A stretch of 64,000 bases of DNA from the NCBI RefSeq assembly GCF_013342145.1, contig NZ_JABUQZ010000003.1, forward strand, positions 1 to 64,000, given 5' to 3'. This stretch comes from Haloterrigena gelatinilytica (GTDB lineage: Archaea > Halobacteriota > Halobacteria > Halobacteriales > Natrialbaceae). The notes under the pieces are model-generated. The model was not told the DNA's origin, made no database searches, and was given only the letters and a program-made list of their open reading frames with translations. The position numbers and the translations under genes are program-made. Positions 1 through 64,000 of this stretch are shown here, piece after piece (positions within the stretch are counted from its first letter, which is position 1; every line of letters starts with the position of its first letter).

Positions 1-1272
1 GATCCAGATTTTCGAGGGGCCATTCGTACCGATGCGGATTGCCGCATCAGCGGACTCTCCGATGATATTATCTTGGATCCAAACTGATTGCTTGTCTGTC
101 CGGATATTAATTTCCGCGTTCGACCCCGACACTGTCGACTCAATCCACGAGTCTTGAATCCAGATGTTCTGTGCGACTGTTCCTGTCTGAATCTGGTCTA
201 TGTTGCAATTATGAAGCAGGCAGTGTTTTACCTGGAAGTCGAACCGCTGTGCGTCGTCCCGACCGAGTTTCAGGCCGATGTCCGCACGTTCCGCGCCATC
301 GATACGGAGTGCCTCGATGCGGTCCAGCCACCCATTCCGTAGCTGGATCATCGGGCTCGAGAGCGTGCTGCCAGCGATGACGGTAGTCCCTGTCTGTGCG
401 GTATACGGGCCGGGACTCGAGTCCCACCCACTCATCTCGCCGATAATCCGCACTGCGTTCTTGTCTCCGGTGTCGATCGGCGTGTTTACTTCCCAGACGT
501 TGTCTTCGGTGGCGCCTTCGGCGTTCGTCGTCGAATCGGGACCCTCGGTCGGAATGAAGACGACGCCACCACGTGCTGGCAGGTCGTTGATAGCGGCCTG
601 TATTTGTTCTCCGCCGTCTGCGCCACTATAGTCGGAGGCGTTGCGGTAAGCGCCCGATCCAATATCACTGAGGTTTCGTGTTGCACCTCCCGAATAGACC
701 TTTACGTCTGTTCCATTCCGTCGAAGTTCGCCAGCCGTTCCCGGGTCTGTGCCCGTATCAGTGACGTGTGTTTCGCCCGCACTCAGCGACCCGTAATATC
801 CTTCGGGGAGTGGGTTCGACGAGGTGCCCATTCCACCGTTGACATCCCATCCGTTCGAGGTATTTCGGTAGGCGGTATTCCGATCCGTCGCCCAGTACCG
901 AGTCCCAACTGGAACATCATCCGACGCCGGTCGGTCGGCGAATGTTCCCTCGAGCCAGCCCGTCACATCGACGTTCTGGAGGTCATCCAGTTTAGTTATG
1001 CTGCCACCACCTGGGGCCGAAATTTCGACCCCGTTGTCGGTCTCTTTGGCTACGATTCCACTAGCGAAATCGAGTAGTGGTGGGTCCTTTGCCAGTTTCT
1101 GTCCGCTATTCGCAACCCAGTGTGTGTCAAAATAGCCGAGGCCGTTGTCGCTATCAAATCCCAAAAATAGAGGGGTCAAGGCTGTGCCCGCAGCCATCGC
1201 TTCGCGTCTGGTCATCGTCGGTTCATCTGTCTCGAGTTGTTTCTCGTCGGTCTGTGTATCGTCAGTTGGCAT
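1..1272 (-). CDS. Tat-exported right-handed beta-helix protein (C-terminus beyond window)
   Basis: Partial: 424 codons are read from the ATG at 1272 and the frame runs off the left edge without a stop. Residues about 20-40 (TMTRREAMAAGTALTPLFLG) resemble a twin-arginine signal, so the product is probably exported. A low-complexity region with Asp/Gly-rich turns follows. Near residue 225 is a GADGGEQIQAAIND stretch followed by GGVVFIP, the usual entry into pectate-lyase/tailspike-type right-handed beta-helices, and then short repeats such as NIWIQDSWIE and SVWIQDNIIG that look like beta-helix coils. It is the last visible gene of the 7335-to-1 minus-strand export cassette, 82 bases after the preceding gene. 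Surface adhesin or tail/spike-like glycan binding is an inference. Confidence 0.75.
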   Translation of the reverse strand, partial: MPTDDTQTDEKQLETDEPTMTRREAMAAGTALTPLFLGFDSDNGLGYFDTHWVANSGQKLAKDPPLLDFASGIVAKETDNGVEISAPGGGSITKLDDLQNVDVTGWLEGTFADRPASDDVPVGTRYWATDRNTAYRNTSNGWDVNGGMGTSSNPLPEGYYGSLSAGETHVTDTGTDPGTAGELRRNGTDVKVYSGGATRNLSDIGSGAYRNASDYSGADGGEQIQAAINDLPARGGVVFIPTEGPDSTTNAEGATEDNVWEVNTPIDTGDKNAVRIIGEMSGWDSSPGPYTAQTGTTVIAGSTLSSPMIQLRNGWLDRIEALRIDGAERADIGLKLGRDDAQRFDFQVKHCLLHNCNIDQIQTGTVAQNIWIQDSWIESTVSGSNAEINIRTDKQSVWIQDNIIGESADAAIRIGTNGPSKIWI

Positions 1273-1354
1273 GGGTTCTGTATTGGTTGTAAGGGTTCGT
1301 CCGTTCGGTCGCGTCAGTCGCCAGGTGGCGGCCCTAGGGGAAGTGGCATGGGTA

Positions 1355-2167
1355 TCAAACCTCCTCGTAGCGCATCGTGTCCGGCGTCGCTAGCCGGCGG
1401 ACGTAGACGTTCTGTGCCGCCCACGCGTCCCAGGTCCCTTCGCGCCACCAGTGGGTTCGGCCGCCCGATTCGTAGAAGCTGAACGGGTCCATCACAGCGA
1501 CGTCGCTTGTCTTGTCGTAGCGGCCGTTGCGATACCAGGACTCGCGTTTGTCGAGCCAACTGCCAAACTCCGAGTGCCCTTGAATCCACTCGCCGTCGAC
1601 CGTCGATTCAGCCGGCACGAAGTGGTTGTGCGGGCGCATCTGTCGGAGGACGACGTGGGTTCGGCGATCGGCCACGCGGTCCTCGATAAGATGGCCAAAC
1701 TCGCCGTCTTCTTCCGCGGCGAGGTGGTGGCCGCCCGAAAAGACGATCTTGTCTACGGTACCGTCTGGATTCTCGAAGACGGCGATCGGTTCGTGGTCGT
1801 AGAAATGCTCTTCTGGGCCGATACCGTCAAGGCCGGCGTACCAGAGGAGAGATCGCTGGGTGTGGCTTCGGACCCAGTAGTAGTGGGCCGTCACATCGTA
1901 CTCCTCGCTGTCAGCCGACCAGCCGTACATCCCCTGCATATCGTCGCGGGCCTGCTGGGTCGCGATCTCGAGTCTCGGCTGGTAGTCCTCCAACTCGTCG
2001 ACGTCGTCGCGAACGTCCGTGATGTGGTCGGGGAACTGTGGGATATCGCCGTCGTACTCGAGGCCGTTGGTTTCTGGCCCCTCGTTGTCTCCCAGCGGCC
2101 CCCACTCGAGGCCGAGGAACGCAGGCGTCGCGACGGCGCCGGACGCGAGGAACTCTCGCCGGTGCAT
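1355..2167 (-). CDS. Tat-type exported protein, function unknown
   Basis: 270 aa. The N-terminus MHRREFLASGAVATPAFLGL has the RR-x-F-L pattern and short hydrophobic stretch of a Tat signal. The mature part is rich in Trp, Tyr, His and Asp, with a GGHHLAAEE stretch and a VLRQMRPHNHF stretch. I see no recognisable enzyme motif. The ATG lies 3 bases after the stop of the protease gene, so the two are almost certainly co-transcribed. The mature domain is not a family I can name; the context suggests an extracellular accessory to the protease or to the large propeller protein. Confidence 0.7.
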   Translation of the reverse strand: MHRREFLASGAVATPAFLGLEWGPLGDNEGPETNGLEYDGDIPQFPDHITDVRDDVDELEDYQPRLEIATQQARDDMQGMYGWSADSEEYDVTAHYYWVRSHTQRSLLWYAGLDGIGPEEHFYDHEPIAVFENPDGTVDKIVFSGGHHLAAEEDGEFGHLIEDRVADRRTHVVLRQMRPHNHFVPAESTVDGEWIQGHSEFGSWLDKRESWYRNGRYDKTSDVAVMDPFSFYESGGRTHWWREGTWDAWAAQNVYVRRLATPDTMRYEEV

Positions 2168-2170
2168 GAT

Positions 2171-3733
2171 CTATAGCACCGTCGACAGCGCCTCGTTGAA
2201 GTCGTCGCGCGCCTCGGCCTCGCTCGACCGCACGTCGGCCGGTTCGTCGGCTGGTTCGGTGCCCTCAAGTGCGGCCTGTACGTCGAGGAGACCGTGTTTC
2301 GCTTCCGTCGCGCCCGCGTTCGCGAGCGGGTAGGCGTAGTCGGTGAGTCGTGTCCACGTCTCGTCGACGCTGTATCCCGCTGCCCGGAGGACGGCCGCGC
2401 CGCCCGTGACGTGGGGTGCGGCCATCGAGGTTCCCGAGAGCGTGGTCAGACCGCTTGGGAGGTCGATCGTAATCGACATCCCTGGCGCGGCCAGCAGCGG
2501 GACCGAGCCCTCCGAGTCGCCGCCGGAGAGGTCGGTCGAGCCTGGATCGGGGCCGGTGTTGCCGAAGTAGGCGAGTTTCGTGCCATCCCGGTCGCCCGAC
2601 TCAGGGACGTTGCACGCCTGGACGCCGAAGCCGCCGTCAGCATCTGCGGGACTGGCGACCCACACGGTTCCGTAGCGGTCGTTGCCGACAGCCACCGCAC
2701 AGAACACACCCGCGTCGCGAGCCTCTGCCAGCGCCGTCGCGAGCGTTTCGGACCACTGCGGACTTCCGAGTGAAAGGCAGGCGACGTCGGCACCGACGTC
2801 GATCGCTGTCTCGATGCCGGCGACGATATCCTTCGTGTCGCCGCTCCCATCATCGCCGAGGACTTTGAGTCCGAGCACGGTCGCGTCGGGCGCGAAGCCG
2901 TTCGAGCCGGCGATGCAGTGGGCGACCCACGTGCCGTGGCCGTCGCCGTCGGCGATCGCGTCGGTGCCATCACTCGAGTACGTTGGATCGCCATCCTTCG
3001 CGAAGCCGGTCGACTCGCCGTGGAGACGGCTTTCGTCGAGGTTCAGGCCCGTGTTGACGCCCGTGTCGATGACGGCGACGGTCAGGCCCGAGGTGTCGAC
3101 GCCAGAGAGAACAGTATCGTCCGCGCGAACGTGAGCGCGTGACTCGGACAGTGTCGCTTCGGGCGCGTCCTCGTCGAAGGCGAGTCCGGCCGTCTCGGGC
3201 GTGGGATTCCACGCCCCCGTTTCGGCGAGCATCGAGACTTTCTCGCGGAATCCAAGGTCAAGCGAGGCCGCGGCGGTTCCCTCGAGTTCCTCGAGCGGTT
3301 CTGGTCGGGACATGACCATGTTCGCGTCGATCGTATCGACGTACTCGAGGGCTTGTGCACCGGCGTCGATGCGCTCGAGGCCAAGGTCGTAGCCCCCGGC
3401 GCCCGCCGAGTACTGTTTGACGCCGACCTCCGACCACGGCATCGAGATCGTCATCATGCCGACTGTCGGATGGTCGCGTTTCAGCTCGCGGGCGTCGCTC
3501 GAGTCGACCCACGACTGCAAGGACGAGCGAGCGCTGTCGTCGCTGTAGAAAAAGACGAATGACGGGTTCGAATCGCCGAACGTCTTGATGTTCTCGGCGT
3601 CGAGCGCCGCCAGTGTGAGTGTGTCACTCGAGCCGAGTCGACCGTCGAACGGGCCGACGAAGGCCGGGGTCGCGAGTGCGCCTGCCGTTGCTCCTGTCGT
3701 CGTGAGGAAGTCTCTCCTAAACATGGGAATCAC
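2171..3733 (-). CDS. Subtilisin-like serine protease (S8), Tat-exported
   Basis: 520 aa counting from a GTG at 3733 that overlaps the previous stop as GTGA; an ATG at 3724 (MFRRDFLTTTG) is an equally good start and begins directly with the Tat motif RRDFL. The catalytic triad is visible: Asp223 in VIDTGVNTG, His266 in GDGHGTWVAH and Ser436 in SGTSMAAPHVTGG, with the oxyanion Asn351 in AVGND. A region of about 170 residues between signal and catalytic domain could be a propeptide. This is the arrangement of haloarchaeal halolysin-type secreted proteases. Position between the giant surface protein and the other exported proteins suggests it may process one of them, which is inference. Confidence 0.92.
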   Translation of the reverse strand: MIPMFRRDFLTTTGATAGALATPAFVGPFDGRLGSSDTLTLAALDAENIKTFGDSNPSFVFFYSDDSARSSLQSWVDSSDARELKRDHPTVGMMTISMPWSEVGVKQYSAGAGGYDLGLERIDAGAQALEYVDTIDANMVMSRPEPLEELEGTAAASLDLGFREKVSMLAETGAWNPTPETAGLAFDEDAPEATLSESRAHVRADDTVLSGVDTSGLTVAVIDTGVNTGLNLDESRLHGESTGFAKDGDPTYSSDGTDAIADGDGHGTWVAHCIAGSNGFAPDATVLGLKVLGDDGSGDTKDIVAGIETAIDVGADVACLSLGSPQWSETLATALAEARDAGVFCAVAVGNDRYGTVWVASPADADGGFGVQACNVPESGDRDGTKLAYFGNTGPDPGSTDLSGGDSEGSVPLLAAPGMSITIDLPSGLTTLSGTSMAAPHVTGGAAVLRAAGYSVDETWTRLTDYAYPLANAGATEAKHGLLDVQAALEGTEPADEPADVRSSEAEARDDFNEALSTVL

Positions 3734-6700
3734 CGGAGTTTTGGCTGCCGGCGGCGCGCGAAGAGTCCGACGCCGACGACCGATAGCGAGCCGACTAGGC
3801 TCGAGACGATCGAGAGGACCGGGAGCGACGGGCGCGGGATATACTGGGCGATTCGGTGCTGGTTGGTCGCCACGAAACCAGGGTTCTCGTCGATGGTCAG
3901 CGAGACCGAGCCGTCGGAGTTCGAGTACGTTCGGATGACGTACTTGGTCTCGCCGTCACCGATGTCTCGCTCCATGACCTCGCCGTAACGCGTGCCGCCG
4001 TCGGCGAGTGGCTGGCCCCAGATGCTTGGTTCGCCGCGCCAGACGACCGCGCCGTCGGCGAGTGAATCCAGATGGATGACCGTCTCGACTGTCGTGTCGA
4101 CGGTCGCCTCGTTGCGGCCTTCGAGTACGCGCACGTCGATGCTGGTCGCCGACTGCTCCATCGCAGCGCGTGGCTTGATGTGGATCGACGAGGGGATCTC
4201 GCCGCCGGGCGCGATCGCGTCGACCTCGAGCGAGCCACCGTCGACGCGAATCTCCGCGTCGTCGAGTTTCTCGCCGACCAGGGCAAACACGCGGTTCCCG
4301 GTCGCCGTCTCAGCCCGGACCGTCGCCGGGTCGTTCCGGCCCTGTTCTAAGGCACGGAGCTGGAACGTGTGCACGAACTGGCCGCCGGTCGAGTCCGTGA
4401 CGGTTGCACGGACGAAGTGCTTGCCGGCGCCGTTGGTTTCGAACGACGCTTTGTCGCCAGTCACGTCGGTCGTGAGTTGCTGGCCGTCCGGTCCGAGGAC
4501 TTCGACCGACTCGAGGCCGCCGTAGTTGCTATCATCGCCCGGTCGTACCGTCATCGAGACGCGCTCGCTGTCTCCGGGCGCCATCGTGTTGAGGTCGACC
4601 GCGCGGACGTCGGGGATCGACCCACTGAACGAGGGGTTAAGTGCCGACAGGCGGTCATCGAGGAACCCACCCGATCCGCCACCGAGGACGCGAAGGTCGA
4701 ACGCCGCCGGATCGCTCGAGTCGATCGGATAACCGTCGATGACGAGCTCGTTACTCAGCCCGAACGCACCAGTCGACTCCACCGACCAGTATTCCTCGGG
4801 GATCTGCCCAACCTCCCCGTCAGACCAATGGATTTCTGGCTGGAGGGTGTCCGTATCAACCCCACCAGGAAGCGGATACTCAACGTGTAGCTCACCATCT
4901 TTAATTGTGATTGGATCCTCACCAGGGTCCGGCGGTTCGATCTGGCCGGCCTTCGAGAGCGCGACCTGCATGTGATTCGTCTCGGTCGCCAACTGGCTGT
5001 CTGAGAGATCACCAGCGTCATGGACTGAATCGAGATCCGACCGCTCGAGGTAGCGATCTTTCGTGCCCGGAACCGTCTCCACCAGCGATCGGTGGCTGTT
5101 GTACGTGCGCTCGAGGACCGAGCGGTTCATCTCCTCGAATCGCTTGTCGTACTCGCTTTGAAGTCCGGAGATCGTCTCGTTGAGTTGCTGATTTCGCAGC
5201 CACTGTTGGAGGTCTGCAAAGTCCTCCATCGGCGAGAGTGGAACTTCCGGGCTCCGGTAGACTGTGACGGACAGGTTTTCCGTTGGTGGGTTGGTCGACG
5301 TTGGCGTTGGCGCTGGGAGGTAGAACGTCCCATTATAGCCACCCGACTGCGCTTCCCGCAAATCCTGCATCGACGGGTCATTGATCGCGTCAAGAGTCGT
5401 CCCATCGACTTTCATCGCGTTTACTTCCGCAGAGACCGTATTCGACGGAAGTTGGAGAGTGAAGTGGCCGGTTTCGTTCGTTTTCGCCGTTGCCTGAACC
5501 AGTTCGTTACTGTTTACCAGTGAACGGATGCGCTTGGCGCGGTCCGTCAACTTGCCCGCTTCCGTCTTCAGATCTGATTCCCACGAATTAGCGAGCTCGT
5601 CCGGCGAGCCGACGACGAACGTGTAGCCGCGCTCGCGTGCGCCTTCGGGATAGGCGACGTACACGCCCTGCGAGAGATGGGCGCGGACGCCGGGGTGTTT
5701 ATTCTCGCCGGTGATTCGACCACCGGTCGTCGTCGCGATCGTGGTCGTCTCCCGTTCCATCGAGTCGATCGTCTCGCCGGTCGGCCCCTTCTGCTCGATG
5801 ACGATCGTTCCCGAGACCGCTTTGCCCGGGAACGAGTTGTCGACCTGATTGCCGATCCAGTCCCCGTTCTTGGTCGGGTCCCACATCGAGAGGACGACCT
5901 GCTGGTCCGAGTCGAGCTGAAGGCGTGGCGCATCGACGTTCGAATCGACCGATGTCGTCGTACCGAGGCCCCAGTCTTTTGCTTCGTGAACGAGCAGGTA
6001 GTTCGCGTTTGCGTCCTTGTAGTGGCTCTCGAGGTCATAGTTCGGGTCCCACGAGTCGGGCAGCGGGTTCGTCAGTTCGTCGCGGAGGTCGTTGGCCTGC
6101 TCCTCGAGCGATTTTGCATCCGAGGGGTCTAGTGCTGGTTCTGTAATGCCAGTTGCAGTGACCGTCGCTGAATCGACGGCCACGCCGTCTTGCGTGGTGA
6201 CGACACCAGAAACGGTACCCAGCCCAGTCCAGAATGCGGGTAGTTCTGCACGAACGTAGTTCGAATGGACGTCGAAGCTCTCTAATTGCGTCCCGTCAGA
6301 GGCGGCGTACTTGTACAACGTCCCTGAGCTATCGCCGATGAGGATATTCCCCGTAACGTACTCAGAGATACCGCCGGCAGCGATATCGTTCGGGATGTCA
6401 ACCTCCCAGACTTCGCTTCCGTCGCTCGTCGAGAGGGCGCGGATCTTCTGGTTTGCACCTCCAACATAGATTTTCTTTCCAGCGTAGTCGACACCGATCG
6501 CACGGACTGCGTTCGAACTCGCGGTGTTGGTCCAGAGTTCAGAACCGCCGTCCGCAGAGAGTGCTCGGACTGATCCGTCGTCAGCCGCAGAGTAGACTGT
6601 TTCGTCGTCGGGCGAGGTCACTACCGCCCGAACCGTGTCCGTATGTCCGCTGTAAACCCAGTTCTCGGAGCCGTCTCCTGTGTCGAGACTCCGGACGGTA

Positions 6701-7335
6701 TTGTCGTGCGAGGCCGTAAACAGTGAACCCCCGTTCTGGGATACCGAAAGATAGCGGACCGTATCACTGTGGCCTGTATAGTTCCACAGTTGGTCGCCTG
6801 TGGAGGAATTATGAGCCCGGACAGTTGCGTCTGCGCCAGCAGAATAGACTGTCTCTCCATCTGACGAAACTGCAACGCCAGCTAGTTGGACCGAATACCC
6901 CGTGAACGTCCACTTTTCCGTGCCATTATTTGCGTAGATTGCACGAAGTGTCTGGTCTTCGGATGCCGTGAAAATGAGGTTCTCGTCGGAACCAACACTG
7001 ATCCCGCCGACCGTATTGCTATGGCCAGTGTAATTCCAGAGTACTTCGCCAGTGTCTTTGTCGATTGCTTTGACATCATTATCGGTCGACGCGGTATAAA
7101 TTACGTCGCCGCCAATCGACTCGTTATCCGATACTGCCGTTAGTGACGGTTGAATAGTGGACGATGGACCCCCAGTATCTGCACGGGCGACCCCACCACC
7201 GCCAAGGCCGCCAGTGAACGCGATCGGCATCGAAACAACGAGCAGCGTCGCGATGAATATCGACAAACACTGCCGCCCATTAAAGTGGATCTGCGAGCTG
7301 AAGCTGTCGCTCGGGGAGCGGGTTTTGTCAGTCAT
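3730..7335 (-). CDS. Giant membrane-anchored surface protein: beta-propeller plus stalk
   Basis: About 1,201 aa from the ATG at 7335 (MTDKTRS); an in-frame start at 7416 would add 27 residues ahead of the signal and is less likely. The hydrophobic segment at residues 22-45 is a signal or anchor. Then come about seven 42-residue blades with the pattern TGxxLWNYTGHSDTVRxxxVS and TASxDxTVRA, a WD40/PQQ-like propeller, followed by a short carboxypeptidase-regulatory-like segment (SGVVTTQDGVAVDSATVTATG). A long stalk with helical and Ig-like parts follows. The C-terminus has a membrane segment (LSIVSSLVGSLSVVGVGLF) and an RRR stop-transfer. The stalk is homologous over its whole length to the gene at 24823-27978. 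It heads the export cassette and overlaps the protease gene. Adhesin, receptor-binding spike or cell-contact protein are the leading guesses. Confidence 0.85.
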   Translation of the reverse strand: MTDKTRSPSDSFSSQIHFNGRQCLSIFIATLLVVSMPIAFTGGLGGGGVARADTGGPSSTIQPSLTAVSDNESIGGDVIYTASTDNDVKAIDKDTGEVLWNYTGHSNTVGGISVGSDENLIFTASEDQTLRAIYANNGTEKWTFTGYSVQLAGVAVSSDGETVYSAGADATVRAHNSSTGDQLWNYTGHSDTVRYLSVSQNGGSLFTASHDNTVRSLDTGDGSENWVYSGHTDTVRAVVTSPDDETVYSAADDGSVRALSADGGSELWTNTASSNAVRAIGVDYAGKKIYVGGANQKIRALSTSDGSEVWEVDIPNDIAAGGISEYVTGNILIGDSSGTLYKYAASDGTQLESFDVHSNYVRAELPAFWTGLGTVSGVVTTQDGVAVDSATVTATGITEPALDPSDAKSLEEQANDLRDELTNPLPDSWDPNYDLESHYKDANANYLLVHEAKDWGLGTTTSVDSNVDAPRLQLDSDQQVVLSMWDPTKNGDWIGNQVDNSFPGKAVSGTIVIEQKGPTGETIDSMERETTTIATTTGGRITGENKHPGVRAHLSQGVYVAYPEGARERGYTFVVGSPDELANSWESDLKTEAGKLTDRAKRIRSLVNSNELVQATAKTNETGHFTLQLPSNTVSAEVNAMKVDGTTLDAINDPSMQDLREAQSGGYNGTFYLPAPTPTSTNPPTENLSVTVYRSPEVPLSPMEDFADLQQWLRNQQLNETISGLQSEYDKRFEEMNRSVLERTYNSHRSLVETVPGTKDRYLERSDLDSVHDAGDLSDSQLATETNHMQVALSKAGQIEPPDPGEDPITIKDGELHVEYPLPGGVDTDTLQPEIHWSDGEVGQIPEEYWSVESTGAFGLSNELVIDGYPIDSSDPAAFDLRVLGGGSGGFLDDRLSALNPSFSGSIPDVRAVDLNTMAPGDSERVSMTVRPGDDSNYGGLESVEVLGPDGQQLTTDVTGDKASFETNGAGKHFVRATVTDSTGGQFVHTFQLRALEQGRNDPATVRAETATGNRVFALVGEKLDDAEIRVDGGSLEVDAIAPGGEIPSSIHIKPRAAMEQSATSIDVRVLEGRNEATVDTTVETVIHLDSLADGAVVWRGEPSIWGQPLADGGTRYGEVMERDIGDGETKYVIRTYSNSDGSVSLTIDENPGFVATNQHRIAQYIPRPSLPVLSIVSSLVGSLSVVGVGLFARRRQPKLR

Positions 7336-7545
7336 GAAAGTTTCACTCCGAAATCTGTCTACCGGTCGTAACCTCGAGAGGTAGCGACTCGGCGGTTTTT
7401 CCGGTGGGGAGATCACCGTGGTGCATTCGTTTCGCTCGATTCCGCTGGCGGCCGGGGGTGGTCGTCGGTGTTTGGGGTGTGGGTTCGTGCATGGGGATTG
7501 GTGCTCGGATAACCGTGGCTCTGCGAACTGTGAACGGTGATGCGC

Positions 7546-7656
7546 TCAGCGAACGTCCGTGAACGCACACCCCTCACAACTGTACTCCTTCCGTCCATCG
7601 TCTAGCTCAGTGACTGAAAAGTCGGTACACCGGCATTGGGGGCATTGTTTTGTCAT
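7546..7656 (-). CDS. 36-aa zinc-ribbon microprotein
   Basis: Starts at the ATG at 7656 (MTKQCPQCRC) and ends in CEGCAFTDVR. Two CxxC pairs (CPQC and CEGC) 24 residues apart form a complete minimal zinc ribbon. The gene follows the 210-aa zinc protein by 12 bases on the same strand, so it is probably co-transcribed. Haloarchaea encode many such single zinc-ribbon proteins; the role is unknown. Confidence 0.6.
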   Translation of the reverse strand: MTKQCPQCRCTDFSVTELDDGRKEYSCEGCAFTDVR

Positions 7657-7668
7657 AGGGATCAGTCC

Positions 7669-8301
7669 TCAGTAGTCGCTCGTCCGCAGCTCGCGGACAA
7701 CGTGTTCCATGTTCGATTCGTCGGACATGCCCTCGGCTTTCCGCTCGAGGGCGCGTTCGATCAGCATCCGGCGTCGACTCAGAACCATCTCGTCGACGGC
7801 ATCGAGAACGATATCGACCACCTCCTCGAAAGCCTCAGTGTCACGATCGCCGAGAACGCCACCGAAGGAGACGGCGTCGCACTCGGGACAGTGGCGGTGT
7901 CGGCGGTGGTCGTTTTTCGAAATCTCGAGGGAGTGAGCCAGCGACTCGGTATCAAACTCGTGGTCCACTTCGACCCGCGGGACGTAGTGTTCAGGGTCGG
8001 AGAGTTCCGATTTGGCCTCGAACTCATACCAACACTCGGGACAGAAAATCGGCGGGTTGCCGTAGCTCCGGAGGATTGAGCCGGCAACCCACGCGTCGCG
8101 GTTGACGCCCTGGACTTGTCCATGCGTCTCGCCACGGCCGAGCATTTCGTCGACCGTCGGGAGATCGGGCTCGTCGGGCTCGTCGTGGGTTGGCTTCGTT
8201 TCGTCTTTCGGGTCCCGTTCGGTATCGAACTCGCCCGTCTGACTGTCGTAGATGTTCACGCGAGCGCCGAGGGCGACGGTGTTGTTACTGTTGGAACTCA
8301 T
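7669..8301 (-). CDS. Cys-rich zinc-binding protein, function unknown
   Basis: 210 aa. The N-terminal 75 residues are acidic and low in complexity. Two CPEC motifs (CPECWYEF near residue 90 and CPECDAV near residue 138) probably bind one zinc, with an HRRHRH cluster just before the second. The C-terminus is a long helix rich in Arg and Glu. It is followed closely by a 36-aa zinc-ribbon gene. I do not recognise the family. Confidence 0.7.
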   Translation of the reverse strand: MSSNSNNTVALGARVNIYDSQTGEFDTERDPKDETKPTHDEPDEPDLPTVDEMLGRGETHGQVQGVNRDAWVAGSILRSYGNPPIFCPECWYEFEAKSELSDPEHYVPRVEVDHEFDTESLAHSLEISKNDHRRHRHCPECDAVSFGGVLGDRDTEAFEEVVDIVLDAVDEMVLSRRRMLIERALERKAEGMSDESNMEHVVRELRTSDY

Positions 8302-8643
8302 GGTCTGGGGTTGAAGCGGCAGAATCGGCTAGTCGCACGACCGTTGGAATCGGCCCGGCCACGGTGGCCGTGTTCTCCCAACCGACCCAGCGGGCCGGCC
8401 GGAAGGGGCATCCCCGAGTGGGTGCCGTCCCGACGGACGCAGTTACTAGAAACAAACAACTCCCTAATACATGAATGTACCGGGTACAGACGGGTTTCAA
8501 ACCATGAGACTAGCAGAAAAGGACCGGTAATCTACCAGTAGATTAGGGGCTGATTAGAGAGAGGTTGCATGGAACATACTCGTTGCTTTGCGAGTCGCTG
8601 GATTGATTACTGATCCGCTCGGAAAATCGTAGTGACGAGCGCC
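8302..8643. other. Noncoding gap with two perfect dyads
   Basis: No convincing gene. The stretch holds two perfect inverted repeats: TGTACC-G-GGTACA at 8476-8488 and TAATCTAC-CA-GTAGATTA at 8528-8545. It separates the 210-aa gene from the RHH gene, both on the minus strand. Confidence 0.5.
8528..8545. promoter_or_regulatory. Perfect 8-bp-arm inverted repeat, candidate operator
   Basis: Arms TAATCTAC and GTAGATTA flank a 2-bp centre. The size and symmetry suit a dimeric regulator such as the RHH protein encoded about 100 bases away (8644-8805). Binding is inferred. Confidence 0.45.
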
Positions 8644-8805
8644 CTACCTATCCGACTCGGCGCGCTTGTCCTCGAGTTCGTATTGCCGTTTCGCGTATGC
8701 TAACGCGAATCGGAACGCCTCGGCTCGCGAGGTCGCAACGTCCCCGAACTCGTCGTCGACCCATTGATCCAAGGGTTCGGGGACTTCGATCTCGCGTTTC
8801 ACCAT
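8644..8805 (-). CDS. Ribbon-helix-helix (CopG/antitoxin-like) regulator, 53 aa
   Basis: Read from the ATG at 8805. MVKREIEVPEPLDQWVDDE followed by ATSRAEAFRFALAYAKRQ is a classic RHH layout: a short N-terminal strand with alternating basic residues, a helix, a turn with Ser-Arg-Ala-Glu, and a second helix. Such proteins dimerise and bind inverted repeats; a perfect dyad lies at 8528-8545. A TATA-like CTTTTATTT on the minus strand sits about 45 bases upstream of the start. No partner toxin is obvious beside it. Confidence 0.65.
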   Translation of the reverse strand: MVKREIEVPEPLDQWVDDEFGDVATSRAEAFRFALAYAKRQYELEDKRAESDR

Positions 8806-8872
8806 TCGATGTGCTCACCTCCATAGCGACGACTGTCTCACCGTCGGGAAATAAAAGGAGTCGCTTTGGTCG

Positions 8873-9310
8873 TTACTCGCGCCGATCCACGACCCGAGCC
8901 CCACTCAAAACCACCCGCGAGTGACCACCGGCATCGACGCTCGCGGCCAGCCGGCCACGCACCAGGACACACGGGCGCGCCGTCTCGGGGCGAATAGACC
9001 CGCGGGCGCAACACTCGCAGCGACAGACGACCAGCTCGGCGTCAAACGAACCGGTCGCCGTCACCAGCGCCTCGAGTCGATCGTTCGGGCGGAGTGTCTG
9101 CCCGCAGTGATCGCACTGGGCGCGCTGGCCGATCGCCACCGGCACCCACTCGACTAAGTCCGCGGGCTCGAGGAGGCTGTTCATCGCTCCCCCCGCGGTT
9201 CCGTCGTGCGGCGCGCGGGCGATCTCCACCAGTCGGTCGCGGATTCGCGATTCGGGCCACTCGTCGAGACGCTCGGCTCGCTCGTCGTCAGCGCAAGAAA
9301 TATCGAACAT
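8873..9310 (-). CDS. Zinc-finger protein, function unknown
   Basis: 145 aa. A four-cysteine site is visible: CDHCG near residue 67 and CRCECC near residue 96. The N-terminus (MFDISCADDERAERLDEWPESRIRD) looks helical and the C-terminus is beta-rich. It follows the 164-aa gene by 14 bases and is probably in the same transcript. No catalytic motif is recognised. Confidence 0.6.
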   Translation of the reverse strand: MFDISCADDERAERLDEWPESRIRDRLVEIARAPHDGTAGGAMNSLLEPADLVEWVPVAIGQRAQCDHCGQTLRPNDRLEALVTATGSFDAELVVCRCECCARGSIRPETARPCVLVRGRLAASVDAGGHSRVVLSGARVVDRRE

Positions 9311-9324
9311 CCGTGGGAGACCTC

Positions 9325-9819
9325 CTATCGCTCCCCGCCGATTCGCGGCTCACTCGGTCGCACAGCCACAGAGGCGCGGAAGTTCCGCGGTTCGCCGTCG
9401 TAGACGCATTTCGGGATGACGGCCGTGTTCGCGTCGGGGGCGAGCGCTTCGAACGCGATGGTTCCCCAGCCCTCGGGACCACGATCGCCGTCGACGGCCG
9501 ACGTCGAAACCTCGAGCGCGTCGGCGGTCGTCTCGACGACGCTGGCCTCGTAGACGCGTTCGACGGCCTCGGTGCTGCCGGGCTTGCGGTAGGCGACGTG
9601 CAGCCGGTGGCGTTCGGCGATGTTGCCGACGGCGGCCGGGTCGCGCGCGAGCACGTATTCGTAGCAGGCCTTGTCGGCGTAGAACCGGGAGCGGTCCTCG
9701 AGTCGGTGTTCGTCATGGCCCATGCGGACCCAGTCGGCCGGGACCGCGTGGTAGGATCGCTCGCGAGTAATTGGATTGTCAGCGGTACGCTTATCAGCGT
9801 CTGCCGTTTTCGTTTGCAT
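9325..9819 (-). CDS. Conserved-looking hypothetical protein
   Basis: 164 aa, starting MQTKTADADKRTADN. Contains HDEHRLEDRSRFYADKACYEYVLARDP and later beta-rich segments with conserved-looking Trp and Tyr. I do not recognise it. It is the first gene of a short minus-strand operon with the zinc protein at 8873-9310. An elaborate inverted-repeat structure (9829-9896) lies immediately upstream of its start. Confidence 0.6.
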   Translation of the reverse strand: MQTKTADADKRTADNPITRERSYHAVPADWVRMGHDEHRLEDRSRFYADKACYEYVLARDPAAVGNIAERHRLHVAYRKPGSTEAVERVYEASVVETTADALEVSTSAVDGDRGPEGWGTIAFEALAPDANTAVIPKCVYDGEPRNFRASVAVRPSEPRIGGER

Positions 9820-9828
9820 GTTCTCTGA

Positions 9829-9896
9829 ATCTCCGGAGAACTCAGGTCGCGCGTTGCACCGCGCGGCCGTCTTTCTGCGACGACGAAACCTGAGTT
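9829..9896. promoter_or_regulatory. Nested inverted-repeat structure upstream of 9819 gene
   Basis: Three elements are stacked: a 10-bp palindrome TCTCCGGAGA (9829-9838); outer 9-bp arms AACTCAGGT (9839-9847) and ACCTGAGTT (9888-9896); and, inside them, CGCGCG-TTGCAC-CGCGCG (9848-9865). It could be an operator array or fold as an RNA. The rest of the gap to 10212 holds no gene I can support. Confidence 0.45.
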
Positions 9897-10212
9897 TCCT
9901 ATCTAGTCGTCTAGCTAGCCGGCTACTTAGTAGTATCGGTGATAGCTCTAACTTCCGAAATGTGAAAATCGGCTACCGGTGGCGGTGTATGGTCCTAACT
10001 TACCAGAAAACGGATGTGAATTTCAGAGCGAATCGCGACGCCTCGAGTACGGATCGCTCACGGCCGAGAGTCGGTTTGCAAGCGGCGAGAATACAGATTG
10101 CACACGGAGGGGCGGGGGCGAGAATCAGCCGCGAGAACAACGCACCGGTCGGTTGAAGTGTGGGGGTTTATATCTCGCCCGTCCCACCTCTGCGATAACT
10201 GGTGCTCGAAAC
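9897..10212. other. Intergenic stretch, promoter of the 10213 gene
   Basis: No gene supported. Contains CTAG-rich repeats (CTAGTCGTCTAGCTAG near 9903) and a TATA-like GTTTATATC about 10166-10174, roughly 40 bases before the GTG start at 10213. This spacing suits a short-leader haloarchaeal transcript. Confidence 0.4.
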
Positions 10213-10623
10213 GTGAGTGACGAACTCTGGACGGTCTGGGAAGATTGGGAAGCGGGCTATCCAGAACCTCCATCACGGATCCAAATGCGGATCAAAACCT
10301 CGGACGGACTCCTCACAGAGTTCTGTGTCCAGCTCGAGTACAACATGACCAGCACGGTCCCCGAGAGGTCACCCTTCTGGATGCAAGTCGCTCGGTTCGA
10401 CCACAACGTCGCCCTCTACCGCGGCCACGACGTCCGGCACGAAGGCCTCCATATGGATATCTACGGCAATGGGGAGAAGGTCGACGTCCTCCATGACTTC
10501 CCCGAGGTCCCACTCGAGGAAGCGCCGAAATGGTGTCGTGGCTTTCTCGAGGCAAAACGCGAGCAGTTGCTCCAGAATTTCGAACAGCGAATTGGTGCGC
10601 CGAGAAGAGTTTATGACTCGTAG
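10213..10623 (+). CDS. TumE-like toxin candidate
   Basis: 136 aa from the GTG at 10213 (VSDELWTVWEDWE), chosen because the longer in-frame extension is not acidic and runs through the promoter. The core FWMQVARFDHN, GHDVRHEGLHMDIY and VDVLHDFPEVP, followed by a long C-terminal helix with CRGFLEAKREQLLQNF, follows the R[YF]D-N, then H-H/D order of TumE/DUF6516-type toxin families. The assignment is by pattern only. A 53-aa very acidic gene (10611-10772) converges with it and overlaps its last 13 bases, which is unusual for a toxin-antitoxin pair but worth testing. Confidence 0.5.
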   Translation: MSDELWTVWEDWEAGYPEPPSRIQMRIKTSDGLLTEFCVQLEYNMTSTVPERSPFWMQVARFDHNVALYRGHDVRHEGLHMDIYGNGEKVDVLHDFPEVPLEEAPKWCRGFLEAKREQLLQNFEQRIGAPRRVYDS

Positions 10624-10772
10624 AATTCGTCTGCGGGCGTCCGTTCTAACTCGTCGAGATCGGGATACGGATTCTCCTCAAGATCCGGTTCCGGTAGCGA
10701 CTCGTAGAGATCGCGCTGCTCCTCTTCCGCACCATCATCCTCACCGCCGTTCTTCTTTTCTTTCAATGTCAT
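10611..10772 (-). CDS. 53-aa highly acidic protein
   Basis: ATG at 10772; MTLKEKKNGGEDDGAEEEQRD then ESLPEPDLEENPYPDLDELERT. Almost half the residues are Asp or Glu. The product is probably disordered. It overlaps the 3' end of the convergent TumE-like gene. It could be an antitoxin or an unrelated small protein; the sequence alone does not decide. Confidence 0.45.
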   Translation of the reverse strand: MTLKEKKNGGEDDGAEEEQRDLYESLPEPDLEENPYPDLDELERTPADEFYES

Positions 10773-10955
10773 GGACACCCCGGGGATGAGTACCCGTATT
10801 CCGTTCGGATATTTTACCAGAGGCAGCCTACGGATCGGAAAGGCTTGCCTACTGACTGCTTCGTACTACTACTACTGGCCGATGGGGATAAATCCTCCCC
10901 ATGATTCAATATTCGAGACAGGGGACTGTAGCTGGTGATTTCAGGAGTTTCAGCG

Positions 10956-11312
10956 TTACTGCTCCGTTCTATCGTCGTCTTCCGCGAGCGACAACGACAC
11001 CTCTGCCGATTCGGCATCATCCTCGAGCGTCAACTCGGCGCCGGTCTCGGCACACCGAAAGACCAGCGCCTCCCCGCCGGCATCGCCGAACTCGCCAGTA
11101 CTCGATTCGACGAACCGCTTGAACGCCTGGAGTAACTGCTCGGGGAGGATTCCCTGTTGGCCCCAGCGGACGCGCTCGCGCATCGCGCGTCTGATTGCAT
11201 CCTGTTCGGAGTCGACGTACTCGTATTCGGCGACGAGCGCGCGACCGAGTGCCGGGTCCCGACGGAGCGATATATCCTCTCCGTCCGAGACGATATCCTC
11301 AGGATCGGCCAT
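10956..11312 (-). CDS. Acidic hypothetical protein, 118 aa
   Basis: Start taken at the ATG at 11312 (MADPEDIVSDGEDISL) because the upstream extension has no haloarchaeal acidic character. Contains a helical centre (DAIRRAMRERVRWGQQGILPEQLLQAFKRFVES) and an acidic C-terminus (EDDAESAEVSLSLAEDDD). Function unknown. It stands alone, divergent from the 11461 gene. Confidence 0.6.
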   Translation of the reverse strand: MADPEDIVSDGEDISLRRDPALGRALVAEYEYVDSEQDAIRRAMRERVRWGQQGILPEQLLQAFKRFVESSTGEFGDAGGEALVFRCAETGAELTLEDDAESAEVSLSLAEDDDRTEQ

Positions 11313-11460
11313 GGCCGGGCTACAACCGCCAGCGGGAAGCGCGTTATGCCGGCGATATCGGTCGGCAACCTTTCGTACCCGGACGGGAATATTAATCAAT
11401 ATCCGGAACGCGTGCACAAACGGGTTCGACTTTTAACGTCAGACATGATATTCTACAGTA

Positions 11461-11766
11461 ATGGTCAACTCCGATCGGAGAGGGATAGAGTGCGACGTGG
11501 TTCTGGAGATTTTTGAACCGGTCTGCAACGACGGCGCGACGGTCCGATACAAGGATCTGGAGGTCTCGAAACTCGAGTTTGAGGACGACACTCGGTGTCT
11601 CTGGAAGGTCACGCACGACGAGAAACGCGTCGAAACGATCGACGTCGCCGCGTTCCGGTCGGCCGGCGAACTGGCGCGCTTTCTCGAGGGGCTGGCCGCC
11701 GACGAGGTCCCCGAGCGAGTCGACCTCTGTGGGTCGTGCCCGGTCAACTCAATCCCAAGTGACTGA
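11461..11766 (+). CDS. Hypothetical protein, 101 aa
   Basis: ATG at 11461 with a TATA-like CTTTTAACG about 30 bases upstream (near 11430). The product (MVNSDRRGIECDVVLEIFEPVCNDG onwards) is a beta-rich small protein with LWKVTHDEKRVETIDV and a C-terminal CGSC pair. Its 3' end overlaps by 18 bases the 3' end of the convergent wHTH gene. Unrecognised. Confidence 0.6.
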   Translation: MVNSDRRGIECDVVLEIFEPVCNDGATVRYKDLEVSKLEFEDDTRCLWKVTHDEKRVETIDVAAFRSAGELARFLEGLAADEVPERVDLCGSCPVNSIPSD

Positions 11767-12120
11767 GTACGGCGTGGCCGCGTCGATCGGCTCGCGATAA
11801 TCCATAATGTGGCGTTCGGGAAGGTCCTCGGCGACGGCGACGCCGCGAGACGTGAGTGTGACCTCGGCTGCCGGGCCGGCGACACGGGTGACAAGCTCGA
11901 GGTCGTCGGCCTGGAGTTTCGAGATTCGTTGGGAGACGTAGTTGGCCTTGCGGTCGATCGTCGTGGCGATCGTCGCCGTCGTGCCGGCGCCGTTCCGGTA
12001 GAGATACCAGAGGATCAACGCATCACCGGGCAAACGGAGGTCAGAGCGTGTTACTGGCCCGAGCACATGTAATTCGTTGTAGGGGTTTGGGAACCGGGGT
12101 GCGTAAATCCGTCGGCCCAC
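11749..12120 (-). CDS. Winged-helix regulator, 123 aa
   Basis: LPGDALILWYLYRNGAGTTATIATTIDRKANYVSQRISKLQADDLELV is a helix-turn-helix with a following wing (AEVTLTSRGVAVAEDL), the MarR/PhiH1-repressor type of haloarchaeal DNA-binding protein. The promoter supports autoregulation: on the minus strand a TATATAAA lies about 30 bases upstream of the start and the dyad ATCTAA/TTAGAT (12132-12150) sits between the box and the start codon. Confidence 0.75.
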   Translation of the reverse strand: MGRRIYAPRFPNPYNELHVLGPVTRSDLRLPGDALILWYLYRNGAGTTATIATTIDRKANYVSQRISKLQADDLELVTRVAGPAAEVTLTSRGVAVAEDLPERHIMDYREPIDAATPYSVTWD

Positions 12121-12131
12121 GATTAGGCAGT

Positions 12132-12157
12132 ATCTAAAGTATCCTTAGATTTTATAT
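12132..12157 (-). promoter_or_regulatory. TATA box and overlapping operator of the wHTH gene
   Basis: On the minus strand a TATATAAA box (about 12150-12157) precedes an inverted repeat with arms ATCTAA (12132-12137) and TTAGAT (12145-12150). A repressor bound here would block the transcription start of the 11749-12120 gene. Confidence 0.5.
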
Positions 12158-12320
12158 AGGCGTAATGAGAGAGGGGTAGCAAGGACAGTTGGGACTGGGT
12201 GGATACTGGGGCCGATAGACTATCGGGCGCAGTTGATGATAATGGAACGACAGGCGCGCGCCCCGTGGGACGGGCGCAACGGACAGCAGTGGTATCGAGA
12301 AAGCGGTTCGGGGCCGCCGG

Positions 12321-12617
12321 TTAGACGTCGGTTTCGTCAGGCTCGAGTTCGGATGCGGGTAACTCACCGTCGAGAAACTTCTCGCCGCGTTCGGAAAGTT
12401 GGTAGAGACCGTCACCAGCACGCTCGAGGAGATCGTGGTCCGCGAAATTCCGACATCGTTTCCCGGTGTAGTTCCGGTCGTAGTCGATGTTCGCGCCGAT
12501 TACCTTCGGCGAGGCCTGGATGTCCCGGTACTGCTCGAAGAAGTGGAGGATTTCGTAATCGATTGGGGACATCCAAGAAACTCGCTCTACCATCGCTTGT
12601 AGGCTATCACTGGGCAT
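12321..12617 (-). CDS. PhiH1-repressor-like winged-helix protein
   Basis: 98 aa. SWMSPIDYEILHFFEQ, then PKVIGANIDYDRNYTGKRCRNFADHDLLERAGDGLYQLSERGEKFL, matches the haloarchaeal PhiH1 repressor-like domain: an N-terminal Pro-Ile-Asp-Ile-Leu helix, an N-DY-R-Y recognition helix and a wing ending in a Gly-Leu-Tyr strand. ATG 12617 was chosen over the internal Met residues because it gives the standard N-terminus. It is divergent from the 12841 gene, and two dyads lie in the shared intergenic region. A switch role for the element is plausible. Confidence 0.8.
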   Translation of the reverse strand: MPSDSLQAMVERVSWMSPIDYEILHFFEQYRDIQASPKVIGANIDYDRNYTGKRCRNFADHDLLERAGDGLYQLSERGEKFLDGELPASELEPDETDV

Positions 12618-12661
12618 GGGGTGAATAAGTCTAATTGATGTGCAATCAACTTAACGCTCAC

Positions 12662-12682
12662 CGCGGTCAACGCTTGACCGCG
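12662..12682. promoter_or_regulatory. Perfect 9-bp-arm operator dyad
   Basis: Arms CGCGGTCAA and TTGACCGCG around CGC. It is placed just upstream of a TATA-like CTTTATAG (12695-12702) that would drive the 12841 gene. The half-site GTCAAC or its complement recurs at 12726, 12815 and 12835. A second, weaker dyad TTGAT/ATCAA is at 12635-12649, nearer the PhiH1-like gene. The likely ligand is the PhiH1-like protein. Confidence 0.55.
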
Positions 12683-12840
12683 TTCGGGGTGAAGCTTTAT
12701 AGTGGTTCAACAATAAGGAGTGGTTGTCAACTAAGATGAGACTCACTGGGCGATACTTTGTTCGGGAAAATCCTCGGACGGCCGTGTCCTCAGCACGGAC
12801 GCCCAAAAGCGTCTGTTGACACCTTACGCACTACGTCAAC

Positions 12841-13197
12841 ATGAATACAAACGAACCCCACGACCATAATTACCCGGTCGATAACGCGGTTTCGGAAATT
12901 GGAAACAGCCCTGAAACGGCCAAGTATCCAGCCGATCTATCCGAATCCGTGACTGTCAGCGAAATCGAGACAGCCGACGCGGTGACGGTCGCCGTCGAGG
13001 GCGCCCCCGACGTCGACGTGACGTTCATTTCCTCGAAGGTGTACGAACTCGAGCGTTCGGGCGATCGCTACACGCTCGAGGTCGGCTGGCGCGAGGCCGA
13101 GCTGACGATCGTCAACGAAGAGCGCGCCCGCGAGGTGCCGGTGTGGCTCGAAGCGTTCGCGACCGGCAAGCTCGGGCTTGACGAGGTGTCGCTGTAA
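12841..13197 (+). CDS. Hypothetical acidic protein, 118 aa
   Basis: ATG 12841, preceded by a TATA-like CTTTATAG near 12695, so the mRNA would carry an unusually long leader of about 110 bases containing a hairpin (ACGGACGC/GCGTCTGT, 12796-12817). The product has a disordered N-terminus and a beta-rich domain (VTVAVEGAPDVDVTFISSKVYELE, then YTLEVGWREAELTIVNEE). Unrecognised. The structured element at 13214-13316 begins 17 bases after its stop. Confidence 0.6.
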   Translation: MNTNEPHDHNYPVDNAVSEIGNSPETAKYPADLSESVTVSEIETADAVTVAVEGAPDVDVTFISSKVYELERSGDRYTLEVGWREAELTIVNEERAREVPVWLEAFATGKLGLDEVSL

Positions 13198-13213
13198 CGA
13201 TGACGCGAGAACA

Positions 13214-13316
13214 GTACGGCCTGTTGTTAGGGCAGCAGGCTCGAGACGCTTTCCGTACGGTGGCTGTTAGGGCAGCCGCCGTCTGGCCGGATTCGGCCAG
13301 CACGCTCCCCTGGCAA
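13214..13316 (+). ncRNA. Structured RNA element, copy 1 (TTAGGG hairpins + CCCCTGG tail)
   Basis: Three consecutive stem-loops: GCCTGTTG/CAGCAGGC closing the loop TTAGGG (13219-13240), a 10-bp stem from ACGGTGGCTG again closing TTAGGG (13257-13282), and CTGGCCG-GATT-CGGCCAG (13283-13300). They are followed by GCTCCCCTGGCAA (13304-13316). Stem 1 and stem 2 each contain a G-T wobble at a position where the other strand differs. The TTAGGG loop can pair with CCCTGG in the tail as a pseudoknot. The same tail and loop occur at 18689-18776. No protein-coding explanation is seen. It may be a 3' element of the 12841 transcript or a leader. Confidence 0.55.
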
Positions 13317-13648
13317 ATGGATGCAAAATACGTCAAACGTTCCGACTAGTTTTAAGAACGGTCGGTACGTTCGTTGCGGATATGGACAAGCACAGCTAAC
13401 GAAGATTGACCGCAGGGCGCAGGGCCGAAGGCCGCCACGCCAGAGACCAAGTAACACTCTGGTTTTGGCGATCCTCGGTCTTAAGCTTTCCCCCACGACT
13501 GGCGAGACTCTCGTTCGTGAGTCCGCTTCCCCTCGTGTAGTGGAGAGTGCGCGTGCTGTGGTCGGAGTTCAGCACGCATGATCTACGATTCCACGCCCAC
13601 CGGAGAGAGTACCGTTTCCGATAGTCGCGACTGCACGGTGATGTTCGA
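13317..13648. other. Noncoding gap before the Rep-like gene
   Basis: No gene I can support; the one long plus frame (13321-13581) would give a basic, low-quality protein. Dyads present are GACTC/GAGTC near 13506-13523 and CGTGCTG/CAGCACG (13551-13577). A TATA-like GTTTTAAGAA lies at 13350-13359. The gap could hold a replication origin or the promoter and leader of the 1,154-aa gene. Confidence 0.35.
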
Positions 13649-16600
13649 ATGAGCGGCGAGTTTGACGTACTGGTCTGCAAGCCATGTTCTGGCACGTGGA
13701 TCAAGCCCGTCGACGACTGGTCCGACGGCGGCGACTACAAGTCACAGGACTCGGTCGACTGTCCACACTGTGGCGCCGAGCGCGACCCGTCAACGGTGAA
13801 ACGGCTGAAGAGCCTCCCGTCACGGGAGCAAGCCGGCGAGTTCCGCGCTCGCTATCTCGCGAAACGGTCCGAAGAGGTTCAGACCTACAACGAGTTCGTG
13901 AACGAGTGGGGCGTCTACGGCGAGCAACTCAACGAGGTTGACGCACGGACGCCGTCGCCGACCGACGACTGCCCCGACGTCGAGATCGGGACGGTCGGCG
14001 AGTATCTCGAGGCCCACTATGCGACAGCGGGAGACACGTCCGAACGAGTCACGAACCCGATCGAAGAGACCATCGTCGGTCACAAGAAGCGCTTCGAGAC
14101 GCTAAACGAGTATCGTCTCGAGCAGTTCCGAGAGGAAACCCGGAAGTACGGTGAGCTTGCCGAGGAGATGGCTGGCACCGCGGTCTCACTGGATGACCAA
14201 CTCGAGACCTACTACGGCGAGGCCGACGGCGACCATCGGACGCTGAACGACCCCGAGCCGTCGACCAAACCCGACGCGCCCGACTACGATATTCAGTCGC
14301 TGGCCATCCAGCCGACGCCGCCGGCCCAACAGCGCCTCGAGACGGTGACGGCCGACGTGCCGCCGACAGTCTCCGAGTGGCTGCCGGCCGTGCTCGAGGA
14401 CATCCTCCCGAAGCTGGTTCGGGCGGTCGACGAGCTGGCCGACGAACACGCCGACGGGGAGATTACCGCCGGCCGACTCGCGAAGCTGTTGGTCACCGAG
14501 TGTGGCGTCCCCGACGAACGAACCGGCTTCGCGAGCGTGCTGGCCACGTACGCGCGACAGTATCATGGCGTCGACCTCGACGACCAGGACCTACTCGACT
14601 ACCCGCGCGACCAGCACGAACGAAACAAGGAGTGGGCACAGACCGCGCTCACGTCGATCGGGACCGGCCGGAACGCGCTGGGACTGACCTACGAGGATCT
14701 GGCGGCGACCATCGTGCCGATCCTCCGCGAGACCACCGTCGAACCGGAGTTCGTCGTTCGCTTCCCCGGCGAAGACTGGGAAGCGTCCGGCCATGCATCG
14801 ACGCGTCGGAAGACACTCACCGCACTCGAGCAACTGGCGATGGCCGGCGACGTCACGATCGTCGCCTCGCCGCGGGTCGCCCGAACCGTCGATTCGAGCC
14901 ATCCTGAGTTCGCCGACCGCGTTACTCAGACGGCCATGCCGGGGCGACAGAATATACAATCCGACGAACCTGCGAACGAGTGTGACGAAGGGACGATCTA
15001 CACCGACCTCGAGCTAATGGACAAGCGCGCGGGCAAGCTTGCGATCCTGAAACACCTCGAGCGCGACCCCGATGCAACGGTCAAAGACCTTGCCAACGAC
15101 GCCGATATCGGCCTCTCCCGTGGTTCGATTCGCCCATACATCGAAGCGCTTGCAGACGACCACGGCTACGTCGACGTCGATCGCCGCGGCAACGAGAACA
15201 CAATGAGCCTCTCCAAGCGTGGCGACGTTGCCGCCGGTCTCATCACGAACGACCTTCGCGTCGTTCACCCCGATCAGGAGTCCGTTTTCGCGACTTTCGA
15301 CCATCCCGATAATTCCGATTCGGACGACTGTTCGGACAGCGTTACTGAGACCCCAAGTCAGTCAGCAAGTACAGTGTATGGAACGGCCGACGGGATGGGT
15401 GGGGGAGAGGCCGGCCGTACAGCGGAAGGTGCGCTGGCCGACACGGGCGACGCCGAGACCGCCGGCTACGTACAGTGGCTACCGAAGGTGGCCGGCAGTA
15501 GTTGGCCCCTACACGCCCGCATTACGGCGGCTGACGCACGCGACGGCGTGAACTTAAACGACTACCCCGTAGAACGGTGGGAGGACGGCCGGGTGACCTA
15601 CGTGAGTTGCATGGAGGACCACCTTGCCGTGAGTACGCAGTACGGCGGAACGATACCGACACTGGTGCGGCTTGCAACCGCGTTACTTGACGACCAGCTA
15701 TGGAGTACGGTCCTTACGCCGTCGGCGCTCGGTGACGAACTCGAGCACTGTTTCGGCGACGCCGTCGAGAGTAGCCGCGAGGCGTGCGACCATCTCGTCC
15801 GGGCGGCCCAAGTCGGGTGGCTCTCGGAGGACGAACGCGCCTACGATCTCCTGAAGGATCGCTACGCGGGCGTCCGCTCGGTCCTGTTAGGAAAACTCGG
15901 CGAGCTGGATGACCTCGATGAAGACGAACGCACCGAGACGATCCAGAAAGCCCACGGACTGCTCATGTCCGCGACGGCGCTGTACGACGCAATCGGCGTC
16001 GATATCTCCATCGAGGTGCGCGTTCCCGAACCGAACAACCTCAACGACACCCAGTTCTGCCGGTTCGTCTCGGAGGTTGCGACGCGCCAATCCTCCTACG
16101 GGATGCACTCGCTTCAGCGAAACTTCTGGGAACCGGACAGTCAGAAACGCAAGACGGCGATGGGATTCGATCCGGACCCGTCCGACCCGAACGCCCACCT
16201 TCGCGCGTCGTGGGTCGTCTCGGGGCCGGGAATCTCGGACTACGCCGAACAGATCCGTGGGGCGATCGCCGCTCGCGACGAACAGCGCCTGGATGATCGC
16301 ACAGACTACCGACCGGTCGAACTCGAGGTGCCGGTCACTGCCACCTCCGACTACGCGGCGATGCGTCATGCCGTCACGACGGTTCTCGAGAAAAAGAACC
16401 TCTGTCCGGGCCGCGAGTCCGACGCCATGCGCCGGACGGCACGACTCTTCGAAGCATACACTGGGTCACCGTTCGACGTTGTGGACGCGCTGACGGCGCT
16501 GACGCGGTCGCAGCGTCCGGGCGACGTAACCATCGCGGACATCGAGCACGCGCTCTCGACGCTGCCGGCGGGGCGCCTGTTCCCGACGCTGGACGCGCCA

Positions 16601-17113
16601 ACGCCGGGCAAGATCCTGAAGGCCGTGCTCACCGCCGACGGCCCGATCGGGCGAGCGGATATCCTCGAGCGCGTCGGCTGTTCGGGCGAGACCTATCGGA
16701 AACACGCCCACCGACTCGAGGCGCTGGATATCCTCGAGCGCGTCAACGGCGGCGAGTGGTCGGCGACAGTCGCGCCGTGGTACGTTCCCGAGACCGACGC
16801 GACGAAACCCGGCACGGATCGTGTCTCGGTCACGACGACGGGCGTCGACGGTGTGCTGTTCGATGCACTCGACGACCTCGGCTACGACCTCGGCGATCCT
16901 GATCTGATCGACGCGTTCGGCGAGGTGCTGAAACGGGGCAAGCTCATCGCGGCGGTCGGGGCGTGGATCGACGACTGGGTGGACGTACTGGCATCGTTAC
17001 TGAAACCCAACCCCGGCGCCGTCGGGCATTCTTCCCACGACGTCGTGACGCTTGGGGAGAAACCAGACCAGACGACGCTCGGCGAAGTAGCCCAGCCGGC
17101 GCTTGCGGACTAA
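13649..17113 (+). CDS. 1,154-aa zinc-ribbon/multi-HTH protein, replication-initiator candidate
   Basis: The N-terminal 100 residues resemble the haloarchaeal DUF5817 zinc ribbon: C10-x2-C13 and C38-PH-C41, followed by a Lys/Arg-rich helix (KRLKSLPSREQAGEFRARYLA). A HTH lies near residues 455-530 (AILKHLERDPDATVKDLA, then SRGSIRPYIEALADDHGYV) and another near 985-1040 (GPIGRADILERVGCSGETYRKH). I see no Walker A motif, so it is not an obvious helicase. Size and multi-HTH build recall large haloarchaeal plasmid Rep proteins (RepH type), but this is an analogy. It is followed after 9 bases by a GIY-YIG-like gene on the same transcript. A large noncoding region upstream would suit an origin. Confidence 0.65.
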   Translation: MSGEFDVLVCKPCSGTWIKPVDDWSDGGDYKSQDSVDCPHCGAERDPSTVKRLKSLPSREQAGEFRARYLAKRSEEVQTYNEFVNEWGVYGEQLNEVDARTPSPTDDCPDVEIGTVGEYLEAHYATAGDTSERVTNPIEETIVGHKKRFETLNEYRLEQFREETRKYGELAEEMAGTAVSLDDQLETYYGEADGDHRTLNDPEPSTKPDAPDYDIQSLAIQPTPPAQQRLETVTADVPPTVSEWLPAVLEDILPKLVRAVDELADEHADGEITAGRLAKLLVTECGVPDERTGFASVLATYARQYHGVDLDDQDLLDYPRDQHERNKEWAQTALTSIGTGRNALGLTYEDLAATIVPILRETTVEPEFVVRFPGEDWEASGHASTRRKTLTALEQLAMAGDVTIVASPRVARTVDSSHPEFADRVTQTAMPGRQNIQSDEPANECDEGTIYTDLELMDKRAGKLAILKHLERDPDATVKDLANDADIGLSRGSIRPYIEALADDHGYVDVDRRGNENTMSLSKRGDVAAGLITNDLRVVHPDQESVFATFDHPDNSDSDDCSDSVTETPSQSASTVYGTADGMGGGEAGRTAEGALADTGDAETAGYVQWLPKVAGSSWPLHARITAADARDGVNLNDYPVERWEDGRVTYVSCMEDHLAVSTQYGGTIPTLVRLATALLDDQLWSTVLTPSALGDELEHCFGDAVESSREACDHLVRAAQVGWLSEDERAYDLLKDRYAGVRSVLLGKLGELDDLDEDERTETIQKAHGLLMSATALYDAIGVDISIEVRVPEPNNLNDTQFCRFVSEVATRQSSYGMHSLQRNFWEPDSQKRKTAMGFDPDPSDPNAHLRASWVVSGPGISDYAEQIRGAIAARDEQRLDDRTDYRPVELEVPVTATSDYAAMRHAVTTVLEKKNLCPGRESDAMRRTARLFEAYTGSPFDVVDALTALTRSQRPGDVTIADIEHALSTLPAGRLFPTLDAPTPGKILKAVLTADGPIGRADILERVGCSGETYRKHAHRLEALDILERVNGGEWSATVAPWYVPETDATKPGTDRVSVTTTGVDGVLFDALDDLGYDLGDPDLIDAFGEVLKRGKLIAAVGAWIDDWVDVLASLLKPNPGAVGHSSHDVVTLGEKPDQTTLGEVAQPALAD

Positions 17114-17122
17114 CTGCCAGAC

Positions 17123-17809
17123 ATGGTAGATACAAGTCAACATTCGTATTCGGAATCGGAGGTCGAACAGGCGATCGAGGATCTTGAGCCGAAGGTGGTC
17201 TTGGAGGGGTTGCAACTCGAGTCGGAACTCACCAAGCTCCTGAACTACGGCGTCCTACTCGAGGAAGCGAAAGCATCTGTCGAAGACCAGCACGGTCGCG
17301 AGTACACTGTCACCGACGAGTACGAACAATTCGACGAGTGGCCCGGAACCACGCGCCCGCCGAAGATCGATTCGAGTTCGTGGGTCGACCTCGAGCACGA
17401 CCAGGGCAGCCGAGAGTTACGCAAGATCGCCCGCCAACTCACACAGGGCTACGACTACACCGTCTACGTTATCGAGTGCGAACCACTCGCGCCGTCGCTC
17501 CGCGTGCTCGAGCGGCGTGCGAAAGAGGTCTTCGGCGAGTGCCCTGATTGGGTCCGCCGTGCGTACAACGCAGACCGAGTCTTCTACCTCGGGCAGACCT
17601 CGGCGCTACACAAGCGACTCGTGACGCACGCGACGGGAACACTCTCGGAAACACCGCCGCCGGCAGACGTCGCCCGGATCAGCGACGTGACGGCTGTCGG
17701 TGTTCCGTTCCGAACGACGACTCGCGAGGATGCGGAGCGACTCGAGACGTGCTACGGTGAAAATCTACAGGATGTGCTCGATGGGGAGGTGTTCCTCCAC
17801 TTCCGCTAA
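17123..17809 (+). CDS. GIY-YIG-like nuclease domain protein
   Basis: 228 aa. The C-terminal half carries the fold's landmarks in order: YTVYVIEC near residue 111 (GIY strand), VFYLGQTSALHKRLVTHATG near 152 (YIG strand, Gln-Thr-Ser and the following Arg and His), and EDAERLETCYG near 201 (the metal-binding Glu). An insertion of about 35 residues separates the first two motifs. The N-terminal 100 residues are helical and acidic. It sits 9 bases after the Rep-like gene, suggesting a joint role in replication, resolution or transfer. Its 3' end overlaps the convergent 17806 gene by 4 bases. Confidence 0.7.
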   Translation: MVDTSQHSYSESEVEQAIEDLEPKVVLEGLQLESELTKLLNYGVLLEEAKASVEDQHGREYTVTDEYEQFDEWPGTTRPPKIDSSSWVDLEHDQGSRELRKIARQLTQGYDYTVYVIECEPLAPSLRVLERRAKEVFGECPDWVRRAYNADRVFYLGQTSALHKRLVTHATGTLSETPPPADVARISDVTAVGVPFRTTTREDAERLETCYGENLQDVLDGEVFLHFR

Positions 17810-18309
17810 CTCTCGAGCCCAGTAAACCGCCACGTCGTCGTTCGAAGCCCACGATTCACGAGTTCGAAGTGATCGGTCGCGGTAAGCGTCTTGATCCGAT
17901 CCTTCAACGTCTCGGCAGACCGGATGTCAGTGTGGCCGCGGTACAGCTCGCGAAGATCGTCGATCGTCACCCGTTCCCGACCGTCGGCGACGAGTGCCTT
18001 CATGACCTTCTTGTCTCGGTGGTCGGTCGCCGACGTATCGCTCAGATCGATCTCGTCACCGGAGAGACCGTTGACCGCCTCGAGCTTCGAGAGTCGGCTG
18101 TTCAACTGTCGGTTGCGGGCCTCGAGTCGGCAGAGTTCGGTGTGCATCTCTCGGAGAACGTCCGCGAGCAGTTGCACTTGCTCGTTGGCTGGGTCGTCGG
18201 CAAGTTCTTCGACGCTCTCAAAAATATCACGTTGCCGACGCTCGATTCGCTTGGTTCGGCTGGGACGGTCAGTTTCGCCGCCTGCTGCGTGTTCAGAATG
18301 AGCGGCCAT
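17806..18309 (-). CDS. Coiled-coil plus winged-helix regulator
   Basis: 167 aa from the ATG at 18309 (MAAHSEHAAGG); an upstream in-frame Met is less likely. A coiled coil spans about residues 35-85 (RQRDIFESVEELADDPANEQ to RNRQLNSRLSKLEAV). The C-terminal part (DKKVMKALVADGRERVTIDDLRELYRGHTDIRSAETLKDRIKTLTATDHFELV) is a winged helix. Probably a DNA-binding regulator or structural DNA-binding protein of the element. The ligand is unknown. Confidence 0.65.
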   Translation of the reverse strand: MAAHSEHAAGGETDRPSRTKRIERRQRDIFESVEELADDPANEQVQLLADVLREMHTELCRLEARNRQLNSRLSKLEAVNGLSGDEIDLSDTSATDHRDKKVMKALVADGRERVTIDDLRELYRGHTDIRSAETLKDRIKTLTATDHFELVNRGLRTTTWRFTGLES

Positions 18310-18369
18310 TATGATAGGTTCTACAACGGACAGGACTATAAACCCTTCCCCCACAAGCCGAAAGGAAAC

Positions 18370-18600
18370 TTAATTCGCCCGCCAGACGAACTCTTGGCCG
18401 ATTTCTTCTTTTTCGATTCGCCCCTGTTCCTCGAGTTCTTTCAACCGTCGCCGGGCCGTGTTCCGGTGGCAGTCAAGTTCGTTCGACACTTCGCCAGTTG
18501 TTGTCGGTCCGAGCCGTCGGACGGCCTCGAGAAAGCGGTTCGACGTATATTCGGAGTCGAACCGACCGCTGGTCTCGTCTCGTTGTCGATCGGGTGGCAC
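18370..18600 (-). CDS. Winged-helix regulator, 76 aa
   Basis: RFLEAVRRLGPTTTGEVSNELDCHRNTARRRLKELEEQGRIEKEEIGQEFVW is a compact ArsR/MarR-like winged helix with a clear recognition helix (HRNTARRRLKELE). It is transcribed away from the large modification operon at 18793-24802 and shares its intergenic region, where the dyad GTGCA-CC-TGCAC (18636-18647) is a likely operator. An autoregulatory and operon-control role is inferred. Confidence 0.75.
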   Translation of the reverse strand: MPPDRQRDETSGRFDSEYTSNRFLEAVRRLGPTTTGEVSNELDCHRNTARRRLKELEEQGRIEKEEIGQEFVWRAN

Positions 18601-18622
18601 TGGGGGGAACTACGAGCCGGAG

Positions 18623-18692
18623 CATAAAAAGCGTAGTGCACCTGCACAATGGGCAAAACCTAAGTACTAACAGTTCTATGTACTAATCAGCA
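18623..18692 (+). promoter_or_regulatory. Divergent promoter region with dyad and direct repeat
   Basis: Contains a TATA-like CATAAAAAG (18623-18631), the dyad GTGCA-CC-TGCAC (18636-18647) and a direct repeat of GTACTAA (18664 and 18680, 16 bases apart, roughly 1.5 helical turns). It lies between the wHTH gene and the structured leader of the plus-strand operon. Confidence 0.45.
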
Positions 18693-18776
18693 CGAACGGT
18701 TCGCTCGAGGGAAATGGTCTCTCGGAAAAGCGTCATGTTAGGGCATGACGCGCGATAGTTCGTGCTCCCCTGGCAA
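18689..18776 (+). ncRNA. Structured RNA element, copy 2, leader of the modification operon
   Basis: A closing stem AGCACGAAC (18689-18697) pairs with GTTCGTGCT (18758-18766). It encloses CGAGGGA/TCTCTCG (18706-18724) and a perfect 8-bp stem GCGTCATG/CATGACGC with loop TTAGGG (18730-18751), giving a three-way junction. GCTCCCCTGGCAA follows at 18764-18776, identical over 13 bases to the tail of copy 1. The loop can pair with CCCTGG (18768-18773) as a pseudoknot. The ATG of the first operon gene is 17 bases further on, so control of translation or transcription of the operon is plausible. Confidence 0.6.
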
Positions 18777-18792
18777 TAGAGGATTCCGAACC

Positions 18793-18981
18793 ATGAGCAC
18801 GTTACAGACTGAACGACTTAAATCTAGCCGCAACGAATCGACGGAAGAGAACCCGTCACAGACCACCAGCAAGCCACGTGTCATCGGCACGTCCGACGGC
18901 GAGGTCAACGTCGATCTCCCGGCGACCCCATCCTACGAGCGCAACTACAGCGATCTCATCGAGGAGGCCGTCCGCCAATGA
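18793..18981 (+). CDS. First gene of modification operon, 62-aa hypothetical
   Basis: ATG 18793 (MSTLQTERLKSSRNES) with GAGG 12 bases upstream as a possible ribosome site. The first 30 residues look disordered; the C-terminus (PSYERNYSDLIEEAVRQ) is helical. Overlaps the next gene as ATGA. Unrecognised. Confidence 0.55.
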   Translation: MSTLQTERLKSSRNESTEENPSQTTSKPRVIGTSDGEVNVDLPATPSYERNYSDLIEEAVRQ

Positions 18982-19631
18982 ACGGTCGCTACAACGCGGG
19001 CGACGGCCAGACCAACGAGTTCCCGAAACTCAAGGCCACCCACGGCGAAGATCCCGCCCGGTGGCTCGAGTCGAGTGAACTCATGGCGACCGCACGCATC
19101 CGCGGGATTCGCGACCCGGAACTGCTCGAAGCCTACCACGCGGTCGCAAAACAGATTACGGCTGGCAAGTTCCGCGAGTCGATTCTCGAGGCGATCGCCG
19201 AGCGCAAGGCCGACCTCGGACTCGTGGCTGGCGACGAGCTGGCCGACGCGCCTACTCCCGACGCGACCGCCGACCCGGTCCCGGCGACCGACGGCGGAAC
19301 CGAACTCTCCCACTCCGAAGAGGAGACAGACACCGCCGAACCCGAGGTTTCCGACGTTGCGATCCATCCCGACGCGGCGGGACTCGAGGCCGGCGAGGTC
19401 CTGGTCCTCGAGCGCGGCGAGCGCACGGAGTACATTTTCCCGGCGACCGCCGACGCCGCCGAGCCGTATCTCGCCCGCATCTTCGCAGACGGGGACGAGC
19501 GCACGCCGGAACCGGTCGCCCTCTCGTTTGATGAAGTCCTCTCGCGCTTCGAGGGGTCGCCCGATTCGGTCCCGCTGGCAGAGATCGACGTCGATGCACC
19601 GCGGGGCGCGGCGACCGGAGGCGATGCCTAA
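18978..19631 (+). CDS. Hypothetical acidic protein, 217 aa
   Basis: The N-terminal 80 residues form a helical domain (LKATHGEDPARWLESSELMATARIRGIRDPELLEAYHAVAKQ) that resembles a small adaptor fold; then a disordered acidic linker (residues 95-130) and a beta-rich C-terminus (EVLVLERGERTEYIFPA). Start overlaps the previous stop as ATGA, so translation is coupled. No family recognised. Confidence 0.65.
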   Translation: MNGRYNAGDGQTNEFPKLKATHGEDPARWLESSELMATARIRGIRDPELLEAYHAVAKQITAGKFRESILEAIAERKADLGLVAGDELADAPTPDATADPVPATDGGTELSHSEEETDTAEPEVSDVAIHPDAAGLEAGEVLVLERGERTEYIFPATADAAEPYLARIFADGDERTPEPVALSFDEVLSRFEGSPDSVPLAEIDVDAPRGAATGGDA

Positions 19632-19993
19632 TGCCCGGACTCTCCGGTCGCATGACCTACACTGACCGCAAGCGCGCCCGTGCCAATCACCTCGAGTCCG
19701 AGTATGACGACTTCGGCCCCGAGGATCTCCCCGAGACTATCGGCGCGTTCGAACTCTCCTACACGGACCCCGACGGCGACTACTGCCCGAAACACGACGA
19801 GTCCTACCAGTACGAACACCCGGACGGGCGCACGCTCGAGATTACCATGACCGAACGCAGCCACAGCTACGAGGTGCTGACGCGGACGACCAACGATGGC
19901 GTCTGCTACACGAAAGACGAGGAGGTCGGCCACTATGGCTACCTTGGACAGGCCGCCGAGGCTGCCGAGGATCGATTCGGAGGTGATGCCTAA
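19631..19993 (+). CDS. Hypothetical protein, 120 aa
   Basis: Starts MPGLSGRMTYTDRKR at an ATG overlapping the previous TAA by one base. Contains DDFGPEDLPETIGAFELSYTDPDGDYCPKH and EITMTERSHSYEVLTRTTNDGVCYT. Only two Cys, so not a zinc ribbon. A mixed alpha/beta small protein of unknown role within the modification operon. Confidence 0.6.
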   Translation: MPGLSGRMTYTDRKRARANHLESEYDDFGPEDLPETIGAFELSYTDPDGDYCPKHDESYQYEHPDGRTLEITMTERSHSYEVLTRTTNDGVCYTKDEEVGHYGYLGQAAEAAEDRFGGDA

Positions 19994-20232
19994 TGCTGTG
20001 TTGCGAGCACTGCCAATCGCCGAAACACCTCCGCATCACCAAGAGCCACACGACCGTTTCGAACGACCACACGCAGGTTCTCAAGATCCACGAGTACCTC
20101 AAGTGCCGCGAGTGTGGCCTCGAAGGGACGGCCACGGCCGACCTCGAGTCCGAGACGCTCGACCTCTCGGGCGGGCTGGTCGACTCTCCCGAACGCCCGC
20201 GAGCGACCCCGCGTGTCGGAGGTGGGGCCTAA
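19993..20232 (+). CDS. Zinc-ribbon protein, 79 aa
   Basis: CCEHCQSPKHLRITK near residue 3 and KCRECGLEGTATADLE near 36 provide a four-cysteine zinc ribbon. Start overlaps the previous TAA by one base and the stop abuts the next ATG. Probably nucleic-acid or protein binding. Confidence 0.6.
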   Translation: MLCCEHCQSPKHLRITKSHTTVSNDHTQVLKIHEYLKCRECGLEGTATADLESETLDLSGGLVDSPERPRATPRVGGGA

Positions 20233-22038
20233 ATGGCCAACCCACTGGGCACCGAGAAGGTCTCGGACACCGAACTCCTCGCTCGCGTTCGCGAGTGCTA
20301 CGACGCCGGCCAGACGCTCTCGGGTGGCGGCGTCACCGCCACGACGGCCGCCGCGGACCTCCCGATCGCCCCGAAGACGGCGGAGGATCGCCTGCGCGAC
20401 CTCGCCGAACGGGGCCGCCTCGAGCGCGACTGGGGCTTTTCTGATCATGGTCACCGCCTGGGCTACCGCTGCCCAGAGGATCGCACCGTCGCGTTGCGTG
20501 ACGGCGAGTCCCGCGACAACGCCCACGCGGGCGCGGTCAACGCCCAACTCGCCGAGGCCGACGCCGAGCTTCGAGACGAACTCGAGGCCCGGCATGGCGA
20601 CGACGATGGCGATCGGGAGGTTCGGGCCGACGGCGGCCAGACCACACTCCCGGTCGGCGAGACGCGCCCGCCGCAGGTCCTCGCGAACGTCCGCACGACC
20701 GCGATGGGCGAGATCGTCGCGATGGTCATGTGCGCCCACCGCTTCGACCCCGAAGACCTCCGGGGCTGGCACACCCACGAGCCCGAGGCCGTCATCCGCG
20801 GGTGGGTCCAAGAGAACGCCGAGGCGACGGTCTCGCGGCTGCTCGGCGACGACGCACAGGACCACTCGACGCGGTCTCCGGCGTGGGTTCCCGAGATCGA
20901 ACGCGAGCGGATGCGCGAGCAGGCCCGCGACGACGACGGGACCGAGCAAGCGACGCTCGTCACGGACGGCGGTGCGATCGACTGGTACTGCCCCGACTGT
21001 GGCGAACGACGCCGCACGCACACGGTCGACGAACCAGACGGGCGCTGCTATACCTGCGGCACCTCGGTCGACTGGCAGCGCACGCCACCAGCGGACGACC
21101 GGGAGATCCGCGCCGACGGGGGCGTTCCGTCCTCGGATGGAATGGAACGATTCGAGGGGGTCGACGAGATCGTGCCGAACGGCGGTCGCGATCGCGACGG
21201 ATCTCACCGAACTCTTGGCCGCTGGACCTTCGAGTACACTCCGGCACGGGAGTTCGTCGAAGACCGACTCGAGGGTCGCGTTCTCAACGCCTGCGCGGGG
21301 AAGACGCTCCTCGAGCACGACGGCGAGGTCGTTCGGAACGATCTCAACCCAGACCGAGACGCCGATCTCCACGTCGACGTGTGCGAGATAGCGGACCACT
21401 TCGTCCCCGGAGAGTTCGATACGGTCGTTTTCGACCCGCCGTTTGACGATCACCAAGCGGACGACAAATACGACGGCCTGCGCGCCGACGGCGTTCTCGA
21501 GGCGTTCGGAGAGTTCGCGAAGCTTGTCCGGCCGAAAGGGCGCGTCATCACGTTCGGATGGAACTCGTGGGGCATGTCGTCGATAGACGCTTTCGAGCGC
21601 GAGGAGACGGTCCTCCTCCAACGCGGCCCGTGCCTTCGCGATGTCATCGTGACCGTAGACCGCCGGACCAACCATTCTATCACGGTGAAACGGAGCGGAA
21701 ACGGCCGCACACTACACACGGAAACTGACGATTCCGACCTCCGCGCCGACGGCGGCACGGTCGGACTCGACGGCCGCCACTGGACGCCGACCGCCGGCAC
21801 AGACACGGACTCCCCGAACGCCTGTCAGAACTGTGGTGCCCAGCACACCAGCCAGTACGCGCGTGTCTTCGGCGATTCCGAGACCGACACCCTCTGGCAC
21901 TGTCACGACTGCGACGAGCCCGAGATTTGCGGCCGGGATATGAAACAGGGCGCCGGATCGAATCCCGACTACGACCCGCTGGTCGACCGCGGGAAGTCGA
22001 CCGACCACTACCCGGTGTTCGGAGGTGAGGGGCAGTGA
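20233..22038 (+). CDS. HTH / DNA methyltransferase / zinc-ribbon fusion protein
   Basis: 601 aa. Residues 10-80 form a HTH (ELLARVRECYDAGQTL, then APKTAEDRLRDLAERGRLERDW). A zinc ribbon (CPDCG and CYTCG) lies near 255-280. Residues about 335-500 are an AdoMet-dependent methyltransferase: motif I VLNACAGKT near 349, acidic residues D-N-D after it, and DPPF near 401, the catalytic motif of N6-adenine or N4-cytosine DNA methylases. A C-terminal double ribbon (CQNCG, CHDC) follows. The order motif I before DPPF is that of beta/gamma-type enzymes. Overlaps the DpdA-like gene as GTGA. A DNA-modifying role is well supported; base and site are unknown. Confidence 0.8.
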   Translation: MANPLGTEKVSDTELLARVRECYDAGQTLSGGGVTATTAAADLPIAPKTAEDRLRDLAERGRLERDWGFSDHGHRLGYRCPEDRTVALRDGESRDNAHAGAVNAQLAEADAELRDELEARHGDDDGDREVRADGGQTTLPVGETRPPQVLANVRTTAMGEIVAMVMCAHRFDPEDLRGWHTHEPEAVIRGWVQENAEATVSRLLGDDAQDHSTRSPAWVPEIERERMREQARDDDGTEQATLVTDGGAIDWYCPDCGERRRTHTVDEPDGRCYTCGTSVDWQRTPPADDREIRADGGVPSSDGMERFEGVDEIVPNGGRDRDGSHRTLGRWTFEYTPAREFVEDRLEGRVLNACAGKTLLEHDGEVVRNDLNPDRDADLHVDVCEIADHFVPGEFDTVVFDPPFDDHQADDKYDGLRADGVLEAFGEFAKLVRPKGRVITFGWNSWGMSSIDAFEREETVLLQRGPCLRDVIVTVDRRTNHSITVKRSGNGRTLHTETDDSDLRADGGTVGLDGRHWTPTAGTDTDSPNACQNCGAQHTSQYARVFGDSETDTLWHCHDCDEPEICGRDMKQGAGSNPDYDPLVDRGKSTDHYPVFGGEGQ

Positions 22039-23111
22039 GCGACGACCTCGAGAACGTCGACTCGGCCCACTCCCACCGGCCCGGCTACTCCATGACCGAG
22101 CCGTGTGAACGCTGTGGACGCGACGGCCCGTGGCTCAAACAGCCGATCGACGAGGGCGGCCGCGGCGCGACCGAGGCCTACTACGGCTACGCGCCGGGCC
22201 GTCTCTGCCGGGGCTGTCACATGGAACTGCTCCCGAACCCGGAGGTCCTGTACACCGAGCTACTGGACATCGAGTTCACGTTCTACTACGGGTGCGCGTC
22301 CGGGTCCTCGCGAAAGGCGCTCCGCAAGATGGAGGAATCGCACGTCATGGTCTCCTACGCGACGAAAAACAACGGACCACTCGGGACCGAATCGGTCCAC
22401 TTCACCGACTGTGGCGGCGCCCCCGATTCGTTCAAAGACGGCGATATGGCCGACACGGGCGACTACGTCACCAGTGACGGCGACTACCTCGAGTACGTTG
22501 CCGAGGCCGACGCCGACCTCTGGTCGCTTCGAGACTACCCGTGCGAGCCCGACGTGCTCGAGACCCACGACCGGACCGTCGCCGACCACCAGCGGATGAC
22601 CATCGATCGCCACCGGTCGCTTCTCGATTCGGCGGCCGACCGCGGGATCGACGGCCAGCCGGTCGCGGTTCTCCAGGGCTGGACGGTCGAGGACTACCTC
22701 GAGCATATCGATGCCCACCGCGAGGCTGGGACGCTGACCGACTACGTCGGGATTGGCTCAATCTGTCGCCGGAACGCCGACGAGGAGATTCAGGATATCA
22801 TCCTTGCCGTTCGCGACGCGCTCCCGGCGCGGTGTCGGATTCACGCGTTCGGTGTCAAGCTCCCGGTCCTCGAGAAATCGGGCGTGCTTGATGCACTCGC
22901 CAGCGCCGATTCGTGTGCCTACGATTACGGGCTCATGATGGAGGCGATCTACAACGGCGGCGACTACTCGTGGAAGCCGATCGTCGGCGAGTACCTCGAG
23001 TTCAAAGAGCGCGTCGGCGAGCTACTCGAGAGCTACGACGACCTCGAGCAACAGTCCCTCGGCGCGTTCGGCGGCCAACCAATCGCCACCGACGGCGGTG
23101 AGACCCAATGA
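22035..23111 (+). CDS. DpdA-like tRNA-guanine-transglycosylase-fold protein
   Basis: 358 aa from a GTG overlapping the preceding stop. Landmarks of the DpdA/TGT superfamily are in order: a TDCGG motif with Asp125, SLRDYPCEP with Asp167, AVLQGWTVEDYLEHI at 211-225, YVGIGSICRR at 237-246 and IHAFGVKLP at 269-277. Two N-terminal Cys pairs (CERC 24-27, CRGC 58-61) could bind zinc. In bacteria and phages DpdA-type enzymes swap guanine in DNA for a 7-deazaguanine. Translational coupling to a DNA methyltransferase fits DNA rather than tRNA as target, but the substrate is inferred. No preQ0-synthesis genes are in the window, so the base would come from the host archaeosine pathway. Confidence 0.75.
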   Translation: MSDDLENVDSAHSHRPGYSMTEPCERCGRDGPWLKQPIDEGGRGATEAYYGYAPGRLCRGCHMELLPNPEVLYTELLDIEFTFYYGCASGSSRKALRKMEESHVMVSYATKNNGPLGTESVHFTDCGGAPDSFKDGDMADTGDYVTSDGDYLEYVAEADADLWSLRDYPCEPDVLETHDRTVADHQRMTIDRHRSLLDSAADRGIDGQPVAVLQGWTVEDYLEHIDAHREAGTLTDYVGIGSICRRNADEEIQDIILAVRDALPARCRIHAFGVKLPVLEKSGVLDALASADSCAYDYGLMMEAIYNGGDYSWKPIVGEYLEFKERVGELLESYDDLEQQSLGAFGGQPIATDGGETQ

Positions 23112-23356
23112 GCCGCGCCGCCAAGGCGGTCCAACAGCGCCGCCGGGACGAACAGTACAACGACGTGTTCCGGGCGATCGCCACCGCCGACACCGCACCG
23201 ACGAAACGCGAGATCGCCCTCGAGACCCACCGCTCGGATGGCCAAGTCCAGCGCATCCTGCGTGACCTTCGCGAGTACGGCCGCGTGCGCCGCGTTCGCG
23301 ACCCCGAGGACGGCCGCATCATCCGCTACGAGATTACGACGCGCACCGACCAATGA
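23108..23356 (+). CDS. Small winged-helix DNA-binding protein, 82 aa
   Basis: AIATADTAPTKREIALETHRSDGQVQRILRDLREYGRVRRV is a helix-turn-helix with a basic wing (RVRDPEDGRIIRYEI). Overlaps both neighbours as ATGA. Its place in the operon suggests a regulator or DNA-targeting accessory for the modification genes. Confidence 0.65.
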   Translation: MSRAAKAVQQRRRDEQYNDVFRAIATADTAPTKREIALETHRSDGQVQRILRDLREYGRVRRVRDPEDGRIIRYEITTRTDQ

Positions 23357-23820
23357 GCATTCGCAACCCGAAAGGGACCACACAAATGGCAGCCACACCC
23401 ACCCAGACCGACCGTACCGACACGCAACCGACCGACGCGACGCTGACGCTGTTTGCCGCCCGGCCACGCTACGAGGGCGGCGAGTCACTCGCGGCGATCG
23501 CCGACGACCTCGAGTCCGACCTCGAAACGATCGCTCGCGAACTCCGACACGCGGGCGTGCTGAAACCGTGGGACGACCCGCGGGCGCTCGCGCATCTGTA
23601 CCACGAGGACGACCACGCGCTGGCCGACCTCGCCGACTGTTTCCCCGATGGCCCCGGCCCGGAGCCGATTCGCCGCCGGATGGAACGGTACGGCATCGAC
23701 CGCGAGCCGACGCTCGCGGAGCAACTGGCCGACCCGGAGTTCGGCCCGGAGGATCTTGGCCTGTCGCCGACGACCGGCGACGACCACGCGAAGTACACCA
23801 AGCGAGGGGAGCGCGCATGA
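23353..23820 (+). CDS. HTH-domain protein, 155 aa
   Basis: Two HTH-like units are visible: GGESLAAIADDLESDLETIARELRHAGV near residue 50 and DDHALADLADCFPDGPGPEPIRRRMERYGI near 85, the layout of resolvase-type HTH repeats. The N-terminal 35 residues are Thr-rich and disordered. Likely binds DNA. Coupled to neighbours by ATGA overlaps. Confidence 0.6.
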   Translation: MSIRNPKGTTQMAATPTQTDRTDTQPTDATLTLFAARPRYEGGESLAAIADDLESDLETIARELRHAGVLKPWDDPRALAHLYHEDDHALADLADCFPDGPGPEPIRRRMERYGIDREPTLAEQLADPEFGPEDLGLSPTTGDDHAKYTKRGERA

Positions 23821-23918
23821 GCGCCTACGGCCAGCTCGTCCCCGACTCGGAGCAAGCGGACCCGGCAGACGTCGAACAGGCGATCGCACGACTCGAGCGC
23901 GAGGGCGAGCACGAATGA
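23817..23918 (+). CDS. 33-aa microprotein
   Basis: MSAYGQLVPDSEQADPADV then EQAIARLEREGEHE, with ATGA overlaps on both sides. It is too short to classify; supported mainly by its perfect placement in the overlapping gene chain. Confidence 0.4.
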   Translation: MSAYGQLVPDSEQADPADVEQAIARLEREGEHE

Positions 23919-24070
23919 CGCCGTTCCCCATCACCACGGCCGCGCTCGCGGCGATCGTCGGCCTGTGGGCGCTGGCGGCCGTCGGCGTCGGCGTTGTGGA
24001 TCTGGCGACGCGCCTGCGTGCCGGCCGTGTTCGCGCACCCAGCGGACTCGAGGAGGCCGATTCCGAATGA
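23915..24070 (+). CDS. 51-aa single-pass membrane protein
   Basis: One hydrophobic helix (ALAAIVGLWALAAVGVGVVD, residues 10-29) followed by a basic stretch (RLRAGRVRA) that would stay in the cytoplasm. ATGA overlaps on both sides. Function unknown. Confidence 0.5.
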   Translation: MTPFPITTAALAAIVGLWALAAVGVGVVDLATRLRAGRVRAPSGLEEADSE

Positions 24071-24279
24071 CGCGCCACATGACCGACCGGAAGGACTGGG
24101 TCTACATCGCGGAGTGTTCCGAGCACGGCGACGAGCACGTTCGACTCGAGGCCAGCGCCCGCGCCGCGGCCGAGGGCTATCAGGACCCGGAGGAACTGTT
24201 CCCGATCGACGAGTGTCTGGGGTGTGGTGCCTCGCTTGCGACCATCACTGAATCCCAACAGACGGAGGTTCTCGAATGA
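24067..24279 (+). CDS. 70-aa hypothetical with Cys/His site
   Basis: Start ATG 24067 (MTRHMTDRKDWVYIAEC) overlapping the previous stop. CSEHG and CLGCG could form one zinc site. The middle is DEHVRLEASARAAAEGYQDPEE. Unrecognised. Confidence 0.5.
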   Translation: MTRHMTDRKDWVYIAECSEHGDEHVRLEASARAAAEGYQDPEELFPIDECLGCGASLATITESQQTEVLE

Positions 24280-24587
24280 GCACAAACGAATCCGACGAGA
24301 CCGAGCGTGCGGACATCCCGCCGAAGGGGCTCCCCGAGAAATGGCGAGACATCGCCGCCCACACGCAGCGGGATAACGAACCCTACGCGAAAGCACTCCG
24401 GCGCTGCGCGACGGAACTCGAAGACTCCGACCGCTATCCAGATACGGAAGCGGACGACCGCGACCGCGTGGTCGGTCACCTTGAACAGTTCTACACCGTC
24501 CGCGAGGACGGGACAGCCCATGCAGAGGGTCTTGAACCGGGGAAGTATGCCCTCGTGCGGTTCGACCCGGAGCGTGAGAACGAATGA
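24276..24587 (+). CDS. Hypothetical acidic helical protein, 103 aa
   Basis: KWRDIAAHTQRDNEPYAKALRRCATELEDSDRYPDTEADDRDRVVGHLEQFYTVREDG is mostly helical. Overlaps both neighbours by ATGA. No recognised family. Confidence 0.5.
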   Translation: MSTNESDETERADIPPKGLPEKWRDIAAHTQRDNEPYAKALRRCATELEDSDRYPDTEADDRDRVVGHLEQFYTVREDGTAHAEGLEPGKYALVRFDPERENE

Positions 24588-24802
24588 GCACGAACACCGA
24601 CGACCCGTTCGACTACGAGCACGATATCAGGTCCCCGTACGCCACCCGGCCCGACGACGTGCTCGAGGCCCACCACATCGAACACGAGACGGCGCCGGAC
24701 GAACTGGCGATCTTCCCCGCGAGCGCGGGCGACGAGGTCACGCACCAGTGGATGGTCGCGACCGGCGCGGAATCGTTCAGAGACCTCGAGAACTGGCGAT
24801 AA
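24584..24802 (+). CDS. 72-aa hypothetical, last gene of modification operon
   Basis: MSTNTDDPFDYEHDI, acidic, ending in VTHQWMVATGAESFRDLENWR, a short pattern common in small haloarchaeal proteins. It ends 20 bases before the 3' end of the convergent giant surface-protein gene. Confidence 0.5.
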   Translation: MSTNTDDPFDYEHDIRSPYATRPDDVLEAHHIEHETAPDELAIFPASAGDEVTHQWMVATGAESFRDLENWR

Positions 24803-24822
24803 AAAACAGCGACCGGACGTTT

Positions 24823-27800
24823 CTACGCGACGACTTTCTCCCCGATGAACGTCTGACCGACCGCCAGCGGCCAGCTTACCTCGGGAATGCGAGCGTCTGC
24901 CCAGTGAGCGATTCGGTCGGCGAGATTCGGTTGCTCCACTGTCCGAATCGTCACGCTTCCGTCGCTGTCTGTGTAGGTCCGAATGATGGCCTTAGTGCTT
25001 GAATCACTCTCGCCGTTCGGTCTCGTCACTTCGCCGAACCGAGTGCCGCCGCCCTGTAACACGGCATCGTCGTTTCGCCACGCAACGGCGCTCTCGCCGT
25101 AGGAATCGAAGTGAACCACCACTTCGACGTTGGTCTGAAGTGCTCGCTCCGAAGATCCTTGCACGACACTCACCTCGAGCGCGTGGTCGCGCACGTCAAT
25201 CCCGGCGTCGGGTTTCACATGCAGCGATCCAATCGAGGCCTCATCCCCTGGTGCGACGGCCATCACGCTGGTCGTCCCGCGCTCGGTCTCGATTTCTGCC
25301 GATTCAAGCACCTCCCCAACCACGGCGTACTCGCCGCCGACACCCTCGCCGATACGGACGGTCGCGGGCTCGCTGCGGGGATTCTCGAGTGCCCGAACGC
25401 TCTCGCGCACGACGTACTCGCCGGTCTCACCGGAGACGGTCAGCCGCAGGTCGTACACCCCGACGCCGCCGGTGTCGAAGCGCACGCGCCCATCGGTCAG
25501 ATTCGACACCCGAACCGCGCCGTCGGGGCCGACGACCTCGTGGCCGACGATCTCCCTGCCGTCGACGCCGACCGAGACCCGTTCGTCGGGACCGGGGGCC
25601 AACGTCGAGAATTGGACGGCTTCGAGCGCCCCGACCTCGCCGATCGGCACGCGGTCGTCCAACAGCCCGTCCTCGCCAGCGCCGACGACGCGGACCTCGC
25701 CGGCCTCGCCGTCGATCGGTGCATCGTCGACTACCAGTTCATCGTCGCTGAACCAGCCACCCTCATCGACGTGGTAGTGTTCTTCGACAACCGTCTCACT
25801 GCTTCCGTCGGGGTAGTGAATCTCGGGGGCCAGCGTCTCGGGGTCGACGCCGTCGGGCAGCGTATACTCGAGGTCGAGCGTCCCGTTGATCGCCTCGAGC
25901 GAGATATCCTCCGCGCTCGGCGGGTCGACGGTCGCCGCGGTCGCGAGTGCCCGTTGCATGTGGTCGGTCTCGCGGGCGAGTTCGTCGCCGCCCAGCTCGT
26001 CGGCGTCGCGAATCGCCTCGAAGTCGGACCGATTCAGGTACGCCGACTCGGCGCCGGGGACGGTCTCAACCAACCCGCGGTGGGTCTGGTACACCGACTC
26101 GAGGCGCTGGCGTTCCATCTGGTCGAATCGCTGGTCGTACTCACTCCGAAGTTCGGCGACTGTTTCGTTCAACCGCTGGTCCTCGAGCAAGGCCTGCAAG
26201 TCCGCGAAGGACTCGATATCGCCGCTTGGTATCGAGTCGGCCCGATAGACGTCCACCGCCACGCCCTCGGCGGGCGGGGCGACGGGCTGGCCGTCGGGTG
26301 CGGGGAGATACACGCTCCCGTTGTACCCCGACAGGCGCGCTTCCCGAAGGTCTTCGAGCGACGGGTCGGTGACGCCTTCGAGCACGGTCCCGTCGGCTTT
26401 CATGGCCGTCAGTTGGACCGAGACCGCCCGTTCGTCGATTTGCATTTCGAACCGCCCCTCGGAATCGGTCCGCACGGTCTCGCGAACGATGGTCTCCTCG
26501 GCGAGGAGAGTCGACACGCGTTCGGCCCGCTGGGTGAGTTGGCCGGCCTCGTCGCGCATATCGTCGGCGATCGCACTCGCAATCTCGTCGGGGTCGCCGA
26601 CGGAAAAGACGTAGCCCGCACCGCCGTCGGCCGGGGCGACGCGATAGATGCCGACCGGAAGCGTTGTCCGCACGCCGTGATGGTCGCGCTCGGTGAGGGG
26701 ATTCGCGCCGGTGGTCGTGGCGATCGGACTGGTTTCGTAGGTCCGGGTCTCGAGGGTGTCGCCGCTGCCGGCGAGTTGCTCGACCTGAATCTCGCCCGCC
26801 GTCGTGGCGCCGGGGAACGACCCGTCGACTTGGTTCTCTATCCAGCCACCGTCGGCGCCGCCGTCCCACAGGGAGAGCGTGACCTCGCTTCCCTGCGAGA
26901 CCGTGAGTCGGGGCTCTTCAACGGAGGAATCGGCGATATGCGTCGTCCCGACGCCCCAGTCGTCGGATTCATGCACCAGCGCGTAGGTCGCGTCCGTGTC
27001 GGTATGCGAGTCAAGATCGTAGTCGGGGTCCCACGCGGCGGGGAGCGGATTCTCGAGGTCCGCGAGTAGGTCCTCGGCTTCGCGTTCCAACGCGCCGGGG
27101 TCGGTGGACTCGAGGCCGCCCTCGATCGCCCCAACGCCGATGACCGTAGCGTTCGAAACTCCCGAGCCTGACTGGTCCGTGACGCGCCCCGATATCGTCT
27201 CGGTGCGATCAATCTCGGCGTGGAACTCGACAATTTCCTCGGATTGGGAGAGGTCGCCGACGTACCACTTCCCGTTGTACAAGCCCATGCCGTTGGCTTC
27301 CCCGGAGAGGTTCCCGCCGATATCGTAGGTCTCGAGCACGTCGCCCTCGAGTGTGGTCTCGGTGACGGTCTCGCCCGCGTCGCCGGTCAGATACAGACTG
27401 TCGCCCGCGATGTGCAAGCTGATCGTCGTGTTGTACGGCGAGCCGATGCGCTCGCGTTCGGTGTAATCGCTCCCGTTGAAGACGGCGATCTCACCCGCGT
27501 CGGCGACGTAGATATCGCCGTCGTGGGCATCGAGGTTCCACGGCGCTTCGTTGAACTCGGTGGTCGCAAAGGTCGAATTATCCCACAGGACTTCGCGATT
27601 CGTGAATCCATCGTCGTACTGATAGACGACGTTTTCCGCGCCGGAGGCCACCAGCCACGTCCCGTTGTGCCGGGTCATCCCCGAGGGCTGGATACTCAGC
27701 GCGTGCTCGTTGGTCACGGAGAGCGACTCGTCGAGTACGTAGACGGTTTCCGTGTAGCCACCGCCGACATAGAGGCTCCCGTCGTGTTCGGCGAAGCCTT

Positions 27801-27978
27801 GGGGCCACTGCTCGCCGCTGATCGACGTGCCGTTGCCGGTCGGTTCCCAATTCTCGTGGTCGGTACCATCGCTTGTCGTGGTCGTGGTCGCCGTCGCCGT
27901 CCCGATCGGTACGCCCGCGACGATGGACGTGACCAACAGGGCCGACAGGACGACCGCGCGTATCGTGTGCCGTTTCAT
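24823..27978 (-). CDS. Giant secreted propeller/stalk protein, paralogue of 3730-7335
   Basis: 1,051 aa. Sec-type signal at residues 1-30 (AVVLSALLVTSIVAGVP), then a shorter, different propeller (blades such as GFAEHDGSLYVGGGYTETVYVLDESL). From about residue 260 to the end it aligns with the stalk of 3730-7335; both have a WDPxYDLxSH motif and both have YNGxxYLPAP. Unlike the paralogue there is no C-terminal membrane helix; the protein ends with a short amphipathic tail. It stands alone, convergent with the modification operon and divergent from the PadR gene. A soluble or partner form of the same surface apparatus is the favoured reading. Confidence 0.85.
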   Translation of the reverse strand: MKRHTIRAVVLSALLVTSIVAGVPIGTATATTTTTSDGTDHENWEPTGNGTSISGEQWPQGFAEHDGSLYVGGGYTETVYVLDESLSVTNEHALSIQPSGMTRHNGTWLVASGAENVVYQYDDGFTNREVLWDNSTFATTEFNEAPWNLDAHDGDIYVADAGEIAVFNGSDYTERERIGSPYNTTISLHIAGDSLYLTGDAGETVTETTLEGDVLETYDIGGNLSGEANGMGLYNGKWYVGDLSQSEEIVEFHAEIDRTETISGRVTDQSGSGVSNATVIGVGAIEGGLESTDPGALEREAEDLLADLENPLPAAWDPDYDLDSHTDTDATYALVHESDDWGVGTTHIADSSVEEPRLTVSQGSEVTLSLWDGGADGGWIENQVDGSFPGATTAGEIQVEQLAGSGDTLETRTYETSPIATTTGANPLTERDHHGVRTTLPVGIYRVAPADGGAGYVFSVGDPDEIASAIADDMRDEAGQLTQRAERVSTLLAEETIVRETVRTDSEGRFEMQIDERAVSVQLTAMKADGTVLEGVTDPSLEDLREARLSGYNGSVYLPAPDGQPVAPPAEGVAVDVYRADSIPSGDIESFADLQALLEDQRLNETVAELRSEYDQRFDQMERQRLESVYQTHRGLVETVPGAESAYLNRSDFEAIRDADELGGDELARETDHMQRALATAATVDPPSAEDISLEAINGTLDLEYTLPDGVDPETLAPEIHYPDGSSETVVEEHYHVDEGGWFSDDELVVDDAPIDGEAGEVRVVGAGEDGLLDDRVPIGEVGALEAVQFSTLAPGPDERVSVGVDGREIVGHEVVGPDGAVRVSNLTDGRVRFDTGGVGVYDLRLTVSGETGEYVVRESVRALENPRSEPATVRIGEGVGGEYAVVGEVLESAEIETERGTTSVMAVAPGDEASIGSLHVKPDAGIDVRDHALEVSVVQGSSERALQTNVEVVVHFDSYGESAVAWRNDDAVLQGGGTRFGEVTRPNGESDSSTKAIIRTYTDSDGSVTIRTVEQPNLADRIAHWADARIPEVSWPLAVGQTFIGEKVVA

Positions 27979-28134
27979 TGGTGGAAACGGCGTGTCCGGG
28001 GCTATCGTCGTGTTCGTTCGGTGACTGAATGAAGGTTCGGATTCCGTAGGGGTTGACCGATATTGCTAGTTTCCGAGGTCAGAAATCGGGTGGTCGGGGG
28101 AACGTTTAAGCCTGAAAAGATACAATTCTGAAAT

Positions 28135-28449
28135 ATGGCACAAGCTGATAGAAGCGCCATGCGAGCGGCCCCGAACCTGACTGCATTCCAGCGCGATTTG
28201 CTGTTCGTAATCGCGTCCATTGGCCCCGCGAAAGGGCTCGCAGTCAAAGAAGAACTGTCTGACTACTACGCGGCCGAAATAAATCACGGGCGTTTGTACC
28301 CCAACCTTGACACGTTGGTCGACAGCGGGTACGTCGAGAAAGGCCAGATGGACAAGCGGACCAACAGCTACGAACTCACGCCGGCCGGCGAGCGCGTGCT
28401 CGAGTCTCGTCGCCAGTGGGAAACTGAGCGGTTCGGAGGGGATGTGTGA
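28135..28449 (+). CDS. PadR-family transcriptional regulator
   Basis: 104 aa. LTAFQRDLLFVIASIGPAKGLAVKEELSDYYAAEINHGRLYPNLDTLVDSGYVEKGQMDKRTNSYELTPAGE has the PadR winged helix, including the GRLYPNLDTL recognition segment and the R-N-Y-LT-G wing. Preceded by a TATA-like GTTTAAGCC (28106-28114). It heads a long plus-strand operon and is divergent from the surface-protein gene at 27978, so it may control both. Confidence 0.9.
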   Translation: MAQADRSAMRAAPNLTAFQRDLLFVIASIGPAKGLAVKEELSDYYAAEINHGRLYPNLDTLVDSGYVEKGQMDKRTNSYELTPAGERVLESRRQWETERFGGDV

Positions 28450-28751
28450 TGGCGGCCGAAGCTACGGGCCGCGAGATATTCGACTTCGAACCCGCCGCCG
28501 CGTCCCGATACGACGGCGACCACGAGTGCCAGTACGACTGCGAGGAGACCGCCGACTGGGTAGTCGAGTCCAAGGCGTCGGGCTACACGGGCGGCAGAGT
28601 GTTCTTCTGTTGCCAGTCGTGTAGTCGGGACAATCGGATCTATGCTCGCGAGAATGAGCTGTATCGCGCCGACCTGAGCGACGACGCCGCCGAGGTTATC
28701 CCCGACTCGGAACTCGAGCACGTCGACGACTTCGCGGAGGGCGATTCGTAA
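28449..28751 (+). CDS. Cys-rich zinc protein, 100 aa
   Basis: ATG 28449 overlaps the PadR stop. CQYDCEETADWVV near residue 26 and FFCCQSCSRDN near 52 give a four-cysteine zinc site of treble-clef type. Acidic C-terminus. Typical of the small zinc proteins of haloarchaeal mobile elements. Confidence 0.6.
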   Translation: MAAEATGREIFDFEPAAASRYDGDHECQYDCEETADWVVESKASGYTGGRVFFCCQSCSRDNRIYARENELYRADLSDDAAEVIPDSELEHVDDFAEGDS

Positions 28752-29065
28752 TGCCTGCTGGCGAACCCAACGTCGAACAGAACGCCGGTCGGTGCGATAT
28801 CTGTGGGTCGCCGATCGACATGACGGCCGGCGACGAGCTGGTTCTCTCCGAGTACGGCATCGACGACGAGGACGTGCGAGCCGAGTATGACCTCGATGAC
28901 CAGGATGCGATCGACGCGGTCGCGGACGCCCTCGAGAGCGTCGCCGAGTCTGGCGCGGGCCGCGAACTGGCGTCGGTAATCCGCGAGACGGGCACGATGC
29001 GCGTCCACCAGTCGTGTCTCGAGGAGACGAACTACTCCCTGCTCGAAACGGAGGTGCCGGCGTAG
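28751..29065 (+). CDS. Zinc-knuckle protein, 104 aa
   Basis: CDICGSPIDMTAGDELVLSEYG at residue 15 and VHQSCLEET at 90 could form one zinc site around an acidic helical insertion (DAIDAVADALESVAESGAG). Follows the previous gene with a one-base stop/start overlap. Confidence 0.55.
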   Translation: MPAGEPNVEQNAGRCDICGSPIDMTAGDELVLSEYGIDDEDVRAEYDLDDQDAIDAVADALESVAESGAGRELASVIRETGTMRVHQSCLEETNYSLLETEVPA

Positions 29066-29404
29066 ATGCCTGACGACTCTCCCTACCGATCCGAGGGCAT
29101 TCAGACGCCGCTCCACGTCCCAGAACCCGATACGATCAATTCCTTCGCCGTCACGGGCGACTTCGGATTCAACCACGTCGAGGGACCGTTCGCCGTCGAA
29201 AAGGACGGCACGAAGTGGACGATTGCCGTTCCACACGACGACGTACTCAGCCCGTCGGTCTTGAAAGACAACGAAGGCGACGGCTGCGTACTCCTCGCGG
29301 ATTGTGAACCCGTCGGCGGCGGGCTCGTCGAGACGGTCCACGACCCGGAGGGCGAAGGCGAGTTACACGTCGTCGTCGACCAGTATCCCCGAGGTGACGA
29401 GTAG
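29066..29404 (+). CDS. Hypothetical beta-rich protein, 112 aa
   Basis: MPDDSPYRSEGIQTPLHV, then alternating strands (GFNHVEGPFAVEKDGTKWTIAVPHDD) and ELHVVVDQYPRGDE. No signal, no cysteines beyond two scattered ones. Directly abuts the upstream gene. Unrecognised. Confidence 0.55.
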   Translation: MPDDSPYRSEGIQTPLHVPEPDTINSFAVTGDFGFNHVEGPFAVEKDGTKWTIAVPHDDVLSPSVLKDNEGDGCVLLADCEPVGGGLVETVHDPEGEGELHVVVDQYPRGDE

Positions 29405-29406
29405 CC

Positions 29407-29622
29407 ATGCCCGACGCCGAACCCGCGTTCCAAGTCGATATCCCGATCGTCGTCACGCCCGAGATGGCCGAAGACATCCGCGACGACCTCGAAGAAACCG
29501 GCCGTGTCTCGGTCGAACTCCGAACATCGCGAGCGCCGAAGGCCGTCGAGATGATCGAGTGGCAACTCGAGCACGAACAGCCGCTCCTCGAGTTCACGGA
29601 GGACTACGATTCCAATGAGTAA
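29407..29622 (+). CDS. Hypothetical protein, 71 aa
   Basis: FQVDIPIVVTPEMAEDIRDDLEETGRVSVELRTSRAPKAVEMIEWQLEHEQP forms a beta-alpha-beta-alpha pattern. No recognised family. Overlaps the next start by 8 bases. Confidence 0.5.
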   Translation: MPDAEPAFQVDIPIVVTPEMAEDIRDDLEETGRVSVELRTSRAPKAVEMIEWQLEHEQPLLEFTEDYDSNE

Positions 29623-30322
29623 ATCAGCACACCAAACCGACGCGACCGAATCGAAGCGACGTACTGCGATCGAACAACTCGGCGGCCCACGCGCCACGCA
29701 GATGTACTACGACGCCGACCGCGAGCGCCCAGCCGTCCTGCGGCAGAAAGACGGCTGGGGCGTCTCGAAACGCGACTACATGGAGCGCACCTGGTACGTC
29801 GTCCACCCGCGGTGTTACATCGCGGACCACGGCTGCGAGATCGAAACGATCTCTCAGCGCACCAAACTCGAGCGCATGGAGACGGACCGCTACCAGACCC
29901 TTCCCGACGCAACGGTCGACCAAATCCTCGAGACCGCACAGGCGCGCAACCTCGAGTGGTACAAAGCCGAGTGTCCGCACATCCCCTACGACGGCGAGGG
30001 CGGCGTCAACGTCTATCTCGACGGCGAGTATCTCGAGTCCCGGTCCGTTGAGAGCGAGCACAAAATCACGGCCAAAGACGAGCCGTTCGACCCCGAATTC
30101 GAGGTTCACGTCGAGTATGGCGATGATCCCGGCCCGGTCGTACTCGAGACCGACGGCGAGACGACCGAATACACGCGGGCGAACGAACCCGATGCGATAG
30201 AAGACGGCGTAGTCTACGAGCCTGCCGACGGCAGCGACGCGCCAACGGTCGAGTTACGCGTCGATACGGGCTGTGAGGACTGTGGCGAGACCGAGTACGA
30301 TCTGTCGGAGGTGTCTGTCTAA
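29615..30322 (+). CDS. Hypothetical protein, 235 aa
   Basis: The longest gene of this operon. The central part (RTWYVVHPRCYIADHGCEIETISQRTKLERMETDRYQTLP) and the C-terminal CEDCGETEYD pair are the notable stretches; the C-terminal 100 residues look like an Ig-like beta domain. I do not recognise it. Co-transcribed with neighbours by overlap and 2-base spacing. Confidence 0.55.
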   Translation: MSKSAHQTDATESKRRTAIEQLGGPRATQMYYDADRERPAVLRQKDGWGVSKRDYMERTWYVVHPRCYIADHGCEIETISQRTKLERMETDRYQTLPDATVDQILETAQARNLEWYKAECPHIPYDGEGGVNVYLDGEYLESRSVESEHKITAKDEPFDPEFEVHVEYGDDPGPVVLETDGETTEYTRANEPDAIEDGVVYEPADGSDAPTVELRVDTGCEDCGETEYDLSEVSV

Positions 30323-30324
30323 TC

Positions 30325-30573
30325 ATGACTGAACCCATCCCCAAACGACCAGCCGACCAGTACGCCCACGTCGACCGCCAACAGGATCGTGACGTTCGTG
30401 ACGCCGACGCCTACTACACGATGGCCGTCTTCGAGGAGGGCGACCAGTACGTCGCCACCCAGGACGGCGCGTCACTCGAGGCCCGCGGGTTCTCCCCGGC
30501 GGAGGCGATCGCCAACTACGCGAACGCGGTCGACGCGAAGAACAACGGCGAACAGGTGGTTCGTGATGCGTAA
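30325..30573 (+). CDS. HicB-like small protein, 82 aa
   Basis: AYYTMAVFEEGDQYVATQDGASLEARGFSPAEAIANYANAVDAK resembles the HicB antitoxin core (a beta-beta-beta-alpha unit with G-S-A-EA-N). No HicA toxin gene lies beside it, so an antitoxin role is doubtful; such solitary HicB-like proteins are frequent in archaea. Confidence 0.5.
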   Translation: MTEPIPKRPADQYAHVDRQQDRDVRDADAYYTMAVFEEGDQYVATQDGASLEARGFSPAEAIANYANAVDAKNNGEQVVRDA

Positions 30574-30745
30574 CCATCCAGCGCCGGGCGCCAAAATGCC
30601 CGCTGGCGGGACCGAGTTCGCCCCGGAACCGATCACTTGCGATCGGTGTGACGACCCTGCGACGCGCTCGTGGGAAGGCGACGGCCAAGACCTCGACCTC
30701 TGCGAGGACTGCCACGACGCCCTCGGGAGGTGGCTCAACCGATGA
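30566..30745 (+). CDS. Zinc-ribbon protein, 59 aa
   Basis: ATG 30566, overlapping the previous gene by 8 bases. CDRCDDPATRSW and CEDCHDALGRWL form a four-cysteine ribbon. Ends in an ATGA overlap with the next gene. Confidence 0.6.
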   Translation: MRNHPAPGAKMPAGGTEFAPEPITCDRCDDPATRSWEGDGQDLDLCEDCHDALGRWLNR

Positions 30746-31035
30746 CGGAGCTTACCGACGCCGACGTGGAAGCCCACTACCGCGAGCGCGAACAGGAATA
30801 CGAGGACCTCAACGCTCGTGCCCACGCCACCGACGAGTCGCAGTTCATCATCGACTGCCCCGACTGTGGCACGCCGATGGTCCTCGGACAGTTCTGGAAA
30901 GGCGTCTCGGTGCCGGCGTGTCCCGACTGTAACGACACGGCCGATACGTGGGCGTTCGAACCACGAATCTCGGAGCGCCGCGCCGAGACGATCGCCGCCG
31001 ACGAGACGGATCTCTCGGAGTTGATTCGGTCATGA
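30742..31035 (+). CDS. Zinc-ribbon protein, 97 aa
   Basis: Start ATG 30742 (MTELTDADVEAHYRERE). CPDCGTPMVLGQFW and CPDCNDTADTW give a standard zinc ribbon, followed by a short helix. ATGA overlap with the next gene. Confidence 0.6.
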   Translation: MTELTDADVEAHYREREQEYEDLNARAHATDESQFIIDCPDCGTPMVLGQFWKGVSVPACPDCNDTADTWAFEPRISERRAETIAADETDLSELIRS

Positions 31036-31349
31036 AACGCATCACCAAAGCCGACTATCTCGAGGAGGCGCCCGAAATCGAATCGCAGGCCGACCGACTC
31101 CGTACCAGTACGGACCCGCAACTCGTCGCCCGCGTCACGCGCGAGTACTGGTGGTCCGTCGAATACCTCGCGTGGATCGACGGGCGCTGGTACGGCTGCG
31201 TGCAGAACATCGACGACGACAACCAGTGGGAAACGACCGACGTGGGCGAGTACACTGACGACCAGGCCTACGGGATTCTCGCCGACGCTGCCCGCGAGGA
31301 TCGCCCGGAGGTAATGCAGTTCGTCCCGCGGGGTGACAGTCCGCTATGA
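31032..31349 (+). CDS. Hypothetical protein, 105 aa
   Basis: ATG 31032 (MKRITKADYLEEAPEIES). Core is YWWSVEYLAWIDGRWYGCVQNIDDDNQWETTDVGEYTDDQAYGILADA, an alpha/beta protein rich in Trp and Tyr. No family recognised. Overlaps both neighbours as ATGA. Confidence 0.55.
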   Translation: MKRITKADYLEEAPEIESQADRLRTSTDPQLVARVTREYWWSVEYLAWIDGRWYGCVQNIDDDNQWETTDVGEYTDDQAYGILADAAREDRPEVMQFVPRGDSPL

Positions 31350-31714
31350 CCTCGGAATCTGCCGACACACCCGAAGTCTACCCCACCGACCCCGAGACCC
31401 GACTCTACCCGTGGCAATCCGCGCCCTCCCAAATCGAACAGGCACTCGAGGCCGCCCGCGACGGCCCGACCGAACGGGAGTTCATCAACATGCTCCACTC
31501 GCTCGACGGGATTTCCGTACTGGCCGACGGCCGCGAGGAAGAGTGGCGACCGACCCAGATTACAGTCGAGTGCCACAGCGAGGCCATGCAGTCGAGTTCG
31601 GCGACGCGGGACCTCATCACGATCGCCCGCCGCGCCGGCTGGCAGCTCGCGAGCGTCGGCTTCAACTATCGGCACCAACTCACACTCGAGGAGCGTGGTT
31701 CGCATGTCGAGTGA
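31346..31714 (+). CDS. Hypothetical protein, 122 aa
   Basis: SQIEQALEAARDGPTEREFINMLHSLDGISVL then an ITVECHSEA strand and LITIARRAGWQLASVGFNY. Looks like an alpha/beta fold with no cysteine site. Overlaps the HNH gene start by 11 bases. Confidence 0.5.
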   Translation: MTSESADTPEVYPTDPETRLYPWQSAPSQIEQALEAARDGPTEREFINMLHSLDGISVLADGREEEWRPTQITVECHSEAMQSSSATRDLITIARRAGWQLASVGFNYRHQLTLEERGSHVE

Positions 31715-32258
31715 CCGCCAACGGAAGCTCAACAAGCGCATGGACGACCTCTTCCCACAGGAACAATCGGACCTGTGCCGGGTCTGTAACGAGCCGGTCG
31801 TCGACGGCCGATGGAACTACTGCTCGGAGCGCTGCCGGGAGATCGCAAACGCGGTCCAGCGGATGTTCCTGTGGGACAGCGTCCGCGAACAGATCCTCGA
31901 GCGCGACGACTACACTTGCCAAGAGTGCGGGCTCTCGAAGGACATGTGGTGGCGGGCCTACCACCAGACCAAAGAACGGATCAAAGAACGCGCGCCACAT
32001 CCAGGGCAACAGGCAAATCCCGACTTCGACGCGTGGCGCGAGCGTCGGCGTACGCTCACCGATCGCTACGGCGTTGACTCGCCCAACGGATCGTTCCACG
32101 TCGATCATATCACGCGGATCGCTGACGGCGGCCACCCGTTCGACGAATCGAACCTTCGAACACTCTGCGAGCACTGTCACAAACGGAAGACAGCCGACGA
32201 GAACAGCGCTCGAGACCTAGCGCCGGACGTGACGCTTGCGGACTACATGGAATCATGA
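31704..32258 (+). CDS. HNH endonuclease
   Basis: 184 aa; start ATG 31704 (MSSDRQRKLNKRMDD) chosen over a GTG three codons upstream. An N-terminal zinc site (CRVCNEPVVDGRWNYCSERC), then the HNH fold: CQECGLSKDMWW, FHVDHITRIADGG with the HxxHI-like core, NLRTLCEHCHKRK. All expected catalytic His and Cys residues are present. Single-gene HNH nucleases are common in haloarchaeal viruses and plasmids, in packaging, homing or defence roles; the role here is unknown. Confidence 0.85.
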   Translation: MSSDRQRKLNKRMDDLFPQEQSDLCRVCNEPVVDGRWNYCSERCREIANAVQRMFLWDSVREQILERDDYTCQECGLSKDMWWRAYHQTKERIKERAPHPGQQANPDFDAWRERRRTLTDRYGVDSPNGSFHVDHITRIADGGHPFDESNLRTLCEHCHKRKTADENSARDLAPDVTLADYMES

Positions 32259-32743
32259 TCCGAACGATACTCGAGAAAGCGGAGGCCGTGGTCATGGCCG
32301 CCGCTGTGCTCCCGATTTGGGCTTTCTGCCAACTCCTCCAGCGCAACCAGGATCTACCCGACCGCGACCCCGCCGACGGGGACGACTGTATCACGTCCTT
32401 CGAAGCGACCGAGCCCGCCCGAATCGAGTACCGCCCGACCGAGGACACGCTCGAGGCGGCGGCCAACTCACCGACCGAGTACAACGTCTACACCGAGCGC
32501 CGCGTTACGATCGACCCCGATCGACTCGAGGAGTGGGTGCGAGCGAACTACGACGACGAGACGCGGGTTCATATCCAGACGAAATACGGGACGGACGTGT
32601 ACACGCGCGGCGAGAAACTCGACCACGAGTGTCCGGTCTGTGGCGACCCCGCGCTCGTCGTCTCGCGTGGCGGGCAGCGAGAGTGGTCCCATACCGACCG
32701 CGACGAACCGTGTACGCTCGAGGAGGTGGACGACGGTGAGTGA
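32255..32743 (+). CDS. Membrane-associated zinc protein, 162 aa
   Basis: A hydrophobic N-terminus (AEAVVMAAAVLPIWAFCQLL, residues 8-27) suggests a membrane anchor; a soluble domain follows with a CPVCGDPALVV pair near 125. ATGA overlap with the HNH gene upstream, 8-base overlap downstream. Confidence 0.55.
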   Translation: MIRTILEKAEAVVMAAAVLPIWAFCQLLQRNQDLPDRDPADGDDCITSFEATEPARIEYRPTEDTLEAAANSPTEYNVYTERRVTIDPDRLEEWVRANYDDETRVHIQTKYGTDVYTRGEKLDHECPVCGDPALVVSRGGQREWSHTDRDEPCTLEEVDDGE

Positions 32744-32993
32744 CCGCCGAACCAGTTCTCACCGATTCACGGCGCTCACGGTCGGCCTGCTCGTCGTCGC
32801 GATGGCCCTCGGACTGACCGCGGCGCTGGTCGACGACACCGAGTGTACGGCCGAGTTGCACTACCAGAACGGCACCGTCGAAGAGGTCCCGGCGACGGTC
32901 GGCGATAACGGCGGGTGTGTTCCCGATCGCGAGGCACTCATCGAGCGGGGCTACTGGAACGATACACCGGAGGGCTCAGACGATGTCGAGTAA
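32736..32993 (+). CDS. Single-pass exported/membrane protein, 85 aa
   Basis: GTG 32736. Hydrophobic helix LTVGLLVVAMALGLTAALV (residues 13-31), then an extracellular-looking domain with two cysteines (CTAELHYQNG, GGCVPDREAL) that could form a disulfide. Overlaps the next gene by 11 bases. Confidence 0.55.
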   Translation: MSDRRTSSHRFTALTVGLLVVAMALGLTAALVDDTECTAELHYQNGTVEEVPATVGDNGGCVPDREALIERGYWNDTPEGSDDVE

Positions 32994-33276
32994 CGACCAG
33001 GACACCGACCGCGAGTTCACGGTGTTCTGTCTGTTCCACGCCGCGGCGGGGTGTCTCGCCATCCTCCTTGGTAACGCCACAACGGACATGCTCGACCCGG
33101 CGCGCTTCGAGCAGTACGGACCGATCGCCGAGTTCACGATCGCCATCACACCAGCGTTCGCGATGGTCGCTGGCACGGTGCTGTTCGCCGGCTCGGCGCT
33201 GTTGTGGCTGGTGTTCGCAGACGCCGACCCGGACCGAAAGCGTGAGTTGATCCTCTGGAGGGACGACGATGCGTAG
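32983..33276 (+). CDS. Two-helix membrane protein, 97 aa
   Basis: ATG 32983 (MSSNDQDTDREF). Two membrane segments, FCLFHAAAGCLAILLG and ITPAFAMVAGTVLFAGSALLWLVF, connected by an outside loop. Similar in build to the 39045/39365/39715 proteins. Overlaps the following gene by 8 bases. Confidence 0.55.
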   Translation: MSSNDQDTDREFTVFCLFHAAAGCLAILLGNATTDMLDPARFEQYGPIAEFTIAITPAFAMVAGTVLFAGSALLWLVFADADPDRKRELILWRDDDA

Positions 33277-33397
33277 AACGTGCCAAGGCTACTGCGGTGG
33301 CTACGTCGATCTTGCCGAGGCCCACACGGTCGGTCGCGACGGCGAGAAATTCTGCGAGGATTGCTACGAGCGCTGGCGACAGTCTCGAGCCGACTGA
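33269..33397 (+). CDS. 42-aa zinc-ribbon microprotein
   Basis: MRRTCQGYCGGYVDLAEAH then CEDCYERWRQSRAD: two Cys pairs, complete zinc ribbon. Last gene of the PadR operon. Confidence 0.5.
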   Translation: MRRTCQGYCGGYVDLAEAHTVGRDGEKFCEDCYERWRQSRAD

Positions 33398-33703
33398 CTG
33401 ATTTTCACTCGACACGCGGGGTGGTCTCGCGACTGTTACACTCGAAACGTGGTGTGCCCCCAGTTGCCGAAACCGCTATACGGCAGCGGGCAAAACCCTT
33501 GGCCGCCGCCGGCTAACCGGACGTCGTGGAGGGCTTCGAACATGGGTGTTTGTTGCCCCCTCGACGACGAGCCGTAGTGGCCGGCGGCATATCTCGTGCA
33601 CTGCCAGCGGCACGCGACCGACGTACTGATTTCTGAACCCCGTTCCCACATCGAGGATTAGGACAATCTATTTGGATATTGTATCCGTATATTGTATCTG
33701 TAT
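33398..33703. other. Noncoding gap ending in repeat cluster A
   Basis: No gene supported. The GC-rich first part has short dyads (for example GCCGCCGCCGGC near 33502); the last 30 bases turn AT-rich and hold the first GTATC-type repeat cluster. Confidence 0.4.
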
Positions 33704-33712
33704 ATGGGATAC
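33674..33712. repeat. GTATC/GATAC repeat cluster A (candidate centromere)
   Basis: GTATC at 33681 and 33694 and GATAC at 33708, with a degenerate GATAT at 33675; spacings are 13 and 14 bp, twice the 6-7 bp period seen in clusters B and C. The cluster runs into the start of the HNH gene. Confidence 0.55.
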
Positions 33713-34090
33713 GCCATCCCCGCACAAACACGACGCGACGTGTACCGACGTGACCGCTACCGCTGTGCCTTCTGTGCAAAGACCCAGCAACAACACCAAC
33801 GCGAGACGACTGGCGATCGGCGACTACACCTCCACCACATCTGGCCGCGAAACAATGGCGGCTCCAATTCGAGACGGAACCTTATCACACTCTGCCGGAG
33901 TTGCCACGCTCAGATCGAAGCCACGGCACAGGCGATCATTCGAAAATATCCAGAAGACGAAGCTCGCTATCGCGTCCGGTGGGTAACGATCAAACGGGTC
34001 CGAAACGACCACCCGAACTCAACTCCGTGGACAATGGCAGAACGGGCACACTTCCGGCGGTATGTTGGCGACGATCCGCTGATTGTCTGA
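33704..34090 (+). CDS. HNH endonuclease, 128 aa
   Basis: Start ATG 33704 (MGYAIPAQTRRDVYRRDRYRC); an in-frame TTG four codons earlier lies inside the repeats. CAFCAK at the start of the zinc site, HLHHIWPRNNGGSNSRRNLITLCRSCHAQIEA is a full HNH motif with the HH pair, Asn and CxxCH. It sits between repeat clusters A and B, immediately upstream of parA. Whether it acts on the element's own DNA is not known. Confidence 0.85.
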   Translation: MGYAIPAQTRRDVYRRDRYRCAFCAKTQQQHQRETTGDRRLHLHHIWPRNNGGSNSRRNLITLCRSCHAQIEATAQAIIRKYPEDEARYRVRWVTIKRVRNDHPNSTPWTMAERAHFRRYVGDDPLIV

Positions 34091-34101
34091 ATAAGATATA
34101 T

Positions 34102-34126
34102 GTATCCCGTATCCGTATCCAGTATC
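34102..34126. repeat. GTATC repeat cluster B upstream of parA
   Basis: Four direct GTATC copies starting at 34102, 34109, 34115 and 34122 (7, 6, 7 bp apart), 35-60 bases before the parA ATG. Placement suits a combined centromere and autoregulatory operator. A TATATG-like box follows at 34128-34133. Confidence 0.6.
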
Positions 34127-34160
34127 TGTATATGATCGCACCAACTCGAGGAGAGAACCG

Positions 34161-35003
34161 ATGACCGACGAGATACTGTCCGCGGCTACCTACTGCCCGA
34201 AAGGCGGCATCGCAAAGACGACGAGTACGGCCCACATGGGCGTCGCGGCCTACCAGGACCACGATCTCGAGACAGTCTTGATCGATCTGGCGGGCACGCA
34301 AAACGACCTCGCGACCCAGTTCGGACTCGCCGACGACGTCGCCGACCCGGACGTCCCGGTCTCGATTGTGTTCAGCGACAAGTGGGAACTCCTTCGGGAC
34401 AGCGCCGACGACCTCGTTGATCGGATGGTCTACGAGACCACGGAGGGCGTCGACCTCATCCCGGCCGATAACGGCCTCGCCGCCGAAGACAACAATCTTG
34501 CGAACGTCCCGCGTGAAGATCGATATGACCGGCTCGAGACGTTCATCCACGACGAGATTGCCCCGGAGTACGACCTCGTCTTGTTCGACCTGCCGGGCAA
34601 GGAGGACAATATCACGATCAACGGGTTGCACGCTGCCGAGAACGTCGTCGCGCCGCTGAAACCCGGCGCGTTCGAACTCACCCAACTGGAGAATCTCGAG
34701 GGCGAACTCGAGACGATCGCCACCGATGGCGACCACGCTGCCAAGCCGCAATTGCAGCTCGTCTTTGCGACGATGGTCGACCGGACGACTAACCTCTCGA
34801 GTGAGTTCGTCGACCAACTCGAGACCGATTACCCCGAGATCGCCGGATCGCCCGTCGCCGAATCGGCGAACATCGCCAACGGACAGGCCGACGGCCGGAC
34901 GCTGTTCGCCTACGAGGACGACGAGTTATACAACACGGGCCAGCGCGCTCGGAAGGCGTACCGCGAACTGACCGACGACCTACTCTCCCGACTCGACCAA
35001 TGA
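34161..35003 (+). CDS. ParA-family partition ATPase
   Basis: 280 aa. Deviant Walker A KGGIAKTT at 14-21, a Walker A-prime region at 38-46 (VLIDLAGTQND, with Ala-Gly-Thr in place of the usual Pro-Gln-Gly), and Walker B LVLFDLPG near 135. ParA proteins position plasmids by ATP-dependent DNA binding together with a partner protein bound to a centromere. The partner gene overlaps its stop as ATGA, and phased GTATC/GATAC repeats lie just upstream and downstream of the pair. Confidence 0.9.
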   Translation: MTDEILSAATYCPKGGIAKTTSTAHMGVAAYQDHDLETVLIDLAGTQNDLATQFGLADDVADPDVPVSIVFSDKWELLRDSADDLVDRMVYETTEGVDLIPADNGLAAEDNNLANVPREDRYDRLETFIHDEIAPEYDLVLFDLPGKEDNITINGLHAAENVVAPLKPGAFELTQLENLEGELETIATDGDHAAKPQLQLVFATMVDRTTNLSSEFVDQLETDYPEIAGSPVAESANIANGQADGRTLFAYEDDELYNTGQRARKAYRELTDDLLSRLDQ

Positions 35004-35422
35004 CTGACGACACAGAAACAGACCCGCAAGAATTGATCGACCAGCACAAGAACGAAACCGACGGCGGCCACTCCCAAACAGAGGCCGCGGTCGAAAAGAA
35101 CGACGACGCCGACGAGACGCCCGAACTCGAGGACGCCGTAGCCGACGCCTACGAAAAGATCGACGAGGGCGACCGCTCCTCGAATCTCACGCTTCGGGAC
35201 GAAAACCTCGCGGCGCTGTTCCACGGACTCGAGGATGCGAACCAACTCGCCGACGTCGGCGACGCGGCCGCCGAGGAACTCGGCTGGGACCAGGATGATA
35301 CAGACACGCGGGCCGGTGTCCTTCGGGCGCTGGTTCGGATCGGACTGAAAGAAGTCGACGAGGACGTGATTCAGGCCGGCAAGGACGGTCGCGACCAATT
35401 CCACACGTCTGGCGAGTTCTGA
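35000..35422 (+). CDS. ParA partner / centromere-binding protein candidate
   Basis: 140 aa. The first 65 residues are acidic and disordered; the C-terminal half (NLTLRDENLAALFHGLEDANQLADVGDAAAEELGWDQDDTDTRAGVLRALVRIGLKEVDED) is helical and could dimerise. It has no ParB nuclease-like motif, so it is an atypical partner as in many type Ib archaeal and plasmid systems. Coupling to parA and the flanking repeats make a centromere-binding role likely. Confidence 0.7.
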   Translation: MTDDTETDPQELIDQHKNETDGGHSQTEAAVEKNDDADETPELEDAVADAYEKIDEGDRSSNLTLRDENLAALFHGLEDANQLADVGDAAAEELGWDQDDTDTRAGVLRALVRIGLKEVDEDVIQAGKDGRDQFHTSGEF

Positions 35423-35453
35423 ATCCGGCGACCGAATCCGAACCACTACTATA

Positions 35454-35491
35454 GATACTGTATCTGGATACTGGATACAGATATTGGATAC
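35454..35491. repeat. GTATC/GATAC repeat cluster C downstream of the parA operon
   Basis: GATAC at 35454, GTATC at 35460, GATAC at 35467, 35474 and 35487: spacings 6, 7, 7 and 13 bp. Orientation is mixed, with two facing copies forming GATACTGTATC. It lies between the partner gene and the pilin-like gene. Together with clusters A and B it brackets the HNH-parA-partner block. Confidence 0.6.
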
Positions 35492-35548
35492 TATTATAGT
35501 CTTCCAGCGTGACCTATTATTCGGGCGGGGAAACCCGCCCGAAACCAA

Positions 35549-35935
35549 ATGGCAACGAACACCCAACGGGCGATCAGCCCAGTCATCGGCACCGTAGCAC
35601 TGCTCATTATCACCGTACTACTCGCGGCCACCGTCGCCGGCTTCGTGCTCATGATGGACATGCCCACAGAACCCAGCTTCGAGACCACCGACGAACCCGA
35701 CGCGCCGACGGCCGACTTCTCGGCTTCGGCCAGCCGGACGGCCACGACCCTCGAGCACGTCGGCGGCGACCGGCTCGACGCGGCCCGCGTGACGATCGTC
35801 ACCGCCGACGGCACGCAGTCGTGGGGCGACGGGGAGATTCAGGAGGGCGACCGGGTCTCTGTGTCGGGAGACGTGGAGCGCGTCGAATGGAGTGACGGCG
35901 AGCGGACGGTCGTGCTCGCTGAGTTCGGGGAATAG
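35549..35935 (+). CDS. Archaeal type IV pilin-like protein
   Basis: 128 aa. The N-terminus QRAISPVIGTVALLIITVLLAATVAGFVL (residues 6-34) is the archaeal pilin signature: a short basic leader, then the conserved ISPVIG and a hydrophobic helix for membrane insertion and assembly. A soluble acidic beta domain follows. No assembly ATPase is in the window, so host PilB/PilC-type machinery would be needed. A TATA-like ATTATAG near 35494 overlaps the end of repeat cluster C. Confidence 0.8.
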   Translation: MATNTQRAISPVIGTVALLIITVLLAATVAGFVLMMDMPTEPSFETTDEPDAPTADFSASASRTATTLEHVGGDRLDAARVTIVTADGTQSWGDGEIQEGDRVSVSGDVERVEWSDGERTVVLAEFGE

Positions 35936-35975
35936 TCGGGGAAACGTACTAGGATTTTCACGCATATTAGAAACT

Positions 35976-36155
35976 ATGACAGGACACGATACGACGGACG
36001 ACGGCAACGAAGACACTCCGTGCGATATCTGTAGCAGCGGACGTAGTCGGTGCCAGGAACAGGTCGATGGGAAGAATCTGGGCCTTTGTGGACCCTGCCG
36101 CGAGCTACTCGTGAAGGGTGGCCGCGTCGAGGGCTCGAGAGTGGAGGTGGCCTGA
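35976..36155 (+). CDS. Zinc-ribbon protein, 59 aa
   Basis: ATG 35976. CDICSSGRSRCQEQV and LCGPCRELLV provide a compact four-cysteine site. First of six small overlapping genes (35976-37158) ending at a hairpin. Confidence 0.55.
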   Translation: MTGHDTTDDGNEDTPCDICSSGRSRCQEQVDGKNLGLCGPCRELLVKGGRVEGSRVEVA

Positions 36156-36319
36156 TGAGCGAATCCGGTAACGCCTCAGGCGGTACTGAACAGGAGACTT
36201 GCACTATCGAAGGGTGCGAAAAGCCGCAACACGGCAAGATGGACAAATGCACGCCGCACTCGGTTGACTCTGCCGCAGGTCGTCCGTTCCGTGACCTACA
36301 GACGGAGGACAATCGATGA
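36155..36319 (+). CDS. 54-aa Cys/His protein
   Basis: MSESGNASGGTEQETCTIEGCEKPQHGKMDKC then TPHSVDSAAGRP: a C-x4-C-x3-H-x5-C zinc-knuckle-like pattern. One-base overlap with the upstream gene, ATGA with the next. Confidence 0.5.
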   Translation: MSESGNASGGTEQETCTIEGCEKPQHGKMDKCTPHSVDSAAGRPFRDLQTEDNR

Positions 36320-36573
36320 GCCTACCAGAACAGACCGAACGGTCGGCCCGTATGACGATTCGAGTGAACATCGAAGACTCGGATGCTCGAGTCGACTCGT
36401 GTCGGGTAGCCGATTGTGATGTCCCGTTCATCGGGATGACGGCAGAGGACTACGCAGCGCACTTGGTCGATCACCACTCGTTCTACCGCCGGGCGAGTAG
36501 AAGGGTGATCCTCAGGTCGGTCTGCGAGGCGATCAACCGGACACAAGACACGGAAACGGAGGGATCGCAATGA
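36316..36573 (+). CDS. C2H2-like zinc protein, 85 aa
   Basis: CRVADCDVPFIGMTAEDYAAHLVDHHSFY gives a C-x4-C-x12-H-x3-HH spacing close to a C2H2 finger, which archaeal mobile elements do use. Basic C-terminus (RRASRRVILRSV). ATGA overlaps. Confidence 0.55.
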   Translation: MSLPEQTERSARMTIRVNIEDSDARVDSCRVADCDVPFIGMTAEDYAAHLVDHHSFYRRASRRVILRSVCEAINRTQDTETEGSQ

Positions 36574-36818
36574 GTAGCGACGATACTGAACACGACCCAG
36601 AAGAATCGATCAACGGTCTCAACCCCAAGTTCGCCGTTGAGAATCGGATCGATATGTCACTCCAAGCCGTCGCAGACATCCACACGAAGTGGGCATACGT
36701 CCGGATGGGCGAGGGTGGAGTGGATGGTCTGCGACAGAAGGCAGAGCATCTTGAGGAGTATGCAGCTGAGTTGCAAGCTGCTATCGACCGTTACGAGGAC
36801 ACGGAGAGTGATCGATAG
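36570..36818 (+). CDS. Helical hypothetical protein, 82 aa
   Basis: Two long helices (MSLQAVADIHTKWAYVRM and GLRQKAEHLEEYAAELQAAIDRYE), likely a coiled coil. No recognised family. ATGA overlap with the previous gene. Confidence 0.5.
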   Translation: MSSDDTEHDPEESINGLNPKFAVENRIDMSLQAVADIHTKWAYVRMGEGGVDGLRQKAEHLEEYAAELQAAIDRYEDTESDR

Positions 36819-36986
36819 ATGAGCGGTGTTGAGCGCGTTCACGTTGAGGTTGACTTCCCTGTCCCCGAAGAAGCCGAGGAGTTGAATGCAGACGACTACC
36901 GCGGAGTTCTGAAAGAGGAGTTTGAGTCGTTCCTCGCCGTTGACGCGGACGTATCAGTCAATTTCCGAGGTGAGGGCGATGAGTGA
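36819..36986 (+). CDS. 55-aa hypothetical protein
   Basis: MSGVERVHVEVDFPVPEEAEELNADDYRGVLKEEFESFLAV: a strand, two helices and a terminal strand. Starts right after the previous stop and overlaps the next gene by 8 bases. Confidence 0.5.
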   Translation: MSGVERVHVEVDFPVPEEAEELNADDYRGVLKEEFESFLAVDADVSVNFRGEGDE

Positions 36987-37158
36987 CCTTCTCACCTGCC
37001 AGTTCTGCGAGTGCCAGATCACGGAGAACATCGGACTCGAGGACCGTGACAAGAAGCTCCAGAACTACATGGATCACGTCTCGGAGGGGCACCCAGACAT
37101 GGGGTTCGTCCTTGACGACGAGCGTACACTACGCACGGCTACTGAACGCTCGGACTAG
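36979..37158 (+). CDS. C2H2-like zinc protein, 59 aa
   Basis: LLTCQFCECQITEN then NYMDHVSEGHPDMGF: a C-x2-C ... H-x4-H pattern. Last gene of the 35976-37158 group; a strong hairpin follows two bases after the stop. Confidence 0.55.
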   Translation: MSDLLTCQFCECQITENIGLEDRDKKLQNYMDHVSEGHPDMGFVLDDERTLRTATERSD

Positions 37159-37160
37159 GA

Positions 37161-37199
37161 AACGGGCGGCGTGCCCGTTAGCCCCGGACACGCCATTTT
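37161..37199 (+). terminator. Hairpin terminator candidate
   Basis: AACGGGC (37161-37167) pairs with GCCCGTT (37173-37179) around GGCGT, beginning two bases after the stop at 37158; a T run comes at 37196-37199. The location between convergent gene groups supports transcription termination. Confidence 0.45.
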
Positions 37200-37246
37200 C
37201 TGCCGACTCACTATTACGCGAAAATACTATCGGATAGCGCCGCTGG

Positions 37247-37441
37247 TCACTCACTCGAGTCGGTCCGCGTTATCTCGAGTTCGCCCTGAATCTGCACGGT
37301 CTCGGGGAACGCACCCGCACTGTCGGGCTCACCGACGGCGTCGGCGATCCCGTCGGCGATCTCCTGGTAGGCCAGTACCGAGAGGTCCTGTGCGTCGCTG
37401 ACGGTCAACTCGAGGTCGATGGTCTCACTCACTCTCGACAC
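37247..37441 (-). CDS. 64-aa hypothetical protein
   Basis: SETIDLELTVSDAQDLSVLAYQEIADGIADAVGEPDSAG then VQIQGELEITRTDS: beta-alpha-beta. Its start overlaps the previous gene's stop region by 17 bases. Last gene of a four-gene minus operon. Confidence 0.5.
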   Translation of the reverse strand: MSRVSETIDLELTVSDAQDLSVLAYQEIADGIADAVGEPDSAGAFPETVQIQGELEITRTDSSE

Positions 37442-37676
37442 CCCGCGGTGCCGCTGGTACCATCTCGTCGATCGACACGTCGACGGCGACTGCCTCCGAC
37501 CACCCCTCGCCGCTTGCGGGACACCGATGGGCGTGGTTCTTCGCGACCGACTCGGCGATCTCCCGGTTCTCCGCGACCGTCAGCCCCGCTTGCTCGAGGT
37601 CGCGTTCGACGACGACGCCACAGTGCTCGCACTCGGCCGTAACGATACCGTCGGGGGATTGGACGACGCCCGCCAT
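37425..37676 (-). CDS. Zinc-binding protein, 83 aa
   Basis: ECEHCGVVVERDLEQAGLTVAENREIAESVAKNHAHRCPASGE has C-x2-C and a downstream H-x-H-x-C group, a single zinc site. One-base overlap with the upstream gene. Confidence 0.55.
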   Translation of the reverse strand: MAGVVQSPDGIVTAECEHCGVVVERDLEQAGLTVAENREIAESVAKNHAHRCPASGEGWSEAVAVDVSIDEMVPAAPRGVESE

Positions 37677-38059
37677 TAGCGATCGCCCCCCGTGCCCTGT
37701 GGGACGTAGTTGACCTCCCCGACGCGACGCTCGAGCGTGTCGAGTGCGCGGTCGAACGTCGCGAACGAAAAGTCGTGGCTCTTCGGGAAGATCCGAACGA
37801 GCGACTCGTTCACCTTGATGTGGAAGAACTCGTTCGTCTCGCTATCGTAGACCTTCGAGGAGAGGTGTCCACCCTCTCGGTACGGGGCGATGAACGTGTA
37901 CCCGCGTCTGGTAAATGCGTTCTGTAGCCTCGCGGGATCGACGGACTCGCTGGCCTTGTATCCCGCTGGCGTCGAGACCGGAATTTCCGCCCCTGCCCCT
38001 GTCTCGACGATTTCGCACTTGGTCTGTTCGTATGCCTCTCGGCGGGAGGTCTCACCCAT
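37676..38059 (-). CDS. Hypothetical protein, 127 aa
   Basis: The centre, RRGYTFIAPYREGGHLSSKVYDSETNEFFHIKVNESLVRIFPKSHDFSFATF, is a beta-rich domain with a conserved-looking Phe/Tyr/His set. Unrecognised. Adjacent to the gene upstream with no gap. Confidence 0.5.
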   Translation of the reverse strand: MGETSRREAYEQTKCEIVETGAGAEIPVSTPAGYKASESVDPARLQNAFTRRGYTFIAPYREGGHLSSKVYDSETNEFFHIKVNESLVRIFPKSHDFSFATFDRALDTLERRVGEVNYVPQGTGGDR

Positions 38060-38350
38060 CTACAGCTCACCCCGCGCAACCTCGAGGTGCACCCTCGAGA
38101 CCGCCACACTCTCGACGCGCTCGAAGTGCGCGGTCTCGCTGGCGTGCTCGTGCGGGATGACCTCCTGCTCGTAGCCGTGGAACTCGTGGAACCGTTCGAC
38201 CCGCCCGTCGCCACGAACCTCGTAGTACCACCGCCAGCCAGTCGTCGGATCGTCACACCGAATCACCTGGTCGTCGTCGCAGTCGGCCAGCGGGTCGCGC
38301 TGGCGTCGGAGTCGTCCGATCGGTCTTGCCGCCTGTTGGGATTGGCTCAT
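38060..38350 (-). CDS. Hypothetical protein, 96 aa
   Basis: Start ATG 38350 (MSQSQQAARPIGRLRRQRD). WRWYYEVRGDGRVERFHEFHGYEQEVIPHEHA and HFERVESVAVSRVHLEVA are beta strands. First gene of the four-gene minus operon that is divergent from 38542. Confidence 0.5.
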   Translation of the reverse strand: MSQSQQAARPIGRLRRQRDPLADCDDDQVIRCDDPTTGWRWYYEVRGDGRVERFHEFHGYEQEVIPHEHASETAHFERVESVAVSRVHLEVARGEL

Positions 38351-38541
38351 GTCGTAGCTCACCTGATTCCGGCGGCCTCGAGTATGCGAGGTGCCCGAAA
38401 TCATAGTTGTAAGTTACGCATAACACATAGTTAAGGCTATCCCCGACTACCGGCGGCTTGGGTCGGTGAGAGTTCCGAATCCAGGCGAATCGGTGGTCTG
38501 TCAGCGGTGCGTTTTTACCCACCCAGACTGATGTCTCAGAT

Positions 38542-39003
38542 ATGAGCAACGACCGCAACCTCGCTGACCGAATCGAGTCGTTCACGGACGGACTATCCTC
38601 AATCCCGCCGGAACAACTCGGACACCAGTCGGTTTCGGTTGGCACAACACAGACGCCCGCCGGTGGCCGCTCCTACCAGTCCGCACACGATCCCGATGAC
38701 GGGCTTGACTACACGCCCGAACGTGACCTCGAGAATCCCGACGCGTGCCCCAACTGTGGATTCGAACCCGACTACCCGGACGCCCACCTCTCCGATGGGC
38801 CGGATGAACTACTTGAGAAGCGCGCGGAACTACTGGGCGAACAGCCCGATTCGTTCTGGCAGTCGACGACTACGACCTCGAGCGACGGCACCTACACGCT
38901 CCGTATCCAGTGCCCGGACTGTGACGAGACGGTAGCCGAATACACGGGCGAAGCCGACGGCGATATGTTCGTAATTCCCGACGGCGAGCACGACGGCGAG
39001 TAG
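38542..39003 (+). CDS. Zinc protein, 153 aa, paralogue of 40785-41414
   Basis: A C-terminal module with ACPNCGFEPDYPDAHLSDG, LGEQPDSFWQ and CPDCDETVAEY is clearly repeated in the gene at 40785 (ECPRCGFEPDDPAGRLIDE, LDTDPDSHWR, CPGCSLEV). Two Cys pairs make one zinc ribbon with a 50-residue insertion. TATA-like GTTTTTACCC about 30 bases upstream; short leader. Confidence 0.65.
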   Translation: MSNDRNLADRIESFTDGLSSIPPEQLGHQSVSVGTTQTPAGGRSYQSAHDPDDGLDYTPERDLENPDACPNCGFEPDYPDAHLSDGPDELLEKRAELLGEQPDSFWQSTTTTSSDGTYTLRIQCPDCDETVAEYTGEADGDMFVIPDGEHDGE

Positions 39004-39056
39004 TCGGCGCGACGTTTATCCGGTAGTTCTCCGAACACTCACGTATGGCGACAGAC
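38998..39056 (+). repeat. Direct repeat, copy 1 (promoter + start of membrane gene)
   Basis: 59 bases, over 90 percent identical to 39668-39726. It spans the preceding stop TAG, TCGGCGCGACGTTTATCCGG with the TATA-like GTTTATCC, and the ATG GCG ACA GAC start of the following gene. Confidence 0.8.
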
Positions 39057-39368
39057 ACCGACGGACCGCCGGGCCCACTCTCGGAGTTCGGCGAGACGCG
39101 CGTCTCGGAAGCCGCTCGGGAGCGGGCCGAACGGATCGACGCACAGACATCGACGTGGTGCTACTATCTGTCACTCTCGACCGGACTCTGCTCGCTGGTC
39201 GCGTGGCTGGCCGCGGTGGTCGGCGTCGTTGCGATCGCCTACGCGTTCCTCTCGAGTGGGACGACGTCCGTCGACTGGTGGAATCCTATCCTGAACGCGG
39301 CGATCGGCGCGGCGCTGGCCCGACTCTCTGAGTACTTCGAGAATCCCGACATGGAGGACCTGGTATGA
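39045..39368 (+). CDS. Two-helix membrane protein, 107 aa
   Basis: MATDTDGPPGPLSEFGETRVS, then a hydrophobic region LSLSTGLCSLVAWLAAVVGVVAIAYAFL and a second weaker one (WWNPILNAAIGAALARL). Starts inside direct repeat copy 1. ATGA overlap with the next membrane gene. Confidence 0.6.
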   Translation: MATDTDGPPGPLSEFGETRVSEAARERAERIDAQTSTWCYYLSLSTGLCSLVAWLAAVVGVVAIAYAFLSSGTTSVDWWNPILNAAIGAALARLSEYFENPDMEDLV

Positions 39369-39673
39369 GAACGGACGATGACCGCGGCCAACTCGGAGAT
39401 CTCTTCGCTCTTGTCGTGGGGTTGGTCGTCTTATACGGCGTGTGGGCGCTCGCCTTCCGGTTCTTCTACCCACCAGAGGAATCGATCGTAGCCGACGGTG
39501 TCCTCGCCGTCCGGAGCGTGTTCATCGACGCTCTTGGCCCGTCGCGTGGCGCGGGGGCGTTCCTCGCGACGGTCCTTGTGCTCGCACTATTCCTCAATGT
39601 CGTCGTGTTCACCGATTACATCGGTCCGAATATGATCGCGAAGGACGTTCGCGAGCGGACCAGTGACGAGTAG
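39365..39673 (+). CDS. Membrane protein, 102 aa
   Basis: Two helices: LGDLFALVVGLVVLYGVWAL and GAGAFLATVLVLALFLNVVVF, with charged ends. Coupled to the previous gene by ATGA. Its stop lies in direct repeat copy 2. Confidence 0.6.
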   Translation: MRTDDDRGQLGDLFALVVGLVVLYGVWALAFRFFYPPEESIVADGVLAVRSVFIDALGPSRGAGAFLATVLVLALFLNVVVFTDYIGPNMIAKDVRERTSDE

Positions 39674-39726
39674 TCGGCGCGACGTTTATCCGGCAGTTCT
39701 CCGAACACTCTGGTATGGCGACAGAC
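39668..39726 (+). repeat. Direct repeat, copy 2
   Basis: Matches 38998-39056; differences are at a few positions only (for example CGGCAG for CGGTAG). Provides the promoter, TATA-like box and first four codons of the 39715 gene. Confidence 0.8.
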
Positions 39727-40032
39727 GACGACACGCCCGGCCTGTTGGACGGGTTCGGCGGTGATCCACTCGCGTCAGAGACTGATTCGGAACCGGTCTA
39801 CCCAGAAGGGGCGGGCCGACTCACCAATCGCCAAGCGGCGATCGTCGGGTCCACCTCGGTCGGCTGTGTGCTGGTGTCGTTGTGGTTATACACCCACCCG
39901 ATTACGTCAGACATCGGGTTGTTTGTCCAGTTGACGGCTCTTGCCGTTCTTCTTGCGAGTCTCGGGATGGTACTCTGTGCCGTCTTGCTTATCGTACTCG
40001 AGGCACATACCCGACTCACTCGGGAGGAATAA
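39715..40032 (+). CDS. Two-helix membrane protein, 105 aa
   Basis: MATDDDTPGLLDGFGGDPLAS shares its first residues with the 39045 protein through the duplicated 5' region. Helices at AAIVGSTSVGCVLVSLWLY and LFVQLTALAVLLASLGMVLCAVLLIVL. The bodies differ, so the duplication affects the promoter and start more than the protein. Confidence 0.6.
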   Translation: MATDDDTPGLLDGFGGDPLASETDSEPVYPEGAGRLTNRQAAIVGSTSVGCVLVSLWLYTHPITSDIGLFVQLTALAVLLASLGMVLCAVLLIVLEAHTRLTREE

Positions 40033-40080
40033 GCCGTAGTCCCCGATACTGTTTTCCTAGTCGAGCGTGACACTCAATGT

Positions 40081-40737
40081 ATGCAATACGACCGCGACGA
40101 CGCCGGCTACGATCGACTCGCGACGTTCGACATCGAGACGACCCACTACAAAGCCTCGGAGGGCGAGACGGTCTCGGTCGGCGTGGCGATCCACGATCGG
40201 GCGACCGACGAGCTGACCTACGAACCGTTCCACCGCGAGAGTGCCGACGACGAAGCGGAGATCATCACCGACGCGCTCGCGTTCGTTGAATCCTGTGGCG
40301 CCGACGCCGTGGTCTCGTACAACGGCATCGAGTTCGATCTCGACTTTCTGACCGACCGGCTGTATCGCCTCGGTGCCGACAACGCCGTCGCCGACGCCGA
40401 CCTCGAGCCCCACATCGACGTGTTCGCCGACCGCAAGGCCGTCTGTGACCGGACGGGAAAGAAGTGGCCGAAACTCGAGGAGTGTCTCGCCAGTTACGAC
40501 TATCCCGAACCCGTCACCGAGTGGGGCGGCGCTCCCGTGACGAACACGCGCTTCGGGGAGGAACTCGGGCCGACGTATCTCGAGGCGGTCGCCGACGGCG
40601 GCGATCGGGCCGACGAACTGCTCGAGGTCATCGACCACTACCTGGTGACGGACCTGGAGGCGAATCTGGCGATCTACCACGCCGACTGTGGGGTCGACTT
40701 TGCGCCGGAGTGGCTGGGCGATCGGAAAGAGTTCTGA
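40081..40737 (+). CDS. DEDDy 3'-5' exonuclease (PolB-exonuclease-like)
   Basis: 218 aa. ExoI motif FDIET with Asp17 and Glu19, ExoII SYNGIEFD with Asp86, ExoIII YLVTD with Tyr187 and Asp191: a complete DEDDy set. Such stand-alone proteins are related to the proofreading domain of family B polymerases and process DNA 3' ends. No polymerase domain is attached. Upstream 48-base spacer with TTTTCC. Role in replication or repair of the element is inferred. Confidence 0.85.
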   Translation: MQYDRDDAGYDRLATFDIETTHYKASEGETVSVGVAIHDRATDELTYEPFHRESADDEAEIITDALAFVESCGADAVVSYNGIEFDLDFLTDRLYRLGADNAVADADLEPHIDVFADRKAVCDRTGKKWPKLEECLASYDYPEPVTEWGGAPVTNTRFGEELGPTYLEAVADGGDRADELLEVIDHYLVTDLEANLAIYHADCGVDFAPEWLGDRKEF

Positions 40738-40784
40738 GCTTGCCCAGCGAGGGATTTAAGATATCTGAACGAAAGCGACCAGCC

Positions 40785-41414
40785 ATGCCAATCCGAAACG
40801 CAATCGCATCCCTCGGCGGGTGGGTCCGCGGTCTCTTCGAAGCGACCGCCGAGTACGACGAGACGTATCTCGAGTATCTGGACTACAAGTACATCCAGAC
40901 GCCACCAAACCGGGACGACGGGAACTGCCGGTGTAACATCTGCGGGGCGCTGTTCGACGATATACAAGAAACGATCGACCATGTCGGCGGCCACAACGGG
41001 ACCGGAAGAGGTGAAATCGATCCGTTCGAAGGCTGGGGTATGCCGTCGCCGTTATCCGGCCGCGATGAGGCGCCGGACCCGGTCGCATCTGCGGTCGCCG
41101 AGGAGACGGCTGCCAGCCCTGGCCACATGGTGGAGCCGCCGTCGGGAGGGCCACCACTTCCCGATTTTGACCTCCCCGACGAGTGTCCACGGTGTGGATT
41201 CGAACCGGACGACCCAGCCGGCCGACTGATCGACGAGCAATCGCTCGAGGTCCAGTCCGAGCTACTCGATACAGATCCTGATTCACACTGGCGGCTGGCC
41301 ACCGAGACATCGGACGACGATACGTCCCGATTCGCCGTCCGCTGCCCCGGGTGCAGTCTCGAGGTCGTGACTGGTCCGACCGGCGTTGAGCCTGGAACTG
41401 TGCCCGGCGCGTAG
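40785..41414 (+). CDS. Two-finger zinc protein, 209 aa, paralogue of 38542-39003
   Basis: ATG 40785 (MPIRNAIASLGGWV). An N-terminal C2H2-like unit (CRCNICGALFDDIQETIDHVGGH) near residue 50, a Pro-rich linker, then the CPRCGFEPDDPAG ... CPGCSLEV module shared with 38542. This fusion shows the module is mobile within the element. Function unknown. Confidence 0.65.
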   Translation: MPIRNAIASLGGWVRGLFEATAEYDETYLEYLDYKYIQTPPNRDDGNCRCNICGALFDDIQETIDHVGGHNGTGRGEIDPFEGWGMPSPLSGRDEAPDPVASAVAEETAASPGHMVEPPSGGPPLPDFDLPDECPRCGFEPDDPAGRLIDEQSLEVQSELLDTDPDSHWRLATETSDDDTSRFAVRCPGCSLEVVTGPTGVEPGTVPGA

Positions 41415-41607
41415 GCGATACGCTGGTTCCCCCGCGTCGGAGACTATCACTCTCTGCAACCAGTCCGAAATCCTATTTCTTACTCTGGTGGCGTTCTACA
41501 CGGCCGGTTGCGACCCGGTCGACAGGGCAGACACGGACTGCACTGCTCTACTCTCATCCGCTTTCCTGCCCGATGGACTGATTCGACTCGAGTACCACTA
41601 CTCGCGC

Positions 41608-41886
41608 ATGTCCCAGTCCCGAACCCAACGCTTCCGTGGCCGATCGCCGCCCGACCGCGAGCCCGACTGGCAGGTCTCGACGGTGGCCCGGCGGACGACC
41701 AACGATTCCGGATCAAAGGTCTGTGCCGTCACCGGCGCGACCGTCTCGCTCGACGAGCCCCACTACTACGCGACGTTGCGCAAGCCATCGGTCGGTCGCC
41801 ACCAGCCGCCGGAGTACGACCATCTAGTGGTCGCCGACGGCGCGCTCGGCGAGCTGGACGCGTGGCTCGAGGGAAGAAAAGAATAG
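41608..41886 (+). CDS. 92-aa hypothetical protein
   Basis: Start ATG 41608 (MSQSRTQRFRGRSPPDREPDWQ) because the upstream in-frame extension lacks acidic bias. VCAVTGATVSLDEPHYYATLRKP and EYDHLVVADGALGELDAWLEGRKE form a compact alpha/beta protein of a type frequent in haloarchaea. Exact family not named. Confidence 0.6.
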   Translation: MSQSRTQRFRGRSPPDREPDWQVSTVARRTTNDSGSKVCAVTGATVSLDEPHYYATLRKPSVGRHQPPEYDHLVVADGALGELDAWLEGRKE

Positions 41887-41895
41887 AGGCGCCAG

Positions 41896-42219
41896 TTAGA
41901 AGCCGAGTTGTTCCCCAATCCGATTTTCGGCCGCCTTTCCGTACATCTGCTCCCAACTTTCGAACGTCGTTCGCTCGGCGATGTACACGTCGAACTCGTC
42001 GTCGGGGATTTCGAGGAAATCGTCTTCCGATTCGACGTCCCACTGACTTTCCTCGAGTAGTTCACCGAACGATTCGAAGTCGGTGTATTTCTGCATGAAT
42101 CCGGTCGTGAACAACCCATCGAACGAAATCTTGTTTTCACCCTCGAGTTCTTCGCCACCCTCTTTCATTCCCTCGAGTCGATCCTGCAATTCGTCGAACC
42201 CGTCCGTTTCGAACGACAT
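41896..42219 (-). CDS. Acidic hypothetical protein, 107 aa
   Basis: MSFETDGFDELQDRLEGMKEGGEELEGENKISFDGLFTTGFM then FESFGELLEESQWDVESEDDF. The FDELQDRL ... G pattern is seen in small phage-type proteins, but I do not assign a function. Convergent with 41886. Confidence 0.55.
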   Translation of the reverse strand: MSFETDGFDELQDRLEGMKEGGEELEGENKISFDGLFTTGFMQKYTDFESFGELLEESQWDVESEDDFLEIPDDEFDVYIAERTTFESWEQMYGKAAENRIGEQLGF

Positions 42220-42269
42220 AATTCAATTATGGACCGTTGGCGGATAAGGATTTTCTAAACACGGCGAAA

Positions 42270-42500
42270 GTGAAAGTGGAACCCGACGATTTATCAGGGA
42301 AGCCGCGGCCAACGACGGCGATGCACTCCCGAACACTACAGGAAGACCTCCTGGTCATCGAGGCGCTGGTCGACTACCACTGGCGACGGAAAGAGAAACA
42401 GTCCGAACGGGCGGCTCGCGCGTGGGTACTCGCTCACGAGATCGCCGCGAGTCACGGACTCGAGGTCGTGGATGCGCTGGCCCAGCGAGATGAAGTGTGA
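42270..42500 (+). CDS. 76-aa helical hypothetical protein
   Basis: GTG 42270 (VKVEPDDLSGKPRP); a TTG at 42237 and an ATG at 42354 are alternatives. LQEDLLVIEALVDYHWRRKEKQSERAARAWVLAHEIAASHGLE is one long helical region. Start uncertain. Confidence 0.45.
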   Translation: MKVEPDDLSGKPRPTTAMHSRTLQEDLLVIEALVDYHWRRKEKQSERAARAWVLAHEIAASHGLEVVDALAQRDEV

Positions 42501-42725
42501 GACACCGGGAAAATATATACTAAGGAAATGAAAATAGAAGTATGAAGTACGTTGAAGTTTGAACGAGCAGAGGCCAGTTTCGACCCCTTCTGACGCCGAC
42601 TCACCGTGCCGATCACCGCCGACTGTGACCGGCGAAGCGACTACTTACCACATCGTGGACAAGAAACAGCAAGGTAGAACAGCGCCGCCGCTCCCGAGCT
42701 GGCGAACCGAGGAGGGAATCAGGCG

Positions 42726-44390
42726 CTACCCGAACTCGATCTGGACGATGTCCTTGATGAACTGCCGGAGCGTCACCGGCGGCCGGTCACGCGGCGCGTG
42801 GTTCGGGTAGTCCATCCGGAGGAACGCTCGCGTGAGCATCCAGCCGTTGTACAGGACCGTCGTGAGCCAGAAGAGGAACACGCGGACGCCGTGGTCGCGG
42901 GACTGCGTCTTCCCGAGCAGCGCCCGCTTCTTGTCCGCGTACGAGTTCTCAACGCGCCAGCGCATCTTGTACCGGCGGACGGTCTTCTCGGCGCTCATCT
43001 CGTCCTGCGTCGTCGCGTACGGGCGGCGACACTCCCACATCTCCTTCGGGATGTCCTCGACGTCCGGGATGTGCGTCTCGGAGTCGCCGTACTCGTCGAA
43101 CGTGTGCTGGTTGTTCTCGATCTCCCGCTGGAGCGTCTCCTCGTCGGCGTTGTCCCAATCGGGCTCGGCGACGACGCGAACCGGGACGTTCAGGTTATTC
43201 TCCGAGGACTTCAGCCGGTAATTGTCGAAGTCGTCGTACTCGCCGGTCATCGACGCGAGGACGCCCTGTATACGCTCGCCACGCCGCTTCAGTCGCGTCG
43301 TGCACGTGATGTTCTCGTTCTTCAGGAACTGGACGATGCGGGCCGTAGCGAAGTCCGAGTCCAACGAGAGGGACTTTAGCGAGCAGTGCTCCTGCGCTTG
43401 CCCGACGAGATCCTTCACGAGGTCGTAGGGCTTCATCTCGGGCGTGTACGATGTCACGGCGACGGCGAGGTCCTTGTCGTGCTCCTGGTCGTGGGCGACG
43501 AGCGTGGCGAAGTGGAAGCCGTGCATCGTCCCGCGCTTGTTCGCGTTCCCGCGCGCCTTGTCGGGGCGGTCGCTGTTCTGCGGGTAGAACGGGATGATCG
43601 TGATGTCAAGATAGCCCTCAACGGGCCGGTCGAGCATCCCCGCGCCCTTCGCGGCGTTCAGGACGCGGTCGTTGATGGTCTCGAAGGCGTCCTGCCACTC
43701 GCTCCCGCTCCGGTTCTTGATGGCGTTCATCACCGTCTTCAGCGCCGGGTCGTGGCCGTTCTCTTCGAGGACAGCGTTGAACTCGGCGCGTTCGCGGCTG
43801 GCGTCCAGGCCGACGTCCAAAATCTCGCCGGCGTCGTAGGACGTGTTCGGGCCGCGGTCGAAGTCGGTCGTCCCGAGCATGATGTCTCGGACGTGCTCGA
43901 TGCTCTCGGCGATCTCGCCGTCAGGGATCTCCGGCAGCGGTTCGTCGTGGTCTGGTTCGTCGCCCGGGAGGAACGGTTCGACTTCGGCGACGCCGAGCTT
44001 CCGCAGCTCGTCCTGAATCCACGTACAGTATTCGCGGAGGAACGCCCGCGTCCCCTCGGAGAACTGCTTGTTCCACGACCGCGAGAACGAGGTGTGGTCA
44101 AGCACGCCGTCGAGTCCGAGGTAGTGACGGACTCGCGGGCTATTCTTGAGGTGAAGTTCGAGTTCGTGGTATGAGCGTCCGGTCAGCAGGCGGTAGACGT
44201 GCGCCTGCGCGACGGTCTGCGCGTGTTCGTCGCCACGGCCCTCGTACTGGTCCTCTTCGCGGACTATCGGGCCGCTGTGCTTGTCGATGATACCGGCGAG
44301 AATTAGTTCTCCGTCGGTCCCGTCGCCTCTCGGCGGCTTGGTGGGCCGCTCGTCGTAGGCTGACTCGATGACGGGGACCGATCCTGACAC
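42726..44390 (-). CDS. DDE transposase (insertion sequence)
   Basis: 554 aa from a GTG at 44390. The catalytic fold is visible: DITIIPFYP near residue 255, KSLSLDSDFATARIV near 345 and RWRVENSYADKKR near 490, the last being the Y-(R/K)-E-K-like C-terminal Glu motif of IS4-type enzymes. Complete with no frameshift. I could not find terminal inverted repeats in the flanks, so the IS ends are unknown. CTCGAG, common in neighbouring genes, is absent, consistent with a recent arrival. Confidence 0.85.
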   Translation of the reverse strand: MSGSVPVIESAYDERPTKPPRGDGTDGELILAGIIDKHSGPIVREEDQYEGRGDEHAQTVAQAHVYRLLTGRSYHELELHLKNSPRVRHYLGLDGVLDHTSFSRSWNKQFSEGTRAFLREYCTWIQDELRKLGVAEVEPFLPGDEPDHDEPLPEIPDGEIAESIEHVRDIMLGTTDFDRGPNTSYDAGEILDVGLDASRERAEFNAVLEENGHDPALKTVMNAIKNRSGSEWQDAFETINDRVLNAAKGAGMLDRPVEGYLDITIIPFYPQNSDRPDKARGNANKRGTMHGFHFATLVAHDQEHDKDLAVAVTSYTPEMKPYDLVKDLVGQAQEHCSLKSLSLDSDFATARIVQFLKNENITCTTRLKRRGERIQGVLASMTGEYDDFDNYRLKSSENNLNVPVRVVAEPDWDNADEETLQREIENNQHTFDEYGDSETHIPDVEDIPKEMWECRRPYATTQDEMSAEKTVRRYKMRWRVENSYADKKRALLGKTQSRDHGVRVFLFWLTTVLYNGWMLTRAFLRMDYPNHAPRDRPPVTLRQFIKDIVQIEFG

Positions 44391-44442
44391 AACCGGCTAC
44401 TAATCATTTATACTTTATATACTTGCCCCCGCGAGAGAATGT

Positions 44443-44619
44443 TCAGTCTTCGTCCTCGGGTTCTTGGACGCGGCCCTCGGTGTCGGCCTCGATTAGTTCG
44501 ATAATCCGTTGTTCAAGGCTCTTACTTCGGGGGACGGTGTCCTTCCAGTCCTCCCATTTGTCGTCGTCTATCTGGAACTGGTATTTGGTCATGTCCTCCC
44601 CTTCCGCGGTTTGGCTCAT
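44443..44619 (-). CDS. RHH-type regulator, 58 aa
   Basis: ATG 44619; MTKYQFQIDDDKWEDWKDTVPR then SLEQRIIELIEADTEG is a strand-helix-helix layout of the ribbon-helix-helix type with an acidic tail. Divergent from the 44713 operon, with a perfect 17-bp inverted repeat between them. Confidence 0.6.
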   Translation of the reverse strand: MSQTAEGEDMTKYQFQIDDDKWEDWKDTVPRSKSLEQRIIELIEADTEGRVQEPEDED

Positions 44620-44626
44620 TAGTGTA

Positions 44627-44698
44627 CCTAAGTAGGACTCGGTGTCACTTAGTTCTACTTACCAAGGGTTGCTTAGTCTTAGTAAGTAGAACTAAGTG
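44627..44698. promoter_or_regulatory. Perfect 17-bp inverted repeat, operator of divergent genes
   Basis: Arms CACTTAGTTCTACTTAC (44646-44662) and its exact complement at 44682-44698, 19 bp apart. A related half-site CCTAAGTAGGACT is at 44627-44638. The long arms and shared AAGTAG core suggest cooperative binding of a small dimeric protein, probably the RHH product. Confidence 0.65.
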
Positions 44699-44712
44699 GT
44701 TGGGAACGGTAG

Positions 44713-45111
44713 ATGAAGATGCACATGGCACCAAGCGGAACCATCATCGATGGAGACGATGGCCGGGTTCACGTAGAGTTCACAGAGGAGATGTCGGACG
44801 GCACGACGCTGACGGTCACCGGTTGGCCCGAAGCTGCGGAAGACCTCGACCTGCTCGGACCCGGCCCCAAAGAAGCGAACGGCATCGAGGTGGTGGAAGA
44901 AGAGCCTCGGTATTACGACGAAGAAGAACAAGAACACGTAGCAGGATACACGAAGGTCGTTCTGGCTTTCGACGATGAAGAGACGCTGGAGTGGGCTTCT
45001 GACCGCCTCTACGACAAGGCGACGGAGCGATTTGAGTGGGGGATGGACGACGCAAGTGATGTTCAGGACTTCGCTGGTTCGATCCCCCACCCAACGGAGG
45101 TCACGGCATGA
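44713..45111 (+). CDS. Hypothetical protein, 132 aa
   Basis: MKMHMAPSGTIIDGDDGRVHVEFTEEMSDGTTLTVTGWP, then EPRYYDEEEQEHVAGYTKVVLAFDDEETLEW. A beta-rich acidic protein. Heads an operon with an ASCH gene. CTCGAG is absent through this stretch. Confidence 0.55.
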   Translation: MKMHMAPSGTIIDGDDGRVHVEFTEEMSDGTTLTVTGWPEAAEDLDLLGPGPKEANGIEVVEEEPRYYDEEEQEHVAGYTKVVLAFDDEETLEWASDRLYDKATERFEWGMDDASDVQDFAGSIPHPTEVTA

Positions 45112-45254
45112 GCGACCCTGATGCGTCAGTCGCCAACGCACGAGCGATGATCAGCGATTTCGAGGACATCAGTGTAGAGGAAAAATACGGGGCAATCAAG
45201 CACGCGATTGCCGAGCTGGAGAACGCTCGGCGCGCACTCCCGGAGGACTACTGA
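45108..45254 (+). CDS. 48-aa helical microprotein
   Basis: MSDPDASVANARAMISDFEDISVEEKYGAIKHAIAELENARRA: one long amphipathic helix. ATGA overlap with the previous gene and one base before the ASCH start. Confidence 0.5.
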   Translation: MSDPDASVANARAMISDFEDISVEEKYGAIKHAIAELENARRALPEDY

Positions 45255-45255
45255 G

Positions 45256-45624
45256 ATGCTGTTCAAGGATTACCACATCCCGATGATTCGGTCGGGGTCG
45301 AAGACCGTCACACGCCGTGAGTGGGACGAGAACTACGGCCGACCGAACGTCGGGTCGGTGCAGATCGCGTCCGACGAGATGTTCACCAGCGACGAGGAGG
45401 CAGACTGCTACATCCGCATCCTCGACGTCTACGACCAGCCCCTCGGCGAGATGACCGACGAGGACGCCCGGAAGGAGGGTGACTACGAGGACATGGACGA
45501 GTTCCGTGAGGGTTACGCGAAGGTCTACGGCGAGGATGCGTGGGACCCGGAGAAGGTCGTCGCCGTTGTAGAGTTCGAGTACGTCGGCCGGGAGCGGCCT
45601 ACTGAGGAGGAGATGGTAGCATGA
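45256..45624 (+). CDS. ASCH-domain protein
   Basis: 122 aa from ATG 45256 (MLFKDYHIPMIRSGSKTVTRRE). The opening K-x-T-x-R-R segment after I-M-I-x-S-G, followed by VGSVQI and a C-terminal VVAVVEFEYV, matches ASCH/PUA-like proteins, which bind RNA or modified bases. In a mobile element it may serve base recognition or RNA regulation. ATGA overlap with the next gene. Confidence 0.75.
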   Translation: MLFKDYHIPMIRSGSKTVTRREWDENYGRPNVGSVQIASDEMFTSDEEADCYIRILDVYDQPLGEMTDEDARKEGDYEDMDEFREGYAKVYGEDAWDPEKVVAVVEFEYVGRERPTEEEMVA

Positions 45625-46199
45625 GCGCAATCAATACATGCCCCAACTGTGGTGAGAAGGACGACCTCGTTGCTGGCGACGACTACGACGGAGGGTCCTT
45701 CGGCGCTGACGACACGGTCTGTCTTGGTTGTGATCGTGTTTTCGACGCGAACGGCGAGTGGTGCGGTGGGGTGAACTCGGAAGTTGCAGAAGAGCTCCAT
45801 TCGACGTTCATGGACGCCCTGAGTAGCGCGGTTGCGCTTGACCCGGCCGAAGAGATCGACGAGGACACAGCGGCATCGACGATGGAGTTCTTCCGGTACG
45901 CGCATGGCGGTACGATGCTCCGGCAGGACCGATTAGAGGATGTCGTGGAATACTGGCTCCTCCACTACTACCACTCGCAGAAGGGGATGAAGGTGTTCGA
46001 GGTTGACTACACGCCGGATGCGAACGAGGCGGTAGTTCGGACGCGAGACGATGAAATCACGGTCCCCCACCCGAAGGAGACAGTCGTGAACTACGCCTCC
46101 AAGGTCGTCTACGGCGACGACGAGAACCTGGACGAGGACATTCGGAAGGCACGCATCGAGTACGACTTCGCAGCAGAGCCAGAGCAACTGAAGCAGTAA
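45621..46199 (+). CDS. Zinc-ribbon protein, 192 aa
   Basis: CPNCGEKDDLVAGDD and VCLGCDRVFDANGEWCGG form the N-terminal zinc site; the C-terminal 130 residues are alpha/beta (EFFRYAHGGTMLRQDRLEDVVEYWLLHYYHSQKG). No family recognised. Confidence 0.6.
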   Translation: MSAINTCPNCGEKDDLVAGDDYDGGSFGADDTVCLGCDRVFDANGEWCGGVNSEVAEELHSTFMDALSSAVALDPAEEIDEDTAASTMEFFRYAHGGTMLRQDRLEDVVEYWLLHYYHSQKGMKVFEVDYTPDANEAVVRTRDDEITVPHPKETVVNYASKVVYGDDENLDEDIRKARIEYDFAAEPEQLKQ

Positions 46200-46280
46200 C
46201 CTACCAGAAAACCAAAAGATGAGATACAACAAATGCTTTCGACGAGAGTCGTTCGTCAAATAACCACTTCAACGTACAGT

Positions 46281-46409
46281 ATGACAGACGATACAATCGG
46301 TGTGTTGGTTTCCATCGCCTCCGTGTACTTACTGTTTGACTTCTTTCTCTGGAACGGGGGGCTGCTAAACCCTGCAATACTCCCCCGAATGGCCGGGGTT
46401 CTGTATTAA
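46281..46409 (+). CDS. 42-aa membrane microprotein
   Basis: MTDDTIGVLVSIASVYLLFDFFLWNGGLL is a single membrane helix, with a short tail NPAILPRMAGVLY. Supported by its start, hydrophobicity and location after the zinc gene. Confidence 0.4.
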   Translation: MTDDTIGVLVSIASVYLLFDFFLWNGGLLNPAILPRMAGVLY

Positions 46410-46631
46410 GACTGTATGGTCAGAATGGTCGAACAGCCCCGTTAGCTCTTGAGGTTGCTATTTTCGGACGGCTCGCTTCTCGAGTCGATTGTTGAGGTGG
46501 CGCCGGTACCTGTCCGAGAGACGCCACATCTAACCGCAAGTTCCTAACGATTCTACACGCTTTGTTTCAGGACACACCAACGAGTACTAGCCGGTCAGAC
46601 TGAGCGGTGGGAAGGCACTTCTACCAGATCG

Positions 46632-47108
46632 CTAGAAGGAATCGAGGTTCATCTGTCCTTGCCCGATCCCCTTGACTCCAGAGGCTCGGAACGACCGCGG
46701 CGACACGATCTCTTCGGACTCGAGGCACTCGGTGAGCCACGCGGCGCGCTGGCCGTTCCCGTCCAGGTGTTGGTACGGATAGCGGAGTGTGCAGTCGAGG
46801 CGATCGAGAACGATCTTCATCGACCGGCGGAAGAGGTCGCCGGTTTCCTCCCGGAGGAGGGCCGGGTCGGCGAGCACCCAGATCGTGCCGCCGTCCCACT
46901 CGAGGTCGCGTCGGCCAACGTCGATCGTGGTCACGAGCTCTCCGAGGGAGACGTCGTCCAGGGGCGTCGCGTCGGCGCCGGGAGGAACCATTCCTTCGGC
47001 GCCGAGCTGGCGCCACTCGTAGGCGAGTTCGGTGCACCATTCGCGCTCGCGTGCGTGGAGGCTCGAGTCCTCCGCAGCGGCGAGGAGAGCGTATGTCGTC
47101 ACTTCCAA
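46632..47108 (-). CDS. Hypothetical protein, 158 aa
   Basis: MEVTTYALLAAAEDSSLHARERE, helical, then IWVLADPALLREETGDLFRRSMKIVLDRLDCTLRYPYQ and a glycine-rich tail. No motif recognised. CTCGAG reappears from here on, matching the bulk composition. Confidence 0.5.
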   Translation of the reverse strand: MEVTTYALLAAAEDSSLHAREREWCTELAYEWRQLGAEGMVPPGADATPLDDVSLGELVTTIDVGRRDLEWDGGTIWVLADPALLREETGDLFRRSMKIVLDRLDCTLRYPYQHLDGNGQRAAWLTECLESEEIVSPRSFRASGVKGIGQGQMNLDSF

Positions 47109-47186
47109 AACGTATCTATCAGTGCCGCTGACTTACGCATTCGCGCCAAAATACAAGTGGTACGCGCTATCGGGATCTCTGGCGGG

Positions 47187-47765
47187 TCAGTAGTAGCCGC
47201 CCGCGTACCCGAAGGCATGGCTACAGTCCTCGCAGCGGAACGTCGGCTTCGCTGGAACAGTGCTGATTTCCGTGCTACCGCATTCAGGACACGGCGGGTT
47301 CTCGTCGTTCTCCCGGGCCTCGTGGTACGCATCCCAATCGACATTGGTGCTCTTCACAGTGCTTCTACAGCCTTCCTTTGGACACACGAATGCACGTGCT
47401 CGACCACCGTGCTGTCTCTTAGTCGGAGAAACGTAGCCATGTCTTGGACACAGCCAATCCCGTTCCTCTTCAAGATGGTATCTCCACTCCTGATCCGGTT
47501 CCTCGTGGATGTGATTTACGTCAGTCGTCCATTGATCCTCTTCTACCTCGAATGAGCGGCTGTTACACCACCAGCAGACGTAGTACCCCTTCCGCCCGAG
47601 GTCTCGGTATTCTGTCTTCGGACGGCTACAGCTCTCGCACGGTTCGAGGAAGGTGTGCTCTTTGACGTTGTTGACGATGTAGCGGTGCCCATCGTCAGTG
47701 TATTCATATTCTGGCCCGACGCACTCGTAACACTCACACGTCTGAACAGCTCCATCACTGCTCAT
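47187..47765 (-). CDS. Multi-zinc-ribbon protein, 192 aa
   Basis: Contains CECYECV, CESCSRPK, CWWCNSR, LCPRHGYV, CPKEGC and CPECGST plus CEDCSHAF: three or more zinc ribbons in tandem. Starts MSSDGAVQ, an N-terminus related to several neighbours. Last gene of the minus operon. Confidence 0.65.
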   Translation of the reverse strand: MSSDGAVQTCECYECVGPEYEYTDDGHRYIVNNVKEHTFLEPCESCSRPKTEYRDLGRKGYYVCWWCNSRSFEVEEDQWTTDVNHIHEEPDQEWRYHLEEERDWLCPRHGYVSPTKRQHGGRARAFVCPKEGCRSTVKSTNVDWDAYHEARENDENPPCPECGSTEISTVPAKPTFRCEDCSHAFGYAGGYY

Positions 47766-48189
47766 CTCGAGCTCCCCTCGTGTCTACAGAGCGGTCGATT
47801 TTCTCGAGTTCGGCTGAATCTCGCTGCGGCTTCCCGTCGAACGTTTCGTAACGAAGTTCCCACGTCTCTGTACCGATCTGTTCGAGAACCGGCTCACGGG
47901 TCATGACGTGAAAACTGAGAGTGCGGCGATTGTACGAGATGTACGGGTCGCCACTCGAGAGGCTCCACTGAAGATCCGTCTCCACGTTGAACGTGACCGA
48001 ATCCGAACCTCGGCTATAGACGTTATAAGCCTCGAACGTCTCCGTATCGCCGTTCTGGAACGTCGCAGTAACCTCATGGACGTCGAGTTCCTTCGTCACC
48101 GTCTCCTCCGCGACTTCCGGCTCTGGCTCCGGTTCCGGCTCCGGTGCACTCTTTCCTCGGCCAAGGAGTGTGCTTAGGAGGTTACTCAT
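47755..48189 (-). CDS. Hypothetical protein with Pro-Glu repeat, 144 aa
   Basis: MSNLLSTLLGRGKSA, then a run of alternating Pro and Glu, then a beta domain (VTATFQNGDTETFEAYNVYSRGSDSVTFNVE). The Pro-Glu linker likely extends the N-terminal segment away from the domain. Overlaps the next gene by 11 bases. Confidence 0.55.
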   Translation of the reverse strand: MSNLLSTLLGRGKSAPEPEPEPEPEVAEETVTKELDVHEVTATFQNGDTETFEAYNVYSRGSDSVTFNVETDLQWSLSSGDPYISYNRRTLSFHVMTREPVLEQIGTETWELRYETFDGKPQRDSAELEKIDRSVDTRGARDEQ

Positions 48190-48410
48190 GTTCCCACCTC
48201 TGCCGTTTCCTGCTCACAGCTCGGGCAGGTGTAGATCCACGACTCTCCGGCGCTCGGCCCACCGTGGAGGTGGCGAACGTCCCATCCCTCGTGGTCGAAC
48301 TCGTATCCGCACTCGGGGCACGGTTCGCCGTCCTCGAGCGGTCGGCGGGTCGGCCCCCAGTCGATCTCGTCCATGTCTGGCACTAATCGCTCAGTACCGC
48401 CGCTACTCAT
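48186..48410 (-). CDS. Zinc-ribbon protein, 74 aa
   Basis: Start ATG 48410 (MSSGGTERLVPDMDEIDW). CPECGYEFDHEGWDVRHLHGG and TCPSCEQET form one zinc ribbon. ATGA overlaps on both sides. Confidence 0.6.
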   Translation of the reverse strand: MSSGGTERLVPDMDEIDWGPTRRPLEDGEPCPECGYEFDHEGWDVRHLHGGPSAGESWIYTCPSCEQETAEVGT

Positions 48411-48682
48411 TTCGAACCCCCCGTTTCCGTGCCGAGTGAGCGAGCGAACTGGTCGGGTGAAATGCCCCAATCTACCCGCCCGGTGCAGATTTTCCGCATA
48501 TCTTCGAACGACTCGTACACTGATTGGTGATACCCGTCAAGCTGTTCTTCGTCGTCTGGTACGCTCTGTTTGTCCCATTCGAGGATCGTGAGCCCCGATG
48601 GGAACGTGAACCCCCACGCCTCGAATCCCTCCTCGCCAACGTAGTAGAAGGGGCCAACACGCTCCGTTCCGTCGCTACTCAT
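48407..48682 (-). CDS. Hypothetical protein, 91 aa
   Basis: Start ATG 48682 (MSSDGTERVGPFYYVGEE). GLTILEWDKQSVPDDEEQLDGYHQSVYESFEDMRKICTGRVDW is alpha/beta. Shares the MSS-GTER start with the 48410 protein though the bodies are unrelated. ATGA coupling. Confidence 0.5.
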   Translation of the reverse strand: MSSDGTERVGPFYYVGEEGFEAWGFTFPSGLTILEWDKQSVPDDEEQLDGYHQSVYESFEDMRKICTGRVDWGISPDQFARSLGTETGGSK

Positions 48683-48848
48683 CTCGATCAACCCCCGCGC
48701 CTGTTGAGCGAACTTCGACGGAGACCGAAACCTCGTACTCTCGACCGCAGTAGCGGCATACGAGTGTCCCGTCTACTCGATCAGGGAGCTTCGGGTCGTG
48801 GCCGTTCGAACACCAGAGCGACGTATCGGTCTGGTAGCTGTCGTTCAT
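48675..48848 (-). CDS. Zinc-ribbon protein, 57 aa
   Basis: MNDSYQTDTSLWCSNGHDP then VCRYCGREYEVSVSVEV: a C...H and C-x2-C site. Overlaps the next start by 8 bases. Confidence 0.5.
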   Translation of the reverse strand: MNDSYQTDTSLWCSNGHDPKLPDRVDGTLVCRYCGREYEVSVSVEVRSTGAGVDRDE

Positions 48849-49021
48849 CTACAACCTCCCGCGTGTTCCGGGCAGACCGGCACCATCTTTGGGTAGTACT
48901 CGTCTTCTTTCGACAGGTCGAAGCCATCGACGACAGTGGGTTCCCACGTCTGACCGCAGAAGTGACACACTGCGTACTCGGCGTTCGGGTCAACGAACGC
49001 CGGTCGTTCAGCCCCGCTCAT
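48845..49021 (-). CDS. Zinc protein, 58 aa
   Basis: MSGAERPAFVDPNAEYAVC then HFCGQTWEP and VCPEHAGGC: four-residue Cys/His site. ATGA overlaps with both neighbours. Confidence 0.5.
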   Translation of the reverse strand: MSGAERPAFVDPNAEYAVCHFCGQTWEPTVVDGFDLSKEDEYYPKMVPVCPEHAGGCR

Positions 49022-49395
49022 CGTTGCTCACCTTCCGTGTGCAGTGAACGCCCGCCATCCGCCGCGATCGCGTTCGAGACATTGAACGTATCCTCGACGC
49101 GCTGGCAATTGTTGTGAGTGTCGCCCGAGCCGTGGATCGACTCAGTCAACTTCTCGCTGTAGCGGGCTGACGACGTAGTGTTGTAGAGGCCCTCGCTCTC
49201 CGGCCAGAACATCACCAGCGCGAAGTCCTTGTACTCGTCGTCCCGGTCGATCCATCCGAACACCGTAACGCACTGCGAGCCGTTCCAGTCGCCGACCGTG
49301 AACCGATCCCACTCGACGAACCGGGCGGCTCGGAGTTTGCTCTCGATCCATCGGCGGTTTTCGATCTGTTCAGTACCGTCTGTCTTGTTACTCAA
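49018..49395 (-). CDS. Hypothetical protein, 125 aa
   Basis: Starts with a TTG (49395), MSNKTDGTEQIENRRWIESK, sharing the DGTE start motif. Body: RFTVGDWNGSQCVTVFGWIDRDDEYKDFALVMFWPE is beta-rich. The TTG start is unusual and could be replaced by an internal start; the overlap with the previous gene supports it. Confidence 0.5.
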   Translation of the reverse strand: MSNKTDGTEQIENRRWIESKLRAARFVEWDRFTVGDWNGSQCVTVFGWIDRDDEYKDFALVMFWPESEGLYNTTSSARYSEKLTESIHGSGDTHNNCQRVEDTFNVSNAIAADGGRSLHTEGEQR

Positions 49396-49669
49396 TTCCG
49401 ACCACCTCGATTGTCGTGATCATGTCAGCACCGCCGTTCTCTCTGCGGATTTCCGGCCCCATCCGACGGCAGTAGCTCACTCGGTAGATTACACCGCCGG
49501 ACTCGAGTTCGATGTACGCCTCTTTCCGGTCGTGGTAGCCGACCTTGAGTTCGGGCGTCGAAGCCTGAGACGGGTCGCTGGCGTTGAATCGAACCAACAC
49601 ACCCGGCTCGAGTGACCGAAGAATCGAGTCGTAAGCTCCGCAGTCCTCCGGGTGTTCCATACCGCTCAT
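49388..49669 (-). CDS. Hypothetical protein, 93 aa
   Basis: MSGMEHPEDCGAYDSILRS, then VLVRFNASDPSQASTPELKVGYHDRKEAYIELE, beta-rich. ATGA overlap upstream. Unrecognised. Confidence 0.5.
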   Translation of the reverse strand: MSGMEHPEDCGAYDSILRSLEPGVLVRFNASDPSQASTPELKVGYHDRKEAYIELESGGVIYRVSYCRRMGPEIRRENGGADMITTIEVVGIE

Positions 49670-49971
49670 ACAGACGCCACCTCGCTTGGATCGATGTGGT
49701 CAAACCAGTGCGCCAACGCGAGTTTTCCAGACGCGGTATTGAGCCACTCGTTCACTTCGTCACTTGTCCGGGGATGGTCAAGTTCGATGATAGCGACGGC
49801 GTCACCGATCTTGACGAAGCCCTCCGTCTCCTCGCACAGTCTGTGCCAGTTCGGTTGGTGACCATCCATGATAACTCGCTTACCGGGCTCTCTGCCGAAC
49901 CTCTCCGCAGTCTCGTTGAACTCAAGGACAGAGACGTAGTCGTACGTCTCTTCACGTTCAGTGTCGCTCAT
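49666..49971 (-). CDS. Hypothetical protein, 101 aa
   Basis: MSDTEREETYDYVSVLEFNE, then GFVKIGDAVAIIELDHPRTSDEVNEWLNT. Alpha/beta, no motif recognised. ATGA overlaps on both sides. Confidence 0.5.
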   Translation of the reverse strand: MSDTEREETYDYVSVLEFNETAERFGREPGKRVIMDGHQPNWHRLCEETEGFVKIGDAVAIIELDHPRTSDEVNEWLNTASGKLALAHWFDHIDPSEVASV

Positions 49972-50294
49972 CTATCGACACCCTCCGCCTCTACATAGCG
50001 ATCCTGCTGCATATCCGCGAACCAGCCACAGTCTTCGTGTGGGCATCGCTCGGGAAGTTCCGACGGCGGCCCGTAGGCGACGTGTCCACACTGATACTGG
50101 CGGTTGATCGACGCCTGTTCAGGGTGGTCGGCAGCGATGTTCAGAACGTAGTCTCCGGGGCCGCCTTCTTCGTGGCAGACGACGTGTTTGAACCGTTCGT
50201 CGGGTGTTTTGTAGTAGTTCGGCGAGGTCGTGTCGATCGGCCCGCTGCACTCCTCGCAGCAGTCAGTACCGAATTTCGATTTCACGTCTCCCAT
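49968..50294 (-). CDS. Zinc protein, 108 aa, first gene of minus operon
   Basis: CCEECSGPIDTTSP near residue 12, CHEEGG at 40, and CGHVAYGPPSELPERCPHEDCGWF near 69: two zinc sites. First gene of the ten-gene operon, 25-30 bases downstream of a minus-strand AGTATATGG box. Confidence 0.6.
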   Translation of the reverse strand: MGDVKSKFGTDCCEECSGPIDTTSPNYYKTPDERFKHVVCHEEGGPGDYVLNIAADHPEQASINRQYQCGHVAYGPPSELPERCPHEDCGWFADMQQDRYVEAEGVDR

Positions 50295-50403
50295 ATCAAA
50301 TAGCCACTATCTCCAACGCCATATACTTTGCTGATAGCAAAGTCAATAGCCTTGCTATCACAAAGCTACTTGTATCGGGAACGCGTTAGCTATTAGAAAC
50401 TCC
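50295..50403. promoter_or_regulatory. Divergent promoter with dyads
   Basis: A perfect dyad ACTTTGCT-GAT-AGCAAAGT (50325-50343) overlaps the minus-strand TATA-like box (about 50319-50327). A second, ATAGC-CTT-GCTAT, is at 50346-50358, and further ATAGC/GCTAT half-sites flank them. The wHTH gene at 50404 is the likely binder. Confidence 0.6.
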
Positions 50404-50682
50404 ATGAGCAAACAGCAACACGTGCCGTTGGAAGCCGACGATCTCGACAGCTTAGACCGTGCGATTCTCGACTACTTACAAGAAGGACGCGATGAGGGCG
50501 AACCGTGGGGTATCGCCACGCCTGCGGTCGTTCGTGCTGCTCTCGAGGACGGCGACTTCGGGGATGTCCCTGTTCGCCAAACAATCAACAACCGTATGCG
50601 GAAGCTCGAGTTAGCCGGCCACCTCCGGAACCGACACGACAAGGGCGAATACGTCTTCGTCTCCGATCCACGTGACGATTGA
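50404..50682 (+). CDS. Winged-helix regulator, 92 aa
   Basis: SLDRAILDYLQEGRDEGEPWGIATPAVVRAALEDGDFGDVPVRQTINNRMRKLELAGHL is a wHTH with recognition helix VRQTINNRMRKLE and a wing (RHDKGEYVFV). Divergent from the ten-gene operon and controlling it is the simplest reading. Confidence 0.75.
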   Translation: MSKQQHVPLEADDLDSLDRAILDYLQEGRDEGEPWGIATPAVVRAALEDGDFGDVPVRQTINNRMRKLELAGHLRNRHDKGEYVFVSDPRDD

Positions 50683-50790
50683 TATAACTCTCACTGATCC
50701 CTACCTTTTTACATTCCGTTCGAGAATCGAGAGTTAGCACGACCGTCGAAAACCCTCCGGCTGGAACCGGAGAGCGTCGTGCTGCCCACA

Positions 50791-51306
50791 ATGACAGCAC
50801 TCGAACCTAACGAAACCGGGATGCAAAACTCTGCTGCTGCGCAGAGTCAGCCACCGGAACAGACAACAGTATTGTCTCTTCAGAAGATCAACTCTCTCCT
50901 CGAGCGCATATTCGGCGGCCTGAGTCCGTCGGCTTCGGAGACGAACGACCCCAACGAACTCGATCCTCGAGTCCACCTGAGTGTGGACACCGCGATCGAC
51001 CTGCTTTCGAACCGTCGTCGTCGGGAAATCATCCTCCAGATACAAGCTCTCGCACCGAGTGAGTGCTTGACCGTGGATGCTCTCGCTCACCTCCTCGGCG
51101 CGATGGAAGAGGACTGTAATCCGGATGAGGTCTCGGAAGAAAAGCTCTCGAGCATCACGACCAGCCTCGTTCATCGGCACCTCAGTACACTGGACGGCCA
51201 CGACGTCGTCGAATACGACCGCGATGCCCAGACCGTTCGGTGCGGCAAATCAGTTAGTGGTCTCTGCTACCTGATCGCCACGATCTCGGCGAGGTGCGGC
51301 GAGTAG
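50791..51306 (+). CDS. DUF7344-like HTH protein, 171 aa
   Basis: ATG 50791 (MTALEPNETGMQNS). AIDLLSNRRRREIILQIQALAPSECLTVDALAHLLGA then TTSLVHRHLSTLDGHDVVEYDRD is the haloarchaeal DUF7344-type winged helix. N-terminal 70 residues are disordered. It precedes the 51376 transposase gene by 69 bases; a regulatory link to it is possible. Confidence 0.65.
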   Translation: MTALEPNETGMQNSAAAQSQPPEQTTVLSLQKINSLLERIFGGLSPSASETNDPNELDPRVHLSVDTAIDLLSNRRRREIILQIQALAPSECLTVDALAHLLGAMEEDCNPDEVSEEKLSSITTSLVHRHLSTLDGHDVVEYDRDAQTVRCGKSVSGLCYLIATISARCGE

Positions 51307-51375
51307 GCGCGGGCGCGTCCCACTTAAATTTTGGTCGGAAAGCGTTTAAGTCACCCTTGCTGACTAGTCGGCTAG

Positions 51376-53409
51376 GTGCCCACGCTAGCCGGAGACCATG
51401 TGTCTACGCTCATCGATTCCGTCGATGTTGATAGCTGCAAGTTCAGCTATACCGAGACGCAGGTAGACGGCACTGAAACTCGCCACGTCCACACGACGGA
51501 CGACTATGCTGAGCCGTCCGACCCGATCGGCGTGGCGAACCAGGTCACAACGCAGCTCGAGGACGGCGAGACGCTCCTCGATGCTGTCCGGCAGACGCAA
51601 CTGTACCAGGAGTTCGACGACCCGTACTGGAACGACCACCCGAAGGTCTACGACTTCCAGACCATGCTTCGGACGTTCCTGTACGCTGAACTCCGTGGGT
51701 TCGCCCACCGCTCACATATCTCCGAGTTCCTCGACGACAACACGAACACCGCTCTCGACCTCGGATTCGAGTTCGAAGACGGTACACTCGAGGTTCGAAC
51801 CCCACACCAGACCGTCGTCAACGAGTGCTGGAACGACCGGTTCAACGGCGACGTTCAGGAGTACATCACGGAGACTGTTTCACACGTACACGCGTGGGCG
51901 CTCGAGAACCGGAAGCTGCTCGAGGCGTCTGAACTGGAGGTGCCCAACGAAGACGACGAGGACGACGACCTGTCGAAGGACGAAATCCGGCGCATCATGA
52001 ACGAACTGATGCGCCATATCTGTCCGAACCTCTCGTTCGACCGGGACGAAACCAGCATCCACAGCGACAACATCTTCTTCGAGGTGCTGGCCCACTGTGC
52101 CTTCTCTGGCAGCAGCGTCTACGGCGGTGGCGAGACCTTCGAGTGGATGAAGATCTCGGACGATGCGCCGCCGTCGGGGCGGACGTTCCACGACCACATC
52201 AAGGATCTCTCGCTCGGCGAGCAAATCGAGATGTTCGACAACGTCGTCGAGAGCCAGATCGAAACAGCCCGGGATATGGGGCTGTACGAGAAGGCCGTCC
52301 CGCTCGCAATCGACACGACGACGGTCAAGAGCGACGCGTTTGGCAAGCGCGTCACGTTCAAATCGATTGCCGACCCAGAAGACAGCGACTGGAGCAAGTC
52401 GAAACGTCGTGAAACGTACGCGGCGATCGAGAAGTGGGGCCTCGAGTGTCTTGTTGGTGAAGACCCAGAGGACATCCGCAACGCCGACTTCGACGACCAG
52501 GAGAAACGCGAGGCTGCCAAGTCCATCCCGGCAGTCGTTCGCTACGTCCGCGGTACGAAGTCCGGGGACGAGTTCCTCTACGCCTGGGAATTCGCAGCCG
52601 CGTGCATCGCGCACCCGGTCTGTCCGCAGTTCATCGGTATGAAGCCACTGGGCGGGAAGGCCGAGTTCGAGAACCACGTCCGTGAGTTCGTCGAGCGAGC
52701 GCAGGAACTTGTGCCAATCTCCGACGTCTACATGGACGCCGCGTACGCACAGGTGCCGGTGTTCCAGAGCTTCCACTACGGCAACCAGTTCCGGACGAAC
52801 GACACGATGAACATGCCGTACGTGATGAACATCACGGAGAACGACCGCGTCGAGGACGCCGCCCTCAAGGAGAACCCCGGGGGCGGCAAATTCGTCACAA
52901 GGATGGACGAGAACGACGACGATATCACGATCATCAACGAGTTCCGCCAGTACTCGCAGGAACACGGCTACGGAACAACGTCACTTGTTGCGCTGCCGAA
53001 GCGCGGCGTAGACGAGGTCGAAGACCCCATCACAGACCGCGTTGCCTTCTGTACGAACCGGACGGACTTCGACGCGGCCAACGCACGGACACTTCTCCAG
53101 GGGCCAGACCCTTCGATGTGCGAAAGCGAGGCTGCGAAACGGCAGGCACGCCTCGATCGCGGCTACGGGAACCGCTGGGTGATCGAGAACGGCTTCCAGA
53201 AGGTCAAGGACTTCCTCGCGTTCACGAAGTCCGGCCACCCCGGTGTTCGGCTCTTCTACATGCTCTACGCGTCGATCATGTTCAACTGCTGGATGCTCGT
53301 TGATCGCACGATCAAGGAGCGGAAGGGCATCAAGTACGAGTCCGAGCCCCAGCTGAAGGCCAAGGTCTTCGCCGTGATCGTGGCGAACTACCTCCGCCCG
53401 ATCGGGTAG
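51376..53409 (+). CDS. Large DDE transposase-like protein
   Basis: 677 aa from GTG 51376 (a second GTG is at 51400). D-D-E motifs: LAIDTTTVKSD near residue 310, SDVYMDAAYA near 450 and NRWVIENGFQKVKDF near 605. Complete, no frameshift. Unlike usual IS4 enzymes it has a large N-terminal region. Imperfect direct repeats GCTGAC...CGGCTAG..TGCC flank the gene (51357-51380 and 53429-53446). CTCGAG occurs inside, so the gene matches local composition and may be long resident. Whether it is active is unknown. Confidence 0.8.
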   Translation: MPTLAGDHVSTLIDSVDVDSCKFSYTETQVDGTETRHVHTTDDYAEPSDPIGVANQVTTQLEDGETLLDAVRQTQLYQEFDDPYWNDHPKVYDFQTMLRTFLYAELRGFAHRSHISEFLDDNTNTALDLGFEFEDGTLEVRTPHQTVVNECWNDRFNGDVQEYITETVSHVHAWALENRKLLEASELEVPNEDDEDDDLSKDEIRRIMNELMRHICPNLSFDRDETSIHSDNIFFEVLAHCAFSGSSVYGGGETFEWMKISDDAPPSGRTFHDHIKDLSLGEQIEMFDNVVESQIETARDMGLYEKAVPLAIDTTTVKSDAFGKRVTFKSIADPEDSDWSKSKRRETYAAIEKWGLECLVGEDPEDIRNADFDDQEKREAAKSIPAVVRYVRGTKSGDEFLYAWEFAAACIAHPVCPQFIGMKPLGGKAEFENHVREFVERAQELVPISDVYMDAAYAQVPVFQSFHYGNQFRTNDTMNMPYVMNITENDRVEDAALKENPGGGKFVTRMDENDDDITIINEFRQYSQEHGYGTTSLVALPKRGVDEVEDPITDRVAFCTNRTDFDAANARTLLQGPDPSMCESEAAKRQARLDRGYGNRWVIENGFQKVKDFLAFTKSGHPGVRLFYMLYASIMFNCWMLVDRTIKERKGIKYESEPQLKAKVFAVIVANYLRPIG

Positions 53410-53781
53410 CGCTCTCCTTTCCTCTCGAAGCCCGCTGACCGGCTAGTGCCGACTCTATCCGTCGTCCACTCCTTTTAGTTCGTTTCCTACCGATCCCTCT
53501 CGTAACCGATACTTCTGAAAGAGGCGTTTTCTCGGCCTTTTGTTACCGATTGGTTTCTGTTGGAACGATGTTACAGACCGCGGTTAGAATCGCCGTCTCT
53601 CGGATAGGTAGCGCCGGCAAATCGTATCGTACTATGTGGTTTATCAAACCCGATTCTGTACGCTCGGGTACCCAAGACCGCTGCAAACACCCGATAGAGC
53701 CGATACAGGAATTACTTGTCTAAATACCAGTTTAACCAAGGGACTTTACTAGGGTCGAAGCTGTAGGGGACAGTGAGGATC
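53410..53781. other. Noncoding gap between transposase and integrase operon
   Basis: No gene supported. Somewhat AT-richer than its surroundings. Contains CTCGGCC and AAACC/GGTTT dyads and a TATA-like ACTTTACTA about 30-40 bases before the 53782 gene. The integrase attachment site could lie here or downstream, but no tRNA fragment is visible. Confidence 0.4.
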
Positions 53782-54075
53782 ATGCCAGAGAGAAATTCAG
53801 GGGGTTCGGCCGGAGAATCGGGCCACCCTCGAGAGCACACGCAAGCACCGGAGATGATCGGTACCCCTGCCGGCGCCCATCCGGTCGATCCGTTGCTATC
53901 AATCGCATCGTTTACCGCTGCAATCGGCGCGTCGATCGCATGGGTTCATCCGGCGACGAGCTACGATCATATCTTCCCAGTGGTCATATTCCTTGGACTT
54001 ATCATGGCGGGTCTGTTTGGATTCCCGATTGCTGAGGCCATCTACGAGAGCCTATCGAGTAAGCGGAACGCATGA
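53782..54075 (+). CDS. Two-helix membrane protein fused by overlap to the integrase
   Basis: 97 aa from ATG 53782 (MPERNSGGSAGES). Two membrane segments: LLSIASFTAAIGASIAW and HIFPVVIFLGLIMAGLFGFPI. ATGA overlap with the integrase gene means coupled translation. A membrane partner for an integrase is unusual. Confidence 0.55.
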   Translation: MPERNSGGSAGESGHPREHTQAPEMIGTPAGAHPVDPLLSIASFTAAIGASIAWVHPATSYDHIFPVVIFLGLIMAGLFGFPIAEAIYESLSSKRNA

Positions 54076-55202
54076 CTCGAGACCGCAACCCCGAGGGCAC
54101 GACCGTCCACGAAGCCATCGAGGACTACCTGCGATACAAGATCAAAGCCGACGGCTCGGAGACGACAATGCGCTCGCCACTCGAGTCGTTCGCCGACCAC
54201 TGCGAGGACGACCGCGGCGCCGATCGCGTCGGCGAGCTGTCCGACCAGGATATCCGCAGCTACAGCGAACACCTCTACGACCGCGTCATGATCGACGAGG
54301 AGCTTGCGGCGTCGACGGCGAACGCGTACTTCGCCTACGTGCGGGCGTTCCTTTCGTGGTGTGTCCGCGAACAGCACCTCGAGCAGAACCCGGCGAATAC
54401 GAACACGGCGATGGACCCGCTCCCCGAGGACGACGGGAAGCGGAAAACGCAGTACTGGTCAGACGAGAACAGACGGCAGCTCGTCAACTACGCGACCAAG
54501 CGCGTCGATATGGCGCTTGAGGGAACGATCCGTACCGATCCGAAAGCGGCGCTTCGCGACCGGGCGATCGTGGTCATGCTCGGCGGGACCGGCGCTCGCG
54601 GGGCCGAACTGTTCGCCGACCCAAAAGACGACAAACGGCCCGGACTCCGGTGGTCGGACGTCGATTTCGAACAGCGACTCATCGAAGTGTACGGAAAGTC
54701 TCGCGAGTACGAAGAGGCGCCGTTCCCCGATAGTGTGCACAACGTCCTCGAGCGATGGTATGACTATCTCGAGCCGCCGACCGACGAGTGGCCTGTCTTC
54801 CCGACCGGCCACTACGGTTCGAAAGAGGACGTACTGGTGTCCGAACTCGGCGAAGAACGGGTAAACGCGGCACTCGAGGGCAGGGGTGACACGGGCAAGA
54901 CCGCGGTTCTCGACCGACTGCACCGTGAGCATGAGGTCCCGCCGCCGTCGATCTCGAAAGAGGGCGTTCGCCGACTGTTGAAACGACTCACGAAAGAGGC
55001 GAACATCGACCCCGACGGCGACTACGACTATCTCACACTCCACGGCGCACGACGGGCGCTCGGCCGCGACCTGTACGCCAACGGCATGTCTGAAAAGGCC
55101 CAAGAGGCGTTACGTCACAAGTCGATCGAAACCACGCACGAAGCCTACTCAGATACGAAGATGAAGGAAGTCTCTGACAGTATCGACGAAGTGCGGGAGT
55201 AG
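54072..55202 (+). CDS. Tyrosine recombinase / integrase
   Basis: 376 aa. SAM-like N-terminal core-binding domain (residues 10-105, with YLRYKIKADGSETTM), then the catalytic domain: Arg176 in GTGARGAEL, His324 and Arg327 in LTLHGARRALG, His349 in RHKSIETTH and Tyr359 in EAYSD. The catalytic set is complete. This is the haloarchaeal XerC/D-like integrase type used by plasmids and proviruses. No attachment site or tRNA is visible next to it in this window. Confidence 0.92.
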   Translation: MTRDRNPEGTTVHEAIEDYLRYKIKADGSETTMRSPLESFADHCEDDRGADRVGELSDQDIRSYSEHLYDRVMIDEELAASTANAYFAYVRAFLSWCVREQHLEQNPANTNTAMDPLPEDDGKRKTQYWSDENRRQLVNYATKRVDMALEGTIRTDPKAALRDRAIVVMLGGTGARGAELFADPKDDKRPGLRWSDVDFEQRLIEVYGKSREYEEAPFPDSVHNVLERWYDYLEPPTDEWPVFPTGHYGSKEDVLVSELGEERVNAALEGRGDTGKTAVLDRLHREHEVPPPSISKEGVRRLLKRLTKEANIDPDGDYDYLTLHGARRALGRDLYANGMSEKAQEALRHKSIETTHEAYSDTKMKEVSDSIDEVRE

Positions 55203-55264
55203 TCGTTCACTTCCACCCCGGTCACGGAACTCATTAATCCGCCGCGACTGTACGGAAGACTGTC

Positions 55265-55642
55265 ATGCAACGAACCGACATGGGCCAGTGGGAGGACATC
55301 GCAGCGGCGATCAACGACCTCGAAGCGGCGCGACGTGACCTACTGGACGAACTCACGAAAAACGGAAACGTCCCGAAAACAGCCTACGGGGACCAGTACC
55401 GGCGAATCGGCGACGCGACAACGAAACTGAAATCGGATCTTGAAAACCGGATGTTCGATGAACACTCGGACGACGCTTCAACAGACGTGTTTTATGGCTC
55501 GGACGGGGAAACAGTAATCGAAATTCCCGAGGACCTTGCAGCGCGGATTCGGGCCGATCTCGACGACGGACAGACGTTCGATGACTGGGTCGAAGCGGCG
55601 ACAATGGAGCGAATCGAATACGAGACTCAGACCGACGACTGA
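55265..55642 (+). CDS. Helical hypothetical protein, 125 aa
   Basis: MQRTDMGQWEDIAAAINDLEAARRDLLDELTKNG; N-terminal helices then EIPEDLAARIRADLDDGQTFDDWVEAAT, which has the layout of a small RHH-like dimer near its C-terminus. TATA-like CATTAATCC about 25-30 bases upstream. Function unknown. Confidence 0.55.
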   Translation: MQRTDMGQWEDIAAAINDLEAARRDLLDELTKNGNVPKTAYGDQYRRIGDATTKLKSDLENRMFDEHSDDASTDVFYGSDGETVIEIPEDLAARIRADLDDGQTFDDWVEAATMERIEYETQTDD

Positions 55643-55959
55643 TTCTACCCCCGAACCCGCTCGCGAACCGACACTATTCCAACGGGCCAACCGTTCACAA
55701 TTCTGAGATCACCCGCTCCACCCCTCAAACGCGTGCTCTCAATGCGCTCGCGTTCGTCTCGAGTCCGGTAACTCTCTATCTACCCGCACTGTCGGGACTG
55801 ATTCGAGCGACTACGACGCGGCGATCGGCACCGAGGTGCCACCGCCGGCCAGTACCGACGCCCGACAGATTCTCGAGCGGAGTGGAATCAGACGCGACAG
55901 GACCAGCGCACGCGATATCGGAGTCCCGACAGGAGGACACCGAGGGACTGGGTGCGACG
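55643..55959. other. Noncoding gap between convergent genes
   Basis: No gene supported. Contains CGCGCGATATCGG and short GC-rich dyads. It separates the plus-strand integrase block from the minus-strand 55960-64000 block. Confidence 0.4.
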
Positions 55960-56325
55960 CTATTCTCGCACTCGCTCGAGGACGGCCGCGGCCAACTCTT
56001 CGCCGATCCCCGGCACGCCCTCGAGTCGCTCCTGGTCGGACGCTCGCAGCTCGTCCAGTGAGTCGTACTCGCGGGCGATCGCCTTCGATGTGTCCGGCCC
56101 GACACGGTTGACGTCCTCGACGACGGTCCGAATCTGTTCGTTGCGGTCGTCTATGTGGAACTCGAGGCGGCGTTCGTACTCCGCCAGATCGATCTCGCCG
56201 TTTACGTGGGCCTGTTTGGCCGCTTCGATCGGGTCGGGGTCGCTTTCGAGGCGGTCGCGGACGGCGCTGGCACAGACGACAGTGAGAACGAGGATGTAGA
56301 CCAGCGTCTCGAGGGTCTCGAGCAT
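55960..56325 (-). CDS. Membrane-anchored helix-hairpin-helix protein
   Basis: 121 aa from ATG 56325 (MLETLETLVYILVLTVVC). Hydrophobic N-terminus, then HVNGEIDLAEYERRLEF (a SHOCT-like short helix motif) and a helix-hairpin-helix (ERLEGVPGIGEELAAAVLERV), the G-I-G-x-x-A-A signature of non-sequence-specific DNA binding. It could tether DNA at the membrane. Last gene of the 57303 to 55960 group. Confidence 0.65.
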   Translation of the reverse strand: MLETLETLVYILVLTVVCASAVRDRLESDPDPIEAAKQAHVNGEIDLAEYERRLEFHIDDRNEQIRTVVEDVNRVGPDTSKAIAREYDSLDELRASDQERLEGVPGIGEELAAAVLERVRE

Positions 56326-56329
56326 AGGC

Positions 56330-57010
56330 CTAGAAGTCGAACGTCCATTTGGCCCGCGCGTCGGCACCGTCATACGTGACGTTACACCACCGACTCGCCA
56401 CCTCGAAGGCCGGGAAGCGACCGTCTCGGCCCTGTTGCTCGGGATACGTGTAGGCGAGCACGGTCCGCGTCCCGTCCTGATCGACGAGTCGGTAGTAGGT
56501 CGGCGACTCGTCGAAGCCCGTCGTCAACGGTTGCACCTCCCGGGAGTCGGTCGCCTCGCCGCCGTCGGCGAGCCACCGCTCTGGCGGCACTGCCTCGGCT
56601 GGGTTCTCCGGTTCCATGGAGTAGTCCGAGGCCTCGGCGCGCAGTTCGATGTACGGCGTCCACAGATACGCGCCGTCGCTGGCGACGACCCACTCAAACT
56701 CTTCGTCGGGGATGCCCTCGGCGGACCCGTCGACGGGGTCGCCGAAGTAGACGCCGAGTTGCGGGCTCGCGTAGGTAAAGACAGCGCTCACATGGAGCCC
56801 GTCGGCGTAGATCACCGCGCCGTGCTCCTCGGTGCGCCGGTAGCCGCCGTGCCACTCTCGAGCGTCGGTCGTGACTGGTTCGGGCGTGTAGGTCGGACTT
56901 GAGTTGTTGTCGGTCGGTTCGTCGGCGTCGGTTTCGTTCCGCCCGAAACAGCCGGCGAGGCTGGTGATGGCGGCGATACTGGCGGTCGTAAGGTAGCGGC
57001 GTCTGTTCAT
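56330..57010 (-). CDS. Tat lipoprotein, function unknown
   Basis: 226 aa. MNRRRYLTTASIAAITSLAGC is a twin-arginine signal ending in a lipobox (L-A-G-C at 18-21). A Thr/Pro/Asn-rich spacer follows, then a beta-rich extracellular domain (AVIYADGLHVSAVFTYASPQLGVYFGDPV). Role on the cell surface is unknown. Confidence 0.7.
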   Translation of the reverse strand: MNRRRYLTTASIAAITSLAGCFGRNETDADEPTDNNSSPTYTPEPVTTDAREWHGGYRRTEEHGAVIYADGLHVSAVFTYASPQLGVYFGDPVDGSAEGIPDEEFEWVVASDGAYLWTPYIELRAEASDYSMEPENPAEAVPPERWLADGGEATDSREVQPLTTGFDESPTYYRLVDQDGTRTVLAYTYPEQQGRDGRFPAFEVASRWCNVTYDGADARAKWTFDF

Positions 57011-57303
57011 GATTCGGATGGGTCAACGTACTTGAACCCGCGCGTCACGGGCTCGGCTGGCAGCTCCTGGTCGCAGCGCTCGAGCGGTTCGAATCGCAAC
57101 TCGCCGTCGACACACTCGCGGACCTCGCCGCGGGCGTGGACGCGATCGCCGTCGGTAAAGAGGACGGTCGCGCCGGGGCCGGTCTGGCGGGGTGTGCCCG
57201 AGACCGTCCAGAACGCGTAATCGTGGTGGTCGGGGATGTTCTCGGCGAGTTTGTGTTCCGTTTGCTCGCGAGCGGCGTAGATCAGGACGTCTTTCTTACT
57301 CAC
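57007..57303 (-). CDS. PUA/ASCH-like small protein, 98 aa
   Basis: DVLIYAAREQTEHKLAENIPDHHDYAFWTVSGTPRQTGPGATVLFTDGDRVHARGEV has a PUA/EVE-like beta-barrel layout, with GxVLF-G-R-H-G-V. ATGA overlaps with both neighbours. Nucleic-acid or modified-base binding is possible; it would pair with the DpdA-like enzyme as a reader, which is speculation. Confidence 0.5.
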   Translation of the reverse strand: MSKKDVLIYAAREQTEHKLAENIPDHHDYAFWTVSGTPRQTGPGATVLFTDGDRVHARGEVRECVDGELRFEPLERCDQELPAEPVTRGFKYVDPSES

Positions 57304-57743
57304 TCTGACTCACCCCAGTCTTTGTAGTCCATCCAGAGGTCGCGTTCCGTCGCGCCGTCGTCGACTCGCGTCATAGCGTCGATCGCCACGTCGACCGCGT
57401 CGTCGAACGAAAACCCGCGACCGAGACACTCTCCGCCGTTCCATCGGTTCTCCGAGGCGTACTCGACCATCCACGCGCCGTCGTAGGGCTTGAGCTTGAC
57501 GTAGGCCCCGTCGCCACTCCCACGTTTCCAGATTGTGAGCCAGTAGCCGGTTCGGCGCGTCCACGCGGTCGGCCACGGACCGCGCGGGTGGTTTTCGTGC
57601 CGTAACTCCCACCCCTCGGGAATCTGGTCAGGGTCGATCGGTTCCCCGTAGCGGCGGAGTGCGACGCGAAGGCCGGTCAGCACCTCCTCGAGTTCGCGTG
57701 TCTGAATCTCGAATCGGAGCGGGCCGAATCGGTGCGTGCTCAT
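57300..57743 (-). CDS. Hypothetical protein, 147 aa
   Basis: Start ATG 57743 (MSTHRFGPLRFEIQTREL); the upstream extension is not acidic. GYWLTIWKRGSGDGAYVKLKPYDGAWMVEYA is beta-rich, then GFSFDDAVDVAIDAMTRV helical. ATGA overlap with the neighbours. Confidence 0.5.
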   Translation of the reverse strand: MSTHRFGPLRFEIQTRELEEVLTGLRVALRRYGEPIDPDQIPEGWELRHENHPRGPWPTAWTRRTGYWLTIWKRGSGDGAYVKLKPYDGAWMVEYASENRWNGGECLGRGFSFDDAVDVAIDAMTRVDDGATERDLWMDYKDWGESE

Positions 57744-58084
57744 GGGCCCTCCGTCAGATACTCGTACCGCGGACTCACCCAGACCCAGTCGGACACGTCG
57801 CGGTCGTGCATATATTCCTCCGCGAACTGCCGATCGGCGATGATCTCCGAGTCGGCCTCGAGCGACAGGCCCCACGATTCCCGTTCGACGCTGGCGGTCT
57901 CGAGGCCGTAGGCGTACACAGTGCCGTCGTCGCTACTCATGCGAAGCCGCCGGTCGCCGTCGACGCCGAGCAGACCACACTCGACGTGCTCTTTCTTCGC
58001 GAGCACCTTCCGGTTGCCGTCGGGAAGGAGGTGTTCAGGGAACGATTCGAGCGTCTTTGATGCGATGGTTTGGTTGCCTCTCAT
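57740..58084 (-). CDS. Hypothetical protein, 114 aa
   Basis: ATG 58084 (MRGNQTIASKTLESFPEHLLPDGNRK). VECGLLGVDGDRRLRMSSDDGTVYAYGLETASVERESWGLSLEAD forms several strands. ATGA overlaps. Unrecognised. Confidence 0.5.
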   Translation of the reverse strand: MRGNQTIASKTLESFPEHLLPDGNRKVLAKKEHVECGLLGVDGDRRLRMSSDDGTVYAYGLETASVERESWGLSLEADSEIIADRQFAEEYMHDRDVSDWVWVSPRYEYLTEGP

Positions 58085-58494
58085 GCAGTGTCTTCCGCGA
58101 GCCCAAGATCCTCGAGTATGCGTTGCGTCCGCTTGCTCGGCCGATCGTAGCCGGTCATGAAGGATCGATGCCGCCCCTCCGCGTAGGGAATCCCGGCGGC
58201 ATCGGCGGCGTCCTCGAGCCCGAGGTCGATCCACGGCCCGGTCTCGCCGTCGCGGAGATACCAGTGCGTGCCGCTGGCGTCGGGATTGACGTCTGACCAA
58301 CTCAGACAGTAGATCCGCAGGTCGGTCTCGCGCCCGTCTTTGGCGTGGTAGTACGCTTCGGCGGCCGGATAACAGAGACCGTCAACCGTTCCCTCGCGGC
58401 CGTCGTAGCGGTTCTTCCGTAGGTCTGGGTTCTCGCGAGCGTATTCGCGGATGCGCGCCGCTGTCTGGTCAGGTTCGGCGAGGATCTCGGTCAC
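58081..58494 (-). CDS. Hypothetical protein, 137 aa
   Basis: GTG 58494 overlapping the stop of the upstream gene as GTGA. VTEILAEPDQTAARIREYARENPDLRKNRYDGREGTVDGLCYPAAEAYYHAKDG, then YCLSWSDVNPDASGTHWYLRDGE. Matches no family I know; a Trp/His-rich region suggests a small enzyme or binding protein. Confidence 0.55.
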   Translation of the reverse strand: MTEILAEPDQTAARIREYARENPDLRKNRYDGREGTVDGLCYPAAEAYYHAKDGRETDLRIYCLSWSDVNPDASGTHWYLRDGETGPWIDLGLEDAADAAGIPYAEGRHRSFMTGYDRPSKRTQRILEDLGLAEDTA

Positions 58495-58721
58495 TCTGAA
58501 CCACCGCCTTCGGGACTGCCGGGAACCGGCCGCCCGACTTGAATCGTTCCGGCCTCGCCACACGACCGGCACTCGAGGGCCAGCGTGTTATCGGTCCGAT
58601 CGGCCCGCGTCCAGACGTCCCGCGAGCCGCAGTTCGGGCACGCTGTCCAGTCGCGGAGTTCGTGTTCATCGAGTCGCTCGACGTCGATTTCTGTCGGTTG
58701 CTGTTCGGTCGTGTCTGTCAT
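58491..58721 (-). CDS. Zinc-ribbon protein, 76 aa
   Basis: ACPNCGSRDVWTRAD and ECRSCGEAGTIQV make a standard zinc ribbon. First gene of the 58721 to 55960 run, 49 bases downstream of the membrane-complex operon. Confidence 0.6.
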   Translation of the reverse strand: MTDTTEQQPTEIDVERLDEHELRDWTACPNCGSRDVWTRADRTDNTLALECRSCGEAGTIQVGRPVPGSPEGGGSE

Positions 58722-58770
58722 AGAATGTGATTTTGCGGAGTGGTCCTAGAACGTTTCCCCGACTACTCGG

Positions 58771-60936
58771 CTAGGAGACCGGCACGTACTGCCCGTCACG
58801 AACGCCGATATCCTGCCGTTGCTCGAGCCACTCGAGCGTCGGGTCGATCAACTCCTGTGGATACTCATCCTGCAATTCGTCCTCGAGTGCCTCGCACTCG
58901 ACACCGCCCTTCTTCTCGAGGGTTGCCGTGACGCGGGTCGCCAGATCGCCACGCACCGATTTCAGTGCGGTCTCTTCGTCGACAATGCCGCTGTCGACCA
59001 GCCGCTTGTAGTAGGCGTGTGCGAGCAACTCCGGCGTCTCGCCGGTTTCGAAGCGATGGTTCACGATCCGCTGGATATCTCGGAACAGTCGCTTCGGCTC
59101 CGACGTAGCCAGCGGCCGCCCGTCGACGCGGGCAATGTAGATCGCCTCGCCGTTGGCGTCGAACACCGGCGCGTCGGGGATCTCGACGACGATATCCGTC
59201 GGCGGGCGTCGCTGTCGCTCCGGTTCGCCGAGTCCGAGGCCGTAGCGACGCCATGCGCGGCGGGCGGCAAGCGCGACCCCCGCGGTCACGACGCCGAAGA
59301 CAGCCGCCCCCAGCGTTGCGTCTGTTCTCGAGAGCACGATCGCAAAGACCGCGCCACCGACGAGATAGGGCGCGCTCCGAACGAACGCCCGCCCGGCACG
59401 CACGCGACCGCGCTCATACAGGAGCTGGGCCGACCGCACACCGATGCCGGCGACGGCCGCCGTAATGAGCGCTGCCGTCAGCGAGACGTAGGCCCAGCCA
59501 ACGAGGAAGCCAAGCGCCACGGCGGCGATCGGAATCCCGCGAGCGAAGCCGGCACTCTGGATGACGCGGACCGCGACCCAGTGCCGGAAGGCCCGGAGGT
59601 GTTCGGCCGCTCGGCCTTCGGCGTAGGTCGACAGATAGGCCACGACGGCGATCGGAGCGCCAACGATAGCCAGCCGGCCCCACCACGGCGCCGCCGACAG
59701 CGCGGCGAACGGCCGGGCCAGCGCGCCTGTAAGGACGGCCCGACCGGCCAGCCACATGAGGATCGGAATCGTCACGACAAAGGCCGCGCCCAGCAGTTTC
59801 CGCGCGACGAGATACGCCGCGACGGCAGGCTGGGCGGGTTCGCCGCGCCACTCCTGGTCGGTCGCGTCGAGTTTCGACTCGAGCATCAGCGCCGCGTCGT
59901 AGGGATCGTACTCGAGGGCGCCCGCGAACGCCTCGTCGATGTTCGCCTTGGTTGCGTCGTCGACGGACTGCTCGAGGGATAGGAGATTGTCGGCCGACAG
60001 CGGTTCGACGTCGTGGCCGTCACGGCCCAGCGGATCCATATTCGCGGCGTCGAAGATTCGGCCGAGAACACTCCGAACGCCCCAACCGGCGGCGAGTGTC
60101 GCCCCGACAGCCATAACGACGAGTCCCGCTCGAGCGGAGACGAGTCCAACGACCGCACTGGCCGCCCAGATTCCGAACATCCATTGGCCGACGCGTTTGC
60201 ACAGCGCCCGGCGGTCGGGGTACAGCGTCGCCGAGAGATCCTCCTCGGTGATGTGATTCAGCCATGCGAGGGCGACGGCGCCACCGATCAACACCAGCCC
60301 CAGCGGGAGCCACAGCGTCGTCATCGCCTGTCCGACGAGGACCACGACCGACAGCGCGAGCGCGACGACCGTGCCGCCGGCCGGCACCGTCGTCTCGAGA
60401 AACCAGACGCCTAAGTCGAGTAGCGACCCAACGGCGTTGATCGCCGACCCGGCCGACAGTCCCGAGTCGGAGACGCCGAACGCACGTTCCCACCATGCCA
60501 GCGGGAGCGACGCAAGCAAGCCGAGTGCGAGCACAGCGAGCCCTTCGACGGTCGCCCGGATCGCCAGCGGCGGGACCGACGGGAGACGGGACTGTACCCA
60601 CTCGCGGACGTCGGCCATCGCGGCTCGAACCCCACCAGTTTCGGCCTCGAGACCGCCCTTCGCGCCCATTGCTTTCGCGACGGTTCGGAATCGGTCGGCC
60701 CGGTCCTCGTCATCGGTAATCGTGACGCGGTGCCACGTCGTCCCGGCGATCGCCGGCCGAATCTCTCGGAGGTGCCGGCGTTGGTCATCATCAAGCCACG
60801 AGTACCGCATGTACAGCCGAAGGCCGATGTAAGCTGACAACACCAGCACGAGGACGACCCACGAGATTGTCTCCTGCCAGTGGGAGACGTCGCCGGTCGA
60901 AATGTTCGTCGTCTCGAGGAGGACGTTGCCGATCAT
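58771..60936 (-). CDS. Polytopic membrane protein, 721 aa
   Basis: About 10-12 hydrophobic segments, for example SWVVLVLVLSAYIGLRLYM (28-46), ATVEGLAVLALGLLASLPLA, GGTVVALALSVVVLVGQAM, GLVVMAVGATLAAGWGV, PIAAVALGFLVGWAYVSL and YLVGGAVFAIVLS. The C-terminal 150 residues are soluble and look like a winged-helix (ELLAHAYYKRLVDSGIVDEETALKSVRG). It overlaps the 38-aa gene and sits in a four-gene membrane operon. The arrangement recalls multi-TM components of conjugation or secretion machines (VirB6-like), but similarity is structural only. Confidence 0.7.
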   Translation of the reverse strand: MIGNVLLETTNISTGDVSHWQETISWVVLVLVLSAYIGLRLYMRYSWLDDDQRRHLREIRPAIAGTTWHRVTITDDEDRADRFRTVAKAMGAKGGLEAETGGVRAAMADVREWVQSRLPSVPPLAIRATVEGLAVLALGLLASLPLAWWERAFGVSDSGLSAGSAINAVGSLLDLGVWFLETTVPAGGTVVALALSVVVLVGQAMTTLWLPLGLVLIGGAVALAWLNHITEEDLSATLYPDRRALCKRVGQWMFGIWAASAVVGLVSARAGLVVMAVGATLAAGWGVRSVLGRIFDAANMDPLGRDGHDVEPLSADNLLSLEQSVDDATKANIDEAFAGALEYDPYDAALMLESKLDATDQEWRGEPAQPAVAAYLVARKLLGAAFVVTIPILMWLAGRAVLTGALARPFAALSAAPWWGRLAIVGAPIAVVAYLSTYAEGRAAEHLRAFRHWVAVRVIQSAGFARGIPIAAVALGFLVGWAYVSLTAALITAAVAGIGVRSAQLLYERGRVRAGRAFVRSAPYLVGGAVFAIVLSRTDATLGAAVFGVVTAGVALAARRAWRRYGLGLGEPERQRRPPTDIVVEIPDAPVFDANGEAIYIARVDGRPLATSEPKRLFRDIQRIVNHRFETGETPELLAHAYYKRLVDSGIVDEETALKSVRGDLATRVTATLEKKGGVECEALEDELQDEYPQELIDPTLEWLEQRQDIGVRDGQYVPVS

Positions 60937-61049
60937 GCTGGACCACCTGCAAGATGCATTGCGATCGCCCAGATCGATGACGAGAGCGCGAAGCCGAGAA
61001 TAATGAGTTTGAGGTCTCGGTACCCATCATGTCCCGTTTCGGCCGTCAC
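60933..61049 (-). CDS. 38-aa single-pass membrane protein
   Basis: GTG 61049, overlapping the previous stop as GTGA and the next start as ATGA. DLKLIILGFALSSSIWAIAMHLAGG is one membrane helix with a short cytoplasmic end. Overlap on both sides makes it very likely real. Confidence 0.65.
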   Translation of the reverse strand: MTAETGHDGYRDLKLIILGFALSSSIWAIAMHLAGGPA

Positions 61050-62779
61050 GACGATGCACCTCCGGTCGGGTCGTCGAAGCCGATCGACACGCCGCCATCG
61101 AGGCCGTCGATATCGCTCTCGTCGATGACCGATTCGGCGCTGTTGTCCGAGCGCTGTCGGCCGCCGTTGCCCTTCCGCTCGGCCATTTCGTCGCGGAGCT
61201 TGCTGTTCGGGTCGAGTTCTTCGGCGATCCAGTACAGCGCCTTCCGCTGCGTGTCTGCGACGGGGAAATCAGCCTTATCGGCCATGACGCTGTCCATTTC
61301 GCACATGAACGAGAGAAGGTCCATTTCCTCGCGGACGTTCCCTTCGGCGTCGGTGTACAGCGGGTGGTTACAGACGAACTCGAGGAGTTCACCCAACACT
61401 TCGGCGTACTGTTCTTCGCTTTCGAAGTCGCCGGGGATGTTCGGGTTGATCTCGCTAATCAGCTCGGCGTCGCTGATATCGTGGTTGTCGATCGGGAGCG
61501 AGACGTCGTCGGCGTCGATGGACACCGAATCCTGAAACACGCGCATATCGAGGTGTTCGCCCGGCACGGCGCTGATTAGTGCTCGGTCCGCGCGGTCGTC
61601 GTAACGCAGGGTTGCGAGGTCGACCGTTTCAACAGGGTCGCCGCCGTCGGCTGCCACTTCGCCACCCGGCAGTTTCGGCGCGTTCGCGGTCGTGATATCC
61701 CGCAACGGCACTTCGTCGGGGCCAGCGGGTGCCTCGAGCGGGTCGTCGCAGTGGTCGAGAATCGACGCGTGGACGGCCCGCACCTCTTGGACCTCGCCGT
61801 CGTCGTCACGATCGACAATCCCGACGTAGCCAATCTGGGACATCATCGAGAGGACGAGCCCCTTGGTGTGGGTCGGCGACCGCATCAGGAGGTAGTTCTT
61901 GTGAGCGATCCACGTGTTCGGGCCGAACAGCTTCGTCATCGCACGGGAGATATGGTCCGGGTAGAGGTCCGTCATATCGTTCTGTTGGAAGATGCGTTTG
62001 GCCTTCTCGAGCCACGCACGGTCGCGTTCGGTCTGGAGGTCGTCGAACTGCTCGAACTGCTGGTCGGTCTTGTGTTTCCGCCGGTAGCCGACAGCGACGC
62101 CGAGGGCCGAAATCAGGAGGAACGTCGCGAGAACGACGAGCCCGCCGGGTCGGAGCGTCAGCATGACGATCGTCGCCTGGATGTCCTGCCGGAACGTCTG
62201 GAACGGCGAGGCGAAGAACTCCGCGTAGGTCAGCCCCTCCGAAATGGTCTCTCCCGGCGGCTGCGTCGGGTTCACTTCGCGAGCCGCGGACGACGCTTCA
62301 GACCAGTTCTGGGCGTCGTTGCGCGTGGACTCGAGTTCCGCCGGCTGGTGATGTTCCCACTCGACGTTGGACGCGCGGAGCGACGCCGCATACCGCGTCG
62401 TACTGTTGCCGTCGTTGGTGTTCCAATACAGGCCAACCGTCCCCTCGCCGGCCGGTTCGACGACGTAGACGTTGCGTTGCTCGTCGTACTCGACTGTCGC
62501 CTCGCCGTCGGCGACGCCGTAGTTCGTGACGTTTGCGTGGTCGGTGTTCGTGAGTGTGACCTCGTATCGCGGGCCGTCGACATCGTAGATCGTGCGGTTG
62601 CCGGTCCGATCGACGGCGATCGACTCGTCGTCCTCGAGCCACGATTCTTCGCGAATCTCGAGGTCGCCGCGTTCATCGCCGTAGGTCAACTCTTGGGCGG
62701 CCGCGGCCGGCGCGACCATCGAGGTCGCCAGCAGGGCGATCAACGCCAGCGTCGTCGCGAGCGTTCGGCGCCGACTCAT
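61046..62779 (-). CDS. Signal-peptide membrane protein with extracellular and cytoplasmic domains
   Basis: 577 aa. Signal peptide MSRRRTLATTLALIALLATS to the AAAA site near 28, an extracellular beta-rich domain (residues 30-195), a membrane helix (GGLVVLATFLLISALGVAVGY, about 208-228), and a 340-residue cytoplasmic domain. The cytoplasmic part has helical KAKRIFQQNDMTDLYPDHISRAMTKLF and acidic stretches. ATGA overlap with the 334-aa gene. Its bitopic build suits a channel or assembly component. Confidence 0.7.
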   Translation of the reverse strand: MSRRRTLATTLALIALLATSMVAPAAAAQELTYGDERGDLEIREESWLEDDESIAVDRTGNRTIYDVDGPRYEVTLTNTDHANVTNYGVADGEATVEYDEQRNVYVVEPAGEGTVGLYWNTNDGNSTTRYAASLRASNVEWEHHQPAELESTRNDAQNWSEASSAAREVNPTQPPGETISEGLTYAEFFASPFQTFRQDIQATIVMLTLRPGGLVVLATFLLISALGVAVGYRRKHKTDQQFEQFDDLQTERDRAWLEKAKRIFQQNDMTDLYPDHISRAMTKLFGPNTWIAHKNYLLMRSPTHTKGLVLSMMSQIGYVGIVDRDDDGEVQEVRAVHASILDHCDDPLEAPAGPDEVPLRDITTANAPKLPGGEVAADGGDPVETVDLATLRYDDRADRALISAVPGEHLDMRVFQDSVSIDADDVSLPIDNHDISDAELISEINPNIPGDFESEEQYAEVLGELLEFVCNHPLYTDAEGNVREEMDLLSFMCEMDSVMADKADFPVADTQRKALYWIAEELDPNSKLRDEMAERKGNGGRQRSDNSAESVIDESDIDGLDGGVSIGFDDPTGGASS

Positions 62780-63780
62780 TGCTCGGCCTCCGCGGTATCG
62801 CCAAAGTCGAACTCGGTTTCGTTGCCGGCGAACGGTACCTCGTCGGTCGTATCTTCACGCCGCTGTCGGCGTGGCCGCGTCATGCGGGCGTTCATCTGTT
62901 GAATCAGGTGCATCGTCTGCTCGAGTTGCGGAATCTGGAGTTCTTCGCGGAGGTTCGTCGCGTCCTCGTTGTGGTCACGCAGCATTTCGACGTCGTCCTC
63001 GAGCCGCGAGACCTCGTGCTCGAGTTCGTTCACCAGGCGGAGCCACTCCTCGAATGCGTCCTCGTCGAGCGTCTGTGGCTGGGTGGTCGCCCGGTGGGCG
63101 CCCTCCATGCCCTTCGCGTACTCGAGGCCGTTACTGTGAGTAAAGAGGAACTTGCCAAGATGGTCGCAGTCGGCGATCTCGGTCGTCGGGTTCAACGCGT
63201 CGCGAGCCGGGTCCTCGCCGGTGTCGTTCTTGTCCGTCCGCAGTTTCGTCGCGTCGTACGGCAGGTCGCGCTTCTGGAGTTTGCGGTTCGTAAAGGCGCC
63301 ATAGGAGACGTTCCGAATCGTCTCGAACATCTTCCACGGGCCGCTCGAGCCGACGTGCTCGCCGGGACGAACCTCGATTGAGTTGCCGTCGTAGTTGATC
63401 CACTTATCGAGTTGCTTGTACGCGCGCATGCCGTCCTGCCGACCCTTCATGTAGACGACCAGCAATACGGCCAGCAACGCGAACGCGCCCAGTGCCAGCG
63501 GATTCTGATAGGCCGGGCCGAAGATCGGATACAAGTACCAGATCGCACCGACCGTCAGCAGGCCACTCGCGATGACCAGGAGCCACTGGCCGGCGGTGTT
63601 CGGCGTGTACTTTTCGCGTTTCGGCGGGTCGGGGTCGTCCCAACCATCCGGGTCGCGAATCTCGCCAGCGTCGGGATTGTCCGGGTCCTCGGAGACGTAC
63701 TGGCGGTAGTAGTCGGGGACGTTCATCGGGTTTAGCCCCCGGTTTAGCGACTCCGTCAGTGGGGTTTTCTCATTACTCAT
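62776..63780 (-). CDS. Two-helix coiled-coil membrane protein, 334 aa
   Basis: Two helices at about 66-112 (LLVIASGLLTVGAIWYLYP and LALGAFALLAVLLVVYM), a central soluble domain, then a coiled coil (RLVNELEHEVSRLEDDVEMLRDHNEDATNLREE) and a Gln-rich and Arg-rich tail. The N-terminal 60 residues are cytoplasmic and Pro-rich. First membrane gene of the operon; its start overlaps the wHTH stop. Confidence 0.7.
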   Translation of the reverse strand: MSNEKTPLTESLNRGLNPMNVPDYYRQYVSEDPDNPDAGEIRDPDGWDDPDPPKREKYTPNTAGQWLLVIASGLLTVGAIWYLYPIFGPAYQNPLALGAFALLAVLLVVYMKGRQDGMRAYKQLDKWINYDGNSIEVRPGEHVGSSGPWKMFETIRNVSYGAFTNRKLQKRDLPYDATKLRTDKNDTGEDPARDALNPTTEIADCDHLGKFLFTHSNGLEYAKGMEGAHRATTQPQTLDEDAFEEWLRLVNELEHEVSRLEDDVEMLRDHNEDATNLREELQIPQLEQTMHLIQQMNARMTRPRRQRREDTTDEVPFAGNETEFDFGDTAEAEQ

Positions 63781-64000
63781 CGTGCGTTACCTCGCAGTCG
63801 AGTTCGTACAGGCCGCGATCGACGCGTTCGACCAGCTCGTGATCGATGAGTCGCGTCAGCCGTTGGGAGATGTACTGTTGGACGACGCCGATCTGCTTCG
63901 AGAGGTACCGCGGCGTGCAGCGGCCTTCGGCTAACAACTCGAGTATTTCGACGTCGACGTCGCGGAGGTCGATTCCTATCTGCTCGGTATCGATCGTGGG
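63773..64000 (-). CDS. Winged-helix regulator, 5' end beyond window
   Basis: Partial: the last 75 residues and the TAA stop (63773-63775). DVEILELLAEGRCTPRYLSKQIGVVQQYISQRLTRLIDHELVERVDRGLYELD is a clear wHTH with recognition helix QQYISQRLTRL. It overlaps the 334-aa gene start, so it may be the regulator of the membrane operon. Confidence 0.75.
   Translation of the reverse strand, partial: PTIDTEQIGIDLRDVDVEILELLAEGRCTPRYLSKQIGVVQQYISQRLTRLIDHELVERVDRGLYELDCEVTHDE

Follow-up and report, generated by a model that had tools for sequence, protein, structure and literature searches.

In bacterial dpd clusters, DpdA provides the modification arm of a restriction system. When the DpdA of phage 9g was expressed by itself in E. 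coli, dPreQ0 appeared in plasmid DNA, and the loss of dpdA in phage CAjan abolished protection from restriction enzymes; phage Orion, a DpdA-only phage whose host is without preQ0, had no modification (PMC6884629). For the halovirus HRTV-29, which has DpdA without a preQ0 pathway, the use of host preQ0 was proposed (PMC8651126). The dpdA gene described here adds to an already known enzyme family, and the swap that it shows in a methyltransferase slot is a clear and testable case.

The element

The window, by which we mean the whole stretch of DNA that was analyzed, covers 64 kb from the start of C3, a contig of 77,522 bases. The genome comprises three contigs, another of them 4.29 Mb long, and we place it in the Natrialbaceae by the records with which it has long matches in common. 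Because a search of C3 for an end-to-end overlap as a sign of circularity found none, we infer its plasmid status from its being a separate contig, from a ParA-type partition ATPase (34161 to 35003, + strand) and a large winged-HTH replication-type protein (13649 to 17113, + strand; phrog_17376) that is conserved across the plasmid family, and from synteny with circular plasmids. The blocks that it shares are with pHTUR05 of Haloterrigena turkmenica and unnamed4 of Natrinema sp. DC36. A tyrosine integrase is encoded at 54072 to 55202 (+ strand).

A short stretch (17806 to 18309 and 18370 to 18489, both on the - strand, and 18793 to 18981) has 96 to 100% identity at the protein level to pHTUR05 amid flanking genes with only 29 to 37%, which suggests recent recombination. 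Elsewhere, a 1,201-aa protein with WD40/PQQ beta-propeller repeats (3730 to 7335, - strand) and a 1,051-aa protein (24823 to 27978, - strand) match the same gene of the DC36 plasmid. A HerA-like (DUF87) ATPase at 64253 to 66352 of C3 (L035:253 to 2352, - strand) has in its vicinity a series of large proteins, secreted or membrane-bound, that no Pfam profile matches, and this region is possibly a transfer or particle module.

A DpdA-family protein and its relatives

The gene at 22035 to 23111 (+ strand) is predicted to encode a dpdA-like DNA-guanine transglycosylase of 358 aa. Its reading frame is intact, its start codon is GTG, and a perfect Shine-Dalgarno sequence, GGAGGTGA (22021 to 22028, + strand), lies 6 nt 5' of it; the GC3 is similar to that of the neighboring genes. 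The original prediction called the product DpdA-like from the order of its motifs, and the translation does contain TDCGG, RDYP, LQGW, VGIGSICRR, and HAFGVK in that order. Profiles, tree, fold, and catalytic residues confirm the assignment, and it is well supported that the ORF encodes a genuine DpdA-family protein.

The Pfam DpdA profile PF23859 scores 74.9 bits (E = 7e-21; cut-off, 27) and phrog_1279 matches with an E-value of 1e-26, while the Pfam tRNA TGT profile reaches 11.9 bits, below its cut-off of 26.3. The NCBIfam equivalog NF041059, which describes DpdA of the bacterial dpd type, gives 28.9 bits against a cut-off of 200; hence, the window protein is not of that type. A profile built from 17 relatives had as its best PDB match the DNA-guanine transglycosylase 7UI4, a weak match (E = 0.036). 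In the alignment of these 17 members, D125, D167, Q214, H270, and D292 are invariant. The three aspartates, in TDCGG (D125, codon at 22407), RDYP (D167, 22533), and SADS (D292, 22908; all + strand), align with aspartates of the host TgtA and of phage 9g DpdA, and TDCGG is a minor deviation from the usual [IV]DSGG. In the tree, a fully supported split divides all DpdA-type proteins from TgtA, and the window protein falls among archaeal virus and plasmid relatives.

The AF2 model of the protein (pLDDT, 70.8, with the core mostly above 80) has eight strands in barrel order, forming a TGT-like (beta/alpha)8 barrel. Its N-terminal 79 residues are not confidently predicted. They include a zinc-ribbon-like CxxC...CxxC extension (C24, C27, C58, and C61; 22104 to 22220, + strand), likewise of low model confidence, which is not present in most DpdA relatives. 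Two relatives, on L105 and L038 (7.6 to 8.9 kb), have a different N-terminal CxxC...CxxC extension, and the L038 plasmid region also contains thyX and ribonucleotide reductase genes. In Foldseek searches, TGTs (about 1e-9) came slightly ahead of 7UI4 (5e-9), and the fold alone therefore cannot separate a DNA from a tRNA substrate. Among viral proteins, a mycobacteriophage DpdA was the top match (2e-13), and the runner-up was six orders weaker. The original prediction had named a match to a tRNA TGT with a PUA domain as an outcome that would speak against it. Structure prediction and comparison with DpdA and TgtA gave a different picture: the C-terminal TGT zinc site (CxCxxC...H) and the PUA part are absent from the window protein, and the host chromosome encodes a separate, full TgtA (282 bits) that has the zinc motif.

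Within the order, 9 of 342 genomes have PF23859, and its presence in the family is patchy, a distribution that is sporadic and mobile. Relatives are located on haloarchaeal plasmids, on a Thermococcus plasmid, and on viral contigs. Those with 49 to 51% identity come from one viral contig and another archaeal genome; on the viral contig (L003), the gene for the 49% identical protein lies about 5 kb from a terminase-large-subunit-like gene, read from the sequence rather than from a profile match. Two proteins of HVTV-1, gp69 and gp83, were considered as DpdA4 candidates and rejected, as neither aligns at the catalytic residues; gp69 is a DUF6610 protein. The window also encodes an ASCH-domain protein (45256 to 45624) that is 70% identical to a Natronosalvus rutilus plasmid protein adjoining a C5 methyltransferase, and the plasmid with this pair also bears a DpdA.

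The dpdA gene in a methyltransferase slot

The run of genes on the + strand from 18793 to 24802 comprises about 12 to 13 tightly packed genes, in agreement with the 13-gene operon originally predicted. The ORF upstream of dpdA (20233 to 22038, + strand; 601 aa), which bears the DPPF motif of a methyltransferase, stops at 22038, so that the GTGA overlap with the dpdA start, also predicted, is real. However, overlaps of 4 nt are found at many junctions, and the GTGA overlap is therefore a habit of the whole operon and not peculiar to this pair.

For synteny, we anchored 15 loci on a conserved cassette gene (18978 to 19631, + strand): those of pHTUR05, DC36 unnamed4, and N. daqingense unnamed3, together with twelve loci of other genomes, some of which may share their origin with the species of the named plasmids, so that not all of the 15 are independent events. 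In 11 of the 15, a gene for a C5-cytosine DNA methyltransferase is part of the cassette (PF00145 with E = 3e-33 or better in the three that were checked against Pfam). Nine of these 11 genes have a DUF7563 zinc-ribbon gene upstream, in most cases immediately so. In five of the 11 loci a homologue of one of two window genes lies downstream of the methyltransferase: the small winged-HTH gene at 23108 to 23356 (+ strand), whose homologue comes after the C5 methyltransferase in L087 and L200, or the HTH_38-like gene at 23353 to 23820 (+ strand), with homologues in L033, L034, and L197. At L200:2884 to 4631 the C5 methyltransferase seems split into two reading-frame pieces and is perhaps decaying. 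The order in the window is a DUF7563 zinc ribbon, which here forms the C terminus of the 601-aa protein, then directly dpdA, then the genes at 23108 and 23353. No C5 methyltransferase was found on C3, and neither DpdA nor the methyltransferase domain found in the window is present in the slot of any of the 15 relatives.

Judged by its position, DpdA thus appears to occupy the place of the DNA-modifying C5 methyltransferase of related plasmids, which argues for DNA as its substrate. This positional argument is the strongest that the analysis yielded. Since both sit in the same cassette, DpdA most likely does the job of the C5 methyltransferase by a different chemistry.

Host preQ0 and a proposed marking of plasmid DNA

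The host chromosome has adjacent QueC and QueD genes, and QueF was sought in the host genome and is absent; hence, the cell should have preQ0 and lack preQ1. We consider it likely that the solitary plasmid DpdA uses host preQ0 to mark plasmid DNA, in place of cytosine methylation. The Asp nucleophile D292 would displace guanine from DNA, as TGT does on tRNA, and host preQ0, made for archaeosine, would take the place of guanine. This would most likely yield dPreQ0 at some of the guanine positions in plasmid DNA, a mark that may protect the plasmid from host restriction or tell self from non-self. Counting against this reading are the NF041059 score (28.9 versus 200 bits), the rank of tRNA TGTs above 7UI4, the TDCGG motif, and the existence of unmodified DpdA-only phages. 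The locus offers a natural swap experiment: a near-identical plasmid cassette has a C5-cytosine methyltransferase in one form and a guanine transglycosylase in the other. Confirmation would mean that 7-deazaguanine marking and DNA methylation are interchangeable on archaeal plasmids, that such marking is not confined to viruses, and that one gene is all that an element needs for it in any host making preQ0 for archaeosine.

Alternative explanations and the upstream methyltransferase

A reading that extends this explanation and does not exclude it concerns the 601-aa protein. It consists of five modules joined by RADGG/VTDGG-type linkers: an HTH module (20233 to 20487, + strand), a middle domain, a zinc ribbon, a class I SAM methyltransferase domain of the phrog_11619 family (21142 to 21690, + strand), and the DUF7563 zinc ribbon (21760 to 22035, + strand). 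Because related plasmids encode several modules, among them the HTH and DUF7563 modules, as small ORFs of their own, we suggest that it arose by fusion of neighboring overlapping genes. In an alignment of 21 relatives of the methyltransferase domain, the DPP and AGKT motifs are invariant and the DPP[FY] form is conserved; relatives are found in 44 IMG/VR loci and in Halorubrum pleomorphic virus 12. The domain combines [DN]PP[YFW] and a SAM motif in a class I fold, a combination in which RNA methyltransferases share the motif, and the nearest folds to its model (pLDDT, 80) are the RNA methyltransferases TrmN, Trm11, and MnmM, with modest scores. Of the amino-methyltransferase originally predicted, the DPPF motif holds up; the model is a generic class I fold, and the activity itself is a motif-level guess.

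The DPPF methyltransferase probably sets a second, independent mark. That the operon makes two, methylation of the 6mA or m4C type and dPreQ0, each blocking different host restriction enzymes, is a plausible reading to which we give somewhat less than an even chance. Two related plasmids (L034 and L205) pair a C5 with an N6/N4 methyltransferase in the same cassette, and HVTV-1 has a preQ0 pathway together with an annotated N6-adenine methyltransferase. Against it stand the likeness to RNA methyltransferases and the searches with the domain, which found no strong Pfam DNA-methylase match and only weak, motif-level matches in the PDB.

It is unlikely that DpdA is inactive or repurposed and is kept by hitchhiking. 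The TDCGG motif is divergent, the gene is solitary, and some DpdA-only phages are unmodified (PMC6884629); however, all catalytic residues are retained in an intact ORF that has a good Shine-Dalgarno sequence and a GC3 like that of its neighbors.

We regard as very unlikely a two-step hypermodification that would account for the translational overlap: a 7-deazaguanine put in by DpdA would afterwards be methylated by the enzyme encoded next to it. The GTGA overlap and the perfect Shine-Dalgarno sequence are consistent with such a unit, and a dPreQ1 methyltransferase, DpdM, was reportedly described in phages by Cui and colleagues in 2023. A further parallel comes from an unrelated phage contig (L154:4093 to 7697), which encodes within 3.6 kb a radical SAM protein, a phrog_11619-type methyltransferase, a ParB-like protein, a diverged DpdA-like protein that Pfam DpdA misses, and a Vut_1/YhhQ-type transporter (PF02592); the methyltransferase lies 0.8 kb from the diverged DpdA. 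L154 is a possible candidate for a 7-deazaguanine locus and a single suggestive case, and no association shows in the background: among the 43 viral records that have this type of methyltransferase, many of them fragments, 42 are without a detectable DpdA and one has both. Where DpdA relatives have long flanks, the methyltransferase is missing in every case but L154, and on L071 a 97% identical methyltransferase occurs without DpdA. A conserved pair as a general rule is therefore rejected, and the 4-nt overlaps link many genes of the operon, not these two alone. Moreover, a host without QueF offers no evident preQ1 amine as a target for methylation. Neither of the features that mark DpdM, a fold unlike known nucleic-acid methylases and available preQ1, was found here, which sets the window enzyme apart from DpdM by description only. 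The more specific proposal that DpdA and then the class I methyltransferase yield a methylated 7-deazaguanine from host preQ0, unlike the bases made by QueF and DpdM, with L154 as a second carrier, is quite improbable.

The original prediction had seen in the pair a new joint activity. With a single co-occurrence in the 43 records, and with a C5 methyltransferase and neither gene in the slot of related plasmids, it does not emerge as a conserved unit; adjacency and one diverged parallel are what speak for a joint activity, a weak case. As for novelty, a DpdA-only halovirus, HRTV-29, had already been described (PMC8651126).

That the protein is a paralogue of the tRNA-guanine transglycosylase and acts on tRNA is equally improbable: it has the same fold and catalytic residues, and tRNA TGTs head the Foldseek matches, but it is without the C-terminal zinc site and PUA part, it scores under the TGT cut-off of Pfam, the chromosome has its own TgtA, the relatives are on viruses and plasmids, and the gene fills a DNA methyltransferase slot. 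It is hardly credible that DpdA is the modification half of a Dpd-like restriction system with a nuclease that recognizes unmarked DNA, as in the bacterial clusters, since among 19 contig proteins scanned, with small ORFs only partly covered, PADLOC matched no DpdB to DpdK partner and no restriction nuclease was found.

Comparison with known systems

We return to the preferred reading, a solitary plasmid DpdA that would mark DNA with host preQ0, and set it beside the systems described. The window protein shares its fold and catalytic residues with archaeal TgtA (ArcTGT), from which it differs in having neither zinc site nor PUA domain, in a host that retains its own TgtA. With the bacterial DpdA 7UI4, described as a DNA preQ0 insertase, it has in common the TGT-like barrel and the catalytic Asp residues, whereas the identity in the structural alignment is about 12% and no dpdB to dpdK partners were found among the contig proteins scanned. 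The small methyltransferase of Halorubrum pleomorphic virus 12 belongs to the same phrog_11619-type family as the domain at 21142 to 21690 (42% identity); unlike that domain, it is encoded by a free-standing gene, without DpdA.

Mycobacteriophage DpdA (phrog_1279; for example, MacnCheese and Bella96) is the best represented annotated phage group among the matches, with 31 to 35% identity over the core and the best viral fold match. It forms a separate clade in the tree, however, and is without the N-terminal zinc-ribbon-like extension of the window protein. The reported DpdA of HRTV-29 was not recovered in searches for relatives of the window DpdA. In the viruses that have only DpdA (Hutinet et al. 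2019, group 3; halovirus HRTV-29), the arrangement is of the same kind: a solitary DpdA on a mobile element without preQ0 genes, which presumably uses host preQ0. In contrast to these viruses, the window DpdA is on a plasmid-like replicon and lies inside a methyltransferase cassette.
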